DNA of 62,409 nt from Terriglobia bacterium (lineage in GTDB: Bacteria; Acidobacteriota; Terriglobia; JAJPHL01). The DNA lies in contig JAJPHL010000018.1 of assembly GCA_021325275.1 (NCBI GenBank), positions 1 through 62,409 of the forward strand. Direction: 5' to 3'. Under the pieces are notes generated by a model that was not told the origin of the DNA, did no database searches, and worked only from the letters and a program-made list of their open reading frames with translations. How positions within the stretch are numbered: position 1 is the first letter of the stretch; the number at the start of each line of letters is the position of its first letter. A program made the translations under genes and the position numbers. Below, piece by piece: positions 1-62,409 of this stretch.

Positions 1-114
1 AACGGTCTAATGGGTACGAAGAGAAATTCATCCTCGCCACCCACAGGGAGAGTAGCATAACCTCCGTGTATTAGCCAAGTATATTCTCGCCGAAAAAAAC
101 CGCAGTGCGAGTTC

Positions 115-2223
115 TTACGGGACGGCCTCGCGGCTCTCCAAATGTTTTTCGACCTCTGCGCGTGTCAACCACGCCGTGCGCATCTGCTTTTGCGCCGCAA
201 ATGTCAGTTGATCGCTGCGATGCGGCGATCCCGGCTGGGACGCGTTGCCGTAGTTCACGACGACGCGCGCTTGCACGGGATTGGAAAACTCGACGGCCGC
301 GACGAAGGAGTCGCCGCCTTCCGCACGCCCCGGATGACCCACGGGCGGCGAAAAATCGATCACGCGAAAAACGCCCAGGCCGCCGGTTGTGCCGTTGCCC
401 GGAAGATCGACCGAATCGCGTGTGAAACGATTAGCCTCGCCCCACGCGACGTCCGCCGTGCCAAATCGCGACTTGGTGGCCTCGGCCGCGTCTACCAGCA
501 CCGACAGGGCGCGTCGAGGATCGGCAATTCCGTTCGGCGTGCCCAGCGGATCGGCGGTGCTCCACGGCGTGGCCCAGGCGTGCGGCGCACCGGCCCAACG
601 CAGCGCGAAGCTGCCGAAAAGCACGGCGCCGCGGCTCGTCGCGTCGTAGGCGCGATCCCACTTCTGCAACACCAGCGCGGCGTCTTTGGCGTCTTGGCTA
701 TCGGATGCCATCGCGGTTTTGATCAAATCGTCGAGAACGCGGTCGGCCATTTCCGATCGCGTGGAATATTTCGCGGCCACCAGTTTGTCGAGAGTGAACG
801 CCGGTTCCACTCGCAGCATACGAATCGAACGCTGCGTCCGAAAACTCGCGCGCTGCGGAGCCATGTAGCCGGGGAATTTCGCGGCGTCGAGTTCCGGCGG
901 AAACGTCGAGGTCCACGGAGGGTCGTTGGAGTTTTGCAGCCAACCGGTTGATGGGTCCTCCAGTTGTGGCAGTTCGCTGAAGGAATGAACTTTTGTCCAA
1001 ACGTTGGCTTCGGAATCGCCCGGCACCACGCGCGACCAAAATCCCAGGTCCTTCTTCGCACGCACTGGCACCCGTCCGTTGAAGGCGTAGAAAATGTGTC
1101 CTTCGCGATCGGCGTAGAGCACGTTGAACATCGGGATTTGCAAATGGCCCAGCGCGGTCTGAAATTCCTTCAAATTGTGGGCCCGCGCCATCTCGAACCA
1201 CTCTTCGTCCGCGCCCGGCGCGTCGAGTCCCGCAACGCGCAGCGCGAACAGGCGGCCATTTGATTCGACTACCACCGGACCGTGGACCGATTTCCGCACC
1301 ACTAGGTCTTCTTCTTTCATCGCGCCGTTGTTCTCGCGGATTTTCAGCGTATGGTGCGAAATCTCGAAGGCTTTTTCCTTGCCTTCAAACAAATATCCTT
1401 CGCCGAGCGGAGCCAGCTCGTACACGTTCATCGCGGAAATCGGATTCACCGTATGGCTCCAGCCCAAATCGCCGTTGAATCCGATCACAATGACGGGCAA
1501 TCCTACTAATGAAGCCCCGTAAAGATGTACGCCCGGTGCGTTCCATTGCGCTTCGTAGAAAAGGTAGAGATCTTCCCACGGCAGGTGCGGATTCGCGAGC
1601 AGCATCGCGTGACCTGTCGACGTACGCTTCGGTGAAATCGCCCATGCGTTCGATCCAACTTCGGTGGCGTCAAGCGACGGCGCCGCCGCCACCGCTCGCG
1701 TTTGCGAATCGCGCACCTGCGTCCGCACCGCGACTTCGCTCGCCACAAACGTGTACTGGATCGCGCGCGCCGAATGTGCCATCACGTCGGCGGGAGTCAC
1801 CGGCAGCACCGCGCGCAGTTCCGGCGCGATGCGATCGCTGTGATCGTGCGCGTACGCGTTGATGCCCGCGGCAAACGCCGCGAGATATTTCGTGAACGCC
1901 GGTGATTGCTGTTTGGCCCACGCCGCGCCGAGTTCCGGAATGCCGTTGGTCACCACCCAGCGGTCGGACGCCGCGTATTTTTCTCCCCAATATTCCGCGG
2001 CCCGCCCGCGCGCTTGTCCATAGAGCCGCAGGATCAGGTCGCCGTGACTCTCCATCTGCGCATAGCCGAAGGCGCGAAACAGTTCGGCGTTATCTGCGGC
2101 GAAAATATGCGGCACGCCGTAGGTGTCCCACAGGATTTCCGTCGACGGCGTGGGTTTCGCCTGCGCCGTGGCGCCTGCGGCGGCCAGTGCGATGGAAAGC
2201 AGAAGAACAACGCGCCACTTCAT
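115..2223 (-). CDS. Penicillin acylase family N-terminal-nucleophile hydrolase, secreted
   Basis: A 702-residue protein of the penicillin/cephalosporin/acyl-homoserine-lactone acylase family, enzymes that cleave an amide after self-cleavage into two chains. Residues 1-21 form a signal peptide (hydrophobic run ending ATAQA), so it should act in the periplasm. The expected processing site is Gly190-Ser191 in the motif VGSNAWA, with Ser191 the future N-terminal nucleophile. The N-terminal GVPHIFA and downstream NPHLPW are family hallmarks. The start chosen is the ATG whose A overlaps the TGA of pheA (ATGA overlap). The open frame continues upstream only as a shadow of pheA. Coupling to pheA suggests cotranscription, but a link to phenylalanine synthesis is not evident. 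The natural substrate cannot be told from sequence. Confidence 0.9.
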   Translation of the reverse strand: MKWRVVLLLSIALAAAGATAQAKPTPSTEILWDTYGVPHIFAADNAELFRAFGYAQMESHGDLILRLYGQARGRAAEYWGEKYAASDRWVVTNGIPELGAAWAKQQSPAFTKYLAAFAAGINAYAHDHSDRIAPELRAVLPVTPADVMAHSARAIQYTFVASEVAVRTQVRDSQTRAVAAAPSLDATEVGSNAWAISPKRTSTGHAMLLANPHLPWEDLYLFYEAQWNAPGVHLYGASLVGLPVIVIGFNGDLGWSHTVNPISAMNVYELAPLGEGYLFEGKEKAFEISHHTLKIRENNGAMKEEDLVVRKSVHGPVVVESNGRLFALRVAGLDAPGADEEWFEMARAHNLKEFQTALGHLQIPMFNVLYADREGHIFYAFNGRVPVRAKKDLGFWSRVVPGDSEANVWTKVHSFSELPQLEDPSTGWLQNSNDPPWTSTFPPELDAAKFPGYMAPQRASFRTQRSIRMLRVEPAFTLDKLVAAKYSTRSEMADRVLDDLIKTAMASDSQDAKDAALVLQKWDRAYDATSRGAVLFGSFALRWAGAPHAWATPWSTADPLGTPNGIADPRRALSVLVDAAEATKSRFGTADVAWGEANRFTRDSVDLPGNGTTGGLGVFRVIDFSPPVGHPGRAEGGDSFVAAVEFSNPVQARVVVNYGNASQPGSPHRSDQLTFAAQKQMRTAWLTRAEVEKHLESREAVP

Positions 2224-3041
2224 TTCACCACCTCGTACGATCCGAGCACGCGCAGCATGTCGGTCAGTTCGCCAAGATGGCGCAGCGCATTGCGGCAGCG
2301 TTCGTCGGTGGGGCGTCCCATGAAATCGACGTAGAAAAGGTATTCCCACGGCTTGCCGTGCAGCGGATGCGACTCGATCTTCACTAAATTGATGTCGCGC
2401 AGAGCCAGAACGGCCAGGCACTTGAACAGCGCGCCCGGTTTGTTCGGCGTGGTGAACACGATCGACGTTTTCACGGCGCGCTCGGCCTTCCATCCGCGGC
2501 GCGTGCGCGCCAGCAGAAAGAATCGTGTGAAGTTGGCCTTGTCGTCCTCCAGTCCGCGCATCAGGATCTTCGCGCCATAGATTCCGCCGGCGGCCGCGGG
2601 CGCGATCGCCGCGGCGTCCTCGGGACGTTGTTCCATCAACATTTTCACGGAGCCGGCGGTGTCGTAGAACTGGACGGGCGCAATCTTGGGGTGCCGGCGG
2701 AAAAACGCGCGGCACTGGTTCAGCGCCACCGGATGCGAGAAGACACGGCGGATTTTCGCGAACGTCACGCCGGGCGGCACCAGCAAATTGTGGACGATGC
2801 GCACTTGCGTCTCGGCAAGAATCACCATGTGGTGGCGTAGCAGCAAATCGAAGTTGTCGTGCACCGATCCCGCGAGAGAATTCTCCATCGGAAGCACGCC
2901 GCGATCCGCTTCGCCGCGCTCCAGGCGGCGAAACGCTTCTTCAAAACTGGCGCACGGCGCCAACTCGATGTTCTTGCCCAGAAACTTGTGGCACGCTTCT
3001 TCGCTGAACGCTCCCCGCTCTCCCTGAAACACAACGCGCAT
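2220..3041 (-). CDS. pheA: Prephenate dehydratase
   Basis: Converts prephenate to phenylpyruvate in phenylalanine synthesis; cytosolic. The 273-residue product has the periplasmic-binding-like catalytic domain (GERGAFSEEAC near the N-terminus, PMENSLAGSVHDN, then DTAGSVKM and NFTRFF with the catalytic Thr). It is followed by an ACT domain (KTSIVFTTPNKPGALFKCL, INLVKIESHPL) that normally binds phenylalanine for feedback inhibition. No chorismate mutase domain is fused. The ATG at 3041 has AGGAGG nine bases upstream; an in-frame TTG two codons earlier lies too close to that ribosome-binding site. The gene ends in an ATGA overlap with the acylase gene. Confidence 0.95.
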   Translation of the reverse strand: MRVVFQGERGAFSEEACHKFLGKNIELAPCASFEEAFRRLERGEADRGVLPMENSLAGSVHDNFDLLLRHHMVILAETQVRIVHNLLVPPGVTFAKIRRVFSHPVALNQCRAFFRRHPKIAPVQFYDTAGSVKMLMEQRPEDAAAIAPAAAGGIYGAKILMRGLEDDKANFTRFFLLARTRRGWKAERAVKTSIVFTTPNKPGALFKCLAVLALRDINLVKIESHPLHGKPWEYLFYVDFMGRPTDERCRNALRHLGELTDMLRVLGSYEVVK

Positions 3042-3122
3042 CGGCAACTTCCTCCTGGCTCCGATTATAGTGGAACGCCCGACAACAATTTACAGCTAAC
3101 CAACCCGCTCCTATTGCGTCTA

Positions 3123-3160
3123 CATAGGAGTGATGGTATTCCTATGGCCCAGGCATAGGA
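3123..3160. promoter_or_regulatory. Triple half-site upstream of padR, probable PadR operator
   Basis: The heptamer CATAGGA (3123-3129) is followed by its exact reverse complement TCCTATG (3140-3146) and then by CATAGGA again (3154-3160). The spacers are 10 and 7 bp. The array ends 16 bp before the ATG of the PadR gene. PadR regulators commonly repress their own operon through such dyads. Seen: the three half-sites. Inferred: that they bind this regulator. Confidence 0.6.
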
Positions 3161-3176
3161 AAGGCCGAGGAGGGAT

Positions 3177-3515
3177 ATGGGTAACAAACCTGACGTTTGG
3201 CAGGGCACGCTGGCCCTGATGATCCTGAAGACCATCGACACGCTCGGTCCGCTGCACGGATACGGCATCGCGCGGCGCATCGAACAAACCTCGGGCGACC
3301 GGCTGGCGCTGAACTACGGCACGCTCTATCCCGCGCTGATCCGCCTGGAGCAGGAAGGCGCGATCGTTTCCTACTGGGGCACGTCGGACAACAACCGCAA
3401 GGCCAAGTTCTATCGTCTTACCGCCGCCGGACGCCGGCAGCTTCGCCGCGAGACTCGCAGTTGGGAAGAGAAGACCGCGATTGTCACTGCATTCTTGACC
3501 GCATCGGAGGGATAA
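3177..3515 (+). CDS. PadR family transcriptional regulator
   Basis: A 112-residue winged-helix regulator of the short PadR type. Typical sequence: WQGTLALMILKTI, GPLHGYGIARRIE, LNYGTLYPALIRLEQEG and the wing region KAKFYRLTAAGRRQL, followed by a C-terminal dimerisation helix. The start is fixed by GAGGAGGG just upstream of ATG. It lies 3 bp before a large duplicated permease gene on the same strand, the usual acidobacterial arrangement in which a PadR protein controls an ADOP-type permease. A triple half-site array directly upstream suggests autoregulation. The inducing ligand is unknown. Confidence 0.93.
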   Translation: MGNKPDVWQGTLALMILKTIDTLGPLHGYGIARRIEQTSGDRLALNYGTLYPALIRLEQEGAIVSYWGTSDNNRKAKFYRLTAAGRRQLRRETRSWEEKTAIVTAFLTASEG

Positions 3516-3518
3516 CGC

Positions 3519-6179
3519 ATGAAACGCTTGCGCACTTGGCTCATGAGACTGATCGGATCGCTGGGGCACTCGCACGAGCGCGACATACAAGAGGAGATCG
3601 CGGCCAATTTGGAAATGAACGTCGCCGACAACGTGCGCTCCGGCATGACGCCCGACGCCGCGCGTCGCGCCGCCATCCTGAAGATGGGCGGGCCGGCGCA
3701 AATCGCCGAGTCGGCGCGCGAGCAGCGCACGATGCCGCTTTTTGAGAACATCGCCCGCGACACTCGCTTCGCCTTCCGCCAGTTGCGCAAGAATCCCGGA
3801 TTCACGTGTACCGCCATGCTGATGCTCGGCGCGGGCATCTGCTCGGCCGTGGCAATCTTTGCGTTTGTCGATGCCGCGCTCATCAAGCCGCTGCCGTATC
3901 GCGATCCGTCGCGCTTGGTTGGCGTTTACGAACACACCGATCACTGCGACTTCTGCAATCTTTCTTATCTCGACTATCTCGATTGGAAGAAACTTAACAC
4001 GGTCTTCACGGCGCTGGAAGTCTACAACCATAATGATTTCCGCATTGTGACGCCGCGCGGTTCCGAATCGGTGCTGGCGTCGCGCGTCAGCGCCGGATTT
4101 TTCCGTGTGCTCGGCGTGACGCCAATCCTGGGTCGCGATTTTACCGCCGGTGAAGATGCCGCCGGCGCGCCGCCCACGCTACTCTTGAGTTACGCGACTT
4201 GGCAGAATCGCTATGGCGGACGCCGCGATATCGTGGGACAAACCGTCGTGCTGCAGGACGCGCCCGCCACCATCGTCGGCGTGTTGCCGCGCGAGTTTCA
4301 TTTTGCTCCCGCCGAGCCCGCGGAATTCTGGATGCCGCTGCGTCCCGAAAATAGTTGCGAGAAGCGGCGCACTTGCCACAACCTCTACGGCGTGGCGCGG
4401 TTGAAGGACGGCGTGTCACAGCAAACCGCGTTTGCCAACACGTTGTTGATCGCAAAACAACTCGAAAAGCAATATCCCGATTCGAATCGCGGACAAGGCG
4501 CGAACATGCAGCCGCTGTCGGAAGCGATCGCCGGCAAAATCCGGCCCCTGTTGCTGATCCTCCTCACCGGCGCGGGACTCCTGCTGATGATCGCATGCGT
4601 AAACGTAGCGAACTTGTTGCTGGTCCGCGCGGAGGGACGCCGCCGTGAAGTCGCAGTGCGCGGCGCGCTGGGCGCGTCGCCCGCGCGGATCGGTGGTCAG
4701 TTTGCGACCGAAGGATTCCTGCTGGTCTTCATGGGCGGCGGTATCGGATTGCTGGCGTCTTATTGGACCATGCAGTTGCTCCGCAATCTGATTCCGCCCG
4801 ACATGCTGGCGCGCATGCCGTACATGTTGCGACTCGATCTGAACGCGCGCGTCCTTGCATTTGCCGCGATCGTTTCGGTGCTGGCCGCGGTGTTATTTTC
4901 GATTGTGCCGAGTTTGCGTCTTTCGCGTGAAGCGATGCTCGGGGCGATTCACTCGGGCGCCAGCCGCGGCTTCTCGAGTCGAGGCGTCGCGGGAAATTCC
5001 TGGCGCGGCCTCGGATCGAAACTCGTGATTGTCGAACTCGCGACGGCCATGGTGCTAATGGTAGGTGCCGGCCTTTTGACAAAGAGCTTTCACCGCTTGA
5101 TGCGCGTGGATGTCAACTTTCAGCACGATCATCTCGCGATCTTGGAACTCGACGGACCGAGGGAGCGCTATGGGAAAGATGAGCAGGCCGTGGCGTGGTC
5201 GCGCCGGACTCTCGCGCGTGTGGCGGCCCTGCCGGGTGTGACGTCGGTGGGCACCACGTCGACGCTGCCGGTGGACTGCAATTGCAACACCAGTTGGATC
5301 GTGATCCCAGGCCGGCCGGACAACGGTGAACACAACGACGTGCTCGAACGCGATGTCAGCGCCGGCTATCTCGAAACATTGCGCGCACCGCTGATTCGTG
5401 GACGCTTTTTCACCGACGACGAGGACTACACCAAGCCCCGAGTGCTGGTGATCAATCAAGCGCTCGCGGACAAATACTTTCCCGGAGAAGATCCCCTCGG
5501 GAAGAACATTGCTTTCTTCGGCCATCCCGACAAAATGATGAAGATTGTCGGTGTCGTCGCCAATCTTCGGGAGGCCGCCCTCGATTCCGAAATTCGGCCC
5601 GCGGTATACATGCCGTTCAATCAAGAGACCGATTCGTACTTCGGCTTGGTGGTGCGCACGACGCAATCGGAAGCGTCCATTCTTCCGGCGCTCGTGGCGG
5701 CGGCGCATGAAATCGATCCCGACGTAGCCGCGTCGCGCTCCGGCACAATGGACACGCGCATTCAAACGGGACTGCCCGCGTACATGCGGCGCTCGGCCGC
5801 GTGGCTCGTCGGCGGATTCGCGGTGCTGGCGTTACTGCTCGGCGTCATCGGGATTTACGGAGTGATCGCGTATTCGGTGAGCCAGCGCACGCGCGAAATC
5901 GGCGTACGCATGGCACTCGGTGCGCGGCGGTCCGCCGTGTACACGATGGTCCTCGGCGAAGCGGGACGCCTGAGTCTCGCGGGGATCGCATGCGGCGTGC
6001 TGTGTTCGCTCGCGTCGGCCACGCTGATCTCGAGTTTTCTCTTCAACACACCGCCGCGCGACATCGCGACGCTAGTGTGGGTCGCGCTGACGCTGGGCGG
6101 AGCGTCACTCGTCGCGAGCTTTGTGCCGGCGCGTCGCGCCGCGTCGGTGGATCCGGCGACGGCTCTGCGTGCGGAGTAA
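3519..6179 (+). CDS. ADOP family duplicated ABC-type permease (MacB/FtsX-like)
   Basis: An 886-residue membrane protein with two FtsX-like permease modules, each a periplasmic MacB_PCD domain followed by membrane helices. An N-terminal cytoplasmic segment (residues 1-70) carries the acidobacterial signature RDIQEEIAANLEMN. The first transmembrane helix follows RFAFRQLRKNPGFT at about residue 90. The first permease module lies around residues 350-460 (GAGLLLMIACVNVANLL, GRRREVAVRGALGA) and the second near the C-terminus (SQRTREIGVRMALGARR). The family is abundant in Solibacter-type genomes and usually lacks a cognate ATPase, as here. Export of peptides, lipids or toxic compounds is possible; the substrate is unknown. 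Cotranscribed with the preceding padR. Confidence 0.93.
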   Translation: MKRLRTWLMRLIGSLGHSHERDIQEEIAANLEMNVADNVRSGMTPDAARRAAILKMGGPAQIAESAREQRTMPLFENIARDTRFAFRQLRKNPGFTCTAMLMLGAGICSAVAIFAFVDAALIKPLPYRDPSRLVGVYEHTDHCDFCNLSYLDYLDWKKLNTVFTALEVYNHNDFRIVTPRGSESVLASRVSAGFFRVLGVTPILGRDFTAGEDAAGAPPTLLLSYATWQNRYGGRRDIVGQTVVLQDAPATIVGVLPREFHFAPAEPAEFWMPLRPENSCEKRRTCHNLYGVARLKDGVSQQTAFANTLLIAKQLEKQYPDSNRGQGANMQPLSEAIAGKIRPLLLILLTGAGLLLMIACVNVANLLLVRAEGRRREVAVRGALGASPARIGGQFATEGFLLVFMGGGIGLLASYWTMQLLRNLIPPDMLARMPYMLRLDLNARVLAFAAIVSVLAAVLFSIVPSLRLSREAMLGAIHSGASRGFSSRGVAGNSWRGLGSKLVIVELATAMVLMVGAGLLTKSFHRLMRVDVNFQHDHLAILELDGPRERYGKDEQAVAWSRRTLARVAALPGVTSVGTTSTLPVDCNCNTSWIVIPGRPDNGEHNDVLERDVSAGYLETLRAPLIRGRFFTDDEDYTKPRVLVINQALADKYFPGEDPLGKNIAFFGHPDKMMKIVGVVANLREAALDSEIRPAVYMPFNQETDSYFGLVVRTTQSEASILPALVAAAHEIDPDVAASRSGTMDTRIQTGLPAYMRRSAAWLVGGFAVLALLLGVIGIYGVIAYSVSQRTREIGVRMALGARRSAVYTMVLGEAGRLSLAGIACGVLCSLASATLISSFLFNTPPRDIATLVWVALTLGGASLVASFVPARRAASVDPATALRAE

Positions 6180-6246
6180 TCTGCCGCCTCTCTCCGGTAA
6201 CTTCGCTCACAACGGACGCGACACCGAAGTTTTCGGCCTCTATGGA

Positions 6247-6267
6247 GGACGCGCGGTTGTCGCGTCC
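6247..6267. repeat. Hairpin between the ADOP permease and trpE
   Basis: A perfect 7-bp stem (GGACGCG / CGCGTCC) with a 7-base loop, about 70 bp after the permease stop. No run of T follows, so it is at best a weak terminator or pause site. Confidence 0.4.
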
Positions 6268-6301
6268 TGTTCGCTCTGCGGCGGTTACTTCGATGTACAA
6301 T

Positions 6302-6325
6302 GGATCACGTGACGTCACATGATCC
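6302..6325. promoter_or_regulatory. 24-bp near-perfect palindrome over the trpE start codon
   Basis: The half GGATCACGTGAC is followed by GTCACATGATCC. The two halves are reverse complements except for one pair (C at 6308 against A at 6319). The ATG of trpE is 6319-6321, inside the right half. As RNA it would fold into a stem with an ACGU loop and bury the start codon. As DNA it could be an operator. No conventional ribosome-binding site precedes this ATG. Confidence 0.5.
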
Positions 6326-7842
6326 CCGATCTGAAGACCTTCCTTGGTCTGGCCCAAGCGGCCAGCTCCTCCGCCGCCTCCGCGTCGCATCGGGTGATCC
6401 CGGTGTGGAAGCCGGTGCTCGCCGATTTGCTGACGCCGAGCGGTGCGTATCTGCGCCTGGCGCGTAAAGCGAAACACGCATTTCTCCTGGAATCGATTGA
6501 AGGCGGCGAGCGCGTCGCGCGCTATACGTTTTTGGGCGCCGATCCGCACTTGATCGTGCGCGCCCGCGGCGAAGCGATCGAAATTTGGGATCGTGGCACG
6601 GTCACGCATCGCCACGGAAAAGTTCTCGACACGCTGCGCGAGATCGCCGCGCGATACAAGCCGGTGCACGTGCCCATCACAGGCGGCCATGCGTTACCGC
6701 CGTTTTCCGCGGGCGCCGTCGGCTACATCGGCTACGACGTGGTGGGACAATTCGAGCGCGTCCCGCCGCCCAAACCCGCCGGCGACACGGGATTGCCCGA
6801 CGCCGTGCTGATGTTCTTTTCGAATTTGCTGGCGTTTGATCACGTGAAGCATGAAATCTTGATCATTTCGAACGTGCATTGCGAGCCGGGCATGTCGCGC
6901 GCCAAACTCACCGCCGCCTACAAAAGCGCCGAACGCGAAATCGCGCGGCTGGAAAAAGTATTGGCCGCGCCGCTTTCCGCGCCGCGCGTGGGTCGAAAGA
7001 CGAAAGTGCGTCTCAAGCAAAACATGACGCAGCCGCAATTCGAAGACGCGATCCGCAAATGCAAGGAGTACATCGCGGCCGGCGACATTTTTCAGGTCGT
7101 GTATTCCTTGCGTCGTGAAGCGGAGTTGCCGGCCGACCCGTTTTCCGTCTATCGCACGCTGCGCACGGTGAATCCATCGCCGTACATGTTTTTCCTGAAG
7201 ATGGGCGACGACGTAGTGCTGGGATCGTCGCCGGAAATGCTGGTGCGCGTCACCGGACGCGAGATCGAATATCGGCCGATCGCGGGAACGCGGCGTCGCG
7301 GCGCGAACGAGGCGGAAGATGAAGCCTTGGCGCGCGAGCTTATGTCCGATGAAAAAGAGCGCGCCGAACACATCATGCTCGTCGACCTGGGACGCAACGA
7401 CGTGGGCCGTGTCGCCGCATACGGATCGGTGCACGTGCCGCCAGGCGGCTTGATGTTCGTGGAGCGCTACTCGCACGTGATGCATTTGGTGTCGAGCGTG
7501 CGCGGAAAACTGCGTTCTGGTCTCGACATGTTCGACGTGTTTGCGTCGTGCTTCCCGGCGGGTACGCTGTCGGGCGCGCCGAAAGTTCGTGCCATGGAAG
7601 TGATTCACGAACTCGAACCGACCCGCCGCGGGATCTACGGAGGCGCGGTGCTCTACATGGATTACGCGGGGAATCTCGATTCCTGCATCGCGATCCGCAC
7701 GCTGGCGATTCGCGGCAAGCGCGCGTACCTGCAAGTGGGTGCGGGGATCGTGTACGATTCCGATCCCACGTTTGAATACGAGGAATGCATGAACAAGAGC
7801 CGGGCTCTAGTGCGCGCCATCGAAGAGGCCGCGGGAGTATAG
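6319..7842 (+). CDS. trpE: Anthranilate synthase component I
   Basis: Converts chorismate to anthranilate using ammonia supplied by TrpG; first step of tryptophan synthesis. The 507-residue product has the N-terminal regulatory domain with the tryptophan-site motif FLLESIEGGE (about residue 54) and the chorismate-binding domain. Key motifs are PIAGTRRRG, DEKERAEHIMLVDLGRNDVGRV and FPAGTLSGAPKVRAME. trpG follows after one base. The assigned ATG lacks a clear ribosome-binding site and sits in a 24-bp palindrome, so the first few residues are less certain. No leader peptide with tandem Trp codons was found upstream. Confidence 0.96.
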   Translation: MIPDLKTFLGLAQAASSSAASASHRVIPVWKPVLADLLTPSGAYLRLARKAKHAFLLESIEGGERVARYTFLGADPHLIVRARGEAIEIWDRGTVTHRHGKVLDTLREIAARYKPVHVPITGGHALPPFSAGAVGYIGYDVVGQFERVPPPKPAGDTGLPDAVLMFFSNLLAFDHVKHEILIISNVHCEPGMSRAKLTAAYKSAEREIARLEKVLAAPLSAPRVGRKTKVRLKQNMTQPQFEDAIRKCKEYIAAGDIFQVVYSLRREAELPADPFSVYRTLRTVNPSPYMFFLKMGDDVVLGSSPEMLVRVTGREIEYRPIAGTRRRGANEAEDEALARELMSDEKERAEHIMLVDLGRNDVGRVAAYGSVHVPPGGLMFVERYSHVMHLVSSVRGKLRSGLDMFDVFASCFPAGTLSGAPKVRAMEVIHELEPTRRGIYGGAVLYMDYAGNLDSCIAIRTLAIRGKRAYLQVGAGIVYDSDPTFEYEECMNKSRALVRAIEEAAGV

Positions 7843-7843
7843 G

Positions 7844-8407
7844 ATGATCTTCGTTCTCGACAACTACGATTCGTTCACGTACAACCTGGTGCAGTATCTC
7901 GGCGAGTTGGGCGCCGATCCCGTGGTGCGCCGCAACGATCAAGTGACGGTCGACGAAGTGGAAGCCATGCGTCCCGAGCGCATCGTCGTGTCGCCGGGAC
8001 CGTGTACGCCGAAGGAAGCGGGCATTTCCGTGGAGCTGATCCGCCGCATGTCGCCGCGCGTGCCGGTGTTGGGCGTCTGCCTGGGACATCAGTCGATGGG
8101 CGAAGCTTTTGGAGGAGTGGTGGGGCGGGCAGAGAAAGTGATGCACGGCAAAACCAGCCGCATTCACCACGACGGCCGCACGATTTTCCAAGGCGTCGAA
8201 CAGGATTTTGTGGCCACGCGCTATCACTCGCTGATCGTGTTCGAAGACACGCTGCCCGCGGAACTGGAAGTGTCGGCGCGCACGCCCGACGGTACGATCA
8301 TGGGCCTGCGCCATCGCCAGTACAAGATGGAAGGCGTGCAGTTCCATCCGGAATCGATCCTGACGACGGTCGGCAAAGATTTGCTGCGAAATTTTCTGAA
8401 GCTGTAG
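7844..8407 (+). CDS. trpG: Anthranilate synthase component II, glutamine amidotransferase
   Basis: Class I glutamine amidotransferase of 187 residues that releases ammonia from glutamine for TrpE. It may also serve 4-amino-4-deoxychorismate synthesis, since the family includes dual-function PabA/TrpG proteins. Motifs: N-terminal DNYDSFTYNLVQYL, oxyanion strand SPGPCTP, nucleophile elbow GVCLGHQ (Cys), and the C-terminal His-Glu in VQFHPESI. It starts one base after the trpE stop, so the two are translationally linked. No further trp genes follow; the rest of the pathway is elsewhere. Confidence 0.95.
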   Translation: MIFVLDNYDSFTYNLVQYLGELGADPVVRRNDQVTVDEVEAMRPERIVVSPGPCTPKEAGISVELIRRMSPRVPVLGVCLGHQSMGEAFGGVVGRAEKVMHGKTSRIHHDGRTIFQGVEQDFVATRYHSLIVFEDTLPAELEVSARTPDGTIMGLRHRQYKMEGVQFHPESILTTVGKDLLRNFLKL

Positions 8408-8474
8408 TTCACAGAATGGCATCCCTCTACAACATTCTATTCACGCCCCTAAAGAACAGCAGTATGATTCTCTT

Positions 8475-9671
8475 GTGATACGCCGTTTGTACATTCACAA
8501 CTTCCGTTGTCTCGAGAATTTTGAATTGCTCCTATCCGGCCAGTCGTCTGTCTTGCTGATCGGAAAGAACGGTTCGGGAAAGAGCTCGGTCCGCGTCGCG
8601 CTGGAGATACTGCAGAGCATCGGACGCGGCACAACCGTCGTACGGGACGTTGTGCGGCGGGAGGACTTCGCGAAGACCGATTTTCCTATGCGATTTGAAA
8701 TCGAAGTCGATCTGCACGGGAGCGTTTGTGAGTATTCAGTCGCGTTCATCGCTTCGCCGGGATTTAAAGAGGTCTCGCTATTTGAGGAAAGGTTCTCGGT
8801 CGATGGCAAACCTAAGTATTGGCGCGAATCCGACTTGAAGACCGGGGTGCCGCGTTCCGCGTCTCGCTCAGCGGTGGATGAACTTCAATCCGACAAGACG
8901 CAGCTTGCGGCGGCACAGCTCACCTTTCGTATTGTTGCGTTGCCAATCCTTGGGAATCTGACCTTGCAGGATCCTGCCTTTTTGTTTACGCGCTGGCTTA
9001 GCCGGACTTTGCTGCTGTCGCCAATTCCCTCGCAGATTACCGGCGACTCGGGACCGCGCTCAGTACAGGTCGACGCGAATGCGTCGGCCGTCGAGCGGGA
9101 CGCGCGAGAGACGTTCGAGCCGAACCGATCCGTTACGAACCTAGGAGCTTGGTTTACAGGTTTGGTTGCTAGTGCTCCATCGGCGTATGCCTGCATCGCT
9201 GAAACTCTCAAACAATTCATGCCAGATTTCGATCTCATCCATAACCCGACGACCGGCAGAGACTCCCGCAGCTTAATGGTGCAGTTCGCGTCGAGCTCGA
9301 CCAAGCTATCAGTGCCGTTCGAAGACCTGTCGGATGGGGAGAAGTGTTTCACGGTCTGTGCACTGGTACTTGCCGCTGTATCGAGCGATGCTTACAATCC
9401 GCCGTTTTGCTTCTGGGACGAGCCGGATAATCATCTTGCTCCGGACGAGGTGCAACATTTTGTGATTGCTCTCCGCCGCGCATTTCGGTCCAAGGGCCAG
9501 TTCATCGCAACGTCGCATAATCCAGAGGCGATTCGGAGTTTCGCGGACGAGAATACATTCCTGCTCCACAGAAAGAGCCACCTGGAACCAACGCAAGTCC
9601 GTTCCCTCGAATCACTCGACGTACGCGGCGACCTTGTCGGCGCATTGACTCGCGGCGACCTTGAGCCATGA
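8475..9671 (+). CDS. AAA family ATPase (AAA_21/OLD-like), first gene of a two-gene module
   Basis: A 398-residue SMC/OLD-type ATPase. Walker A is GKNGSGKSS (residues 30-38), after the typical opening LYIHNFRCLENFELLL. The ABC-like signature is FEDLSDGEKCF. Walker B is FCFWDEPDNHLAPDE. The switch histidine is in FIATSHNPEAIRS. The translated start is GTG at 8475. It overlaps the next gene by 4 bp (ATGA), indicating a coupled pair. Stand-alone ATPases of this kind paired with a small TOPRIM or nuclease partner are common in phage-defence loci such as PARIS, RloAB and Septu. It belongs neither to the trp genes before it nor to the monooxygenase gene after it. Its role is inferred from architecture only. 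Confidence 0.85.
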   Translation: MIRRLYIHNFRCLENFELLLSGQSSVLLIGKNGSGKSSVRVALEILQSIGRGTTVVRDVVRREDFAKTDFPMRFEIEVDLHGSVCEYSVAFIASPGFKEVSLFEERFSVDGKPKYWRESDLKTGVPRSASRSAVDELQSDKTQLAAAQLTFRIVALPILGNLTLQDPAFLFTRWLSRTLLLSPIPSQITGDSGPRSVQVDANASAVERDARETFEPNRSVTNLGAWFTGLVASAPSAYACIAETLKQFMPDFDLIHNPTTGRDSRSLMVQFASSSTKLSVPFEDLSDGEKCFTVCALVLAAVSSDAYNPPFCFWDEPDNHLAPDEVQHFVIALRRAFRSKGQFIATSHNPEAIRSFADENTFLLHRKSHLEPTQVRSLESLDVRGDLVGALTRGDLEP

Positions 9672-10150
9672 GCATAAACAAGGATCGTCCGCACGTATTG
9701 ATACTGCCGGAGGACGAACGCAATCGACAATTGGCCGACGGGTTTTACATCGAACTGCAATCCCCTCGTCAATTCCGGGTTCTCGGAGCGGAGAAAGGCT
9801 GGCCCGGCGTCAAGCAGGCGTTTGCGGCTGTTCACGCGAGGCTAATGGAGACCTATCCCGACCGATACATGATCCTCCTGGCCGATGGTGACGGCGATCC
9901 TGCTCTCCTACGTCGCCGGCTGGAAGAGGTGATACCCGAAGCCGTCGCTGACCGCGTATTCATTCTGGGCGCGCGCGGCGAAGCGGAGGACCTCAAAAGG
10001 GCGGTCCCGGGGAGATACGAAAAAATCGGCGAGCTGCTCGCTATTGAATGTCGCACTGGCACGAATCAGGTCTGGAACAATGAGCAGTTGCGGCACAATG
10101 CGGACGAACTTGCAAGGATGCAAGCAATCAAAGAATTGCTCTTTACATAG
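9668..10150 (+). CDS. Small TOPRIM-like partner of the upstream ATPase
   Basis: A 160-residue cytosolic protein without signal peptide or membrane segment. The N-terminal strand HVLILPEDERNRQLADGF places an acidic pair where TOPRIM proteins carry their catalytic Glu. A middle strand MILLADGDGD has the D-x-D spacing of the second TOPRIM motif, followed by the helix PALLRRRLEEV. A third element is RVFILGARGEAEDLK. This order matches the TOPRIM-like partners (RloB, DUF4435, DUF4276 types) of OLD-like ATPases, but at 160 residues it is short. It starts inside the ATPase stop codon. Function is inferred; it could instead be an uncharacterised adaptor without nuclease activity. Confidence 0.6.
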   Translation: MSINKDRPHVLILPEDERNRQLADGFYIELQSPRQFRVLGAEKGWPGVKQAFAAVHARLMETYPDRYMILLADGDGDPALLRRRLEEVIPEAVADRVFILGARGEAEDLKRAVPGRYEKIGELLAIECRTGTNQVWNNEQLRHNADELARMQAIKELLFT

Positions 10151-10154
10151 TTTG

Positions 10155-11381
10155 ATGATTCGGATGCGATTCATGATTGGGCTCGTTGGCCTTTCCTGCT
10201 TCGGGCAACCGCCAACCTTTTATCGCGACGTTCTTCCGATTCTGCAAAACCACTGCCAGGAATGTCATCGCGCAGGCGAGATGGCGCCGATGTCGCTGGC
10301 GGCTTATGCCGAAACGCGGCCGTGGGCGCGCGCGATCGCCGAACAAGTCGGAGCGGGAAAAATGCCGCCGTGGTTTGCCGATCCATGCTGCGGAAAATTC
10401 GCGAACGATCGATCGCTCTCGACGGCCGAGCGCGAAACTTTGCTGCAGTGGGCGAACGGTGGTGCGCCCGCGGGCGATTCACACGACGCACCGCCGCCGC
10501 GCGAGTGGACAAGCGGATGGAATCTGCCGTCACCTGACTTGATTCTGAAAATGCCAAAGGCGTACGCTGTGCCCGCGGCCGGAGCGGTCGAGTATCAGTA
10601 TTTCGCCGTACCCACAAATTTCACCGAAGACCGCTGGGTCACGGGGGTCGAAGTAAAACCCGGCTATCGCAAAGGAGTCCATCACATTGTTGTGTACATC
10701 CGCGAGCCGGGTCAGACGTGGCAGCAGGCACCGACCACTTCCGACATTCTGGGACTCTACACGCCCGGCGCATCCGCCGATGTTCTCCCGCCCGGCATGG
10801 CGCGACTCGTGAAGGCCGGCTCCGAGCTTGTCTTCGAGATTCACTACACGCCGAACGGCAAGCGCGCGCTTGATCAATCGCAGGTGGCGATGACGTTCTA
10901 TAAGGGCGCGGGCCTTCCCGACAAACGCGTGCTCACACTCGAAATGGACAACGTGACGTTTCGCATTCCTCCCGGTGACCGCGACTATTCCGTGTCGGTG
11001 TGGGGCACGCTTCCCAACGACGCGCTGCTGTTGAGCATGTTGCCGCACATGCATCTGCGCGGAAAATCGTTTGAGTACGATTTGATTCACGCCGATGGGC
11101 GCCCGGAAGTGCTGCTACGAGTGCCGAAGTACGATTTCTACTGGCAGCTTTCCTACAAACTGGCGCAGCCGTTGCCGTTGAAGCAGGGAACGCGGCTCGA
11201 TTGGATCGGCCATTTCGATAATTCCAAGCGCAATCCGCGCAATCCCGATCCCACGAAGGAAGTCGGATACGGCCATCAAAGTTGGGACGAAATGCTGGTG
11301 GGATTCTTCGACGTGGCCGTCGATCCGCACTTGGATAAGCACGCGTTCTTCATGCGGGAAGAAAAAAGCAACCGCAGATGA
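10155..11381 (+). CDS. Exported cytochrome c - PHM-like copper monooxygenase fusion (copy A)
   Basis: A 408-residue protein with a signal peptide (about 1-18) and a haem c motif CQECH (residues 34-38). Behind these is a domain whose metal ligands match eukaryotic copper type II ascorbate-dependent monooxygenases such as PHM. His176-His177 (GVHHIVV) and His230 (FEIHYTP) correspond to the CuH site. His298 and His300 (LPHMHLRGK) and Met380 (DEML) correspond to the CuM site. Spacing between ligands is close to that of PHM. Electrons may pass from the haem to copper instead of from ascorbate; that is inference. Starts at 10155 or 10164 are both possible. The final Arg-Arg-stop lies inside an intergenic inverted repeat. 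Paralogues are at 20.5, 22.6 and 24 kb. Confidence 0.85.
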   Translation: MIRMRFMIGLVGLSCFGQPPTFYRDVLPILQNHCQECHRAGEMAPMSLAAYAETRPWARAIAEQVGAGKMPPWFADPCCGKFANDRSLSTAERETLLQWANGGAPAGDSHDAPPPREWTSGWNLPSPDLILKMPKAYAVPAAGAVEYQYFAVPTNFTEDRWVTGVEVKPGYRKGVHHIVVYIREPGQTWQQAPTTSDILGLYTPGASADVLPPGMARLVKAGSELVFEIHYTPNGKRALDQSQVAMTFYKGAGLPDKRVLTLEMDNVTFRIPPGDRDYSVSVWGTLPNDALLLSMLPHMHLRGKSFEYDLIHADGRPEVLLRVPKYDFYWQLSYKLAQPLPLKQGTRLDWIGHFDNSKRNPRNPDPTKEVGYGHQSWDEMLVGFFDVAVDPHLDKHAFFMREEKSNRR

Positions 11382-11452
11382 ACGCAGATAAACGCAGATA
11401 AAACCCGGACTCCCGTTTTCATCTGCGTTTATCTGCGTTTATCTGCGGTTGC
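11368..11452. repeat. Large intergenic inverted repeat, dispersed family, terminator-like
   Basis: Arms of about 36 bases (11368-11403 and 11416-11452) are reverse complements with two differences, built from reiterated units of the form ACGCAGATAA. The spacer is 12 bases. The left arm contains the stop codon of the preceding gene. Related elements are at 38.8 kb and, more diverged, at 20.5 kb. The RNA would form a long hairpin able to stop transcription. Confidence 0.85.
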
Positions 11453-11476
11453 TTTGTTTTCCGGTATATTACGAGG

Positions 11477-12115
11477 ATGATCCTGTTGCTTGCGATCCTG
11501 TTTTCGCTTGACACGTTGCATGATCCCGGTGACGCGTTTTGGAAAACTGCGGCGCCATCGGTGTATCGCGTGAAAGTCGCAACCACCGCCGGCGATTTTA
11601 CGATGGAAGTGCATCGCGACTGGGCGCCGATCGGCGCGGACCGTTTCTACAACTTGGTGCGCGCGGGATTCTACGATAATTCGCGTTTCTATCGCGTGAT
11701 CGCCAACCGTTTCGCGCAATTCGGCATCGCGGGGGATCCGCGCACGGCCGCCGTGTGGCGCAGCGAGACGATCGCCGACGATCCGGTGAAGGAGTCGAAC
11801 GTTCGCGGCACGTTCGCATATGCGATGACCGGACCGAACGCGCGAACCACGCAGATCTACATCAACACCGTTGACCAAAGCGGTCCGCCGTACAACCAGG
11901 ACCGCCAGGGATTCGCGCCGTTCGGCCGCGTCGTCGAGGGAATGGATGTGGTGGACAAACTTTATTCAGGTTACGGCGAGACGGCGGGCGGAGGAATGCG
12001 CGGCGGCAAGCAAGGGCGCATTTTCGAGGAAGGGAACGCGCATCTCGATCGCGATTTTCCGAAGCTCGACAAATTGCTTCGCGCGGCGATTGAGAAGCAA
12101 GGCGTCGAGAAGTAA
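11477..12115 (+). CDS. Cyclophilin-type peptidyl-prolyl isomerase
   Basis: A 212-residue cyclophilin that catalyses cis-trans isomerisation of Xaa-Pro bonds. A short hydrophobic N-terminus (MILLLAILFSLDTL) may be a signal sequence, suggesting a periplasmic folding factor. Core motifs: GDFTMEVHRDWAPIGADRFYNLV, DNSRFYRVI (catalytic Arg), FGIAGDPR, GTFAYAMTG, TTQIYINT and FAPFGRVVEGMDVV. It follows copy A of the monooxygenase family but is separated from it by a strong inverted repeat, so it probably has its own promoter. It is convergent with dnaE, two bases apart. Confidence 0.93.
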   Translation: MILLLAILFSLDTLHDPGDAFWKTAAPSVYRVKVATTAGDFTMEVHRDWAPIGADRFYNLVRAGFYDNSRFYRVIANRFAQFGIAGDPRTAAVWRSETIADDPVKESNVRGTFAYAMTGPNARTTQIYINTVDQSGPPYNQDRQGFAPFGRVVEGMDVVDKLYSGYGETAGGGMRGGKQGRIFEEGNAHLDRDFPKLDKLLRAAIEKQGVEK

Positions 12116-12117
12116 AA

Positions 12118-15100
12118 CTACATCACCTGATAGCAGCCCTTGCCGCAAATCTTTTCGAGCGATTCGAGAAATTCGCGATCGGGCCGCACCGTTCCGGGCG
12201 GATCGAGATTCACACGGCGGCCCGTGTCTTCCAGCAATTCGATTCGCACGTGCGCCGAGCCGGGTTTGCGTTGGAACAAGTCGGCGAGTTTCGCTGCCGT
12301 GTCTCCGCCGTTGCGTCCCAAGCGCACTTTCACCATCAGATTCTCCGGCAGCGGCGGCGGCTGCACCGTGTCGAGCGGCACGAGATCGGTCACGTTGATC
12401 TTGGGCGGCCCGGACTCATCGGTCTTCACGCGTCCGCGCACGAAAACGGCGGCGTCGGCTTGCAGGCGGTCGGCGATGCGTTTGTACGCTTCGGGGAAAA
12501 CAAGCAACTCGACGAATCCATTCAAATCCTCGAGACGCACTTGGGCCCACATATCGCCGCGTTTGCTGCGCACGGCGCGCACGCTGCTGACGAGTCCGCC
12601 GAGCGTCACTTCATCGCTGTCATTCAGGTTTTCCAGCATCGAGGAATCAGCGGAACAGACCGCGCGCATTTTCTCGAGATGCACGCCGAGCGGATGTCCG
12701 CTCAGGTAAAACCCAATCGTTTCCTTCTCGCCGGCCAGTCGTTCTGCTTCGCTCCACTCCGCGACATTGGGCAACGGTTCCGACTCGGCGGCAGTTTCAG
12801 GCTGCATCATCATTCCGAACAATCCGCCTTGACCCGATAGGCGATCGCGCTGCGCTTTCGCGCCCGACTCGAAGGCTTTATCCACGGCCGCCGTCAGCGC
12901 GGCGCGGCAGGTTTGTCCTTTGGCGGGATTCAAGGAATCGAGCGCGCCCGCTTTGATCAAACTTTCCACCACGCGCTTGTTCATCGCGCGCAAGTCGGTT
13001 TTCTCGCAGAACTGATAGATCGACGTGAAGCGTTCGGCCCCTTGGCGCGCTTCCAGGATCGCCAGGATGGCGTTCTCTCCCACGTTTTTTACGGCGCGCA
13101 GGCCGAAGCGGATGCGATCGCGCCCGTCGGGTGTGAAGTTCAAACCGCTCAAGTTGATGTCCGGCGGCAAAACGGTCAATCCCATGTCGCGTGCCTCGTT
13201 GATGTAGCGCACAACTTTGTCGGTATTGCCGAGTCCCGCTTCACACGTCATCGACGCGGCCATGAACTCGACGGTGTAATGGACTTTCAAATATCCCGTG
13301 ACATACGCCAGATACGCGTACGCCGCCGAGTGCGACTTGTTGAACGCGTATCCGGCAAACGGCTCGAGCACTTCGAACAATTCCGTAACCTTGGCCTTGT
13401 TGTGTCCGCGCGCCACGCAGCCCTTCACGAACTTTTCCTTTTGCGCATTCATCTGCGCCTTGTCTTTCTTTCCCATCGCGCGACGCAACAGGTCCGCTTC
13501 GCCGAGCGTGAAGCCAGCCAACTGGTGCGCGATCTGCATCACTTGTTCCTGATAAACCACCACGCCGTACGTTTCCCGCAGAATCGGTTCCAACTCGGCG
13601 AAGTCGTATGTCACGGGCTTCAAGCCGTGTTTGCGCGCCACAAAATCGTCGATGTCTTTCATCGGGCCGGGGCGATAGAGCGCGTTGAGCGCCGTCAAAT
13701 CTTCCAGTCGCGACGGCTTGGCGCGCCGCAGGACATCGCACATGCCGCTCGATTCAAACTGGAAGACGCCGACCATTTGCGCATGCGTGAACAACTCGTA
13801 GGTCTTGGCATCGTCGAGCGGAATATCGTCGATGGTCACGGTTTCGCCGCGATGAACGCGGATCAGCTCGAGACAATCGGTGACGGTGGTCAGCGTCGCG
13901 AGACCGAGGAAGTCCATCTTGAGAAGCCCGAGCTTCTCGAGATCCTTCATGTCGTACTGCGTGGTGATTTCATCGCGATTCGTCTTGTACAGCGGGACGA
14001 GTTCGCGCAGCGGCTGCGGCGCGATCACTACGCCGGCCGCGTGTACCGACGCGTTGCGCACAAATCCTTCCAGGCGCTCTGCCGTTTCCACCACCTGTTT
14101 CAGCCGCTCGTCTTTCTCGATCGCTTGTCTCAAAAGCGGCGCTTGCTCGAGCGCGCCTTCAATCGTGATATTCAACACCGCGGGGACCAGCTTGGCGATC
14201 TTGTCCATTTCGGTGTACGGCACGTCCATCACGCGGCCGACGTCTTTGATGGCGGCCTTCGCGCCGAGTGTGCCGAACGTGATGATCTGCGCGACGTTCT
14301 CGCGCCCGTACTTCTGCGTGACGTAGTCGATGACTTCGCCGCGCCGATTCATGCAGAAATCGATGTCGATATCAGGCATCGATACGCGTTCGGGATTCAG
14401 AAAGCGCTCGAAAATCAATCCATAGCGCAGCGGGTCGAGATCGGTGATTTCGAGCACCCAACTGACCACGCTGCCGGCGGCCGATCCGCGTCCGGGACCC
14501 ACGGGGATGCCGCGTTTTTTCGCGAATTGAATGAAGTCCCAGACGATGAGGAAGTATCCGGAAAACTTCATCTGCTGGATCATCTGGATTTCGCGCGCCA
14601 AGCGTTCTTCGTACGCCGAAAGCGGATGCGCCAGTTGTCCGCGTTCCGCCGCGGCTTCCAGGCGCGCGCGGCGTTTCGCGAAGCCCTCTTGCGCCACGTG
14701 CGCGAAGTAGGAGTCGAGCGTGTATCCCGATGGCACGGCAAATTCGGGAAAGGGCGTCGCGGCGCCCTTCGGCTCGGCGTGGCAGCGCTCGGCGATTTCC
14801 AGCGTGCGATCGAGCACCTCGGGGATTTCGCCGAAAAGCTCGTGCATCTCGTCGTACGTCTTGATGTAAAACTCTTGCGTCGAAAACTTCAAGCGCGACT
14901 CGTCCTTCAACGTGCGTCCGGTTTGAATGCACAACAGCGCGTCTTGAGCGCGCGCGTCGTCGCGCTGCAGATAATGAGCGTCGTTCGTCGCGACCAACGG
15001 CAAGCCGGTCTCATGCGACAGCCGCACGATCATCGGGTTGATGATTTTCTCCTGCGGCAGGCCCTGGTCCTGGATTTCCAGGTAGTAGTTGCCGCGGCCG

Positions 15101-15597
15101 AAGATGTCGCTGTACTGATAGGCGAGCCGCTTGGCTTCGTCGAACTTATCGGCGAGCAGCGCTTCGTTGATTTCGCCGCGCAGGCACGCCGACATGCAGA
15201 TCAATCCCTTACTGTGCTGCGCAAGGATTTCCTTGTCGACGCGCGGCTTGCGATAGAAGCCTTCGAGATATCCCGCCGAAACGAGTTTCGAAAGATTGCG
15301 ATAGCCTTCCGTAGTCTCGCTGAGCAGAACCAAGTGATTGTAGCGGCTCTTTTCGTCGCGGCTGGTGCGCGATCCCTGCGCGAGGTACACTTCGCATCCG
15401 ATGATCGGATTGATGCCGGCTTTCTTCCCGGCGTTGTAGAACTTCACCGCGCCAAAAAGGTTTCCGTGATCGGTGATGGCTACGGCCGGCGATCCCTGCT
15501 TGACGGCGAGTTCCACCAAGTCCTCGACGCCGCACGCGCCGTCGAGCAATGAGTAATCGGAATGAGCGTGGAGATGAACGAACTGCTTGCGAGACAT
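12118..15597 (-). CDS. dnaE: DNA polymerase III subunit alpha
   Basis: The 1159-residue catalytic subunit of the replicative polymerase. The N-terminal PHP domain opens FVHLHAHSDYSLLDGA. The polymerase palm carries GPGRGSAAGS and the catalytic Asp triad in MPDIDIDFCMNRR; YQEQVMQIA and AFNKSHSAAYAYLAY follow. Fingers, helix-hairpin-helix and an OB domain (EVTLGGLVSSVRAVRSKRGDMWAQV) occupy the C-terminal third. The start is the ATG followed by SRKQFVHLH; the open frame runs another 88 codons upstream through intergenic repeats without homology. A long open frame on the opposite strand is a GC-rich shadow. Confidence 0.97.
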   Translation of the reverse strand: MSRKQFVHLHAHSDYSLLDGACGVEDLVELAVKQGSPAVAITDHGNLFGAVKFYNAGKKAGINPIIGCEVYLAQGSRTSRDEKSRYNHLVLLSETTEGYRNLSKLVSAGYLEGFYRKPRVDKEILAQHSKGLICMSACLRGEINEALLADKFDEAKRLAYQYSDIFGRGNYYLEIQDQGLPQEKIINPMIVRLSHETGLPLVATNDAHYLQRDDARAQDALLCIQTGRTLKDESRLKFSTQEFYIKTYDEMHELFGEIPEVLDRTLEIAERCHAEPKGAATPFPEFAVPSGYTLDSYFAHVAQEGFAKRRARLEAAAERGQLAHPLSAYEERLAREIQMIQQMKFSGYFLIVWDFIQFAKKRGIPVGPGRGSAAGSVVSWVLEITDLDPLRYGLIFERFLNPERVSMPDIDIDFCMNRRGEVIDYVTQKYGRENVAQIITFGTLGAKAAIKDVGRVMDVPYTEMDKIAKLVPAVLNITIEGALEQAPLLRQAIEKDERLKQVVETAERLEGFVRNASVHAAGVVIAPQPLRELVPLYKTNRDEITTQYDMKDLEKLGLLKMDFLGLATLTTVTDCLELIRVHRGETVTIDDIPLDDAKTYELFTHAQMVGVFQFESSGMCDVLRRAKPSRLEDLTALNALYRPGPMKDIDDFVARKHGLKPVTYDFAELEPILRETYGVVVYQEQVMQIAHQLAGFTLGEADLLRRAMGKKDKAQMNAQKEKFVKGCVARGHNKAKVTELFEVLEPFAGYAFNKSHSAAYAYLAYVTGYLKVHYTVEFMAASMTCEAGLGNTDKVVRYINEARDMGLTVLPPDINLSGLNFTPDGRDRIRFGLRAVKNVGENAILAILEARQGAERFTSIYQFCEKTDLRAMNKRVVESLIKAGALDSLNPAKGQTCRAALTAAVDKAFESGAKAQRDRLSGQGGLFGMMMQPETAAESEPLPNVAEWSEAERLAGEKETIGFYLSGHPLGVHLEKMRAVCSADSSMLENLNDSDEVTLGGLVSSVRAVRSKRGDMWAQVRLEDLNGFVELLVFPEAYKRIADRLQADAAVFVRGRVKTDESGPPKINVTDLVPLDTVQPPPLPENLMVKVRLGRNGGDTAAKLADLFQRKPGSAHVRIELLEDTGRRVNLDPPGTVRPDREFLESLEKICGKGCYQVM

Positions 15598-15715
15598 TTG
15601 CAAATCAATTATACGGCGGGCGAGGCGGCGGACAATCGCACAAAGAAAGTGCATCGCACAGACGTGTGCATCAACCGCCGGCAGTATGGCAATGTTAACA
15701 TTCGGGCTTGGCAGC

Positions 15716-15797
15716 TCAGCCCCGAAGAAGTCTGTTCGAAAACTCAGCCCCGAGGAGCATGTGTGAAAACTCGCCCCGATGGAGTCGGTGTGAAAAT
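15716..15797. repeat. Tandem 27-28-base repeats
   Basis: Units begin at 15716, 15744 and 15771, each opening TCAGCCCCGA or TCGCCCCGAT and closing with GAAAAC or GAAAAT. A fourth partial unit starts at 15798. The units differ from one another throughout, and no unique spacers lie between them, so this is not CRISPR. Confidence 0.75.
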
Positions 15798-15798
15798 T

Positions 15799-15817
15799 CA
15801 GCCCCGCTTCGGGGCTG
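15799..15817 (-). terminator. GC-rich hairpin downstream of coaX
   Basis: A perfect 8-bp stem (CAGCCCCG / CGGGGCTG) with a 3-base loop, followed on the minus strand by a short T-rich stretch. It lies about 125 bp past the coaX stop and could end that transcript. Confidence 0.5.
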
Positions 15818-15942
15818 GCTTGCCGTATAGACGCCTTCAGCGCCTGCAGGTTTCGAATCACTCAGCCAGGCCGTTGGCGTGAACTGGCATAGATCGGGCC
15901 TTTGGCCCTCGGCGCACGAGCATTTTTCTGAGGGATGATGTT

Positions 15943-16725
15943 TTACGAAGGCCGATTGCGCTCCCAAATCAAGCGCAATCCTTGGAGCGTCAAATGCTCG
16001 TCGACGTGTTGGATGTAGCGCGACGACGGCGCGAGCAGCGGCGCTTGGCCGCCGGTGGCGATGAATTTCACGTCGGGGCCGAGTACTTCCTTCATTCGGC
16101 CGAGGATTCCGTCGACCAAGTCGAGAAAGCCGTAGAAAATTCCCGACTGCAACGCCGCGACTGTGTTCGTGCCGATGATTTTTCCAGGGTCTTTGATTTC
16201 CACGCTCGAGAGTTTCGCGGCGCGACGGAAAAGCGCGTCGGCGGAAATGCCGAGTCCAGGGACAAGCGCGCCGCCAATGTATTCGCCATCCTTCGAAATG
16301 ACGTCGAAGTTGATGGCCGTTCCGAAATCGACCACCACCGCCGGCGCGCCGTAAATTTCCAGCGCCGCCACGCTGTTGACGATGCGGTCCGATCCGACTT
16401 CGCGAGGATTGTCGATGGAAATAGGCAGCGTGCGGATTTTGCTCGAGACGAAAAGCGGATCGAGCTGAAAGTAGCGGCGGATCACTTGCTGCAACACGGC
16501 GTCGAGCGGCGGGACGACGCTGGAGATGATCGCCGCCTGAATGGAACCGACATCGATCGCGCCGGCATCGACCTGCGCGAGCGCGAACAGGTTGCGCATG
16601 AGAATGCCATATTCGTCGATGGTTTGCTCGTGCGCCGTTGTCAATCGCCATTGCGCGACGAGACGCGGCCCTTCGAAGACGCCGAGCACGGTGTTGGTGT
16701 TGCCTACGTCGATGACGAGCAGCAT
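15943..16725 (-). CDS. coaX: Type III pantothenate kinase
   Basis: Phosphorylates pantothenate, the first step of coenzyme A synthesis; cytosolic. The 260-residue protein has the ASKHA-fold phosphate motif [10 protein letters not shown] at residues 6-15, WRLTT, the substrate loop [17 protein letters not shown], the catalytic Asp in [14 protein letters not shown], and [11 protein letters not shown] and [11 protein letters not shown] in the C-terminal half. This type is resistant to CoA feedback in characterised members. It starts 3 bp after the birA stop and is probably cotranscribed with birA and valS. Confidence 0.96.
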
Positions 16726-16728
16726 CGG

Positions 16729-17751
16729 TTACTCTCCTACAGGCCGCACTCGTCCAGTATAGATTGGTTCCACCGCGCCGGTGTCGTCGCGGCGCAAGAG
16801 CAAGTAGCCGGCGTGGTCGAGTCCTTCGGTGACCCCGTGGACGTCTTCGCCGCCTTCGGAAATCTCCACGCGTTTGCCGCGCGCGAAAGTAGATTGTCGC
16901 TCAAAATCCTCGACGATCGCAGCCCGGCCTCCCGGCGCCAGCAAACGGTCGAGCGACGCGGCCAGGGCGCGCAGTACGGCGGCGAGCACGGCGCTGCGCA
17001 TGAACGTGCGTCCGCAGGCGATGCGTAATGAGGTCGCGGAGTTATCGAGGTCGCTGGGCATTTCGCTTTGATTTACGTTGATGCCCACGCCGAGAATGAC
17101 GTACTTGATGCGCTCGGGCTCGGCGGTCATTTCAAGGAGAATGCCGGCGCATTTTCCGCCGCGCAACAGGACGTCGTTGGGCCAGCGCAAATCGGTTTGT
17201 GGAAAGGGGCGTCCTGAAATTTCCGAAATCGCCTGGCGCACCGCGAGTCCCGCGACCAGCGTGAGCATCGGCGCGGCGGCGGCCGGCAGCGGTGGCCGCA
17301 GGATCATCGAGAAGTAAAGACCTGCGCTTTTTTCGGAATGCCAGATGCGTCCGAGCCGCCCGCGGCCCGCGGTCTGTTCCTCGGCGGCAACGATGGTCCC
17401 GTGCGGTTCGCCTGCTGTCGCCAGCGCGGCGGCGTCGTTCATCGTACTGCCTGTCTTGAAATAGTGGACCGCGCGTTGACCAAACGGCGTGCCTTCCGCC
17501 GCGCGGCGAATCGCGCGAGGCGTAAGCAATTCCGGCATGCGCTTCAGGCGATATCCGGTGGCCGGGACGCCTTCGAGCTCCACGCCGAGATCGCGCAGGC
17601 GCAGAACCCAGCCGCGCAGCGTCGAGCGCGGTACGCCGAGCTCGTCGGCCATCTTGCTTCCGCTGAGAACGACCGTGGGATGATCGGTGAGGAGATCGAG
17701 CAGGCGATGAACCTTGTCGGATTCGATGCGTGCATCATCGCCGGCAGGCAT
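16729..17751 (-). CDS. birA: Bifunctional biotin ligase and biotin operon repressor
   Basis: A 340-residue BirA. Residues 1-75 form a winged helix-turn-helix (SGSKMADELGVPRSTLRGWVLRL), so it may also repress biotin genes. The catalytic domain has GSTMNDAA, the biotinyl-AMP loop GRGRLGRIWHSEKSAGLYFS, LRWPNDVLLRGGKCAGIL and GVGINVNQ. A short SH3-like C-terminal domain ends it. It attaches biotin to acyl-CoA carboxylase carrier proteins. It lies 3 bp after valS and 3 bp before coaX, forming a compact valS-birA-coaX unit. Confidence 0.96.
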   Translation of the reverse strand: MPAGDDARIESDKVHRLLDLLTDHPTVVLSGSKMADELGVPRSTLRGWVLRLRDLGVELEGVPATGYRLKRMPELLTPRAIRRAAEGTPFGQRAVHYFKTGSTMNDAAALATAGEPHGTIVAAEEQTAGRGRLGRIWHSEKSAGLYFSMILRPPLPAAAAPMLTLVAGLAVRQAISEISGRPFPQTDLRWPNDVLLRGGKCAGILLEMTAEPERIKYVILGVGINVNQSEMPSDLDNSATSLRIACGRTFMRSAVLAAVLRALAASLDRLLAPGGRAAIVEDFERQSTFARGKRVEISEGGEDVHGVTEGLDHAGYLLLRRDDTGAVEPIYTGRVRPVGE

Positions 17752-17754
17752 CGC

Positions 17755-20439
17755 TTATCCACCCAAGCTTGCAAGACTCTCGCGCATTTTCTTTTGCTGG
17801 ATTTCGTTGTCGGCGAGTTTCGCGCGCATGCCTTCCACCACCTGCTTTGGCGCGCGCTCGAGGAATTCGCTGTTGCCGAGCTGCGATGTCAGCGACGTCT
17901 GCTGTTTAACGAGGCCCGCGAGATCTTTTTCGAGGCGCGCGCGTTCCGCCGCCGAGTCCACGGCGCCCGCGTACGGGATGCGCACGGTGAACTGCGGGGC
18001 GTGCCGAAGAACACCGCCTTTCTCAGACGGCGGCTTGTCGAGCACGTCGAGCGCGGTACGCGCCAGTCCCGCGAACGCTCCGGCGTATTGCTCGGCGCGC
18101 GAGCGCAACACCGGGTCGGGTGAATAAAACTCCGCTTCGATTTCTTGCTTCAGATCGATCTTCATTTCCGCCCGCGCATTGCGAATTTGCGCGATCGCTT
18201 CCTGCAATGCTTCCATCTGTTTTTCGGCATCGTCGTTCAGGAACATCGCGTCGCAGCGCGGATAATCTTGCAGCGAGATGGATGGCGCATCGTCGCTGCC
18301 TCCCGTCAGCCGCTGCCACAATTCCTCGGTGATAAACGGCATGAAGGGATGCAGCAATCGCAGCGTGTTCTCAAGCGCCGCGGCAAGATTCCGCCAGGCG
18401 GCTTTGGTGTTGCGCAACTTCGCAAGTTCAATGTACCAATCGCAGAACTCGTGCCATACAAATTGATAGAGCACGTGCGCCGCTTGGTCGAAGCGATACG
18501 TTTCAAGCGCGTTCTCCACTTGATCGGCCACGCGATTCAAGCGTGACGCCATCCAGGCGTCTTCCAGCGCGACCTTGCCGTTCACCTCCGGCACCGGACG
18601 GAACGGGTGCGCGCGCTCGGCGGTGACGCCTTCGCCCTTCATGTCGAGGAATCGCGCGGCGTTCCAAATTTTGTTGGCGAACGCGCGATAGCTGGCCATG
18701 CGCGGCTCGGAGAGCGCGATGTCGGTGCCCGGCGAGGCCATCAGCGCGAGCGTGAAGCGCACGGCATCGGTGCCATATTTTTCCGTCACGACAAGGGGAT
18801 CGATCACGTTGCCCTTGGTTTTCGACATTTTCTGGCGGTCGGCGTTGCGCACCAGCGCGTGCAAGTAACAATCGCGGAATGGAATCCTGCCGGTGAATTC
18901 GATGCCGAACATCACCATGCGCGCCACCCAGAAAAACAGGATGTCGATGCCGGTGATCATCAGCGACGTGGGATAGAACATGCGCAGGTCCGGCGTGTCG
19001 GTGACTTCACCGGTCCAGCCGAGCGTGGTGAACGGCCACAGGCCGGAGCTGAACCATGTGTCGAGCACGTCTTCGTCTTGCTGCAGCGAACTTCCTCCGC
19101 ACTTACCGCATTTCTCCGGCGGAGCAACGGCCACGATCATTTCGCCGCAATCGCAATACCACGCGGGAATCCGATGGCCCCACCAAAGCTGGCGCGAGAT
19201 GCACCAGTCGCGGATGTTTTCCATCCAGCGGAGAAACTCGCGGCCCGCGGCTTCCGGCGCAAAGTGAATGTGTCCCGCGGGATCGTTGGTGTTCACCGTT
19301 ACGTCGATGGCGCGCTTCGCCAGCGGCGCCGTGCGCACGAACCACTGCGTCGATACGCGCGGCTCCACCACGGTTCCGCAGCGCTGGCACAATCCGATTG
19401 AGAGCGTGTGCGGCTCGATCTTTTCCATCAACCCGAGTTGCTCGAGATCGGCGACGATGCGCTTGCGCGCTTCAAAGCGATCGAGTCCCGCGTATTTTCC
19501 CGCGGACGGCGTCATGTGCGCGCGCTCGTCGAGCACTTCGATGCGGGGAAGGTTGTGGCGCAGGCCGCACTCGTAGTCGTTGGGATCGTGCGCGGGCGTC
19601 ACTTTCACCGCGCCGGTGCCGAATTCCATACTGGCGAGTTCGTCGGTAATGAACGGAATGTCGCGATCGGCCAGCGGCAAGCGCGCGAAACGCCCATGAT
19701 ACTTCGTGTATCGCTCGTCGGCGGGATTCACCGCGACGGCCGTGTCGCCGAGCATCGTTTCGGGCCGCGTCGTCGCGACCACCACATACTCGTTCGGGGT
19801 CCTCGATTCGGCGGCGATGGGATAACGGATGTGCCAAAGCGATCCGTTGCGTTCTTCGTGATTCACTTCCAGATCGCTGAGCGCGGTTTGGCAACGCGGA
19901 CACCATTGAATGATGTAGGTGCCGCGATAGATCAAATCTTTTTGGTATAGCGTGACGAACACGTGGCGCACCGCGCGCGACAATCCCGCGTCGAGCGTGA
20001 ATCGCTCGCGCGACCAATCACAGGAGTCGCCGAGGCGCACCATTTGTTTCTTGATCGTGCCGCCGTTGCGCTCTTTGTAATCCCAAACGCGCTTTTCGAA
20101 CGCTTCGCGGCCGAGTTGCTTCTTGGTGAGTCCTTCGGCGGCGATTTCGCGTTCCACCATCACTTGCGTGGCGATTCCGGCGTGATCGGTGCCGGGGAGC
20201 CACAACACGTTGTCGCCGCGCATGCGCCGCCAGCGCACAATCGCGTCGATGAGCGCGTGCTCGAGCATATGGCCCATGTGCAGCATTCCGGTAACGTTGG
20301 GCGGCGGAATCACGATGGAAAACGCCGGGTGCTTCGTCTCGGTGTTGGACGCGCGATACAGTTCGCGCTCCACCCACAGACGCGCCCACTTCGGCTCGAT
20401 CCCCGAGGGATCGTACGCTTTGGAAAGTTCCTCGGACAT
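17755..20439 (-). CDS. valS: Valyl-tRNA synthetase
   Basis: A class Ia synthetase of 894 residues that charges tRNA-Val. The HIGH-type signature lies in PPPNVTGMLHMGHMLEHAL. An editing domain (about residues 200-340) contains VVATTRPETMLGDTAVAV. A zinc-binding segment has CDCGEMIVA and CGKCGG. The KMSKS loop is RQKMSKTKGNVIDP. The anticodon-binding domain and a C-terminal coiled coil (ERARLEKDLAGLVKQQTSL) complete the usual architecture. First gene of the valS-birA-coaX run. Confidence 0.97.
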   Translation of the reverse strand: MSEELSKAYDPSGIEPKWARLWVERELYRASNTETKHPAFSIVIPPPNVTGMLHMGHMLEHALIDAIVRWRRMRGDNVLWLPGTDHAGIATQVMVEREIAAEGLTKKQLGREAFEKRVWDYKERNGGTIKKQMVRLGDSCDWSRERFTLDAGLSRAVRHVFVTLYQKDLIYRGTYIIQWCPRCQTALSDLEVNHEERNGSLWHIRYPIAAESRTPNEYVVVATTRPETMLGDTAVAVNPADERYTKYHGRFARLPLADRDIPFITDELASMEFGTGAVKVTPAHDPNDYECGLRHNLPRIEVLDERAHMTPSAGKYAGLDRFEARKRIVADLEQLGLMEKIEPHTLSIGLCQRCGTVVEPRVSTQWFVRTAPLAKRAIDVTVNTNDPAGHIHFAPEAAGREFLRWMENIRDWCISRQLWWGHRIPAWYCDCGEMIVAVAPPEKCGKCGGSSLQQDEDVLDTWFSSGLWPFTTLGWTGEVTDTPDLRMFYPTSLMITGIDILFFWVARMVMFGIEFTGRIPFRDCYLHALVRNADRQKMSKTKGNVIDPLVVTEKYGTDAVRFTLALMASPGTDIALSEPRMASYRAFANKIWNAARFLDMKGEGVTAERAHPFRPVPEVNGKVALEDAWMASRLNRVADQVENALETYRFDQAAHVLYQFVWHEFCDWYIELAKLRNTKAAWRNLAAALENTLRLLHPFMPFITEELWQRLTGGSDDAPSISLQDYPRCDAMFLNDDAEKQMEALQEAIAQIRNARAEMKIDLKQEIEAEFYSPDPVLRSRAEQYAGAFAGLARTALDVLDKPPSEKGGVLRHAPQFTVRIPYAGAVDSAAERARLEKDLAGLVKQQTSLTSQLGNSEFLERAPKQVVEGMRAKLADNEIQQKKMRESLASLGG

Positions 20440-20496
20440 GAAACTTTTATCGTATCACGCAGGCTAAAAACGAAACCGCGGATGAACGCCGATGGA

Positions 20497-20526
20497 CGCC
20501 GATAAAAACGAAAGTGCTTATCGGCG
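20497..20526. repeat. Inverted repeat overlapping the stop codon of copy B
   Basis: Perfect 9-bp arms CGCCGATAA (20497-20505) and TTATCGGCG (20518-20526) with a 12-base loop. The preceding bases (20475-20496) continue a diverged version of the dispersed repeat seen at 11.4 and 38.8 kb. The stop codon of the minus-strand gene at 20518 is part of the right arm. It probably acts as a terminator. Confidence 0.75.
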
Positions 20527-21573
20527 GCGTCGCAGTTCCGCGCTGTACGCGAGGATCGCTTTGCACGACGCCTTATTGTCCACCGAGTGCGCGGCAATGC
20601 GCGCGCCGGCGGGGATCGCGATCGGCTGGCGATAGAAGTACGTGGGGTGATAGCTGGGGAAGTCGGGACGAAACAGTCCCAGCACGTCCATCGATCCGTT
20701 GGGAAGAAGCGCTTCCATTTCCATCGCATTTTGCGGATAGACGGCGAGCGCTTCGAGGCCCGAAGGAATTGTGTTGGCGCCACAAGCGAGATCGAGGTGT
20801 CGCACGGGATGGGCCGGCGCTTTCGAGGAGAAGAAAAGCTCAAGGCGATTCTTCGACACCGGCGGATGCGGCGCGGGCGACGCCTCCGCACTGTTGTCGA
20901 CGTAGTGCAGCGCGACAATCACGCGTGATCCCGCGGGAAGTTGCTGCGCCACGCCGTCGGGCCACTCGACAAACTGTTCGGGCGGCGACCAATTGCCAAG
21001 ATACGTTTTTTTCTTGGCGGCGTCTTCAATCCAAAACTCCGCGGACTGGATCGCGCCGCCCGCCGGAGTGAATCGCCACGCGGAAATCCAGCGCGATTCT
21101 TTCACGGGCGCGGACGATTCGCCCGCGACGACCAGTCCCGGCTTTTCCGCATCGTCATCAGGAGATTTCGGCTTGGGCAAATTCTTGGCGTCGCCGACGG
21201 GCGCGCCGCCTTCCACCCAATCCACAAGCAACTCGGTTTCGAGCGGCGTCAAGCTGCGGTCATTCGAGAAGTCCGCGAAACCTTGCGCCGCGTTCCACGG
21301 CGGCATGCGACGCTCGAGGATTTCTTCCTTGATCGCCTTGGCCCACGGACGGACTTGATCGTACGTTTCCAGCGCCATCGGCGCGTATCCGCCGTCGCGA
21401 TGGCAGCCTTGGCAACGCCGCTCGAGAATGCGGACGACTTCCTTGTTGAACGTGACCTTCGTCGTGATGGGATCGTGCGCCTGCATCGTCGGCGAGTAGC
21501 AGATGACGGTCAGCAGAAAGAAAAGCGATGCGCACCGTGTGATCTGCATCGCTATTTTCGAAACAAGCTTCAC
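20518..21573 (-). CDS. Degenerate cytochrome c - monooxygenase paralogue (copy B)
   Basis: A 351-residue exported protein related to copies A, C and D. Signal peptide about residues 9-32. The haem c motif is CQGCH, followed by the conserved APMALETYDQVRPWAKAI and MPPWNAA segments. The second half is shorter and diverged. It retains only a single LHY-type histidine and lacks the His-His, HMHxRGK and (D/E)EM copper ligands seen in the other copies. It therefore cannot form the two copper sites and may be an electron carrier or a decaying paralogue. The C-terminal run of arginines and the stop codon come from an intergenic repeat. Confidence 0.8.
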   Translation of the reverse strand: MKLVSKIAMQITRCASLFFLLTVICYSPTMQAHDPITTKVTFNKEVVRILERRCQGCHRDGGYAPMALETYDQVRPWAKAIKEEILERRMPPWNAAQGFADFSNDRSLTPLETELLVDWVEGGAPVGDAKNLPKPKSPDDDAEKPGLVVAGESSAPVKESRWISAWRFTPAGGAIQSAEFWIEDAAKKKTYLGNWSPPEQFVEWPDGVAQQLPAGSRVIVALHYVDNSAEASPAPHPPVSKNRLELFFSSKAPAHPVRHLDLACGANTIPSGLEALAVYPQNAMEMEALLPNGSMDVLGLFRPDFPSYHPTYFYRQPIAIPAGARIAAHSVDNKASCKAILAYSAELRRRR

Positions 21574-21629
21574 GAAGAAATTCTACCCGGTTGCGTCTTT
21601 GAGAGCAATCTTCTGGTTTTTCACGAATA

Positions 21630-21807
21630 AGGCGCAGGACTATGTAGCGGCGCGCGGTAAAGTGCGAGATAGCGCCTGGCTGAGGGTTTTTTTCACCGCA
21701 GAGACGCAGAGGCGCAGAGAAAACCTAGTTGACGAATCAATCAGGTTTTCTCTGCGCCTCTGCGTCTCTGCGTTAAAAAAACCGCCAGTTACCCGCTACT
21801 TCCCTCG
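21630..21807. repeat. Junction repeat, copy 1, containing a perfect 29-bp inverted repeat
   Basis: A 178-bp segment starting AGGCGCAGGACTATGTAG and ending CCGCTACTTCCCTCG. Within it 21697-21725 and 21744-21772 are perfect 29-base inverted arms made of CGCAGAG-type units with an 18-base loop, followed by a run of A. A second, shorter copy lies at 22514-22628, on the other side of the aspartic-protease cassette. Confidence 0.85.
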
Positions 21808-21814
21808 TCGCCCT

Positions 21815-22192
21815 CTAAACTGCTAACAGCGGCCGGATCAGGACGCTCCCGCCTTCGATCACGTCGAGCACCACTTGACTTCCATGCAGCAGCGACATTC
21901 CTACAAGCGGTCCGCCTTCCGCTTCCGACACGACGATCCCGCGTTCTTCGTCATGCCACTTTGCTGTCGCGAGATACAGGTTAAGACGGACCAGGCTGCC
22001 GTCTGCCAAACACGCATCCTCGCTACCTATGAAAGGCAATCCCAGAGACCTGATTGTGGAACTGGACAGTGTCAGGTGGTCGGTGAAGCCGGTATCGAGT
22101 ACCGCGTCCACTTCCACTTCTTGTCTGTTGGGCCCAACGACCGTTACGCGGATGGTCGCTTCTAGGGCGTCGTTGACGTCACCCGTGATCAT
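21815..22192 (-). CDS. Clan AA retropepsin-like aspartic protease
   Basis: A 125-residue single-domain protease of the retropepsin fold, close in form to the AF_0612/DTGF family (TIGR03698). The catalytic motif DAVLDTGFTDHLTL lies at about residues 27-40. The second conserved region GPLVGMSLLHGSQVVLDV contains the LxGxxxL-type motif. One DTG per chain means it should act as a homodimer. No signal peptide. The start is the ATG that overlaps the TGA of the preceding small gene by 4 bp; the longer open frame upstream is a shadow. The cassette is bracketed by duplicated junction sequence. Confidence 0.85.
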   Translation of the reverse strand: MITGDVNDALEATIRVTVVGPNRQEVEVDAVLDTGFTDHLTLSSSTIRSLGLPFIGSEDACLADGSLVRLNLYLATAKWHDEERGIVVSEAEGGPLVGMSLLHGSQVVLDVIEGGSVLIRPLLAV

Positions 22193-22458
22193 CGTGCCGA
22201 GACGGCAAAGCGCCCGCCCAGGCGATGGGCCGCCGGAAAACCAACGCGCACGATATAAAAGCGCGCGCCGGGATATTTGTCCATCGCTCTTTTGATTGCG
22301 GCTACCTCGTCGCGATCGATCTCGAAGTTCCCAGTCTCGATGTCCAATATGACGAATTCGCCGCGGTGCGCAGGCTCGACCACCGCGCGTATCTTTTCGT
22401 CGTAGATCGCCCTGCCACGCGCGGCGATTTCTTCGGCCCCTCGGTTCACGCTCTGCAT
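22189..22458 (-). CDS. Conserved small protein paired with the aspartic protease
   Basis: An 89-residue cytosolic protein with no signal peptide. Visible features: a charged N-terminal helix (about 1-25) and a beta-rich core EFVILDIETGNFEIDRDEV, then a helix and the strand ARFYIVRVGF. Small proteins of this sort are often encoded just before DTGF-type aspartic proteases, and here the two overlap by 4 bp (ATGA). It may be the substrate, inhibitor or chaperone of the protease; nothing in the sequence decides this. A toxin-antitoxin role is conceivable but unsupported. Confidence 0.7.
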   Translation of the reverse strand: MQSVNRGAEEIAARGRAIYDEKIRAVVEPAHRGEFVILDIETGNFEIDRDEVAAIKRAMDKYPGARFYIVRVGFPAAHRLGGRFAVSAR

Positions 22459-22513
22459 GGCTCAATCATACCGCAACAGCCAGATTACCGACCGCTGCGG
22501 GCTGTCACTCGTG

Positions 22514-22628
22514 AGGCGCAGGACTATGTAGCCGCGCGGTAAAGTGCGAGATAGCGCCTGGCTGAAGGTTTTTTCAACGCAGAGACGCAGAGGGCGCAAA
22601 AACCGCCAGTTACCGGCTACTTCCCTCG
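22514..22628. repeat. Junction repeat, copy 2
   Basis: Nearly identical to 21630-21807 but missing about 60 bases that correspond to the loop and right arm of the inverted repeat. The last 19 bases overlap the 3' end of the coding sequence of copy C (stop at 22610). Copy 1 therefore includes a duplicate of the end of that gene. Confidence 0.8.
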
Positions 22629-23935
22629 GTCACCGCGGACTTCTTGATCTGCTGGCTGTCGAGACTGTACGTCATGAAGCCGATCATCATTTCTTCCCAG
22701 GTCTGATCGCCCCATTTTACGTCTTTCGTCGCGTCGGGATTGTACTTGTTGCCCTTCGAGTTGTCGTAGTACGCGGTGCATTCGAGGCGCGAGCCTTTGG
22801 GGATCACCAACGGCTCGGCCAAACTGTAGATCATCTGCCAGTTGAAATCGTACTTCGGTATCGAGAGCACCACGCGCGACTGTCCGTCGGGCGTGATCAA
22901 GCGATACTCAAAGCTCTTGCCACGCAGATGCATGTGCGGGATCAGGCCCCAGATGCGCGCGTCTTCAGCGAACGTTACCGAGGAATCCACGCGATGATTC
23001 GCTTCTCCGGCGGGAATCGTGAAACGGCCGTTCTGTACGCCGATCGTGCGGATTTCGTTCACCGGCGGCTGGCTCAAGTAGAACAAACCGATTTTTGCGT
23101 GATCCTTCACTGACTTGCCCTTCGGTGTGTAGTGAATCTGGAAAATCAGGTTCGATCCCGCGGGAATGCGCATGCCCGATCCCGCCGGGAACACCGTGCC
23201 GCGTTCTCCGGGCCCCGTGGCTGTGAGGAAATATCCCAAAGTTTCGCGATTCACTTTCGTTCCCTTGATCTCGGCGGGTGCGTCGCGCTTGCCGGTGTCG
23301 AAATTCTTGCCGGGGATGATGCCGAACGGCTTGGGACGATCGGTCGGCGGCGGTTGGATGAACACAATCACGTGATGCACCACCGAGGAATCCACGTTGC
23401 GGATTTCCGCCGCGCGAATCCATTTATCTTCCTTGAAATTGGTGGGCACCGCGAAGTGCTGGTAGACCACCACGCCCTCGGCGGGCACGGTGAACTCTTC
23501 CTCCATCTCGAACACTTGATCCGGCTCGCCGACGTTCCAGCCTCTCGCGAATTTCGGCGCGACCGGAAGATCCTTAGCGTCGCCTTCCTTCGCTCCCGTG
23601 TCGACCCACGTCTTGATCGTCTCGATTTGCGCGGTGGTCAGCGTGCGGTCATTGAGGAAATGTCCGTACGTGGGATCGGCGGTCCACGGCGGCATCGTGC
23701 GCGCCGTGACTTTCTCGCGGATCGACTTGATCCACGGACGCACTTCGTTGTACGTGATTAGCGACATCGGCGCAACGTTGCCGTCGCGATGGCACGTGAC
23801 GCAGCGATCGTAGAAAATCGGCGCGACGTCCTTCGTGAACGTGGGCGCCGTAGTGGTCGCCGGTTTGTCGGCGGCGAAAGCCAGCGCCGGCAGCAATAAG
23901 AACGCCGGCAGCAACACGATTAGTGCGCGTTTCAT
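22610..23935 (-). CDS. Exported cytochrome c - PHM-like copper monooxygenase fusion (copy C)
   Basis: A 441-residue protein with a clear signal peptide (1-21, ending ALAFA), haem c motif CVTCH, and the full copper-ligand set of the PHM-like fold: VVHHVIVF, IFQIHYTPKGK, IPHMHLRGKSFEY and WEEMMIG. Compared with copy A it has an insertion around residues 225-260 between the His-His and HYTP motifs. It lies 30 bp downstream of copy D on the same strand, a probable two-gene operon. A likely role is periplasmic or extracellular hydroxylation of a small organic substrate, with electrons delivered through the haem; substrate unknown. Confidence 0.88.
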   Translation of the reverse strand: MKRALIVLLPAFLLLPALAFAADKPATTTAPTFTKDVAPIFYDRCVTCHRDGNVAPMSLITYNEVRPWIKSIREKVTARTMPPWTADPTYGHFLNDRTLTTAQIETIKTWVDTGAKEGDAKDLPVAPKFARGWNVGEPDQVFEMEEEFTVPAEGVVVYQHFAVPTNFKEDKWIRAAEIRNVDSSVVHHVIVFIQPPPTDRPKPFGIIPGKNFDTGKRDAPAEIKGTKVNRETLGYFLTATGPGERGTVFPAGSGMRIPAGSNLIFQIHYTPKGKSVKDHAKIGLFYLSQPPVNEIRTIGVQNGRFTIPAGEANHRVDSSVTFAEDARIWGLIPHMHLRGKSFEYRLITPDGQSRVVLSIPKYDFNWQMIYSLAEPLVIPKGSRLECTAYYDNSKGNKYNPDATKDVKWGDQTWEEMMIGFMTYSLDSQQIKKSAVTEGSSR

Positions 23936-23965
23936 CGAGTACTTCCTCCTCGTCGAATGAACCTA

Positions 23966-25264
23966 CTAGCGGTTGCCGCCTTCCATCGTTGCGGCGAGGT
24001 GTCTGTTCGGGAGCGCAAACGTGGTAAAGCCGATCATCATCTCTTCCCAGGTTTGATCTCCCCACGTCACATCCTTCGACGGATCTGGATTGAATTTGTT
24101 CCCTTTCGAATTGTCAAAATATGCGGTGCACTCGATCCGCGAGCCCTTGGGCACGAGCAACGGTTCCGCCAGGTTGTAGCCGGCTTGCCAGTTGAAGTCG
24201 TACTTCGGCACTTCCAGCAGAATTTGCGAGCGGCCGTCGGGCGTCACCAGACGGAACTCGAAGCTCTTGCCGCGCACGTGCATGTGCGGGAACAAACTCA
24301 TGACGGTCGCGTCTTCGGTAAAGGTCGCCGACGACTCCACCATGTAATTGGCCTCGTTGGCGGGGATCGTGAAACGGCCGTTCAACACGCCCACGTTGCG
24401 ATCCTCGAATTTCGGCGGCTCGGTGGCAAACCGGAAGCCCACCCGCGTGCGATCGGTGGTGGCATGTCCATTCGGCGTATAGTGAAGTTGGAAAATGAAC
24501 TCCATGCCCGCCTTGATCAACATTCCGTGACCGGGCTTCATGAACATGGCCTGATCGCCCGGCCCCGACCCGATCAGCAGCGAGCCGAGTTTCTGTTGGA
24601 CTCGGGCGCGGCTCGGATCGCGGGGCGCCTGCGGCAATCGGCCGAGGTTTGTACGGAGTCCGTCGGGCAGCGAGGGACCGGTCTTGGGATCGTAGATGAA
24701 CACGATCGCGTGATGGATCACGGCGCGATTCCCCATTTTGATTTCAGCCGCCGTCACCCATTTGTCTTCCGTGAAGTTGCTCGGCACGGTCCAGTGCTGG
24801 TATTCCACAACGCCTTCGGCGGGGACGTTGAATGTCTCCGGCATGCTGAAGACCGCATCGGGTTTGCCGATCGACCAGCCGTCGGGATAATCAGGTTGCT
24901 TCGGGAGATCCTTGGCGTCGCCTTCTTTGGCGCCGGCGTCGATCCACGCCACGATGGTATCGATGTCTTTTTGCTGCAAGCGGCGATCGTTGGAAAATTT
25001 TCCGACGTGCGGATCGGCTTGCCAAGGCGGCATCACGCGCTCGCTGACCTTTTCACGAATCGACTTGATCCACGGCCGCGCACTCTTGTAGTCGAGCAGC
25101 GACATCGGTGCGGCCTCGCCGGGACGGTGACAATCGACGCAGTTCTTGTAGAAGATCGGCGCAATGTCTTTGGAAAAAGTCGGAGTGGTGGATGTGGGAG
25201 ACGCGGCGAATGCCACGCTCGCAAACGTCAACAATAGAGATGCAGTCAGGATCAGACGCTTCAT
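23966..25264 (-). CDS. Exported cytochrome c - PHM-like copper monooxygenase fusion (copy D)
   Basis: A 432-residue paralogue of copy C. Signal peptide 1-20, haem motif CVDCH, and copper ligands in VIHHAIVF, IFQLHYTPNGH, FPHMHVRGKSFEF and WEEMMIGFTTFAL. The conserved middle segment APMSLLDYKSARPWIKSIREKV and MPPWQADPHVGKF matches the other copies, so the N-terminal unit is longer than the haem motif alone. It begins 81 bp downstream of the AraC gene and is followed by copy C. Tandem duplication of C and D is likely. Confidence 0.88.
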   Translation of the reverse strand: MKRLILTASLLLTFASVAFAASPTSTTPTFSKDIAPIFYKNCVDCHRPGEAAPMSLLDYKSARPWIKSIREKVSERVMPPWQADPHVGKFSNDRRLQQKDIDTIVAWIDAGAKEGDAKDLPKQPDYPDGWSIGKPDAVFSMPETFNVPAEGVVEYQHWTVPSNFTEDKWVTAAEIKMGNRAVIHHAIVFIYDPKTGPSLPDGLRTNLGRLPQAPRDPSRARVQQKLGSLLIGSGPGDQAMFMKPGHGMLIKAGMEFIFQLHYTPNGHATTDRTRVGFRFATEPPKFEDRNVGVLNGRFTIPANEANYMVESSATFTEDATVMSLFPHMHVRGKSFEFRLVTPDGRSQILLEVPKYDFNWQAGYNLAEPLLVPKGSRIECTAYFDNSKGNKFNPDPSKDVTWGDQTWEEMMIGFTTFALPNRHLAATMEGGNR

Positions 25265-25345
25265 GGAGAATCCCCCGAGGACGAAGTTAACAGCGTTATT
25301 CTAAATCACTGCGTACATGATAGCAAGCGGAAAATTGACGCGCGG

Positions 25346-26290
25346 TCATTCGGGGCTCGCAGCGCTGGGGGAACGCAGCGTTCTGATATCACGGATGGGT
25401 GGCTGGCCAAACAAACGGCTGTATTCACGACTGAATTGACTCGCGCTTTCGTATCCAACCTCAAACGCCACGGTGGCCGCATCGACATCGTCGGCGAGCA
25501 TTCGCGCCCGGGCGGCTTGTAGTCGAATCTGTTTTTGATATTGCAGCGGACTCATTGCCGTGAGCGCCCGAAAATGATGGTGAAGCGTCGAGACCGCCAT
25601 ACCTGCGGCATGCGCTACTTCTTCCACGTGAAGAGGCCTGGCATAGTTGGATCGGATCCAGGCGATCGCCTTTGCCGTGCGATGGCTCTGGTCTCCCAAC
25701 GTCGCAATGGCCCGCAATCGCGGACCCGCGGGTCCGCGCAGGATTCGATACATGATCTCGCGTTCGATGAGGCCGCTGAGAAACGGGATGTCCTCGGGTT
25801 TCGCCAGCAAGTCAAGCAGCCGGCACCAGGCGGCTAGGAATTCTTCCGAAACGCGACCCGTGGACATCGCGGGGCTGTCGTGCGGCGGCGCCAAAGGATG
25901 GAACTGCTCGCGCCCCAGAAACTCCCGAACGATCGCGATGTCGAGTTTCAGCGTGACGGCCAGGCAGGGTGATTCTTCGCTCGCTTCGACCACTCTGGCG
26001 ATGGTTGGCAGATCGAGCGAGGTGAGCAAATATCTCGACGAATCGTAAATCAAGGTCTTGGCGCCAAGCTGAACCTCCTTGCGTCCTTGCGGGATTACAA
26101 TCACGCTTGGTTCATAGGTAACCGGGCAGCCTGCGGTGGGAGCCGTCCTCCGGTGCAGCGTGAGACGAGGAATGGCGGTTGTCAATTTCTCCGCCGCGCC
26201 AATGAGCCGGGCAACTTTCCTGGCTAGTTCAGACGTCAACTCTTGCATCCGGCTCGACGCGCCGGACGGTCTCTTGCTTCGTTTCTTCAT
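25346..26290 (-). CDS. AraC family transcriptional regulator with AraC_N domain
   Basis: A 314-residue regulator. An N-terminal ligand-type domain (about 60-200: CPVTYEPSVIVIPQGRKEV, YLLTSLDLP) matches the AraC_N family (PF06719). The C-terminal double helix-turn-helix (about 215-305) contains VEEVAHAAGMAVSTLHHHFRAL and VAFEVGYESASQFSREYSRLFG. The start is the ATG followed by KKRSKRP, preceded by AAAGGAA; the frame is open further upstream but without a ribosome-binding site. It is divergent from an aldo/keto reductase, a usual target of this subfamily, and the gap holds paired direct repeats. Confidence 0.9.
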   Translation of the reverse strand: MKKRSKRPSGASSRMQELTSELARKVARLIGAAEKLTTAIPRLTLHRRTAPTAGCPVTYEPSVIVIPQGRKEVQLGAKTLIYDSSRYLLTSLDLPTIARVVEASEESPCLAVTLKLDIAIVREFLGREQFHPLAPPHDSPAMSTGRVSEEFLAAWCRLLDLLAKPEDIPFLSGLIEREIMYRILRGPAGPRLRAIATLGDQSHRTAKAIAWIRSNYARPLHVEEVAHAAGMAVSTLHHHFRALTAMSPLQYQKQIRLQAARARMLADDVDAATVAFEVGYESASQFSREYSRLFGQPPIRDIRTLRSPSAASPE

Positions 26291-26322
26291 GTCGGAAATT
26301 CCTTTGCTCCCTCCCAGAATAA

Positions 26323-27435
<1,113 letters not shown>

Positions 27436-27454
27436 AATCGCGCCAGGAGACTTT

Positions 27455-27919
27455 ATGATAACGCTCACGATTAATGGAAAGCCGCGACCGTTTAGCGGTG
27501 ATCCCGAAATGCCGCTGCTGTGGGTGCTCCGAGACGAGTTCAACCTGAAGGGCGCCAAATTCGGCTGCGGCATGGGCCTCTGCGGTGCGTGCACCGTTCA
27601 CGTCAACGGCGAGCCGGCGCGATCCTGCCTGATGACGGCAGCGGAGATGTCCGGTAAATCGATCACGACCATTGAAGGCCTTTCGGTGGATGGTTCCCAT
27701 CCGGTGCAGTTGGCGTGGGAGGCGATCGATGTACCACAGTGCGGGTATTGCCAGGCGGGTCAAATGATGACAGCGTGTGCTTTGCTGGCAAAGACGCCGA
27801 ATCCGAACGATGTGGAAATCGATTCCGCGATGAGCGGCAATCTTTGCCGGTGCGGCACGTATCGAAGGATCCGAGCGGCCGTGCACCAGGCCGCGGAACT
27901 GGGCAAGGTGCGGAAATGA
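27455..27919 (+). CDS. iorA: (2Fe-2S)-binding subunit of a molybdenum hydroxylase (isoquinoline 1-oxidoreductase alpha-like)
   Basis: The 154-residue small subunit of a xanthine-oxidase-type enzyme. The plant-type [2Fe-2S] ligands are in [15 protein letters not shown] and the next Cys in ARSCLM. The second cluster domain has [11 protein letters not shown] and [11 protein letters not shown]. It passes electrons from the molybdenum site to an acceptor. The ATG at 27455 has CAGGAG upstream. It ends inside the start codon of the large subunit. The symbol reflects similarity to IorA; the true substrate is probably an aldehyde or N-heterocycle. Confidence 0.9.
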
Positions 27920-30138
27920 AGATCAACCGACGCTTCTTCTTGCGTGCCTCCGTGATTGCCGGCGGCGGTTTTATGGTTGGGTTGCATCCCATTGCCAAAT
28001 TGAAGGCACAGGGACCTCCTGGTGCAAACCAACCGTTGTCACCGGCGGATTTCGTCAGCATCTCATCGGACGGTATTGCGACGATCGTCGCGAAAAATCA
28101 GGAGTTGGGACAGGGCGCGCTGAATCTGCTGCCGATGATGATTGCCGAAGAACTGGATGTTGACTGGAAGACCGTTCGAGTCGTGCGCTCCGGTGTGGGA
28201 CCGCAGTATGGCGGGCAGATCACCGGCGGAAGCACCGCCACGCCTTCAAATTGGGAGCCCATGCGACGGATTGGAGCCGCCGCGCGGCAGATGATCGTCG
28301 CCGCCGCGGCGCAAACCTGGGGCGTGGCGGCTGAAGAGTGCTCTACCGCGTCGGGCGTCGTCTACCACCGTGCCTCCAGCCGGTCGCTCCGCTACGGCGA
28401 ACTCGCGGCCAAAGCCGCGACCATGCCGGTACCCGCCTTTACATCCCTCAAGCTCAAGGACCCGAAGGACTACAAGATTATCGGTACCACGACGGCCGGC
28501 ATTGAGACCAAAGAAATCCTCACCGGCAAGCCGATCTTCGGCATCGATGTGACCGTCCCGGGAATGCTCTACGCCTCGTTTGAGAAAACTCCGGTGCTCG
28601 GCGGTAAGGTCGTCAGCGCGAACCTCGACGCGATCAAATCGATGAAAGGCGTGAAGCACGCTTTTGTCGTGGAGGGCGTTCCGATGGCGAATCCCTACCC
28701 GAATTATCTCTTTGAGGGACCCGGATTCGAAGCGGGCGTGGCGATTGTCGCCGACAGTTGGTGGGCAGCCCAGTCCGCGAGAAAGAAGCTCGAAGTGAAG
28801 TGGGATTTCGGCAAGTGGGCAACGCAAGAGAGCGAAGCAAATGCTCGGAGAGCGGATGAACTGGCCGCCCAACCTGCCGGGCGAACGTTGCGCAAGGAAG
28901 GGGATCCGGAAGCGGCGTTCCAGCGTGAGGACGTCAAGGTGGTGCAAGCGCGTTACGAGTTTCCCTTCATCGCTCACGCCACGCTGGAGCCGCAGAATTG
29001 CACGGCTCACTTCAAGGACGGCAAGATGGAGATTTGGTCGACGAGCCAGTTCCCAGCGCCGGGCCGCACCACCGTGGCCCGGTTGTTGGGAATTCCTGAA
29101 ACCGACGTCACGCTTCATATGGTGCGGGCCGGCGGTGGATTCGGGCGCCGCGCGTACAACGATTCGATGTGCGAAGCGGCGTGGATTTCGAAAACGGTGG
29201 GCGCCCCTGTCAAACTGCTGTGGAGTCGCGAGGACGACATCCGCCATGACTACTATCGCTGCGGCGGCTTTCAGTACTTCAAGGCGGCGATCGACCGCGG
29301 CGGAAAACTCCTCGCCTGGAAGAACCACTTCGTAGCCTATGGCGAAGGAGACGCTTTCGTTCATGATGGCGGCTTTAACGCGGGTGAGTTTCCCGCCGGC
29401 TACGTCGAGAATCTTCTGGTGCAAGCCTCGAAAATGCCGCTGGGTCTAAAGACCGGCGCGCTGCGGGCCCCGGGTTCCAACAGCATTGCATGGGTAATGC
29501 AGTCGTTTATCGATGAAGTCGCGCACGCCGCCGGTGCGGATCCCGCGCAGTTCCGCCTCGCCCTGCTCAAGAAGAGCACCGCGGGAACGGCTCCTGTCGA
29601 TCCGAGAGCGAGGGCTTTGAACCCGGCGCGAATGAGCGGCGTCCTTCAACTCGCGATGGAGAAATCGGGTTGGGGCCAACGGACACTTCGGCCCGGCGCG
29701 GCGCTGGGAATCGCGTTTCACTTCAGCCATGGCGGCTACTTTGCCGAGGTCGCCGAAGTGGCCGTTGACGCGAAGAAGCAAGTCACTGTCAACAAGGTCT
29801 GGGTCGTGGGAGACATCGGTAGTCATGTCATCAATCCCAGCTCGGCGGAGAATCAAGTCCAAGGCGCGGTCGTAGACGGACTGAGCGAAATGATTCAGGA
29901 AATCACGCTCAAGAACGGACACGTCGTGCAATCGAACTATCACGACCACTCGATGCTGAGAATGCCGCAAGCGCCGGCGATCGAAGTGAGCTTTCTAAAA
30001 ACGAACAATCCCCCCACGGGACTCGGCGAGCCGGCCTTGCCGCCGATCCTTCCAGCCGTCGCCAACGCGATATTTTCGGCCACCGGCGAACGGATTCGAA
30101 CGTTGCCCATGACCAAGCAGGGCTTTCGTTTCGCCTAG
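27916..30138 (+). CDS. iorB: Molybdopterin-binding subunit of a molybdenum hydroxylase (isoquinoline 1-oxidoreductase beta-like)
   Basis: A 740-residue catalytic subunit with a twin-arginine signal ([14 protein letters not shown] at residues 5-18), so the folded enzyme with its small subunit is exported to the periplasm by Tat. Xanthine-dehydrogenase-type molybdopterin motifs include [27 protein letters not shown] and GALRAPGSN. The catalytic Glu is near the C-terminus in GLGEPALPP. The ATG overlaps the TGA of the small subunit. No FAD subunit is present, which fits the IorAB class that donates electrons to a cytochrome. No maturation chaperone of the XdhC type is seen nearby. Confidence 0.92.
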
Positions 30139-30190
30139 CGCGACGCGACTGCCGAAGTCGCGCCCGGATGGATCGCGCGAAAGCAGGCAA

Positions 30191-30233
30191 GTTCGTGTCT
30201 GGTGGAGAAAATAGCTGAGCAGGCGGAACCCCC
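30191..30233. repeat. Dispersed ~45-bp repeat, copy 1
   Basis: Contains TCTGGTGGAGAAAATA and ends AGGCGGAACCCCC. A similar segment lies at 37318-37362, upstream of the HEAT-repeat gene. The two differ at a few positions and by single-base gaps. Confidence 0.5.
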
Positions 30234-30299
30234 TTGCTCTGATACAACCTGATCATCGGCCGGCACGGTTACACGCTATCGATAACTCGCCGACCGCCA

Positions 30300-30647
30300 C
30301 TAGTCGGTTGCCGGTTGGAAAAAGATCTCTCGCACCTCGCCCCGCCCGCGAGTGGCCCCGATGCTTTTGCGCGCCCATGCCACAGCTTCGTCCATGTCGG
30401 CGCATTCCAATATCCAAAACCCGCCGACGTGTTCCTTGGTCTCCAGATACGGCCCGTCGGTGATGAGGATTCCGCCATCGGCCTGCGCTCGCAGCGACTT
30501 CGTGGCCCCAAGGCCGCAAGCGAATTTCCTGACGCCGGCAGCAATCATCTCTTTGTTGAGCGCGTGGATCGCGCGGCCCACCGCTTCGTCCATTTGGGAC
30601 GGGTCGAAGTCGTCGGGGACGTAACCATTAACTAAAAATTGCGGCAT
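30300..30647 (-). CDS. YCII-related (DGPF domain) protein
   Basis: A 115-residue protein of the YCII/DGPF family, small ferredoxin-like-fold proteins often encoded beside sigma factors or oxidoreductases. Family motif LITDGPYLETKEHVGGFWIL around residues 61-80 and a C-terminal EVREIFFQP. The start ATG has AGGAGA upstream; the longer open frame does not. It is convergent with iorB and faces no sigma-factor gene here. Function in this setting unknown. Confidence 0.85.
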   Translation of the reverse strand: MPQFLVNGYVPDDFDPSQMDEAVGRAIHALNKEMIAAGVRKFACGLGATKSLRAQADGGILITDGPYLETKEHVGGFWILECADMDEAVAWARKSIGATRGRGEVREIFFQPATD

Positions 30648-30849
30648 TTGTCTTCTCCTGGATTGGTTTTCCGGCAGGCTCGTTGTCCTGCCTTCACTAT
30701 AACGTCGAACGACGGGACCGAAATTCGACAAGTCACCCCAAGTTTTTTTGCGTCGTCTCTATTGTTGCCGCTGTTGAACGATAAGCTGGAATTCGGAAAC
30801 CAAGACTCTATCGACAAGGCATTCTTGCTCGCTGCTCCGCGAGCGTCAT

Positions 30850-31811
30850 CTATCGGCCCGGCTTCGCTTTCGGATCAGCGTCGGCGCCCACGTAGACGCA
30901 CGCATCCGCCATCTGGCCGAGAGTCAGAGGACTTCCCTGAAAGATGCTCCTGCATCCGCCGGGGCCGCGGCAGTTAAATATTGTCCTGCCCATGAACTCC
31001 TCGGCTTTGAAGTCTCGAAACGGCAAACGCTGCAGCGGCACCAGTACGGGGCGGTCCGGCGTCTTCAGAGCGCGGTCGAACTTTCCATAGTCGGGATCGG
31101 GGCCCGCGGTGGCTCCTGGCGGAATGGCTAGATGGCCGCCCAGGGGAATCACCGCCAGAGTTCGACCGGGGTACTCGCGTTCCAGCATCCTCACGATTCC
31201 GATATCTTGGCCCATGCCGGAAAGGTAATCCGGCGGCATCGTCCGATAGAAGTGCCCGGCGCCATAAATCACCAAGGCCTTCCCATGCTTCTGAAGCACT
31301 TGCTCCTTCAGAACGGAGAAGGCGGCGGTCTCACGGCTACGGCTGTCTCCGGGTCCGGGATCACCGCCAAGGACGCGAATTCGCGCGCCGGCAGGCAGCC
31401 TGGAATTGACGTCGCGGACGGCCGCGAGAAACTCCCGTAAACCGGTTGGTTCCAGACTCCGTTGCTGGCTGATGTTGTGGTCTTCCAGACCTGCTCCAAC
31501 TGGGCACTGGATACATTCTCGCCTCGAATATAACGGTCCAGGGTCGGCTGCTCCGTCGTGCTGCCGAACTCCACGACGACGTAGCGCACTTTCTTGACGA
31601 AGTCGGGATGACGAACCACGGCGATTCGCAGATCGGTATCGATTCTCCAGCGGTGCGTCTCGCCTAAGGCGACAATGTCGGCTTGATCGAATACGGAAAC
31701 CAGGGTCCGGGCAATCCCGTCAATCCCGGCAGACTCGTCGGGCAGGCGCATCTCCAGCCGTTGGCCAAGAAGACTGGTGGCGAAAAGCAGTGGGGCTAGC
31801 CAAGTTTTCAT
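30850..31811 (-). pseudogene. Secreted EreA/ChaN-like protein split by a one-base frameshift
   Basis: Two frames read as one protein. The first (31811-about 31440) has a signal peptide (MKTWLAPLLFATSLLGQ) and ALGETHRWRIDTDLRIAVV, the Gly-Glu-x-His motif of the erythromycin-esterase/ChaN-like fold. It ends in a wrong frame after NQPVYG. Shifting by one base near 31437-31443 restores continuous sequence (EFLAAVRDVNSRLPAGARI, SVLKEQVLQKHGKALVIYGAGH), which joins the second frame to its stop at 30850. A lost base in a run of C/G fits. It may be a recent pseudogene or a sequencing error. Reconstructed length is about 320 residues. The biochemical role is not known. Confidence 0.75.
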
Positions 31812-32089
31812 TCTGTTCCCTTTGGTTTCGTTTTCCAGTATAGATCCTTGACGGTGAGTGTGCAGAGTTGTCGCCCGCCGGCTCGCCCGCGGTCCCGAAG
31901 GAAGGAACGAGGACAGACTAGACGTTCGAATTGCGATTCCGCCGATTTCCGGCGGTAGGTGGATTTATCAACAGCGATCCCTCAACCCCCTTGTCCAGTG
32001 AGTCTTTGCGCTTTTCAATGTTGGCGTTCGGTCCTGTGTGTCAGAATGGCGCAGCCTCCCGAAAAACGCAGTCGCACTGTTCCGCCAGT
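31812..32089. other. Intergenic stretch without recognised gene
   Basis: The 278 bases between the frameshifted gene and the TIGR03435 gene show no coding potential I can support. The 11-mer TGTGTCAGAAT at 32037-32047 recurs at 35006-35016, just before the kinase fragment. Confidence 0.5.
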
Positions 32090-32830
32090 TCAGTTTTCCG
32101 TCGGCGTCTTCTCCGCGTGATCGACCACTAAAACGTCGACCATCTCTTTGCCGTCCTCGACCTTCAGACCCAACCCTTGCAAGAGCTTGATCGCCGCGCT
32201 GGCCGCGTCCATCTGGTCCTTCTGATTCACGGACGCAACGGAGGCCATATCGAGGCGGACGTCGTAGCGCCCCTTCAGTCCAGTCGAGTCGACGACGGGG
32301 CGGCCCAGCATTTTCGAAAACTGCCCGGCTAGGTCAGCTATTGAAATGCGCTGGATCAGTCGTGCATCTTTGTCTCGCGCCATGACCACAGGACCCTCGG
32401 TTGTGGATTCCGAAAATTTCGGCCCGCCCTTCGCCAGCGTCAATACATACACGGGCATCTTTCTCTGTTCGACATGCGCCCGAACGCCCATGCGTTCCGA
32501 GAGGAGGGTCCGCAACATCAGATAGAGCTGTTGGTCCTTCACGGGTTCAGCGGTCTTCGCAACGATATCCAGTTGAACATCGTTCAGCCAGTCCGGGCCG
32601 ATGAGTTGATACAACCCCATTCGATACGCCTCCAGAATGCAGCCGCGCAGCGTCAACCCCCGGGTTGTGAGCGAGTTCGGCGTCGTTTGAAGCCGGCGGC
32701 CCGGGACATTCACGCTTTCCGGACTGGAGAGCCGTATGGAAGCGGTATCGAACGCTGGCGGCGATACCGGCGCCTGTGCAAAGCAGCGTACGCTGACGAA
32801 AACAACAAGCAAGTGAGCAGCTTTTTTCAT
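32090..32830 (-). CDS. TIGR03435 family exported protein
   Basis: A 246-residue protein of the acidobacterial TIGR03435 family, common in Solibacter and of unknown function. Signal peptide 1-19 (MKKAAHLLVVFVSVRCFAQ). Family features: PAFDTASIRLSSP after the signal, LILEAYRM-like segment GCILEAYRMGLYQLIGPDWL, LSERMGVRAHVEQRKMPVYVLTL split over residues 110-135, and LAGQFSKMLGRPVVDSTGLKG. The start ATG at 32830 lies after a GGGGGG stretch; the longer frame is not supported. It follows the GntR-ABC operon on the same strand, but a 26-bp gap leaves cotranscription open. Confidence 0.88.
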   Translation of the reverse strand: MKKAAHLLVVFVSVRCFAQAPVSPPAFDTASIRLSSPESVNVPGRRLQTTPNSLTTRGLTLRGCILEAYRMGLYQLIGPDWLNDVQLDIVAKTAEPVKDQQLYLMLRTLLSERMGVRAHVEQRKMPVYVLTLAKGGPKFSESTTEGPVVMARDKDARLIQRISIADLAGQFSKMLGRPVVDSTGLKGRYDVRLDMASVASVNQKDQMDAASAAIKLLQGLGLKVEDGKEMVDVLVVDHAEKTPTEN

Positions 32831-32856
32831 ATTCGATGAAATCCCCCCAGCTCGTT

Positions 32857-33594
32857 TTATGAATCTTGCGTCTGCGTAATTCGACAGGCCGTCGCGAACA
32901 TTGCCGCCGACAGCAAAATCATGATCGTCATGCCGAACCAGGGAAGCGGTCCCCCGATGCCCGCCACGCGATCCCAACCTCCGCCGATGTCTGACAAAGG
33001 CGCCAGCCCGTAAGGACGAAGGTGCTGCCAAGTGGAATCGACCGCCGCTTGCAACATCAAGACAAGCCAGCAGGTCGCAGGCGCCGTATAATCTCCCCGC
33101 ATGACAACAGACAGGAAAAACGATAAGGCAAAAATGTAAGTGCCGTAGGCGAACCAGACAACGAAAAAGCGCAGGGCCTCCTCGATCGGATAGGACTGGT
33201 GCACAAACGGGGAGAGCAAAGGCGTCAGCAAGCCCGGCAACATTGCTAGGACGGCCAACTCGGCGAGCCCAACCGCAAACCGGGTGCCGACCAACCTGTT
33301 GCGGCTGACCGGAAGAGCCAGCGTGAGCACAGCGGTATGGTTTGCGCGTTCCCGCCGCAGACCGCCGAGTCCTAAGAAGATCGCCGGTATTAGGAACGCG
33401 AGCTTACCTTGGCCGTAAATCGTATAGCGGACGTAATGGATATACGTTGACGCGCGCGCTCGTCCGGAGAACAAGCCTCCCCCGTCTTCTGGCCGGTAAA
33501 ACACGATGCTGAGGACGCACCAAGCCGCCATTGCCAACAAAGCGCACAAGAATCTGGCTTGGCTTTCCCGCCACGCTTTATAAGAGAGCATCAT
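32857..33594 (-). CDS. ABC transporter permease (ABC-2 type)
   Basis: A 245-residue membrane protein with about six transmembrane segments, including FLCALLAMAAWCVLSIVFY, AVLAMLPGLLTPLLSPFV, YIFALSFFLSVVM and GMTIMILLSAAMFATAC. Arg-rich cytoplasmic loop GLRRERANHTAVLTLALP is typical of ABC-2 permeases that partner with YtrB-type ATPases. Its ATG shares one base with the stop of the ATPase gene. Probable drug, lipid II-cycle or peptide exporter; the substrate is unknown. Confidence 0.88.
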   Translation of the reverse strand: MMLSYKAWRESQARFLCALLAMAAWCVLSIVFYRPEDGGGLFSGRARASTYIHYVRYTIYGQGKLAFLIPAIFLGLGGLRRERANHTAVLTLALPVSRNRLVGTRFAVGLAELAVLAMLPGLLTPLLSPFVHQSYPIEEALRFFVVWFAYGTYIFALSFFLSVVMRGDYTAPATCWLVLMLQAAVDSTWQHLRPYGLAPLSDIGGGWDRVAGIGGPLPWFGMTIMILLSAAMFATACRITQTQDS

Positions 33595-34487
33595 TATGCA
33601 TCCTTTACCGTTTCGAGGAACACTTCGCGCAAGGTCATAGGCGCAACGTCGATGGACACCGCGTTTAGGGCACGAGCCTGTTCAACGATCGCGTCGGCGT
33701 TCTTACTCGCATGGATAACCATCTGCCGGCCGGCGAACCGGACCTGCTCGACGCCCAGCATGTGAAACACATAGTCGGGAGGCACTCCCGCAAAGCCCAA
33801 CGTGATCCGCCGGTGATCCTGGCGGATCTCGTCCATCGAAAGATCGGCCGCCAGTTTGCCATGAGTGATAATGCAAACGCGATCGGCAATGCGTTCGACC
33901 TCCGCAATCTGGTGCGAGGAGAAGAACACAGTTGTCTCCTCGGCGGCGGCCGCCCCGAGCGTTCCAAGCAGTTCTTCGGTCGAAACGGGATCGAGTCCTC
34001 CACTCGGCTCATCGAGAATCAGAAGCTCCGGACGCCGCGCCAATGCCAGGAGCAGCGCCAATTTCGTGCGCATGCCTTTGGAAAGATTCCTGACCTTCTG
34101 CTTCGCCGGCAACTCATATTCGGCCTGGAGGCGGCGCGCCGCCTCCGGCCGCCAGTCGCGGTAAAACGAGGACGTGAAACAGATCAACTCGGCGATGCTC
34201 ATATAGCCGTACAGCTCTTTATCCTCCCCCACGAACGCGACCCGGCGGCGGATCTCGAGACTCTCTTTGGCATCATCAATCGGGCGCCCGAGCACGGTCC
34301 CACTTCCTTCGGAAGGACGAATCATGCCCAACAGCATCTTGATCGTGGAGCTTTTGCCCGCGCCGTTCCGGCCGAGAAACCCGGTAACGCGGTGACGTGT
34401 CACCCTAAGATTCAGCCGAGAGACAGCCTCGACGCGGCCATATTGTTTGGTCAGATTCTGCGTCTCGATGGCATATTCGTTGCTCAT
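33594..34487 (-). CDS. ABC transporter ATP-binding protein
   Basis: A 297-residue ATPase. Walker A GRNGAGKSST (about 39-48), Q-loop FVGEDKELYGYM, signature NLSKGMRTKLALLLALA, Walker B LLILDEPSGGLDP, H-loop FFSSHQ. The signature Ser-Lys-Gly is typical of YtrB-like exporters regulated by GntR proteins. It is the middle gene of a GntR-ATPase-permease operon with a 4-bp overlap to the regulator and a 1-bp overlap to the permease. Confidence 0.94.
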   Translation of the reverse strand: MSNEYAIETQNLTKQYGRVEAVSRLNLRVTRHRVTGFLGRNGAGKSSTIKMLLGMIRPSEGSGTVLGRPIDDAKESLEIRRRVAFVGEDKELYGYMSIAELICFTSSFYRDWRPEAARRLQAEYELPAKQKVRNLSKGMRTKLALLLALARRPELLILDEPSGGLDPVSTEELLGTLGAAAAEETTVFFSSHQIAEVERIADRVCIITHGKLAADLSMDEIRQDHRRITLGFAGVPPDYVFHMLGVEQVRFAGRQMVIHASKNADAIVEQARALNAVSIDVAPMTLREVFLETVKDA

Positions 34488-34885
34488 TCGTCACCCCGCG
34501 ATCGTGCCTGCGCCGGGTAGAAAAGCTCTGCCTCGAAGAGCCGGCTGATCTCCTCCGCGGTGAAGCGTTCCTGTCGAAGGGTTTCCACCAGGGCGTGAAC
34601 TCGCTCCTGAGCGGAACGGAGTTTCTCGGATCGCGATTTACCCCCGCTCCTAGCCGCGACAAAGGCGCCGGAGCCGTGTCGTATTTCGAGCAGGCCTTCA
34701 TGCTCCAGCTCCGCGTAGGCTTTGGCCACGGTGGTATGACTGACGACTATTTCTTCCGACAGCGTGCGGATGCCGGGCAATTGGTCTCCCTGGCGGAGTA
34801 CGCCCGTATCCACGGCATGCCGAATCTGTTGCATTAACTGCAAGTAGAGAGGCTGGCCCGCTTGCGGATTGAGTCGGAAGAGCAT
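34484..34885 (-). CDS. GntR family regulator, YtrA subfamily
   Basis: A 133-residue repressor. Winged helix-turn-helix at residues 10-77 (LYLQLMQQIRHAVDTGVL, LPGIRTLSEEIVVSHTTVAKAYAELEHEGL, GSGAFVA), followed by a short about 50-residue dimerisation tail, the YtrA arrangement. First gene of an operon with an ABC ATPase and permease. An inverted repeat with the YtrA-like core GTAC lies directly upstream, suggesting autorepression relieved by a cell-envelope stress or drug. Confidence 0.93.
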   Translation of the reverse strand: MLFRLNPQAGQPLYLQLMQQIRHAVDTGVLRQGDQLPGIRTLSEEIVVSHTTVAKAYAELEHEGLLEIRHGSGAFVAARSGGKSRSEKLRSAQERVHALVETLRQERFTAEEISRLFEAELFYPAQARSRGDE

Positions 34886-34892
34886 GCTGTGA

Positions 34893-34916
34893 ACTGTACT
34901 GGTGTTAGCGTACAGT
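34893..34916. promoter_or_regulatory. Inverted-repeat operator for the GntR-ABC operon
   Basis: ACTGTAC (34893-34899) and GTACAGT (34910-34916) are exact reverse complements with a 10-bp spacer. They lie 7 bp upstream of the GntR start codon. The position fits repression of its own transcript. Binding is inferred from the family. Confidence 0.65.
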
Positions 34917-35024
34917 AGGACTCACCGCAGGGCAAGCGAAATCTCTCAAAGGCGCGAGAGGCAGCGGCCTCCCGCTTGGATTCATTTCACTTGCCTGCGT
35001 CCCCTTGTGTCAGAATCGTGACTC

Positions 35025-35381
35025 ATGCCTTTGACCTCTGGCTCGCGCGTCGGACCCTACGAGATCCTGGCCCCGCTCGGCGCGGGCGGAATGGGCGAGG
35101 TGTACAAAGCGCGCGACACCAAACTGAATCGTGACGTGGCGATCAAAGTTTTGCCCGCGGCCTTCGCGCAAGACAGCGATCGCATGGCGCGTTTCCAACG
35201 CGCAGCGCAAGCGCTGGCGGCGTTGAACCATCCCAACATCGCGCAGATTTACAGAATGGAAGATGCTGCACTGGGAGTCTTGACGAACGTACCCTCACTC
35301 GAAGGTATTTTTGCGCAGCTAGCTTTAAAGGAAGATCCGAGTCGAACGACAGCCGAGTTAGCCGAGGTCATGAAGTTATGA
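35025..35381 (+). pseudogene. Deletion scar: kinase N-lobe fused to the tail of an ABC ATPase
   Basis: 118 codons. Residues 1-76 are the start of a Ser/Thr protein kinase: [20 protein letters not shown] (Gly-rich loop), [11 protein letters not shown] (catalytic Lys) and [13 protein letters not shown]. After about residue 80 the sequence becomes the C-terminus of an ABC exporter ATPase ([19 protein letters not shown]). The HRD and DFG kinase motifs and all ATPase motifs are missing. A deletion apparently removed the rest of a kinase gene and most of an ATPase gene and joined them in frame. The stop overlaps the start of the downstream permease (ATGA), as the original ATPase would have done. 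Confidence 0.75.
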
Positions 35382-37144
35382 TTCCTGGGGCCGGCGGCGA
35401 AGCAAAGTCACCAACGCGCTCGGCGTTACAAACCTGGCTCGAACGTTTCTTGGGTAAACAGTCTTATCTGTTGGCGCGCCACTTCCTGAACCGGTACATG
35501 GAAACAGATGTTGCCGATGCAGATGGCGATAGTTCCCTGACTGCCGCGAACATTCTGGTCATTCTCGGACTGCCCGGCTTGATTTATACAATTGGACTCT
35601 TGCCCAAGTATTCCTTCGGCGCGGGCGCCTACGGGTCCGCAGGCTACAACGCAGCATCTCTTCCAGACAAGTTTTTGTTCATCACGTTGACAATGGTCGT
35701 CATTGGTCTCTTCACGATTCTCCGCTGGGATACATTGTTCCCGGACCGTTTCGATTTCTTTGCCCTAACCCCGCTACCCATCCCGCCGAGCAGGATATTC
35801 TGGACCAAGACATTATCTCTGGGAGTAATGATCTCGATCCTGGCGCTTGACATCAATGTTGCGCCCTCGATTGTTTACCCTTGCATCGTGTTCTGGAAGG
35901 GTTCGCTAGCAGACGCGGCGCGAATGGTGGGCGCGCACTTCGTCACGGTCATGGCCGCATCGTTGTATGTTTTTCTGTCTCTGTTGGCGATACACGGGAC
36001 GTTACTCAGCTTGCTGGGACATCGGTTCTATCGATGGGTCTCGCCGTTTGTGCAGTTCGGGCTGCTTGTTTGGGTAGGGCAGCAGTTCGTGCTCGTCCCA
36101 AAACTTAAGGAGCTGCTGCAGCACGACAGAGGCGGAGCGGTGCTCGCGCTGTCGCCCGCATTGTGGTTCATCGGACTCTACCAGACACTTCTCGGCGACA
36201 CGGACCCGCAGTTCCACGCGCTGGCTCGGCAGGCGGCAAGCAGTCTCGGATATGCAATTGCAGTCGCCTGTGTGGCCTATTCGGTTGGGTATTCGCGGCA
36301 TCTGCGTAGGACGCTAGAAGACAAACAGGATCACGCAAGAGCTTCATGGAAGCCCATTCGTGGGGCAGGGGCAGCGATAAATCACTTGTTGCTGCGCGAG
36401 CCGCAGGAACGAGCGTCTTTTCATTTCATCTGGCAGACGGTGATTCGCAATCCGATGCATCGCCTATTCCTCATGGCGTACGCCGGCGTAGGTGTAGCCG
36501 TGGTCGTAGAGTCGCTTGCTGCGCTGATGGCAGGCACTGGCGAAAATGCGCCGCGCGATGTCACCGTCGCGCTCTATTCGCTTCCGCTCTCATTGTCGTT
36601 CCTCCTGCTTACTGGATTCCGCCTGATCTTCACGCTTCCAGTGGAAATCGGCGCTAATTGGGTTTTCCGTCTCACCGGGGACCAGCGACCGGATCTGGTG
36701 CTTGCGGGAGTGCGGAAGGCGGTTCTTGCGATCATTGTCATTCCGATGCCCATCGCTGTTGCTGCGACTTTCGCGCACCGTTGGGGACTTAGAGCCGCCT
36801 TGGAGCAAGCGCTTTATGTCGGCATACTTTCGTGGATCTTAATGGAGGTATTGCTCTGGGGTTTCGCGAGAGTCCCATTCACGTACGTTCGTGGTTCTGG
36901 ATCAATCAATCTTCCCATCGTTGTGTCCCTATTTCTCGTGGCCTTCATACTCTACGCTCGCGCGCTTGCCTTACTGGAGTATTGGCTGATGCTGGCTCCA
37001 TGGAGGATGTTGGGATTCCTAGCCGCAGCCGCCATCGTTCTCGCGATCTGGTCGGGATTCAGAAACCGCTATTTGGCCACTAGCGTTCGATTGACGTTTG
37101 AAGACCGGCCGGATCCGGTAGTGAGAACGCTAGGAATCGGTTAG
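35378..37144 (+). CDS. Large ABC-exporter-type membrane protein, now without its ATPase
   Basis: A 588-residue integral membrane protein with roughly 12-14 hydrophobic segments, for example [68 protein letters not shown] and LLAPWRML-like helices near the C-terminus. No enzymatic motif is visible. The ATGA overlap with the tail of an ABC ATPase suggests it was the permease of that transporter. With the ATPase deleted it is probably non-functional unless another ATPase serves it. Confidence 0.75.
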
Positions 37145-37363
37145 GGTCGCTTGAGCTCTGATCGGTTCGCCGGAATGTAGTCGCCGGCGCACTCGCGCTG
37201 CTAGGCTGGATGGAGCGCCAAGGAGGGTATTAGTTTTCTCCTCGAAGAGTGCGTTTGTGCGGCATGGCCGTACTGGGGCCAGTCAAGAGCGCCGTGGGGT
37301 TGCGGACTTCAATGCAAGAGTTCGCGTCTGCTGGAGTAAAATAATGGGCAGGCCGAACCCCCG
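37145..37363. other. Intergenic region upstream of the HEAT-repeat gene
   Basis: 219 bases without a supported gene. The last 45 bases (37318-37362) match the dispersed repeat at 30191-30233 and run straight into the ATG, so the repeat may carry the promoter or leader. Confidence 0.5.
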
Positions 37364-38770
37364 ATGAAAATGCCACCTCGTTTGATGTGTGTCGTGTTGT
37401 TGGGCGTATCGTTGTTCGCATCGGCGCAAGATCAGCCGCCGCAGTCCGCGCCGCCAGGCGCGACGGGCGCAACACAGGCGCAAGGCAGGACCAGCCAGCG
37501 CGCCGCCGACATCGGTTACGACGCGCTCGTCGCGCGCCTCGATAATCGCGATCCCGTGGTGCGCCGCGAAGCTTGCAAGAAACTCGGTGAACTCGGCGAC
37601 CGCCGCGCGACCGAGCCGCTGAGCCGCATGGTGCGCGATCTCGACGAAGAGACGCGCTACCGCGCCGTCGAGGCGCTCGGCGGAATGCTCGACCGCAAGG
37701 CGATCCCGGCGTTTTCCGATGCCACGCGCGATCCCTCGCGCCGCGTGAAATTGTCGGCCATCGAAGGAATCGTGACGCTTTACGCCACGCCGCCCTCGAG
37801 CTCCAACAGTTTGACCGCGCCGATCACCAACGCATTTCATCACGCCATCGATTTGTTCCGCCAAGCGCCCGACGATTTGATCGTGCCGCCGGGAACGCCC
37901 GTCGATCCCGGCGCGATCGCCGCGCTGGGCGCGGCGGTGGGCGATCCCGACGACGAAACCGCGCGCTCGGCCGCGCGCGCCGCGGGAGTTTTACGCGGAA
38001 CGGGCGCGGTGCCGGCGATGTCGCAAGTTTTATTTCACGCGCCTCCATCGGTGAAGATCGAAATCATGAAGGCGTTTCAGAAAATTCGCGACCCCCGCGC
38101 GATCCCCGATGTGGCGCGTTTGCTGAAGTCGAACGACAAAGGCACGCGCGCGCAAGCGTGCTACACGCTCGGACTTCTCGGCGCCAAGGATCAAATTGGT
38201 CCGCTGCAAAAGGTTTATCAAGAGGATCGCGACAAAGACGTGCGTCACAGCGCGTTTGAAGCGATTTCCTTGATGCCCGAGCCGCAGCACGCCGAGTGGT
38301 TCTTGAAATTCCTCGACGATCCCGACGATCGCATGCGCGAATTCGCCGCCGACGGGTTGGGGCGCGTGCCGAATTCGGCCCTGCCCGCGGGCGCGGTGGA
38401 AAAAATCGCCACGCGGCGCGCCGGGGAGAAGCGCGAGCGCGTAAAACTGGCGCTGGCGTTTGCGCTGGCCGCGCATGGAGAAGACGGGATGCTCGCGGAG
38501 TTGATGCAGTCGCTCGATTCCACGCTGCATCGCCAGTACGGCATCGCGTATCTCACCGAACTCGGGCGCGACGCCACGCGTTTGCCGAAGTTTTATCCTT
38601 ACTTGAAATCCGAGAAGACCGATATTCGCCGCTACTTGTGCGAAGTGCTCGCGGCGATCGCCAATCCCGCAGCCCTGGAGTACGTGCGTCCGCTGATCCA
38701 CGATTCCAAAGACGATGTGATCACCGAAGCGATCCGCACGGTGCAGGTTCTCGAGCGGTATCAAAAATAG
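37364..38770 (+). CDS. Exported HEAT-repeat protein
   Basis: A 468-residue protein with signal peptide (1-21, ending SLFASAQ), a Gln/Pro/Ala-rich linker, then a solenoid of about eight HEAT/PBS-lyase-type repeats. Examples are VRREACKKLGELGDRRATEPL, TRYRAVEALGGML, ARSAARAAGVLRGTGAVPAM, GTRAQACYTLGLLGAKDQIG, VRHSAFEAISLMPEPQHAEW and MREFAADGLGRVP. Such proteins act as periplasmic scaffolds; no partner is indicated. It ends just before a dispersed inverted repeat and is convergent with the APC transporter gene. Confidence 0.9.
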   Translation: MKMPPRLMCVVLLGVSLFASAQDQPPQSAPPGATGATQAQGRTSQRAADIGYDALVARLDNRDPVVRREACKKLGELGDRRATEPLSRMVRDLDEETRYRAVEALGGMLDRKAIPAFSDATRDPSRRVKLSAIEGIVTLYATPPSSSNSLTAPITNAFHHAIDLFRQAPDDLIVPPGTPVDPGAIAALGAAVGDPDDETARSAARAAGVLRGTGAVPAMSQVLFHAPPSVKIEIMKAFQKIRDPRAIPDVARLLKSNDKGTRAQACYTLGLLGAKDQIGPLQKVYQEDRDKDVRHSAFEAISLMPEPQHAEWFLKFLDDPDDRMREFAADGLGRVPNSALPAGAVEKIATRRAGEKRERVKLALAFALAAHGEDGMLAELMQSLDSTLHRQYGIAYLTELGRDATRLPKFYPYLKSEKTDIRRYLCEVLAAIANPAALEYVRPLIHDSKDDVITEAIRTVQVLERYQK

Positions 38771-38775
38771 ACCTC

Positions 38776-38847
38776 ACCGCGGATGAACGCAGAAGAACTC
38801 GGACAGGGCACGATTTATCTGCGTTCATCTGCGTTTATCTGCGGTAA
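38776..38847. repeat. Dispersed inverted repeat between convergent genes
   Basis: Left arm ACCGCGGATGAACGCAGA (from 38776) pairs imperfectly with the right arm, which is made of TCTGCGTTCATC and TCTGCGTTTATC units and ends in GCGGT at 38845. Same family as 11368-11452. The right arm includes the stop codon of the APC transporter gene (38835-38837). Likely bidirectional terminator. Confidence 0.75.
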
Positions 38848-40142
38848 GGTTTTCTTCGACCCCACAGCCAATTCGCCACCGCGACCGCCGACACTCCCGC
38901 GATGATCGCGATTTCCGTGCGTCCCAAGCGGAAAATCATCGCCACGCAAAAGAGCAATCCGATTCCCGCGAAAATCAGTCCACCTTTCATTCGAAACGCC
39001 GGGCGATCCGGTTGGCGGCGGCGTAACACGGGAAGCGCGATGCAAATGGCGCTGTAGATAAACAATCGCCCGACGGCGCTCAGCGACGCGTTCCAGCGAA
39101 AATCGTTCACGGCGGCGAGCGCCCACACCAGCGACGAGTAAATCACAATCGCCAACCATGGCGTGCGGAATCGCGGATGCACGGCCGTGAGAAATCTTGG
39201 GAAGTCGCCACCGTCGGCCAGAGCAAAAATGAGTCGCGGCGTGTTCAGCACCGACGACGTGATGTTGCCGCCGACGGAAATCAACGCGCCGAGCGCCATG
39301 AAGGCGGCCGCGCGCGGGCCGGCGATGATTCCCGCGGCGTCGGCCAGCGGTCGCGGGCTGAGCGACCCGCTGGGCAGGACGGCCTGCGCGACGATTTGAT
39401 TCAATAGGTAGATGGATGCCGCGGCGGCGAGCGCCGTGAAGAGGGCGAAGGGTACGTCGCGCCGGGAGTTTTTGGTTTCGCCTTGCGCCATGAGCGCGCC
39501 TTCGAATCCGCCGAACGCGAAAACCAGCAGCAGGATCGCCTCGTCCCACTTGACGGCCGGCGCCGTGCCGTGGGGAAGTTGCGCGCTGCCTCCGTTGTGC
39601 GCGGCCAGGAAAAAAACTCCCACTCCGATGAACAACAGCAGCGGAACCAGTTTGGCCGCCGCGAAGAAATTGCTGAGCTGCGCGCCGCCGCCGACGCCGC
39701 GAATGTTGATCGCCGCGATTCCGCCGATGATCAGCGTGAGCACCAGGAGCCTCGCGGCGCCGCCGCCGGCGGGCTTCCAGAATTGCGCCATGTAGAGGAG
39801 AAAAACGTTGGCGTTCGCGGCGGACCCGGTGAGTCGCACGAGCCACGCGAGCCAGCCGATCTCGACGCCGGCGAATCTTCCGAAAGCCTCGCGCGCGTAG
39901 AGGTAGGGACCGCCCGCTTGATCGAATTGCGACGCCACTTCCGCGGTAGCCGCCATGATGGCGCCGATTCCGGCGGCGGCCACGATGTACGCGACGGGCG
40001 CCCACCATCCGAGGAGCGCGGAAATGTCGGTCGGAAGTTTGAACACGCCTGATCCGATGATCAGGTTGAGCACCAGCGTGAAGAGACTCCAGCGGCCGAT
40101 GGCGCGGACCAGTGGTGTCGATTTCGCAGACAACGGCATCAC
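38835..40142 (-). CDS. APC family amino acid permease
   Basis: A 435-residue transporter of the amino acid-polyamine-organocation superfamily with 12 predicted membrane helices. The first half-helix has the substrate-site motif LNLIIGSGVFKLP, followed by AGGPYLYAREAFG and GFEGALMAQGETKN. Starts at 40142 or 40139 are equivalent. Substrate probably an amino acid; specificity cannot be read. The last residues (Tyr-Arg-Arg-stop) are encoded by an intergenic repeat. The gene lies just upstream of, and pointing away from, the tRNA-Ser gene. Confidence 0.92.
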   Translation of the reverse strand: MMPLSAKSTPLVRAIGRWSLFTLVLNLIIGSGVFKLPTDISALLGWWAPVAYIVAAAGIGAIMAATAEVASQFDQAGGPYLYAREAFGRFAGVEIGWLAWLVRLTGSAANANVFLLYMAQFWKPAGGGAARLLVLTLIIGGIAAINIRGVGGGAQLSNFFAAAKLVPLLLFIGVGVFFLAAHNGGSAQLPHGTAPAVKWDEAILLLVFAFGGFEGALMAQGETKNSRRDVPFALFTALAAAASIYLLNQIVAQAVLPSGSLSPRPLADAAGIIAGPRAAAFMALGALISVGGNITSSVLNTPRLIFALADGGDFPRFLTAVHPRFRTPWLAIVIYSSLVWALAAVNDFRWNASLSAVGRLFIYSAICIALPVLRRRQPDRPAFRMKGGLIFAGIGLLFCVAMIFRLGRTEIAIIAGVSAVAVANWLWGRRKPYRR

Positions 40143-40202
40143 GACAGGTTGTCACAATTCTGCAGGAATCGGCTATACTTGAAAAGTTAGCAAGCCCGCA
40201 AC

Positions 40203-40299
<97 letters not shown>

Positions 40300-40444
40300 T
40301 TCTAGAGTCTCCTGAGCAGTAATTTTGATTCCAGCGTAACTAACCCTCTTGCTTGGAGCGCTCTCGGGAAGCTATTCTCCCAGTTTTCATCCAAAACTAA
40401 CCCAAGACTGGACTGTAGGTGCGCTATCGAGATCAATTTGGCGC

Positions 40445-42325
40445 TCACTCTGTCCGGATCTCAATCACAGCAACCGTATGGGCGTCCAAGTCCACAGCAA
40501 GATCCTTCGCGTAAACGAGCGGTCGCGTGACCGGCGCAATGGCATTTGGATTCTCGAGTGATGCGGAGTCCTTTAGCCCGGCACTGATCGTGTACAGCTT
40601 CGCTACAGCCTTCGCGGGAACGCCCGATCCCTGTAGTCGCACAAGCAAGGCGTTCTGTTCCGCTCCGTAGTTGACGGCCTTGATTACGATCCGCCGGCCG
40701 TCGGCGCTTCGCGTGGCTATGGCATCCACCGTACCGGGCATCCAGTCCTCGGGCTTCGTGGTCGAGATCTCATCGAACAGCACTTTCCGGTCGGGAACAT
40801 CCCGGAAGGCGCCGCTGGTGGAGGCCAAATACCGTTCCGCATAGTGCTGGCGAAAGAGCCTTTCCACTGGGTAGGCCGAACCAGGGAACCAGGAGACGTG
40901 GTCGTGATAGATGAGCGATGTCCATGTAGGATCGTCCGTGGTGTTCCGCATGAGCAGGGCCGGGCAACTCATGGTCAAGCCCGGACTGAGCTCTTCGTAG
41001 AGAATCAGACTGCCGGCCGCATGGAGTCCGGCCCGCCAATCGTAGGTGCGTGATAAGTTCCACTCCAAGACGCCGATCTCGATCTTCGGATGCGCCGAAG
41101 TCCGAATGTAATCCCGCAGCTTCGAGAGAGAATCGCGGATGCGCCTCAGACCGGTCTCGAAGTGCTCAGGCTCGTACTCGTAGTTGTGAACTCCCAGGAC
41201 GTCGAAGTTCTTTCCGGCAAGATCGATGACCTTCTGGCTCCAGACCATGTCGTTGGACCGCTTCTGTCCACACGCCACGATTCGTGCGTGGGGAACGATG
41301 GCGCGCAACCGGCTGCCGTAAGTGTTCACAATTTCGGAATACCTCTCCGGCGTGAAGCCGTTGTTCATGGGCTCGTTGTCAATCTGGAAACACCGGGCAC
41401 CGTAGGGCTCGGGATGCCCGTTGGACGCGCGCAGGCGGCCCCATTTCGTGGTCGGCGGATCATTCAGGTAGTGAACCCAGTCTATGGCGTCCTGAACCTG
41501 CTCGGAATCTGTTCCGGGCGCCGCCAATACGATAAGCGGCTCGGTGTTCAGCTTCCCGCAAAGAGCCATAAACTCCTCAGTACCGAAACCGTAGTAATCC
41601 GAGTAGCCGCCCCAAACCATGTTGGGATGGTATCGGCGCGAGACAAGGGGGCCGATGCCGTCCTTCCACTTGTAGGTGGAAGCAAACGAGCCTCCAGGCC
41701 AACGGATAAACGGCGGAGCGAGATCTCGCAAAGCCTGCAGCAGGTCGGGACGGAGCATGCCTTCGCGACGGACATCCGCGCGCATTAGAGAGACGAAGTC
41801 GAGCAGTAGCGTTCCACTGCCCGACGCGACGATTTCCACTAGCGCCTGGGTGTCCCGCACGGCACTGGAGAAGGAATAGGGGACTTCCTGCCAGCCGGTG
41901 CCGTTGAGCGCAAGGGGAACCGACGCAATCGCGTCGCCCTTGGAGCTTACAACTCGAAGCGTCATCTGCGGCGAGCCTTGCTCGCGTCTGACCCACAGCG
42001 AGCCGTCGTACTCCCGCCCCGCATCGACGTAGAGTCGGCCTTGCCGGATCCCAGCACGGCCTCCATCGACGCGGAGTCGCACGCTCTTCTTTCCGTTCTT
42101 AAACTCCACGTCCGCGAGCTCGACGCTGCCGCGGTCCGCGAACGATCGCCAGTAGGTTTTGAAATCCTCACCCTCGAATCCGCAGCCTTGAATCTGTTCG
42201 GCGAACAGCCCGTCCTCCACAGAATGGTTGATGTGCTCGAGGAAGTGCCCATAGATCCGGCGGTCGATGGGAGCCGTGACGCGGTCCGTATCGACGAGCA
42301 GCACGGCGACTCTCGGCGGCCCCAC
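40445..42325 (-). CDS. GH51 alpha-L-arabinofuranosidase
   Basis: Removes arabinofuranosyl side chains from arabinoxylan and arabinan. The 626-residue frame has the GH51 opening RRIYGHFLEHINHSVEDGLFAE split at residues 22-43, PPFIRWPGGSFAS, WGGYSDYYGFGTEEFMALC, acid/base Glu318 in FQIDNEPM, and nucleophile Glu421 in IGVLEWN, then a C-terminal beta-sandwich. The translated start is a GTG at 42325 with no signal sequence. A Tat signal peptide lies directly upstream in another frame (42364-42420), so the intact gene probably began at 42420 and suffered a one-base indel. As it stands the enzyme would stay in the cytoplasm or not be made. Last gene of the minus-strand hydrolase run. Confidence 0.9.
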   Translation of the reverse strand: MGPPRVAVLLVDTDRVTAPIDRRIYGHFLEHINHSVEDGLFAEQIQGCGFEGEDFKTYWRSFADRGSVELADVEFKNGKKSVRLRVDGGRAGIRQGRLYVDAGREYDGSLWVRREQGSPQMTLRVVSSKGDAIASVPLALNGTGWQEVPYSFSSAVRDTQALVEIVASGSGTLLLDFVSLMRADVRREGMLRPDLLQALRDLAPPFIRWPGGSFASTYKWKDGIGPLVSRRYHPNMVWGGYSDYYGFGTEEFMALCGKLNTEPLIVLAAPGTDSEQVQDAIDWVHYLNDPPTTKWGRLRASNGHPEPYGARCFQIDNEPMNNGFTPERYSEIVNTYGSRLRAIVPHARIVACGQKRSNDMVWSQKVIDLAGKNFDVLGVHNYEYEPEHFETGLRRIRDSLSKLRDYIRTSAHPKIEIGVLEWNLSRTYDWRAGLHAAGSLILYEELSPGLTMSCPALLMRNTTDDPTWTSLIYHDHVSWFPGSAYPVERLFRQHYAERYLASTSGAFRDVPDRKVLFDEISTTKPEDWMPGTVDAIATRSADGRRIVIKAVNYGAEQNALLVRLQGSGVPAKAVAKLYTISAGLKDSASLENPNAIAPVTRPLVYAKDLAVDLDAHTVAVIEIRTE

Positions 42326-42363
42326 AGCCGGAGCGGCGCTGGAAAAAAATCGACTCGACGCGA

Positions 42364-42420
42364 CTAGACGCCCGCGGCGCCGGCTGCGATCGAACCTATG
42401 AGAAAGGCGCGTCTATTCAT
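42364..42420 (-). pseudogene. Orphaned Tat signal peptide of the GH51 gene
   Basis: From the ATG at 42420 the frame reads MNRRAFLIGSIAAGAAGV and then meets TAG at 42364-42366. Shifting one base gives VASSRFFSSAAPAVGPPRV, which runs into the GH51 frame. The ATG lies 10 bp after the xylanase stop and has GGA just upstream. So the signal and the enzyme were one protein before a single-base change near 42366. Confidence 0.75.
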
Positions 42421-42430
42421 TCCAGCACGT

Positions 42431-44278
42431 TCATTCCAGGACGCACTCGACTGTTGCGCCTTGCTTGGGAAGACTGGCGCGTATTGTCTTCGACTTGTCG
42501 CCGCTCTTGATTTCGATTTCGTAATCGCCTAGGAAACCGTGGGTTGTGAAAGCACCCGACGCCGCAGTCTTCCCATCCGCATTCGTCCACCATCGCTTGA
42601 AGACGAGGTCTTGGTACACTTCACCGTTCGGCTTCAGCGACCAGTCGCGCCGGAACATCGCGCCCCTCGGTTTCCAATGGGCGCCCTCCCAGAAGCCCCA
42701 CATCAGGAACGCCTTCACGGAAGGCTGGCTGAAAGCGGCGGTCATAAAGTCGCGAGTGTAATCGCGCTGCGTGGCTTCATCGGAAGTATCGATGTCGAAT
42801 TCGGTGATTTCCAATTCCTTGCCGAACGCCGCAAAACGATCGAACCGTTTCATCAGTTCGTCGATCGGCGTGACGCGCGCGGGGAAATGGGATTGCAGCC
42901 CGATTCCGTCGACAGGCGCTCGCTCGTCGATCAGGTACTGAATGGTCGCGGCGTAGTCGTCCTGGTGCGCCTTGTCCTCGCCTTCGAGGATGTTGAAGTC
43001 GTTGATGTACAGCTTCGCTGCCGGATCGCCGGCGCGCGCCGCGTTGAACCAATCCACCATGGCGTGGCGGCCGAGAATATCCATGAAATCGTGATTGGTG
43101 AACGTTTCGTTGATCACGTCCCAGTCGACGAGCCGTCCACGGAACGCGGCTGTCGTCTCGGCGATGTGGTCGGTAATGACCTTAGCCAGTGCGGCGGGGT
43201 CGCCCTTGGCGTCCTGCGCGTCTTTCACGTTTGTGTTGTTCCAAGACGGCCACACCAAGTTGTGACCGCGGACATTCAGCCCGCTCTCTCGCAGCCAGTC
43301 CACGGCGGCCAGCGTCGATGGTCGAGATTCCACGCGGGACCACTGCGGCCATTTCATTTCGTTTTCCATCACCGCGAAATTGAATAGCCGAACGATCTCC
43401 TGTTTGTATTTCGCCAGATTCTCCGCGCTCAGTCGCTGGCTCGAAAGGGCGGTCGCGTTGACCGCCGTGCCGAAGAGAAACGCGTGTTTGCGCATCCGGA
43501 CCGCCACCTGCGCTCCCCGAACCGGCCGGCCGGCTTTGTCTTTCACGATGACGGTGAGATCGCCTTTGCGAATCTTCTCGATCCGCGCTTCGGCGGCATT
43601 GCGCCAGGCGGCGTTCGGCTCGTCGCCCTGGTATCCGAGCTTGGTGAACGGCAGGTCGGCGACTTTCTTGTCCGTTCCGTAATCGATGAGCTCGATACCG
43701 CCGATCTCTACGATCTGCTCTCGCATTCCGAGCGTGAAGAAAACTTCGGCCTCTCCCTTTTCATAAGCCCGCGCCAGTGCGAAGGGGAATTGCACCTTTT
43801 TCCATGACGCGCCGGCGATGGCCGCGGCATTCAGCGCCGGGCCGAAGAACCCTCCTCTTCCACGTCCCGGTCCGGGCGCGCCGGTGGCTCCTGCTGCCTG
43901 CGGTGGCGGTCCGCCACCGCCTACCAGCGTCGTGCGGAATCCTGCGTCGAGCGTGGCTTCTCGTGCCGCGCCGGATCGCATCCAAAAAGAAATCATCAGG
44001 ACGTCACCGCTGGCCGTCGCGGCTGCCGTCGGTGCGGAGATCTGCACGTCGGTGGACCGTTGCGGTTTTGGGCTCACTTCAATGCGAAGGGCGCTCGAGA
44101 ACGGCTGGCCTCTTACAGCCACCGAGGACATCTTTGCAAACTCCCCGGCAGCGCTGCTCAACGTAAATGCGGACGCGGAGTCCGCCGGCAGAAGTGTCGT
44201 TGCTCCCGTTTGGGCATGTGCCGCGCAGGTGATGGCAGCGAATCCGGCGCTCAGGATGGCAGTTCGTAATCGATTCAT
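42431..44278 (-). CDS. GH10 endo-1,4-beta-xylanase with N-terminal binding-type domain
   Basis: Hydrolyses the xylan backbone. The 615-residue protein has a signal peptide (1-22), an N-terminal beta-sandwich like carbohydrate-binding modules (about 25-205) interrupted by a Gly/Pro/Arg-rich stretch at 120-146, then the GH10 TIM barrel (about 230-580). Catalytic acid/base Glu391 is in DWDVINETF and nucleophile Glu493 in EITEFDID. RGHNLVWPSW and FAVMENEMKW are also typical. Start ATG overlaps the stop of the preceding small gene (ATGA). GH51 follows after 10 bp. Confidence 0.95.
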   Translation of the reverse strand: MNRLRTAILSAGFAAITCAAHAQTGATTLLPADSASAFTLSSAAGEFAKMSSVAVRGQPFSSALRIEVSPKPQRSTDVQISAPTAAATASGDVLMISFWMRSGAAREATLDAGFRTTLVGGGGPPPQAAGATGAPGPGRGRGGFFGPALNAAAIAGASWKKVQFPFALARAYEKGEAEVFFTLGMREQIVEIGGIELIDYGTDKKVADLPFTKLGYQGDEPNAAWRNAAEARIEKIRKGDLTVIVKDKAGRPVRGAQVAVRMRKHAFLFGTAVNATALSSQRLSAENLAKYKQEIVRLFNFAVMENEMKWPQWSRVESRPSTLAAVDWLRESGLNVRGHNLVWPSWNNTNVKDAQDAKGDPAALAKVITDHIAETTAAFRGRLVDWDVINETFTNHDFMDILGRHAMVDWFNAARAGDPAAKLYINDFNILEGEDKAHQDDYAATIQYLIDERAPVDGIGLQSHFPARVTPIDELMKRFDRFAAFGKELEITEFDIDTSDEATQRDYTRDFMTAAFSQPSVKAFLMWGFWEGAHWKPRGAMFRRDWSLKPNGEVYQDLVFKRWWTNADGKTAASGAFTTHGFLGDYEIEIKSGDKSKTIRASLPKQGATVECVLE

Positions 44279-44835
44279 GAGATGGGTGTGAAACGGAGTT
44301 CATCCGCCGCGAGAAATTCGCCTTCTCTCGGACCGGAGAACTCGATATATGCGATGCGCGCGGCGTTTACTGTCAGCGCAAAGATGGGCACGGGATCACT
44401 TGGCGCTTTCCGCGCGGGAGCGGATGCGAGACTGGCGCGGTCCACTAACTTGCCGTCTTGGTCGAATGCCTCAAGCACAGCCGGCACTCCGGTCGAACCC
44501 CACAGGGAGACTGTGACGGAACGAACGGGCGTGGGAAACGTTGCTCGCACGGGAATCGGCTCGGTGGCCATCGCGCAGAGAATGCCTTTCCGTCCCGTTG
44601 AAAGATGCGTGAAAAACATCAACAGGCCCTTGGCCTTGGATTGCCGCGGCTCATGCGCGAGGCGGAATGTGACTCCTTTTTCCACCCACTCCGGAAAGCG
44701 ATTTGCCTTGTCACCCTCGGAAAATGCAACGCCCTTCGCAAAATCGACCACCACCTGTTCCGCAGCCGCCGCGCCTGTCGTCATTGCAAAAAACGCCACG
44801 AAGGCGGCCAATTTGGTGATCGTGCGCCGGCTCAT
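44275..44835 (-). CDS. Exported beta-sandwich protein of unknown function
   Basis: A 186-residue protein with signal peptide (about 1-25, ending GAAAA). The rest looks all-beta: [50 protein letters not shown] and [22 protein letters not shown]. This pattern resembles PEP-CTERM-type or carbohydrate-binding beta-sandwiches. It overlaps both neighbours by 4 bp (ATGA), between the DUF1552 gene and the xylanase gene, so it belongs to the operon. A binding role is a guess. Confidence 0.75.
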
Positions 44836-46136
44836 GATTTCGTTATTTCCAAACCGGACATCGTGCCGGTAGACGAAGCGAATCTGTCTGTTTCGATTCC
44901 CACACGTTGCAGCATGGAAACGAAAAGATTCGGCAGCGGGTAGTTCTGCGCGCGGTCGAAGGCCAAGTGTCCGGCGTGGTGGAAACCGCCGCCGGCGAAA
45001 ATCGTTGGCATATTGGTGGTGGAGTGCGCATTGGCGTCGCCGAGATTTGAGCCGTAAAGGATCATCGTTCGGTCCAACAAGGTGTCGCCATTTTCCTGCA
45101 CGCTCTTTAGGCCCTTGAACAGATCCGCCAACAAGCGCATGTGCCACGTGTCGATGATGCGAAGCTGCGCCAGCTTCGCCTCCGATTTTCCGTGATGCGA
45201 AAGATTGTGGTAGCCGTCGCTGAGCGTCGCGCCGGCAATCTCGACGACGGGCGTGCTGACGCTGTCGAGCATGAGCGTCACGGCGCGCGTGGAATCCGTC
45301 TCAAAGGCCAGCCGCACCAGGCTATACATCGCGGCGACCTTCGCCATGTACTGCGCGGGATTCGCCGGGTCCACCGGCTCGGGCTGGTTCACCACCGGTT
45401 TCGGTTTGCGCTCCCAGCCCTTGGATGCTTGCAGGCGTCCTTCCAAATCGCGCACGCTGGTGAAGTATTGGTCGAGCCTGGCGCGATCGCTGCTTCCAAC
45501 GCTACGCTCCAAGTCCCGTACTTGGTCGGATACCGCGTCGAGAATCGAACATCCCGTATCGAGATCGGCGATTTTTGCTTCCACTTCCATGGGACTGCCT
45601 TGGATAAACATCTGACGAAAGACCGCGGCCGCGCTTTGCTCGGGCGGAATCGCCACGCCGTTGCCTGTCCACGACAGCGAACGCGCGCCGGTGTTTACGG
45701 CAAGGGTGAGCGAAGGGAAACGCGTCTGATTGCCGATGCGCTCGGCGATGTATTGATCGAGAGAAATAGTATTTCGGAAAGAACCGCTGGCCGGATGCGG
45801 CGCTGCCGTCAAGAAGCTGACATCGGATGGATGACCGCCATCCACGTTGGGATGCGAGACCCCCGACAACACGGTGAAGTCCTTCCGATAATCCTGAAGA
45901 ACCTTCAGGTAGTTCGATGGCGTGTAATCGCGTCCGGCATCGGCCGGGAAAAACTCGCCCGGAAGCAGACCAAGATTATTGCAGATGCCGAACATGCGGC
46001 GCGGCACGGCCGCGGCCTGCGCCTGCGCCGCGGACGGCGCCATCGCGTTGAGCATCGGCAGCGAAAGGCCTACGCCAATTCCGCGAAGCAGCGCGCGCCG
46101 CGAAATGTAGGTTCGGGTCGGTCCGTTGGATTTCAA
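44832..46136 (-). CDS. DUF1552 domain exported protein
   Basis: A 434-residue protein with a twin-arginine-like N-terminus ([18 protein letters not shown], about 12-29). The DUF1552 domain occupies the rest, with [53 protein letters not shown] and [19 protein letters not shown]. The metal-rich His/Asp pattern resembles the alkaline-phosphatase/sulfatase-like fold found in the related DUF1501 family. These proteins almost always pair with a DUF1592 cytochrome-type protein, here the gene 22 bp upstream. Their chemistry is unknown. Confidence 0.9.
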
Positions 46137-46158
46137 GATACGCCTCGTTTCAGGTTCA

Positions 46159-48924
46159 TCATCTGCATTGGAAAAGCTCGCTCTCTACGATTCCATGCAC
46201 CATGTCACGGACGCCGTACTCGGAACGTTTCGTCTTTTGGAGGATTTCCTCCACATTGCGGCGGTCGCTAAAACCGATGGGCGCTCCGGTCGCGTAAGTG
46301 ATCAACTGACTTGCGAGGTTCCGCGCCACCGTTTCCGTATCATGATCGAGCAGTTGTTGCTTGAACTCGCGGATGTCCTTGAATGTCCGGCCGTCCAAGA
46401 ATGTCCCAGCGGTATCGACAGGAAGTCCATAACGGAAAGCGAAAGGTTGACCCGAAAGACCGATGCCCGGCTCGGGCTTCGAGCCTTCGGCAAATGCACG
46501 ATAACGGTCGCGCCACCCACCCATGACGTCAAAGCTCTCAAGCGCAAAACCTGGCGGATCGATCTTCCGGTGGCACGACGCACAAGTGGGGTCCGCCCGA
46601 TGCTTGTCTAGTTGCTGCCGGATCGTGACCGCCCCACGGATGTCCGGCTCGATCGCCGGAACTCCCGGCGGCGGAGCGGTGCGGAAGCCCAGAATGCGTT
46701 CCATGATCCAAACTCCGCGAAGGACCGGCGAGGTCGTTGTGCCGTTGGCCGTGACTTTCAGTATGCTGGCCTCCGTTAGCAGTCCTCCGCGGACCGAGTC
46801 TTTCGAGAGCGTCACCTTCCGCATCTTCGCTCCCGTTACTCCCGAAACGCCGTAGTGCCTTGCCAGACGTTCGTTCAGAAAAGTGAAATCGGAATCGATG
46901 ATGTTACGGGCTGGAAGATTCCGGTCGAACAATTCCCTTACGAACAATCGCGTCTCCTCAACGGCAGCGAGTTTCAGCGGATCGTCAAGTTCGTAGTCGT
47001 TGTAGAGTGTCGTCGACGGAGAAGTATCGTCGATCTTCCGCAGATCGAGCCAGTAGTCGGTGAAAGCGTCGATAAACCGGCGCGACTTCGGATCGTTGAG
47101 CAGCCGGTCGGTCTGGGCCTTCAAAACATCGGGATTGTGCAATTGGCCCGCGGCGGCGAGCGAGCGCAGTTCGGAATCGGGTTCCGAATTCCACAGGAAA
47201 AGCGCCAGCCGCGTTGCGAGCGAGTAATCATCGAGCCTGCCGGGCGCTTCTTGCACATAGAGCCAGCCAGGCGAAGTGAGGACGGCGGTATAGGTGGAAA
47301 GCAGAGATTTCGTGAAGCCGTGTCCGAGCGTAAACTCTTTTTGAAAGAGATCCAGAAATCGCTTCACATGCGCTTCTTCTACCGGACGTCGATAAGCGCG
47401 CGCGACGAAGGCGCGCAATAGACGCTCCGCGTCCTCTTGCGGATGCTCGCTGACCACTTCCACAGGGACATCCTGCATGCGTGGACCGAATCGTCCGCGC
47501 CCGGGACCGGCGGGTGTCGCGCTCGGTGGGGCCGGTAACTGGACCGCGACGCCGCCCGTCGCGCCATTTTCGAGGCGGCGCAACGGAAGGTCGCCGAACA
47601 GAAGCCGGTAACCTGAGTCACTTTCCGAATTCAACATGTTTGGATCGGCAAGAGGTCCTTCGACTTCGATCCACTGGAACGCGACGCCGGGCATTCCGTC
47701 AGGACCGGCCAGCGGATTGATGTACTGCTCTTCGCTGCCATTCACCCGCGTGCGGAATAGGCGCATGGCATCGGTCTGGATTACCTCCGATGGTTTGAGT
47801 AGAACTTCCACTTCGTTCACGGTGGGCTCGGGCGTGAAATCGAATTCAGCAACAGGACGGGATTGCCCGGAGCTCTGCGCGTAAACTCCAATGGGCTCGT
47901 TGCGCTGTCCCGGCCAGACTTCGTCGCTGTTGGGACGATGGTATGTCGGCGCGTAGAGGTAGGGCGCCTTCTCGGCGCCGAAGCCTTCATAATTCCAGTG
48001 GTCAACGCCCCCGCCGCTGACCTGGATCGAATATCCCTTCACGCGAATCTTGTACCGGCCCGCGGCAGGGACACGAAAGCTGGTCCAACTGAAACCACCC
48101 GCGTCCGAGAAGATGCTCGATACGCGGCCCACTGCCTCGCGCTCTTTCGTTTCCGGACTGGATAGCGGACTGCGGCCGGCGCGGACATCCGGCTGCGCGT
48201 GCGAATCGAGCACGGGAAAGTTGAGACGATCGGTCCGGGTATTTCCTTCGCGCGGCTTGAAGTTGCGAAGCGTCGGTTCGTCGCGCGCATAGATGCGAGT
48301 GATGGTCGTCGGAGGCCGGACGAGTTTTGCGGCCAGCACTTCGCGCATGGCGTAATCGGCTGAGCTCAAGTAGCGCGAAAGTTGCACATGCGAAACATCC
48401 AAGGCCGATCCGATCTTGTTGAAGCGATAGGACTCGCCATCCTGCGGAAGCTTGTCCTTGAGGGATACCCACGGAACATGCAGAAGGTCGCGGATGGAAT
48501 TCTCGTATTCGTACGCGTTCAAACGGCGCAGGCCGGCGCGTCCGCGTTCGCCTGCGGCCTTTTTCTCCCATGACGTGAGCGCGGCATCCAGACCGTTGAC
48601 GAATTGCGTAAGCGACGCGGCGGCGGGCCGTGGCATCCCCGCAGGCGGCATTTCACCGGCGGCCACACGATCATGGACCTTCACCCAAATCGCGAAGTTC
48701 TCCGGATCGGATGGTTCGAAGCTCAGCTTTGTAAGATCAAGGCGACCAGGACCGGTCGGCGAGTTATGGCAGACCGCGCAGTTCTGACGCACAAAGGTAT
48801 CGGCGCCGGTGAAGGGTGGAACGGGCGTCGTGTCGGCCGAGAAGCAGGCGCCTGTTAGCAGAACCACGGACGCGATCGCGAGCCACATCGTGCGGACTAT
48901 GCGTATTTTTCGAGAATCCGCCAC
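46159..48924 (-). CDS. DUF1592 multidomain cytochrome-type protein
   Basis: A 921-residue exported protein of the Planctomycetes/Acidobacteria type. A signal sequence (hydrophobic 14-29) is followed by a haem c motif CAVCH (49-53). Then come the usual DUF1587, DUF1595, DUF1592, DUF1588 and DUF1585 modules, for example [73 protein letters not shown] (a second CxxCH) and [15 protein letters not shown] Gly/Pro/Arg insertion ([11 protein letters not shown]) occurs near residue 473. Start is GTG at 48924 or ATG at 48888. With the DUF1552 partner it may carry out a redox step on sugars or phenolics; function unproven. Confidence 0.9.
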
Positions 48925-48952
48925 GGAGTGATTGTATTGCGTTTGGGTGGCT

Positions 48953-49071
48953 TCATATCGAGCTCTTTTTTACAGGACCCGTCGATTCGCGGATGACGAG
49001 TTCCGGGTCAATGACGCGACCTGATCCAGATTCGTTTTCTTTGTCATAAAGGTCAGCCCGAGTGTCAGAGA
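48953..49071 (-). pseudogene. C-terminal remnant of a LacI family regulator
   Basis: Read on the minus strand, about 38 codons end in RVIDPELVIRESTGPVKKSS-Ile-stop. The phrase PELVIREST is the hallmark end of LacI/GalR proteins. The remainder of the gene is absent: the upstream side runs into the stop codon of the esterase gene at 49072. So this is a leftover of a sugar-responsive repressor removed by deletion. It fills most of the only large gap (147 bp) in the hydrolase operon. Confidence 0.7.
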
Positions 49072-50133
49072 TTAGCGGCAATCCTTTCCGGAGCACAGAC
49101 GTTTGGCGAAGAAAGGAATGACGTAGTTCTGAAAGCGGTCCGCTACGGCGCTGGTATGGGTACCAGAGTAAATCTCAAATGTATTCGCGACTCCGCTGTT
49201 ATCGAGAATTTCATGCAGCTTGCCGGCATCCACGCGCAGACCGTCCTGATCGCCGACGTCGATGGCGATACCGTTGTACATCTTCAGATTGCCGATGTAT
49301 TGATCCACAAAGGCCAGCGGTGCATTGGCGGCCCAGCGCGCGAGCACATCCGGCTGCGGTTGCCCGTCCTTCATGGGCCAATCGAAAAATAGCGGCGGCT
49401 TTTTCGGATTCGGCGACCAGGCGGCGGCGACCGCGAGTGTCGTGATGATGCCGGGAATCTTGCTGGCCTCCGCCGGCGATTTTGCGGCGGCAAGCGCCTC
49501 CTCGGCGGCGGGATTCGCGCGTCCTGCTCCACGCGCCGACATACAACAGGGACTCATGATGTACAAGCTTCCGAAAACATCCGGATGCTTCATGCCAATG
49601 CGGCTCGCGCCATATCCGCCCATGGAGTGTCCAACAAGTCCACGGCTCGATCGCTTCGGGATCGTGCGGTAGTGTGAATCCATGTACTCCACCACGTCGC
49701 GCGCGACATAGTTTTCGAAGTCGCCGGTGGTGATGGAACTGGAGTACATCGAACCGTTGTAGATTGTCTTCGAATCGGGGAGCACGACGATCATTTCTTG
49801 CGCGCCCTGCGCGAAGGCTCCTTCGATGGTCTGCGGCACGTGGATTTCTTCCTTCCACTGCGCGGCGCCGATGAAAAATCCGTGCAGCGCGTAGACAACC
49901 GGATAGCGCCGCGTCGGTTCCTTGGCGTAACTCGGCGGTAAGAATACAAATGCCTCGCGGTCGACTTCGTCGCCTTCGAGGTTGCCTTCGAGTGCCTTGC
50001 CATGAATCTTGATTTGCTCGACCGTGGCGGGCTTCGCTCCGGGCACAACGGGAGGAACGTTCGTTTTCACTTGTCCGTGAACGAAAAACGCGAGCGCGAA
50101 TGACATCGGAATCAGGCGGAACGATCTATTCAT
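49072..50133 (-). CDS. CE1-like esterase (putative feruloyl/acyl esterase), secreted
   Basis: A 353-residue alpha/beta hydrolase of the esterase D/CE1 type (PF00756). Signal peptide 1-20. Core: RYPVVYALHGFFIGAAQW (oxyanion region), nucleophile elbow GLVGHSMGGYGASRI (Ser), acid VGDQDGLRVD, and a C-terminal His in SGTHTSAV. Likely removes feruloyl or acetyl groups from arabinoxylan. A clear TGAGGAGA ribosome-binding site precedes ATG. It follows another CE1-like gene by 30 bp; the three CE1-like proteins in the island are divergent paralogues. Confidence 0.9.
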   Translation of the reverse strand: MNRSFRLIPMSFALAFFVHGQVKTNVPPVVPGAKPATVEQIKIHGKALEGNLEGDEVDREAFVFLPPSYAKEPTRRYPVVYALHGFFIGAAQWKEEIHVPQTIEGAFAQGAQEMIVVLPDSKTIYNGSMYSSSITTGDFENYVARDVVEYMDSHYRTIPKRSSRGLVGHSMGGYGASRIGMKHPDVFGSLYIMSPCCMSARGAGRANPAAEEALAAAKSPAEASKIPGIITTLAVAAAWSPNPKKPPLFFDWPMKDGQPQPDVLARWAANAPLAFVDQYIGNLKMYNGIAIDVGDQDGLRVDAGKLHEILDNSGVANTFEIYSGTHTSAVADRFQNYVIPFFAKRLCSGKDCR

Positions 50134-50163
50134 CTCATCTCCTCAGCGTGATAACTGGGTTGT

Positions 50164-52798
<2,635 letters not shown>

Positions 52799-52802
<4 letters not shown>

Positions 52803-53530
52803 GGATGAACCTCGCTAAGGCTGACGGTGATTCCCTTGATCGGCTTGTCGTTCGCATCGAGGAAGCGCGCGCAAAAGTCGGTTGCGCCGCCGCCATTGAC
52901 GATCGCGGCGCGCACAATATTCGGACCCTTCTTGAGTGTAAGCCGCTTTGAGACGCCATCGTCGATCACGGTCTGGCGGTCGCCGTAAATGCCAATCACT
53001 TCCTGGCCGTTCACCCACCACACCGATGCGGCGTTCGAACCAATCGCCAGCCGGACGTTGCGCATCTCCTGCGGCGCGTTGACCAAGGCGACCGCCCAGA
53101 ACAAAACGTCGCTGGTCTTTTTTCCGTAAGAACGCGCGAAGTGATACAGATTCACGTTGTAGAGCTTCGTGTCCACGGCGTGCCAAGTGAGTTCCGTATC
53201 GCCGTTCTTCACTTTGTCGCCGTCATGGGGAATGATCGTGAACTGGCCGGGGAAGTACTCCTTCTTGACGGCGGATTGAACGGCGTTGTCGGTGAGTCCG
53301 ATCGTGCCGATCGGTTCAAGCAACAACCAACGCTGTAAAAAACCATCGGCGTCGGGCGCTTTTTCCGCCGACGCCGGATGTGTCAGCGTCGCCGCGGGTA
53401 CAGCGGCCGTCGGAACGGACTGAGTGGAAGCGACGGGCATCGCCAGAAGCACGGCGATCATGCATGGCGCAATCGAACGCAAGGCCGGTTGAATGCAGCG
53501 ATTCGCGGAAGGTCGTTTGATCATGGGCAT
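52799..53530 (-). CDS. Exported jelly-roll-type protein associated with the esterases
   Basis: A 243-residue protein with a signal sequence (about 20-40) and a beta-rich body typical of a galactose-binding-like jelly roll: FLQRWLLLEPIGTIGL, LFWAVALVNAPQEMRNVRLA, GSNAASVWWVNGQEVIGIYG and GPNIVRAAIVNGGGATDFCA. Such domains often sit at the end of acetylxylan esterases and GH2 enzymes. Here it is a separate gene between the arabinanase and the acetylxylan esterase, overlapping both (TAATG and ATGA). The likely role is polysaccharide binding or an accessory to the esterase. Confidence 0.78.
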
Positions 53531-55026
53531 TAGGGAATCTTCAACAGCCAGCACTGTTTTTCGCTCTTGGGATCAAATTTTGCGAGCGTGGCAAAACTGC
53601 TGCCGACGGCCGAAAGGGCCAATTGTTCCCTGGAATTTGGAATCGACTTCGGCATGATGCGCCAACTTGCGTCACCGAGCTGATCGAGCCGCCAGAGTTG
53701 TTCCGGCGCTCCCGTGAATGCGGGCAGAGCCACGAGTTCCGCTTCGGGCGTTGCGGCAAGCGCGCGATCCGTGCCGGCGATCGTGATCTTGAAGTACGGC
53801 GATCCAGGATATCCGCCGGCATTCAATACGGGCGTGATCGTCCATTTTTGCTGCGCCTGCAACATGTAGTTGCCCATGCGAACGTCGATATTGCCGCTGG
53901 GCCATTTCGTTGAAACCTGCGCCACATCCTGCGCGGGAATGGGAGAGCCGGTTCCGGCGAAGATGCCGCCGCCCGTCCCGCTTCCAGACCCACCTGGAGC
54001 AGGCGGCGCGCCCGCGCCGGGAGTTCCACCAGGCGGCGGACCTCGACGCACAGGCCGCCCGCCGACCGGGAAGCCTTCCACGGCCAATTCCAGCGACGTG
54101 CCGGTTCGCAGGGACTCAATTTCGTATGTACCTTCCTTTGCGTTCTCACCGGGAAGGGGCCACCCGTCTTTCCACTGCAACGGCCGGATATCGAGGACAC
54201 TCGCGCCCCCGCGATCCAAGTCGGCTTCGTAATGCAGCGAGAACTTCTGGACGCCGTCACCAAGATCGAGCAAACCGAAATGTCCGGGACCGATCGCGCG
54301 TCCCGCGGACCCCACGAAGAGCTTGCCGCCGCCCTGGATCATGTAAATGCCCATGTTGTCGAGGAACGGTCCGATGACTTGCTTGGCGCGTCCTACACGA
54401 ATGTTGTATCCCGAGTCGGCGCCGCGGCAGCAACTGCCGTGCGTCACCAGCAGGTAATACCAGCCGTCGTGATAGATCATGTCCGACGCTTCGCTGTTGA
54501 TCGCGATATTGCGAGGCGTGTCTTTCGGATTGAGCCGCCGGCCGGTTTTTGGATCCAGCTCAACAAGTCGGATGTATCCGAAGTACGATCCATAGGTCAG
54601 CCAAAGACGCTTCGTTGTTGGATCCAGCAGCACGCCGGGATCGATGGCGTTTGCATCTTCCACGCCGTCCGATGACGCGACCACGCCGCCTTCTTCCCAC
54701 TTGTAGTCCGGCGAATCCGGATCGAGCGTCTTGTTCGTCAGCAGGCTAACGTCGGCTTTCGTGGGTCCACTGTTGGCGGCGATGTAGAGAAAGTAGCGGT
54801 CGCCGAGATGGATCACATCAGGCGCAAGACCGCGGCGAGGCAGCGCGGTGCCGCGTCGCCACGTCCATCCGTCGTCGGAGACCAGCGACGATCCGCCGGT
54901 GCCGTAGGTGTAGTATTTGCCGTTGCACTGAATGATCGTCGATGGATCGTGAATGCCGACCGTGCCATCGAGCGCAAATAACGACGTGACAAGAATGACG
55001 GCAGCGAAAACACGAACCGACTTCAT
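53530..55026 (-). CDS. GH43 arabinan/arabinoxylan hydrolase
   Basis: A 498-residue enzyme with signal peptide (1-16) and a five-bladed beta-propeller like endo-1,5-alpha-L-arabinanases. Catalytic Asp in GIHDPSTII, second Asp in DANAIDPGVLLD, acid Glu in SEASDMIYHDGWYYL. A Gly/Pro-rich linker (about residues 320-355) leads to a C-terminal beta-trefoil-like region (about 380-498). It cleaves arabinan or arabinose side chains; exact specificity is open. The ATG at 55026 follows GGGGTGTG. A 35-bp gap separates it from the upstream esterase. Confidence 0.9.
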   Translation of the reverse strand: MKSVRVFAAVILVTSLFALDGTVGIHDPSTIIQCNGKYYTYGTGGSSLVSDDGWTWRRGTALPRRGLAPDVIHLGDRYFLYIAANSGPTKADVSLLTNKTLDPDSPDYKWEEGGVVASSDGVEDANAIDPGVLLDPTTKRLWLTYGSYFGYIRLVELDPKTGRRLNPKDTPRNIAINSEASDMIYHDGWYYLLVTHGSCCRGADSGYNIRVGRAKQVIGPFLDNMGIYMIQGGGKLFVGSAGRAIGPGHFGLLDLGDGVQKFSLHYEADLDRGGASVLDIRPLQWKDGWPLPGENAKEGTYEIESLRTGTSLELAVEGFPVGGRPVRRGPPPGGTPGAGAPPAPGGSGSGTGGGIFAGTGSPIPAQDVAQVSTKWPSGNIDVRMGNYMLQAQQKWTITPVLNAGGYPGSPYFKITIAGTDRALAATPEAELVALPAFTGAPEQLWRLDQLGDASWRIMPKSIPNSREQLALSAVGSSFATLAKFDPKSEKQCWLLKIP

Positions 55027-55061
55027 GCTGACACACCCCATATCTTCCAAACTACCACTCG

Positions 55062-56306
55062 TTACTTGAAGAGTCTCGGAGCAAAATCGTTGAGACAGCG
55101 GCGCCACGTGAGCCATTCATGCGCCGTTCCCGGTGATTCAAAGTAGACGTTGTGAATTCCGGCTGCCGTCAACGCATCGCTGAAATTTTTTGTTCCGGGG
55201 CCTTCCACCGAACCGATGCCCAGGAATACCAGCTTCATCTTCTTATTGAACGCATCGGCGTCGGCAAATACGCCGTTGCTTGAAGTCTTGGGATCGAAGC
55301 CGCCGCGACCGCCGCTGCTCCCGCTGAAGCCGCCGAGATAGGCGAATTTATCCATGTTCGCCAGGACGGTCGTGAAAGACTGCATGCCGCCCATGGAGAG
55401 TCCAGCCATGGCGCGATTCTCACGGCCCGGCAGGACGCGATATGTCTTCTCCACCATCGGAATCAAATCGGCCAGCATCATTTCAGTGAAAGTCGCGCCG
55501 AAGTTGGGTCCAAACCCGCCGCGTCCGGCGTTGGCCGGGGCCGCGCCGCCGCGAGCCGATCCTGCAGAAGGAGGCGCGCCAATCGGCGGCGGAACATCGG
55601 CCAGTGATTTGCGCGCGATAATGCTGCGTGCCGAATACAGCGAGGCGTCTTCGCCCGGCTTGGCCGTATTCAGGTTGTCCATCACGACAATCATCGGTTT
55701 CGCCTTCTTCTCGGCGATCAGATTGTCGAGAATCAAATCCATGCGACCTTGCGTGTGCCAGCCCTGTTCGTTCTCGCCCCATCCGTGCAGAAGATAGAGA
55801 ACCGGATAGCGTCCGCGCGAGTTGGTTTCGTAGTCGGGCGGGGTATAGACATAGGAGCGCCGCCACTTGCCCGTAACACTCGAGAAATACCAGCGCTGGC
55901 TGACTTGCCCGTGGGGAACATCCTTAAAGGAGTAGTAAGCTGCATCGGCTTCGGGTTCGGGGATCTCAATCCCGCTGTTGTCCCACCCTGATCCGAAAAA
56001 AGTGCGCGTGGCCGGATCGGCCAGCACCATACCGTCTACCACGATCGTGTAGTAGTGAAATCCGACGACTTGCGGCGGAATGGTCGCCGTCCACAGGCCA
56101 TCGGCGCCCTTGGTCATGTCGTGCCGCCCGCCGAGACTCACCTGGACCTTCTGCGCGTCCGGCGCCGATACCCGGAACGACACACGACGGTCCGGGTAGA
56201 CGCAAGGATACGGCGCTCCCGGAATATTCAGGGAGGATGGTTTGCATTCATCTCCCTGTGCCCAACAAAATCCGCAGCACAGCAGCGCCAACGCTGCAAT
56301 CTTCAT
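55062..56306 (-). CDS. CE1-like feruloyl-esterase-type protein
   Basis: A 414-residue secreted esterase. Signal peptide 1-16 (LALLCCGFCWAQ), E-set domain (about 40-125: RRVSFRVSAPDAQKVQVSLG, GFHYYTIVVDG), then the CE1 hydrolase. The oxyanion region is [17 protein letters not shown], the nucleophile is in MAGLSMGGMQSFT, and the His is in GTAHEWLTWRRCL. A Gly/Ala/Pro insertion with NAGRGGFGPNFG at about 255-275 splits the domain. First gene after the TonB-type receptor (19-bp gap). Probably frees ferulate from arabinoxylan. Confidence 0.91.
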   Translation of the reverse strand: MKIAALALLCCGFCWAQGDECKPSSLNIPGAPYPCVYPDRRVSFRVSAPDAQKVQVSLGGRHDMTKGADGLWTATIPPQVVGFHYYTIVVDGMVLADPATRTFFGSGWDNSGIEIPEPEADAAYYSFKDVPHGQVSQRWYFSSVTGKWRRSYVYTPPDYETNSRGRYPVLYLLHGWGENEQGWHTQGRMDLILDNLIAEKKAKPMIVVMDNLNTAKPGEDASLYSARSIIARKSLADVPPPIGAPPSAGSARGGAAPANAGRGGFGPNFGATFTEMMLADLIPMVEKTYRVLPGRENRAMAGLSMGGMQSFTTVLANMDKFAYLGGFSGSSGGRGGFDPKTSSNGVFADADAFNKKMKLVFLGIGSVEGPGTKNFSDALTAAGIHNVYFESPGTAHEWLTWRRCLNDFAPRLFK

Positions 56307-56325
56307 GACGCCTCCGTGGAATGAA

Positions 56326-59300
56326 TCAGAATGAGTACTTCAACCCCAATTGGATCTGTCGCATGGCGGTCTGTGTGGCCGTCACAACGCCGAAGTTTAC
56401 GTGCGACGCGGTGGCCGGCTGTCCGGGCTGCGCTCCTCCTGAAAGAATGTTGAGATTCGGCATCTGCCAATTCGGATGATTCGGCAGATTAAACGCCTCG
56501 AAACGGAACTCGACGGTGTGGCTGTCTTTGTACGGCATTCGGAACTGCTTGTGCACTTCCATATTGACGCCGATAATGCCGGGGCCAACGACGGCGTTGC
56601 GTCCGACGTTACCAAACTGTCCCGGCGGCGCTTCCGTGAAGGCCGCGAGATTCCAGTAGCGCGAGGGTGTTGGATTGTCGAGGTACGGGCTCGCGCCGGT
56701 GGCATTCGGACGATCGTAGCCGCCCGCCCCGGTCGATGCATTGTCCACACCACCGATGGTCAACGTTCCCGGCATTCCGCTTTGCAGCGTCACAACTCCA
56801 CCGACTTGCCATCCGCCGAAAACATTATTCGCAACCGGATTGTTGATCGGCAGCAATTTGCCGCTTCCTACGGGCAACTCGTAGAGCACCGACGTCGCCA
56901 CGCGATGTCGCGTATCGAACGATGAAAGCCCGCGCTCGCACGCCAGACAGTAGCTATTCTGCGGATAAAGTGTGTCGAATCCCTGATTCCGGATTCCACT
57001 CGTCGTATCGATCGACTTGGCCCATGTGTATGACGCGATCACGCTCAAACCCTGACGGAAGCGGCGCGTCGCTTTCAAGCTGAGCGCGTTGTAGCTGCCG
57101 TTCCCTCCGTCATGCACGTACTGAATGTTACTGAAGCCCGCCCACGGCAGCCGGGAGGCGACATTGCCGACCGTGCCCGGAATCGCCTGGTTGACATCTT
57201 GGAATCCTTGCAGGTGGCGACTGGCTCCGCCGAGATATCCCGCTTCGAGGGCCCAGTCGGAACCCAGTTGACGCTGCACGTTCACCAAATATTGCATCGC
57301 ATACGATGTCCGATGATCCGGGTCCATCGCATACGCGAACGGCGACGGGACGTTTGCCGTAGTGCCGCTGCCGCCGGGAATCGCATTGCTGTAGAACAGG
57401 TTCGGCGTGCCCGTGTTGGATGTGAGCGTAACGCGCCCGGCGATGTTGCGCGCCAGATCGAAGTACGCATTGCCGATCTCCTGGTTGTAGAAGACTCCCC
57501 AGCCGAGGCGCACGACGGTCTTTGAGTCCGGTGCATAGGCGACGCCGATACGCGGCGCGAAATCACGGTACGAAGTATTCATCAACTGATCAGGCAGCGC
57601 GCCGCCATTGCACGTGGCCGAAACGGTGGTCCAACGAATGTTGATCGCCGGAGGTCCTGCGTAGGGGTCTGTGCAGTTGCCTTGCCGCAGCATCACCGGA
57701 GTATTGGGAGCATTCGCCGCGGCGTAGATGTGCGGAACCGAGACGGTGAATAAATTGTTGGCCGTGTCGGTCCACGGCGGAGTCAGTTCGTAGCGAAGTC
57801 CCAGGCTGAGGGTGAGTTTCGGCGTGACCTTCCAGGTATCGTCGACGAAGGCAGCTTCGGCGTTGCGTTGGAACTGTGCGTTTGCCAGGGCCACCGCCAC
57901 GGTCGATTGATAGATGTCGCCGAGCAGGAATTCGGCAAAGGCGTCACCGCCGGTCTTGGTAGCGCTCTGCGTGGCATTTGGCTGGAACGCGAATTGTCCG
58001 CGCGAGAATTGGTTGCCGATCTGATTGAAGTTTTGACGGCTGTATTCAAAGCCGAAGCGTACGGCGTGCTTACCGCGAACCCACGAAACGTTATCCACCA
58101 GTTGCAGCGTGTTGTCGTCGATGAAGTAGGGACCGTCCTGAGTGTCGCCGATGGCCGTGAAGCCATCGCCGGCGAAGGAAGCAAACGGCACTCCCCAAGA
58201 AACCGGAGCGCCCGGTTGGAGATTCGGGATGCCCAGCGTGCTGACGCTGTCCACATCAAAGGCTGAGTAGGTACCGGTGGAATTACTCAATCGCGTGTAG
58301 CCGAAGCGCGCTTCGTTCAGCAGCGAAGGCGTCAGCGCGCGGGTGTTGCTGCCCAGATATTGCTCGTAGTTGGTGATGATCTTGCCGCCGGTGATGCTGA
58401 TGCCAGTGTTGGACTGATTCTCGTCACCCCAGCTGTAACGCCCGGTCCAACTCGACTTGGGCGATTCGATGAAGTCCATGCGCAACGTGAAGGCGTCGCG
58501 ATTGTTCGGGAAGGAGTTGACCTGCGTGTAATTGCTGGAGAGTCCCGGAAGATTCGACGACGTGTAATAGTTCAGGAACTTCTTGGAGATCGGATCGATC
58601 CGTCCCGCCGGGATGAGGTTGCCTGAAAACGGAAGCTTGGTGTTGGGGTCGTAGATCGTGGTGCCCAAGGCGCTGAAGTCGCCGTTGAACATGGCGGCCG
58701 TAGGAACCGAGTATGTGCTGAGAGAGTTCTGGCGCTGCACCTTCCATTCGTCGTTCGCCATGAAGAAGAGTTTGTTGCGCCCATCGACGATTTTCGGAAT
58801 CCGGACCGGCCCGTCGAGCTCAAACCCATAGTCGTTCCATTTGAACGGCGAACTAGCCGGATGCACGGATGTAAAAGAGTACGGTACGGCGTCGAGCTTG
58901 TTGTTGCGGATGAACTCGAACATCGTCCCGTGATAGGCGTTGCCGCCGGACTTTGTCACCACGTTGATCTGCGTGGACTGATGTCCGAACTCGGCCGGGT
59001 AGATACCGGATTGAACCTTGAACTCCTGGATCGCGTCGATGGAAGGCAGCACGACGTAGGTCGAGAAGTCGGGGTCGGTATTGGATACTCCGTCGAGAGT
59101 GAAATAGTCGAACATGATCCGGTTTCCGCCGGTCGAGATCGACTGCGACGCGCGATCTCCGCCTTGCCGGCTGCCGGCCTGTCCGGAGCTGGCTGATGCG
59201 GTATTGGTATTGGCCGCCAGGGCGACGAGTCCCAGATAGTTGCGTCCGTTGAGCGGCAGTTCGGTTACGCCCTTGTTGTCGATGACCGTACCGAGCGTGG

Positions 59301-59697
59301 AGTTTTCTGCTTGCAGCAATTGGGCGGATGCGGAGACCTCGATCGCCTCGCTGACTTGTCCCACCTGCAGCGTGAAATCCACGCGCACCGTCTGCTGAAC
59401 TTGGACTTGAATGCCGGAGCTGGCCGACTTGAAGGATGCTCGCTCCACTTTCACCGTATACTGCCCCGGGGCCACCGCGGGAAAGGTGTAGTCGCCCGAT
59501 TCAGTGGACATTGTCTCCCGAACGGCGCTTGTGGCAACATTGGTCAATGTGATTCTTGCGCCGGGAACGGCGGCTTCGCTGGCATCGGCAATATGCCCGG
59601 TAACTTCTCCGAATGTTTGTGCCAAGGCCGCGGTCGCAAGTCCGACGGTTACCACTACAAGCAACAAAACACGCCTCAGTTGACGTCGCATCGTCAT
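56326..59697 (-). CDS. TonB-dependent-receptor-like outer membrane protein with carboxypeptidase-regulatory domain
   Basis: A 1123-residue outer membrane beta-barrel. Signal peptide 1-26, carboxypeptidase-regulatory-like (CarboxypepD_reg) domain about 30-112 (GEVTGHIADASEAAVPGARI, GDYTFPAVAPGQYTVKVE), plug domain (ELPLNGRNYLGLVALA, EFKVQSGIYPAEFGHQSTQINVVTKSG), and a long barrel ending in aromatic Phe (LGLKYSF). This acidobacterial type replaces SusC in sugar uptake; no SusD partner is present. It heads the hydrolase operon and is divergent from the malectin regulator. Likely imports arabinoxylo-oligosaccharides. Confidence 0.93.
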   Translation of the reverse strand: MTMRRQLRRVLLLVVVTVGLATAALAQTFGEVTGHIADASEAAVPGARITLTNVATSAVRETMSTESGDYTFPAVAPGQYTVKVERASFKSASSGIQVQVQQTVRVDFTLQVGQVSEAIEVSASAQLLQAENSTLGTVIDNKGVTELPLNGRNYLGLVALAANTNTASASSGQAGSRQGGDRASQSISTGGNRIMFDYFTLDGVSNTDPDFSTYVVLPSIDAIQEFKVQSGIYPAEFGHQSTQINVVTKSGGNAYHGTMFEFIRNNKLDAVPYSFTSVHPASSPFKWNDYGFELDGPVRIPKIVDGRNKLFFMANDEWKVQRQNSLSTYSVPTAAMFNGDFSALGTTIYDPNTKLPFSGNLIPAGRIDPISKKFLNYYTSSNLPGLSSNYTQVNSFPNNRDAFTLRMDFIESPKSSWTGRYSWGDENQSNTGISITGGKIITNYEQYLGSNTRALTPSLLNEARFGYTRLSNSTGTYSAFDVDSVSTLGIPNLQPGAPVSWGVPFASFAGDGFTAIGDTQDGPYFIDDNTLQLVDNVSWVRGKHAVRFGFEYSRQNFNQIGNQFSRGQFAFQPNATQSATKTGGDAFAEFLLGDIYQSTVAVALANAQFQRNAEAAFVDDTWKVTPKLTLSLGLRYELTPPWTDTANNLFTVSVPHIYAAANAPNTPVMLRQGNCTDPYAGPPAINIRWTTVSATCNGGALPDQLMNTSYRDFAPRIGVAYAPDSKTVVRLGWGVFYNQEIGNAYFDLARNIAGRVTLTSNTGTPNLFYSNAIPGGSGTTANVPSPFAYAMDPDHRTSYAMQYLVNVQRQLGSDWALEAGYLGGASRHLQGFQDVNQAIPGTVGNVASRLPWAGFSNIQYVHDGGNGSYNALSLKATRRFRQGLSVIASYTWAKSIDTTSGIRNQGFDTLYPQNSYCLACERGLSSFDTRHRVATSVLYELPVGSGKLLPINNPVANNVFGGWQVGGVVTLQSGMPGTLTIGGVDNASTGAGGYDRPNATGASPYLDNPTPSRYWNLAAFTEAPPGQFGNVGRNAVVGPGIIGVNMEVHKQFRMPYKDSHTVEFRFEAFNLPNHPNWQMPNLNILSGGAQPGQPATASHVNFGVVTATQTAMRQIQLGLKYSF

Positions 59698-59857
59698 CTC
59701 CTTTGTGTTCGCAGATCCTGGCGTTGATGGAACCAGACCCCATCAGAATCCCCAAGCTCCTGTGGGCAGAACTTTCGACCAGAACAGGCGTTCCAGTGCT
59801 TGTACGCTAGAACACTTCTATTGACGACGACTACGTTTGGTACGGTGAAGTCTCCCG

Positions 59858-59897
59858 CGGTTAACGGTTAGGTGCGAATTAACCTGTCCGTAAACCG
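59858..59897. promoter_or_regulatory. 40-bp imperfect palindrome between receptor and regulator
   Basis: Left arm CGGTTAACGGTTAGGT (59858-59873) and right arm ACCTGTCCGTAAACCG (59882-59897) match at 13 of 16 positions when one is reversed, around an 8-base spacer. It lies 31 bp before the regulator ATG. A -10-like TATGAT (59904-59909) follows it, so a bound protein would cover the -35 region. The receptor start is 160 bp away on the other side. Operator role is inferred. Confidence 0.55.
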
Positions 59898-59928
59898 TTG
59901 TGATATGATCGCGTAAATCGTTCGGCGT

Positions 59929-61542
59929 ATGGGTGATATCGGCAAAATCCCGACGATCGAGCTGCGCGACCAGTTGGTCCGAGCAGAGTTGAATCGTGTC
60001 CTGGAGAGCCAGGCGTTTCGCACCAGCAAACGATGCAGCGAGTTCCTCGGATACGTCGTCGATCAGACTCTGAACGGCCCCAGCGGCAACCTTAAAGAAC
60101 GCCTGATCGGTGTGGAGCTTTTTCAGCTTCCACCCGATTTCGATACCGGCCAACACACCATTGTCCGGGTGACGGCCAATGAGGTTCGAAAACGGCTGGC
60201 TCAACATTATGTTTCGGAGAATGGATCGCCGCACATTGTGACAATCCATCTCCCGCCCGGATCCTACAGCGCCGAGTTCCGCTGGGGGAGTCCGAAGGAT
60301 CGAGAGCACGCCGCGGAATCAGATGAAATGCCCGCGGCACTGGAGTCTTCTGAAGAGCTGCCCTCGCGTAAAGGTCCTGTGATCGTGGGCGCGCAACCCT
60401 CCAACGCCGCGAGACTTGGCTGGATGTCCCGAAGTGTTGTCGCCGCGGCGACAGTCGTTCTGATCTCTGCCGCCGGTTACGCCGTCTGGCACTGGTCCGG
60501 CGGCAAACCCGTCTCGGGAGCCTCGCCGGCGCTGACCGTGTCCGCCGCGCCTGCACTACCCGGCAAGGGGGACCTGCGCATGATCATGGGTCTCAAAGAT
60601 CCGTACCTGGACCGCAGTTCGCGAAGCTGGTTGCCCGATCAATTCTTCACCGGCGGCTCGATCATCGTGCGACCTTCAGAGCGCGTGCTTCGGACGCTTG
60701 ATCCCGACATGTACAGGCATTCACGAGTGGGAGAGTTTCAATACAACATTCCACTCGATAAAGGCGCCTACGAAATGCATCTCCATTTTGCTGAAACCGG
60801 GCTTTCCGATTTCATCAGCGCGGAGTCCAGCGGTGAAGGACAGCGCCTTTTCCGGATTTCCGCCAACGACAAACGAATCGTTGACGCCCTCGATGTTGTG
60901 GCTGATGCCGCCGGCGCTAACATATCGGATGAACGTGTGTTCCGCGATATTTCTCCAGCGGAGGATGGGGTTCTGCACCTAAGCCTGAGCGCGATTCGCG
61001 GCTCACCGATGTTGAGCGCGATCGAGTTGCTTCCCGTCAAACCTGGTTCGGTGCGTCCCGTGAGAATCCGCTCCGGCTGGACTTCTTCGTGGCAGGATTC
61101 CGCCGGCCAGCAATGGCGCGCCGACTCTTATTTCATGGGCGGAAACGCGCTGGTGCGCGCGAAGAATCCCGCACAGCAAGAAACCTCGATTGCGCCCGAC
61201 ATCGCGCTCTACGGCAGCGAACGTTGGGGACATTTTTCCTACGCGATCCCGGTCGCCGAGGGACGTTACAAGGTGAAGCTGAAGTTCGTTGAAGGCCACT
61301 ACGGCCCTCGCAACACTGGCGTTGGAGGAGTCGGCAGCCGCCTATTCGATGTTTACTGCAACGGAGTCGCCTTGCTGCGGAAGTTCGATATCCTGAAGGA
61401 AGCCGGCGGCGAGGGACACCCGATCGACAAGATATTCACTGGAGTCGAACCTAACGCGCAAGGCAAGATCATCCTCACTTTCGTGCCGATTAAGGGCATG
61501 GCCTGCGTGAACGGCATCGAAGTTTTGGAAGACGCGCGCTAG
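59929..61542 (+). CDS. Membrane one-component regulator with two malectin sugar-binding domains
   Basis: A 537-residue protein in three parts. Residues 1-120 match the cytoplasmic domain found at the front of many acidobacterial regulators (SEFLGYVVDQTL, LKERLIGVELFQLPPDFD, IVRVTANEVRKRLAQHYV, IHLPPGSYSAEF), taken to be winged-helix DNA-binding. A single membrane helix spans about 168-187 (RSVVAAATVVLISAAGYAVW). The periplasmic part holds two malectin-type domains, about 210-375 and 378-535. Each has the pattern FFTGGSIIVRPS / YFMGGNALVRAK, then a sandwich (YEMHLHFAE / YKVKLKFVE) and a final strand (AIELLPV / GIEVLED). Malectin domains bind di- and oligosaccharides. It is divergent from the receptor, so it probably reads out extracellular sugars and controls the locus; that is inference. 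Confidence 0.82.
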   Translation: MGDIGKIPTIELRDQLVRAELNRVLESQAFRTSKRCSEFLGYVVDQTLNGPSGNLKERLIGVELFQLPPDFDTGQHTIVRVTANEVRKRLAQHYVSENGSPHIVTIHLPPGSYSAEFRWGSPKDREHAAESDEMPAALESSEELPSRKGPVIVGAQPSNAARLGWMSRSVVAAATVVLISAAGYAVWHWSGGKPVSGASPALTVSAAPALPGKGDLRMIMGLKDPYLDRSSRSWLPDQFFTGGSIIVRPSERVLRTLDPDMYRHSRVGEFQYNIPLDKGAYEMHLHFAETGLSDFISAESSGEGQRLFRISANDKRIVDALDVVADAAGANISDERVFRDISPAEDGVLHLSLSAIRGSPMLSAIELLPVKPGSVRPVRIRSGWTSSWQDSAGQQWRADSYFMGGNALVRAKNPAQQETSIAPDIALYGSERWGHFSYAIPVAEGRYKVKLKFVEGHYGPRNTGVGGVGSRLFDVYCNGVALLRKFDILKEAGGEGHPIDKIFTGVEPNAQGKIILTFVPIKGMACVNGIEVLEDAR

Positions 61543-61779
61543 AAACCTTTGGTGTATTCCACAGCGCGTTGCGAGACACTGGAACCGTTGGAAAGAACAT
61601 CGCCGTGTACGATACACGTACGATGGATCGCGGATGCTGAGTTTCATGAAGGTCTAGCGGTGTTCATTTTTCAATAACTTGCTTGGATTCAATAGCCGCG
61701 GCAAGTTCGAATCCCTCCCTCTCCGCCAGAAACTAGCGTTTCTCGCCGAATCCATCCCAAACGCGCAGCGTTGACCCGT
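61543..61779. other. Intergenic region holding the right island boundary
   Basis: 237 bases without a gene. The 27-base tRNA-derived repeat is at 61705-61731; no other structure is clear. Confidence 0.6.
61705..61731. repeat. Right attachment-site-like repeat (tRNA-Ser 3' fragment)
   Basis: Exact copy of 40273-40299. Only the tRNA 3' end is present: the bases before it cannot complete the T-stem, and no anticodon arm precedes it. So it is not a tRNA gene but a remnant site. Confidence 0.8.
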
Positions 61780-62403
61780 CTAATTGCGCGCCGCCGTATT
61801 TTTTCGTTTCGAAATCAGCGCTCCCAGACCCGTCGCCAGTAGCAACAACGAGGAGGGTTCGGGAGTTAGCGCCACTGTCGCTTCGCCGTTGGGGGAGAAG
61901 TTTTGCACCGTGGGATTGCCGTTGGTATCCAAGTCAATCTCTACCAACTGGCCGATCGAGCCGCCCTGGCCAATCAATGGGTCGAAGCTCGAATCATCCA
62001 AGGTCAGAAGGAACGAATCGCCACTCTGAGCGTTGCCGGAGATGATCGGGATATCCAGGTCGACGAATACGTCGAAAAAACTTCCGAATGTGAATCCGTC
62101 GGTATACTCATTCTGCACATCCGTGTTGTTGATCCCCACGGTTCCCGGCAACGACCCGCTGACGTCGCCCACATCGCTGAGAGGCGTTCCCAGTGTGCCG
62201 TCGCTGGTGAAGCCGGACAATGTGGCACTGGCGGGATCCACCGGTGCTGCGCCGGGGTTGAACTGGAAGTCCAAATAGCCCACGGTGCCGCTGATACTCG
62301 TCGTATCGACGTGGATCTCGTAGATGGAATCGGCATGCGCCTGGGCGATCCCCAGCAGCGCGAACATTGTGCCGAACGCCGCCAACAATAAACTCTTGCG
62401 CAC
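61780..62403 (-). CDS. PEP-CTERM exosortase-sorted protein (NF038129-like)
   Basis: A protein of at least 207 residues. Signal peptide 1-24 (LLLAAFGTMFALLGIAQAHA), a beta-rich body beginning IYEIHVDTTSISGTVGYLDF, and a C-terminal sorting signal with PEP motif TPEPSS, a hydrophobic helix (LLLLATGLGALI) and basic end SKRKNTAARN. It would be anchored and processed by an exosortase, often linked to extracellular polysaccharide. The GTG at 62403 is the only start visible; the frame is open to the window edge 6 bases on, so the true start may lie outside. It lies beyond the island boundary. Confidence 0.88.
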   Translation of the reverse strand: MRKSLLLAAFGTMFALLGIAQAHADSIYEIHVDTTSISGTVGYLDFQFNPGAAPVDPASATLSGFTSDGTLGTPLSDVGDVSGSLPGTVGINNTDVQNEYTDGFTFGSFFDVFVDLDIPIISGNAQSGDSFLLTLDDSSFDPLIGQGGSIGQLVEIDLDTNGNPTVQNFSPNGEATVALTPEPSSLLLLATGLGALISKRKNTAARN

Positions 62404-62409
62404 AGTAAT

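Follow-up and report, generated by a model that had tools for sequence, protein, structure and literature searches.

The 537-aa product of an open reading frame at 59929-61542 (+) of the window (the whole 62,409-nt stretch of DNA analysed) is predicted to be a membrane one-component regulator, combining a divergent winged helix, one membrane helix and two malectin domains. Within a large family of proteins paired with TonB-dependent receptors it represents a single specialised member, a placement that goes beyond the preliminary description of this gene. The source is a soil bacterium of the Acidobacteriota, a phylum abundant in soil, with a genome of 6.86 Mb.

Architecture and distribution of the regulator

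The layout of the protein was resolved into three parts. The N-terminal cytoplasmic domain covers residues of about 14-118 (59968..60282, +), as delimited by hhalign and the family alignment, and hydropathy reveals a sole hydrophobic segment at residues of about 169-187 (60433..60489, +) between this domain and the malectin pair, so that the one membrane helix proposed earlier is borne out. The segment is flanked by two K/R residues on its N side and one on its C side, and across the regulator family the positive-inside K/R counts number 26 for the N-in orientation and 16 against, so that charge weakly favours a cytoplasmic N-domain and an extracytoplasmic C-domain. Hydropathy and family precedent would place the malectin domains on the periplasmic side. 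Pfam matched neither a histidine kinase or receiver domain nor a sigma or anti-sigma domain in the regulator protein. Directly after the regulator gene lies a gene for a putative PEP-CTERM surface protein (61780-62403, -), which scores slightly under the Pfam cut-off.

Full-length orthologues with the same architecture were identified in two public MAGs (L011, Bryobacteraceae, 66% identity; L012, 63%), and more distant full-length homologues occur in two further genomes, as two copies in G011 and one in G020. In addition, a scan of 297 Acidobacteriota genomes found double-malectin regulators in 7, this one and six further ones. The presence of full-length homologues across genomes therefore indicates a conserved architecture and not a chance arrangement, and the double-malectin regulator is, as judged from these sequences, rare but stable.

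A malectin pair with a predicted ligand site in the distal domain

The two malectin domains of the regulator are certain by sequence, since Pfam Malectin (PF11721, CBM57) matches at E 6.8e-34 and 117.6 bits against a cut-off of 23, in two separate stretches (60616-61023 and 61066-61437) that singly reach 71.4 and 51.5 bits. A profile search of the 6.86-Mb genome returned no malectin domain elsewhere. We delimited the membrane-proximal domain 1 at 60562..61038 (+) and the distal domain 2 at 61051..61533 (+). A Foldseek search with a weak full-length model placed FERONIA, with its tandem malectin ectodomain, at the top and malectin-bearing beta-glucuronidases of Bacteroides next, and this ranking was matched for the malectin part by phmmer, in which FERONIA is also the best sequence match.

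The ligand residues of Xenopus malectin are Y67, Y89, Y116, F117 and D186 (PMC7783096), and these were placed on the regulator by alignment, the equivalent of Y67 being assigned by eye. Y401, W433 and Y458 of domain 2 lie at or near known ligand positions, with W433 at Y89, H457/Y458 at Y116/F117 and Y401 at Y67 (by eye); the homologues carry Y, F or W here, and aromatics are kept in all six that were aligned. The aromatic ligand positions of domain 1 have been lost in the clade of this regulator, which has V/S/Q at Y89, G at Y116 and L at F117, and the D186 position is not conserved. Thus, of the double malectin with aromatic sugar sites that had been proposed, both PF11721 domains stood, while aromatic positions were found in the distal domain only. 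Since domain 2 keeps the aromatics that domain 1 has lost, the distal domain is predicted to be the likelier ligand site.

A divergent receptor operon with a xylanolytic gene set

Across an intergenic gap of 231 bp, the regulator gene is divergent from a gene for a TonB-dependent receptor (56326..59697, -) with a carboxypeptidase-regulatory domain and an OMP_b-brl_4 barrel. This gene is presumed to be a target of the regulator, together with those for a CE1-type putative esterase (55062..56306, -), whose counterpart adjoins the regulator in L011 and L012, and a GH43 protein with a ricin-B lectin domain (53530..55116, -). Further along the same strand are an acetyl xylan esterase family protein (AXE1; 51360..52802, -) and two further CE1-type esterases (50164-51363 and 49072-50133, within 49072..51363, -), and a GH10 xylanase (42431-44278, -) and an arabinofuranosidase-domain protein (40445-42325, -) probably belong to the same cluster. 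The adjacent hydrolase operon reported in the preliminary description is thereby confirmed and extended, and the partner operon looks xylanolytic, its gene set fitting a locus for acylated arabinoxylan as the likely substrate. Between the esterases and the GH10 gene, PSD/DUF1592-type and DUF1552 (HXXSHH) proteins are encoded at 44832-48924 (-), a pair known from Planctomycetes-like genomes, and a DUF1592-type gene is also present near the L011 orthologue.

At L012 the receptor is absent and the esterase is still divergent from the regulator, with a GH9 gene and another esterase gene downstream of it. Genes for GH43, GH10, arabinofuranosidase, CE1 and fucosidase proteins recur at other malectin-type loci, and at three of them (L053, L054 and L183) no clear carbohydrate-active neighbour was seen among the genes scanned. 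The neighbour genes point to a xylan-derived glycan as the probable signal. FERONIA, by comparison, binds peptides and pectin, and in an alternative reading the malectin pair likewise recognises a protein or cell-wall partner and not a free sugar; what the regulator monitors would then be the receptor, the envelope or some protein of the periplasm. We regard this alternative as unlikely: it draws on FERONIA being the best sequence and fold match although its malectin-like domains are without the aromatic sugar site (PMC7783096), on the aromatic positions lost from domain 1 and on the malectin-type loci without obvious carbohydrate-active neighbours, whereas the aromatics retained at the ligand positions of domain 2 in every aligned homologue and the xylan-type enzymes beside most malectin-type loci argue for sugar binding.

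An N-terminal domain with profile similarity to OmpR/PhoB winged helices

In hmmscan, no Pfam or NCBIfam model matches the N-terminal ~120 residues of the regulator, and PF00486, the CadC DNA-binding model, finds no match in the protein up to E 1. In an hhalign test, a profile of the N-domain family was compared with 19 PF00486 domains from the same genome, and the match to OmpR/PhoB winged helices reached E 4.4e-4 with 40 sequences and E 1e-4 with 62 relatives (score 29.1), the alignment being co-linear through the wing over 69 columns with an hhalign probability of 57%. Decoys scored lower, at 19.9 for the best of 100 column shuffles and 18.4 for the best of 27 real non-HTH segments from other families, and the comparisons with GntR and TetR gave 15.2 and 13.5. 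A TetR identity, for which a PDB profile search had returned a match at E 0.46 alone, was ruled out by the latter score. The earlier view of this region as DNA-binding-like is thus supported, within limits, not by any family model but by a co-linear OmpR-type profile match well above decoys.

The invariant positions of the domain include V74, R75 and R82 of the 120-aa stretch, and its motif IVRVxAxxLRxRL, after which come two paired strands that end in GxYxPxF, appears by eye to mirror the recognition helix and wing of OmpR-type proteins (VDVxIxxLRxKL ... IxTVRGxGYxF). The putative recognition helix and wing lie within 59968..60282 (+) and read TIVRVTANEVRKRLAQHY...VTIHLPPGSYSAEF. AlphaFold models built from three sequences gave a low-confidence pLDDT of 42 for the full protein and 51 for the N-domain, with helices followed by two strands as their secondary structure, in agreement with an OmpR-type order of helical core, recognition helix and C-terminal beta hairpin; they were set aside as proof of the fold, and the full-length Foldseek search was kept for the malectin part only. 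Because these three-sequence models are poor, we infer from the profile similarity that the N-domain is a divergent OmpR/PhoB-type winged helix that would bind DNA.

The N-domain family comprises 10 proteins in this genome and up to 19 in relatives, and it is present in 26 of the 199 genomes sampled from the phylum; viral contigs scanned for further relatives yielded none. A membrane helix follows the N-domain in 53 of 62 family sequences, and the regulator is the rare malectin version of this unnamed family. Outside the N-domain, three siblings (L047, L048 and L096) are matched by HilA/EilA and CadC models, their TPR regions being of the HilA/CadC type, and the N-domain therefore occupies the position of the winged helix in those regulators. 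Matches to the N-domain were also observed on plasmids of Rhizobium, Sinorhizobium, Azospirillum, Bosea and Granulicella, including plasmids outside the Acidobacteriota, and are mostly annotated as hypothetical or TPR proteins.

The failure of any HTH family model to reach threshold and the low-confidence fold leave some room for an N-domain that binds another regulator, such as a sigma factor, and not DNA, which would make the protein a transmembrane signalling subunit. This reading is quite improbable: the profile match singles out OmpR-type winged helices and stays co-linear through the wing, in TPR regulators of the HilA/CadC type the domain takes the place of the winged helix, and no gene for a partner sigma factor or regulator was noted next to the regulator gene of the window.

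Pairing of the family with TonB-dependent receptors

A TonB-dependent receptor gene lies divergently within less than 1 kb of 34 of the 62 family genes inspected, and within 1 kb in another orientation for 6 more, while none was found in the fetched surroundings of 12. This count is a lower bound because some fetched regions stop at contig ends. For comparison, when 20 regions of 17 kb were drawn at random from these genomes, 2 contained a receptor. Acidobacteriota encode dozens of TonB-dependent receptors per genome, with 46 or more in six of the seven genomes searched. Another regulator of this genome (L145; G000:C46:43877-44104, -) carries a classic PF00486 winged helix in a 662-aa open frame and is divergent from a receptor gene (C46:45052-47670, +); the pairing is therefore not confined to the new N-domain.

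In most receptor-paired family members the membrane helix is followed by an unnamed domain of ~245 aa for which no Pfam, NCBIfam or PDB relatives were found. The C-terminal ~245 aa of L043-L046, L055, L057, L058 and L060 form a shared extracytoplasmic domain with the pattern LVGAFNNxWTL ... DYAIVSRL ... GxGTQAAGEFLT ... PxVVATYFW.

Candidate operators upstream of the regulator and receptor genes

The 12-mer ACCGTACCAAAC (59835..59846, -, read towards the receptor) is common to the three orthologous loci, with exact copies in the window, L011 (twice) and L012. In L011 another receptor gene flanks the regulator on its opposite side, and the second copy precedes that gene, so that both receptor genes are preceded by the element. 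Its own genome contains one exact copy and eleven copies with one mismatch, the latter not above control. Three of these eleven are immediately upstream of TonB-dependent receptor-like genes (L131, G000:C56:3954-3965; L125, G000:C14:61438-61449; L127, G000:C36:12807-12818). As a general element of the intergenic regions between family and receptor genes ACCGTACCAAAC was rejected, being confined to the window, L011 and L012, and common k-mers over these intergenic regions showed no clear excess against shuffles.

Upstream of the regulator gene, GTTA-type repeats GGTTAACGGTTAGGTGCGAATTAACC (59859..59884, +) form a candidate autoregulatory site. Among malectin-type regulator genes, 5 of 13 have GTTAAC upstream, against 0 of 56 other family members (Fisher p 1e-4, the related sequences not being independent). 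An extended -10-like box, TGTGATATGAT (59899..59909, +), can be read by consensus about 20 bp before the start codon and recurs in L011 and L012. Both ACCGTACCAAAC and the GTTAAC repeats are candidate operators, although ACCGTACCAAAC could be a promoter element instead of the regulator's operator.

In a further alternative, the receptor operon and the regulator have no functional link despite their proximity and the regulator controls distant genes, as might be argued from the 12 of 62 family genes without a receptor in their fetched surroundings and from L012, which has none. That is very improbable, as the 34 divergent pairs at less than 1 kb are far above the receptor gene density, the L012 esterase remains beside the regulator even where the receptor is missing, and the shared ACCGTACCAAAC element lies between the regulator and its neighbour operon.

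Proposed mechanism and wider class

Taken together, we consider it probable that the protein is a type II CadC/ToxR-like one-component regulator, switched by a glycan through its malectin domains and controlling the receptor-hydrolase operon, with DNA and ligand binding as predictions. The intergenic region at 59.7-59.93 kb would be the DNA bound by the cytoplasmic winged helix, one helix would span the inner membrane and the malectin pair would reside in the periplasm. Gene pairing and the shared ACCGTACCAAAC element are indirect signs that the regulator may bind DNA while membrane-bound and control its neighbours. The divergent TonB-dependent receptor would import an oligosaccharide released from xylan or arabinoxylan, which would bind mainly to the distal malectin domain and alter the arrangement or dimerisation of the regulator. 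The altered regulator would then switch the receptor-esterase-GH43 operon, and probably its own gene as well, at the level of transcription, activation being the more likely direction.

To our knowledge, the regulation of acidobacterial TonB-dependent receptor operons has been little described. We lean, with somewhat less assurance, towards a broader reading in which the Acidobacteriota possess their own undescribed class of membrane one-component regulators. These would share a winged helix of divergent type, while the sensor could be exchanged (malectin pair, unnamed ~245-aa domain, TPR or propeller), and each would lie divergent to one TonB-dependent receptor operon. They would fill the role that in Bacteroidetes falls to hybrid two-component systems and ECF sigma factors, and the malectin version would sense plant-cell-wall glycans. 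If regulators and receptors do recur as divergent pairs in which the sensor varies, the substrate of each uptake system would become predictable. Neither the unmodelled DNA-binding domain nor the systematic receptor pairing was found described in the literature searched.

Comparison with known systems

The plan of winged helix, membrane helix and sensor is already known, and the version with a malectin sensor is apparently new. In agreement with the preliminary description, no bacterial regulator with a malectin sensor was found described in the open-access literature searched, and a 2023 survey of transmembrane transcription regulators does not mention malectin (PMC10269533). CadC/ToxR-like regulators (ToxR, TcpP, CadC) have the order of parts predicted here, from an N-terminal winged helix through a single membrane helix to a C-terminal extracytoplasmic sensor, and the direct route from signal to DNA, but the present N-domain misses PF00486, being related only at the level of distant profiles, and the sensor is a malectin pair; the earlier label of CadC-like is therefore apt for the working mode and not for the DNA-binding model. 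The HilA/EilA type, an OmpR-type winged helix with TPRs, is approached by the siblings with HilA-like TPRs after the N-domain, whereas in the malectin type a membrane helix and a sensor of beta-sandwich fold take the place of the TPRs.

The polysaccharide utilisation loci of Bacteroidetes have regulators (SusR, hybrid two-component systems, ECF sigma/anti-sigma pairs) that likewise adjoin hydrolases and a TonB-dependent receptor, and that sense the glycan taken up. The present regulator differs from them in lacking histidine kinase, receiver, sigma and anti-sigma domains alike, and its sensor and DNA-binding domain are unrelated to theirs. Among malectin proteins, the malectin-like receptor kinases FERONIA and ANXUR are the closest in plan, since in FERONIA a single membrane helix likewise bears an ectodomain of two malectin-type units. 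Glycoside hydrolases with malectin modules (CBM57) draw these from the same domain family as the regulator's sensor. Unlike these kinases and hydrolases, the present protein is bacterial and its output is DNA-binding-like, and the malectin version would, if this reading is true, be the bacterial equivalent of the malectin receptor kinases of plants, with a DNA-binding domain where these have the kinase.
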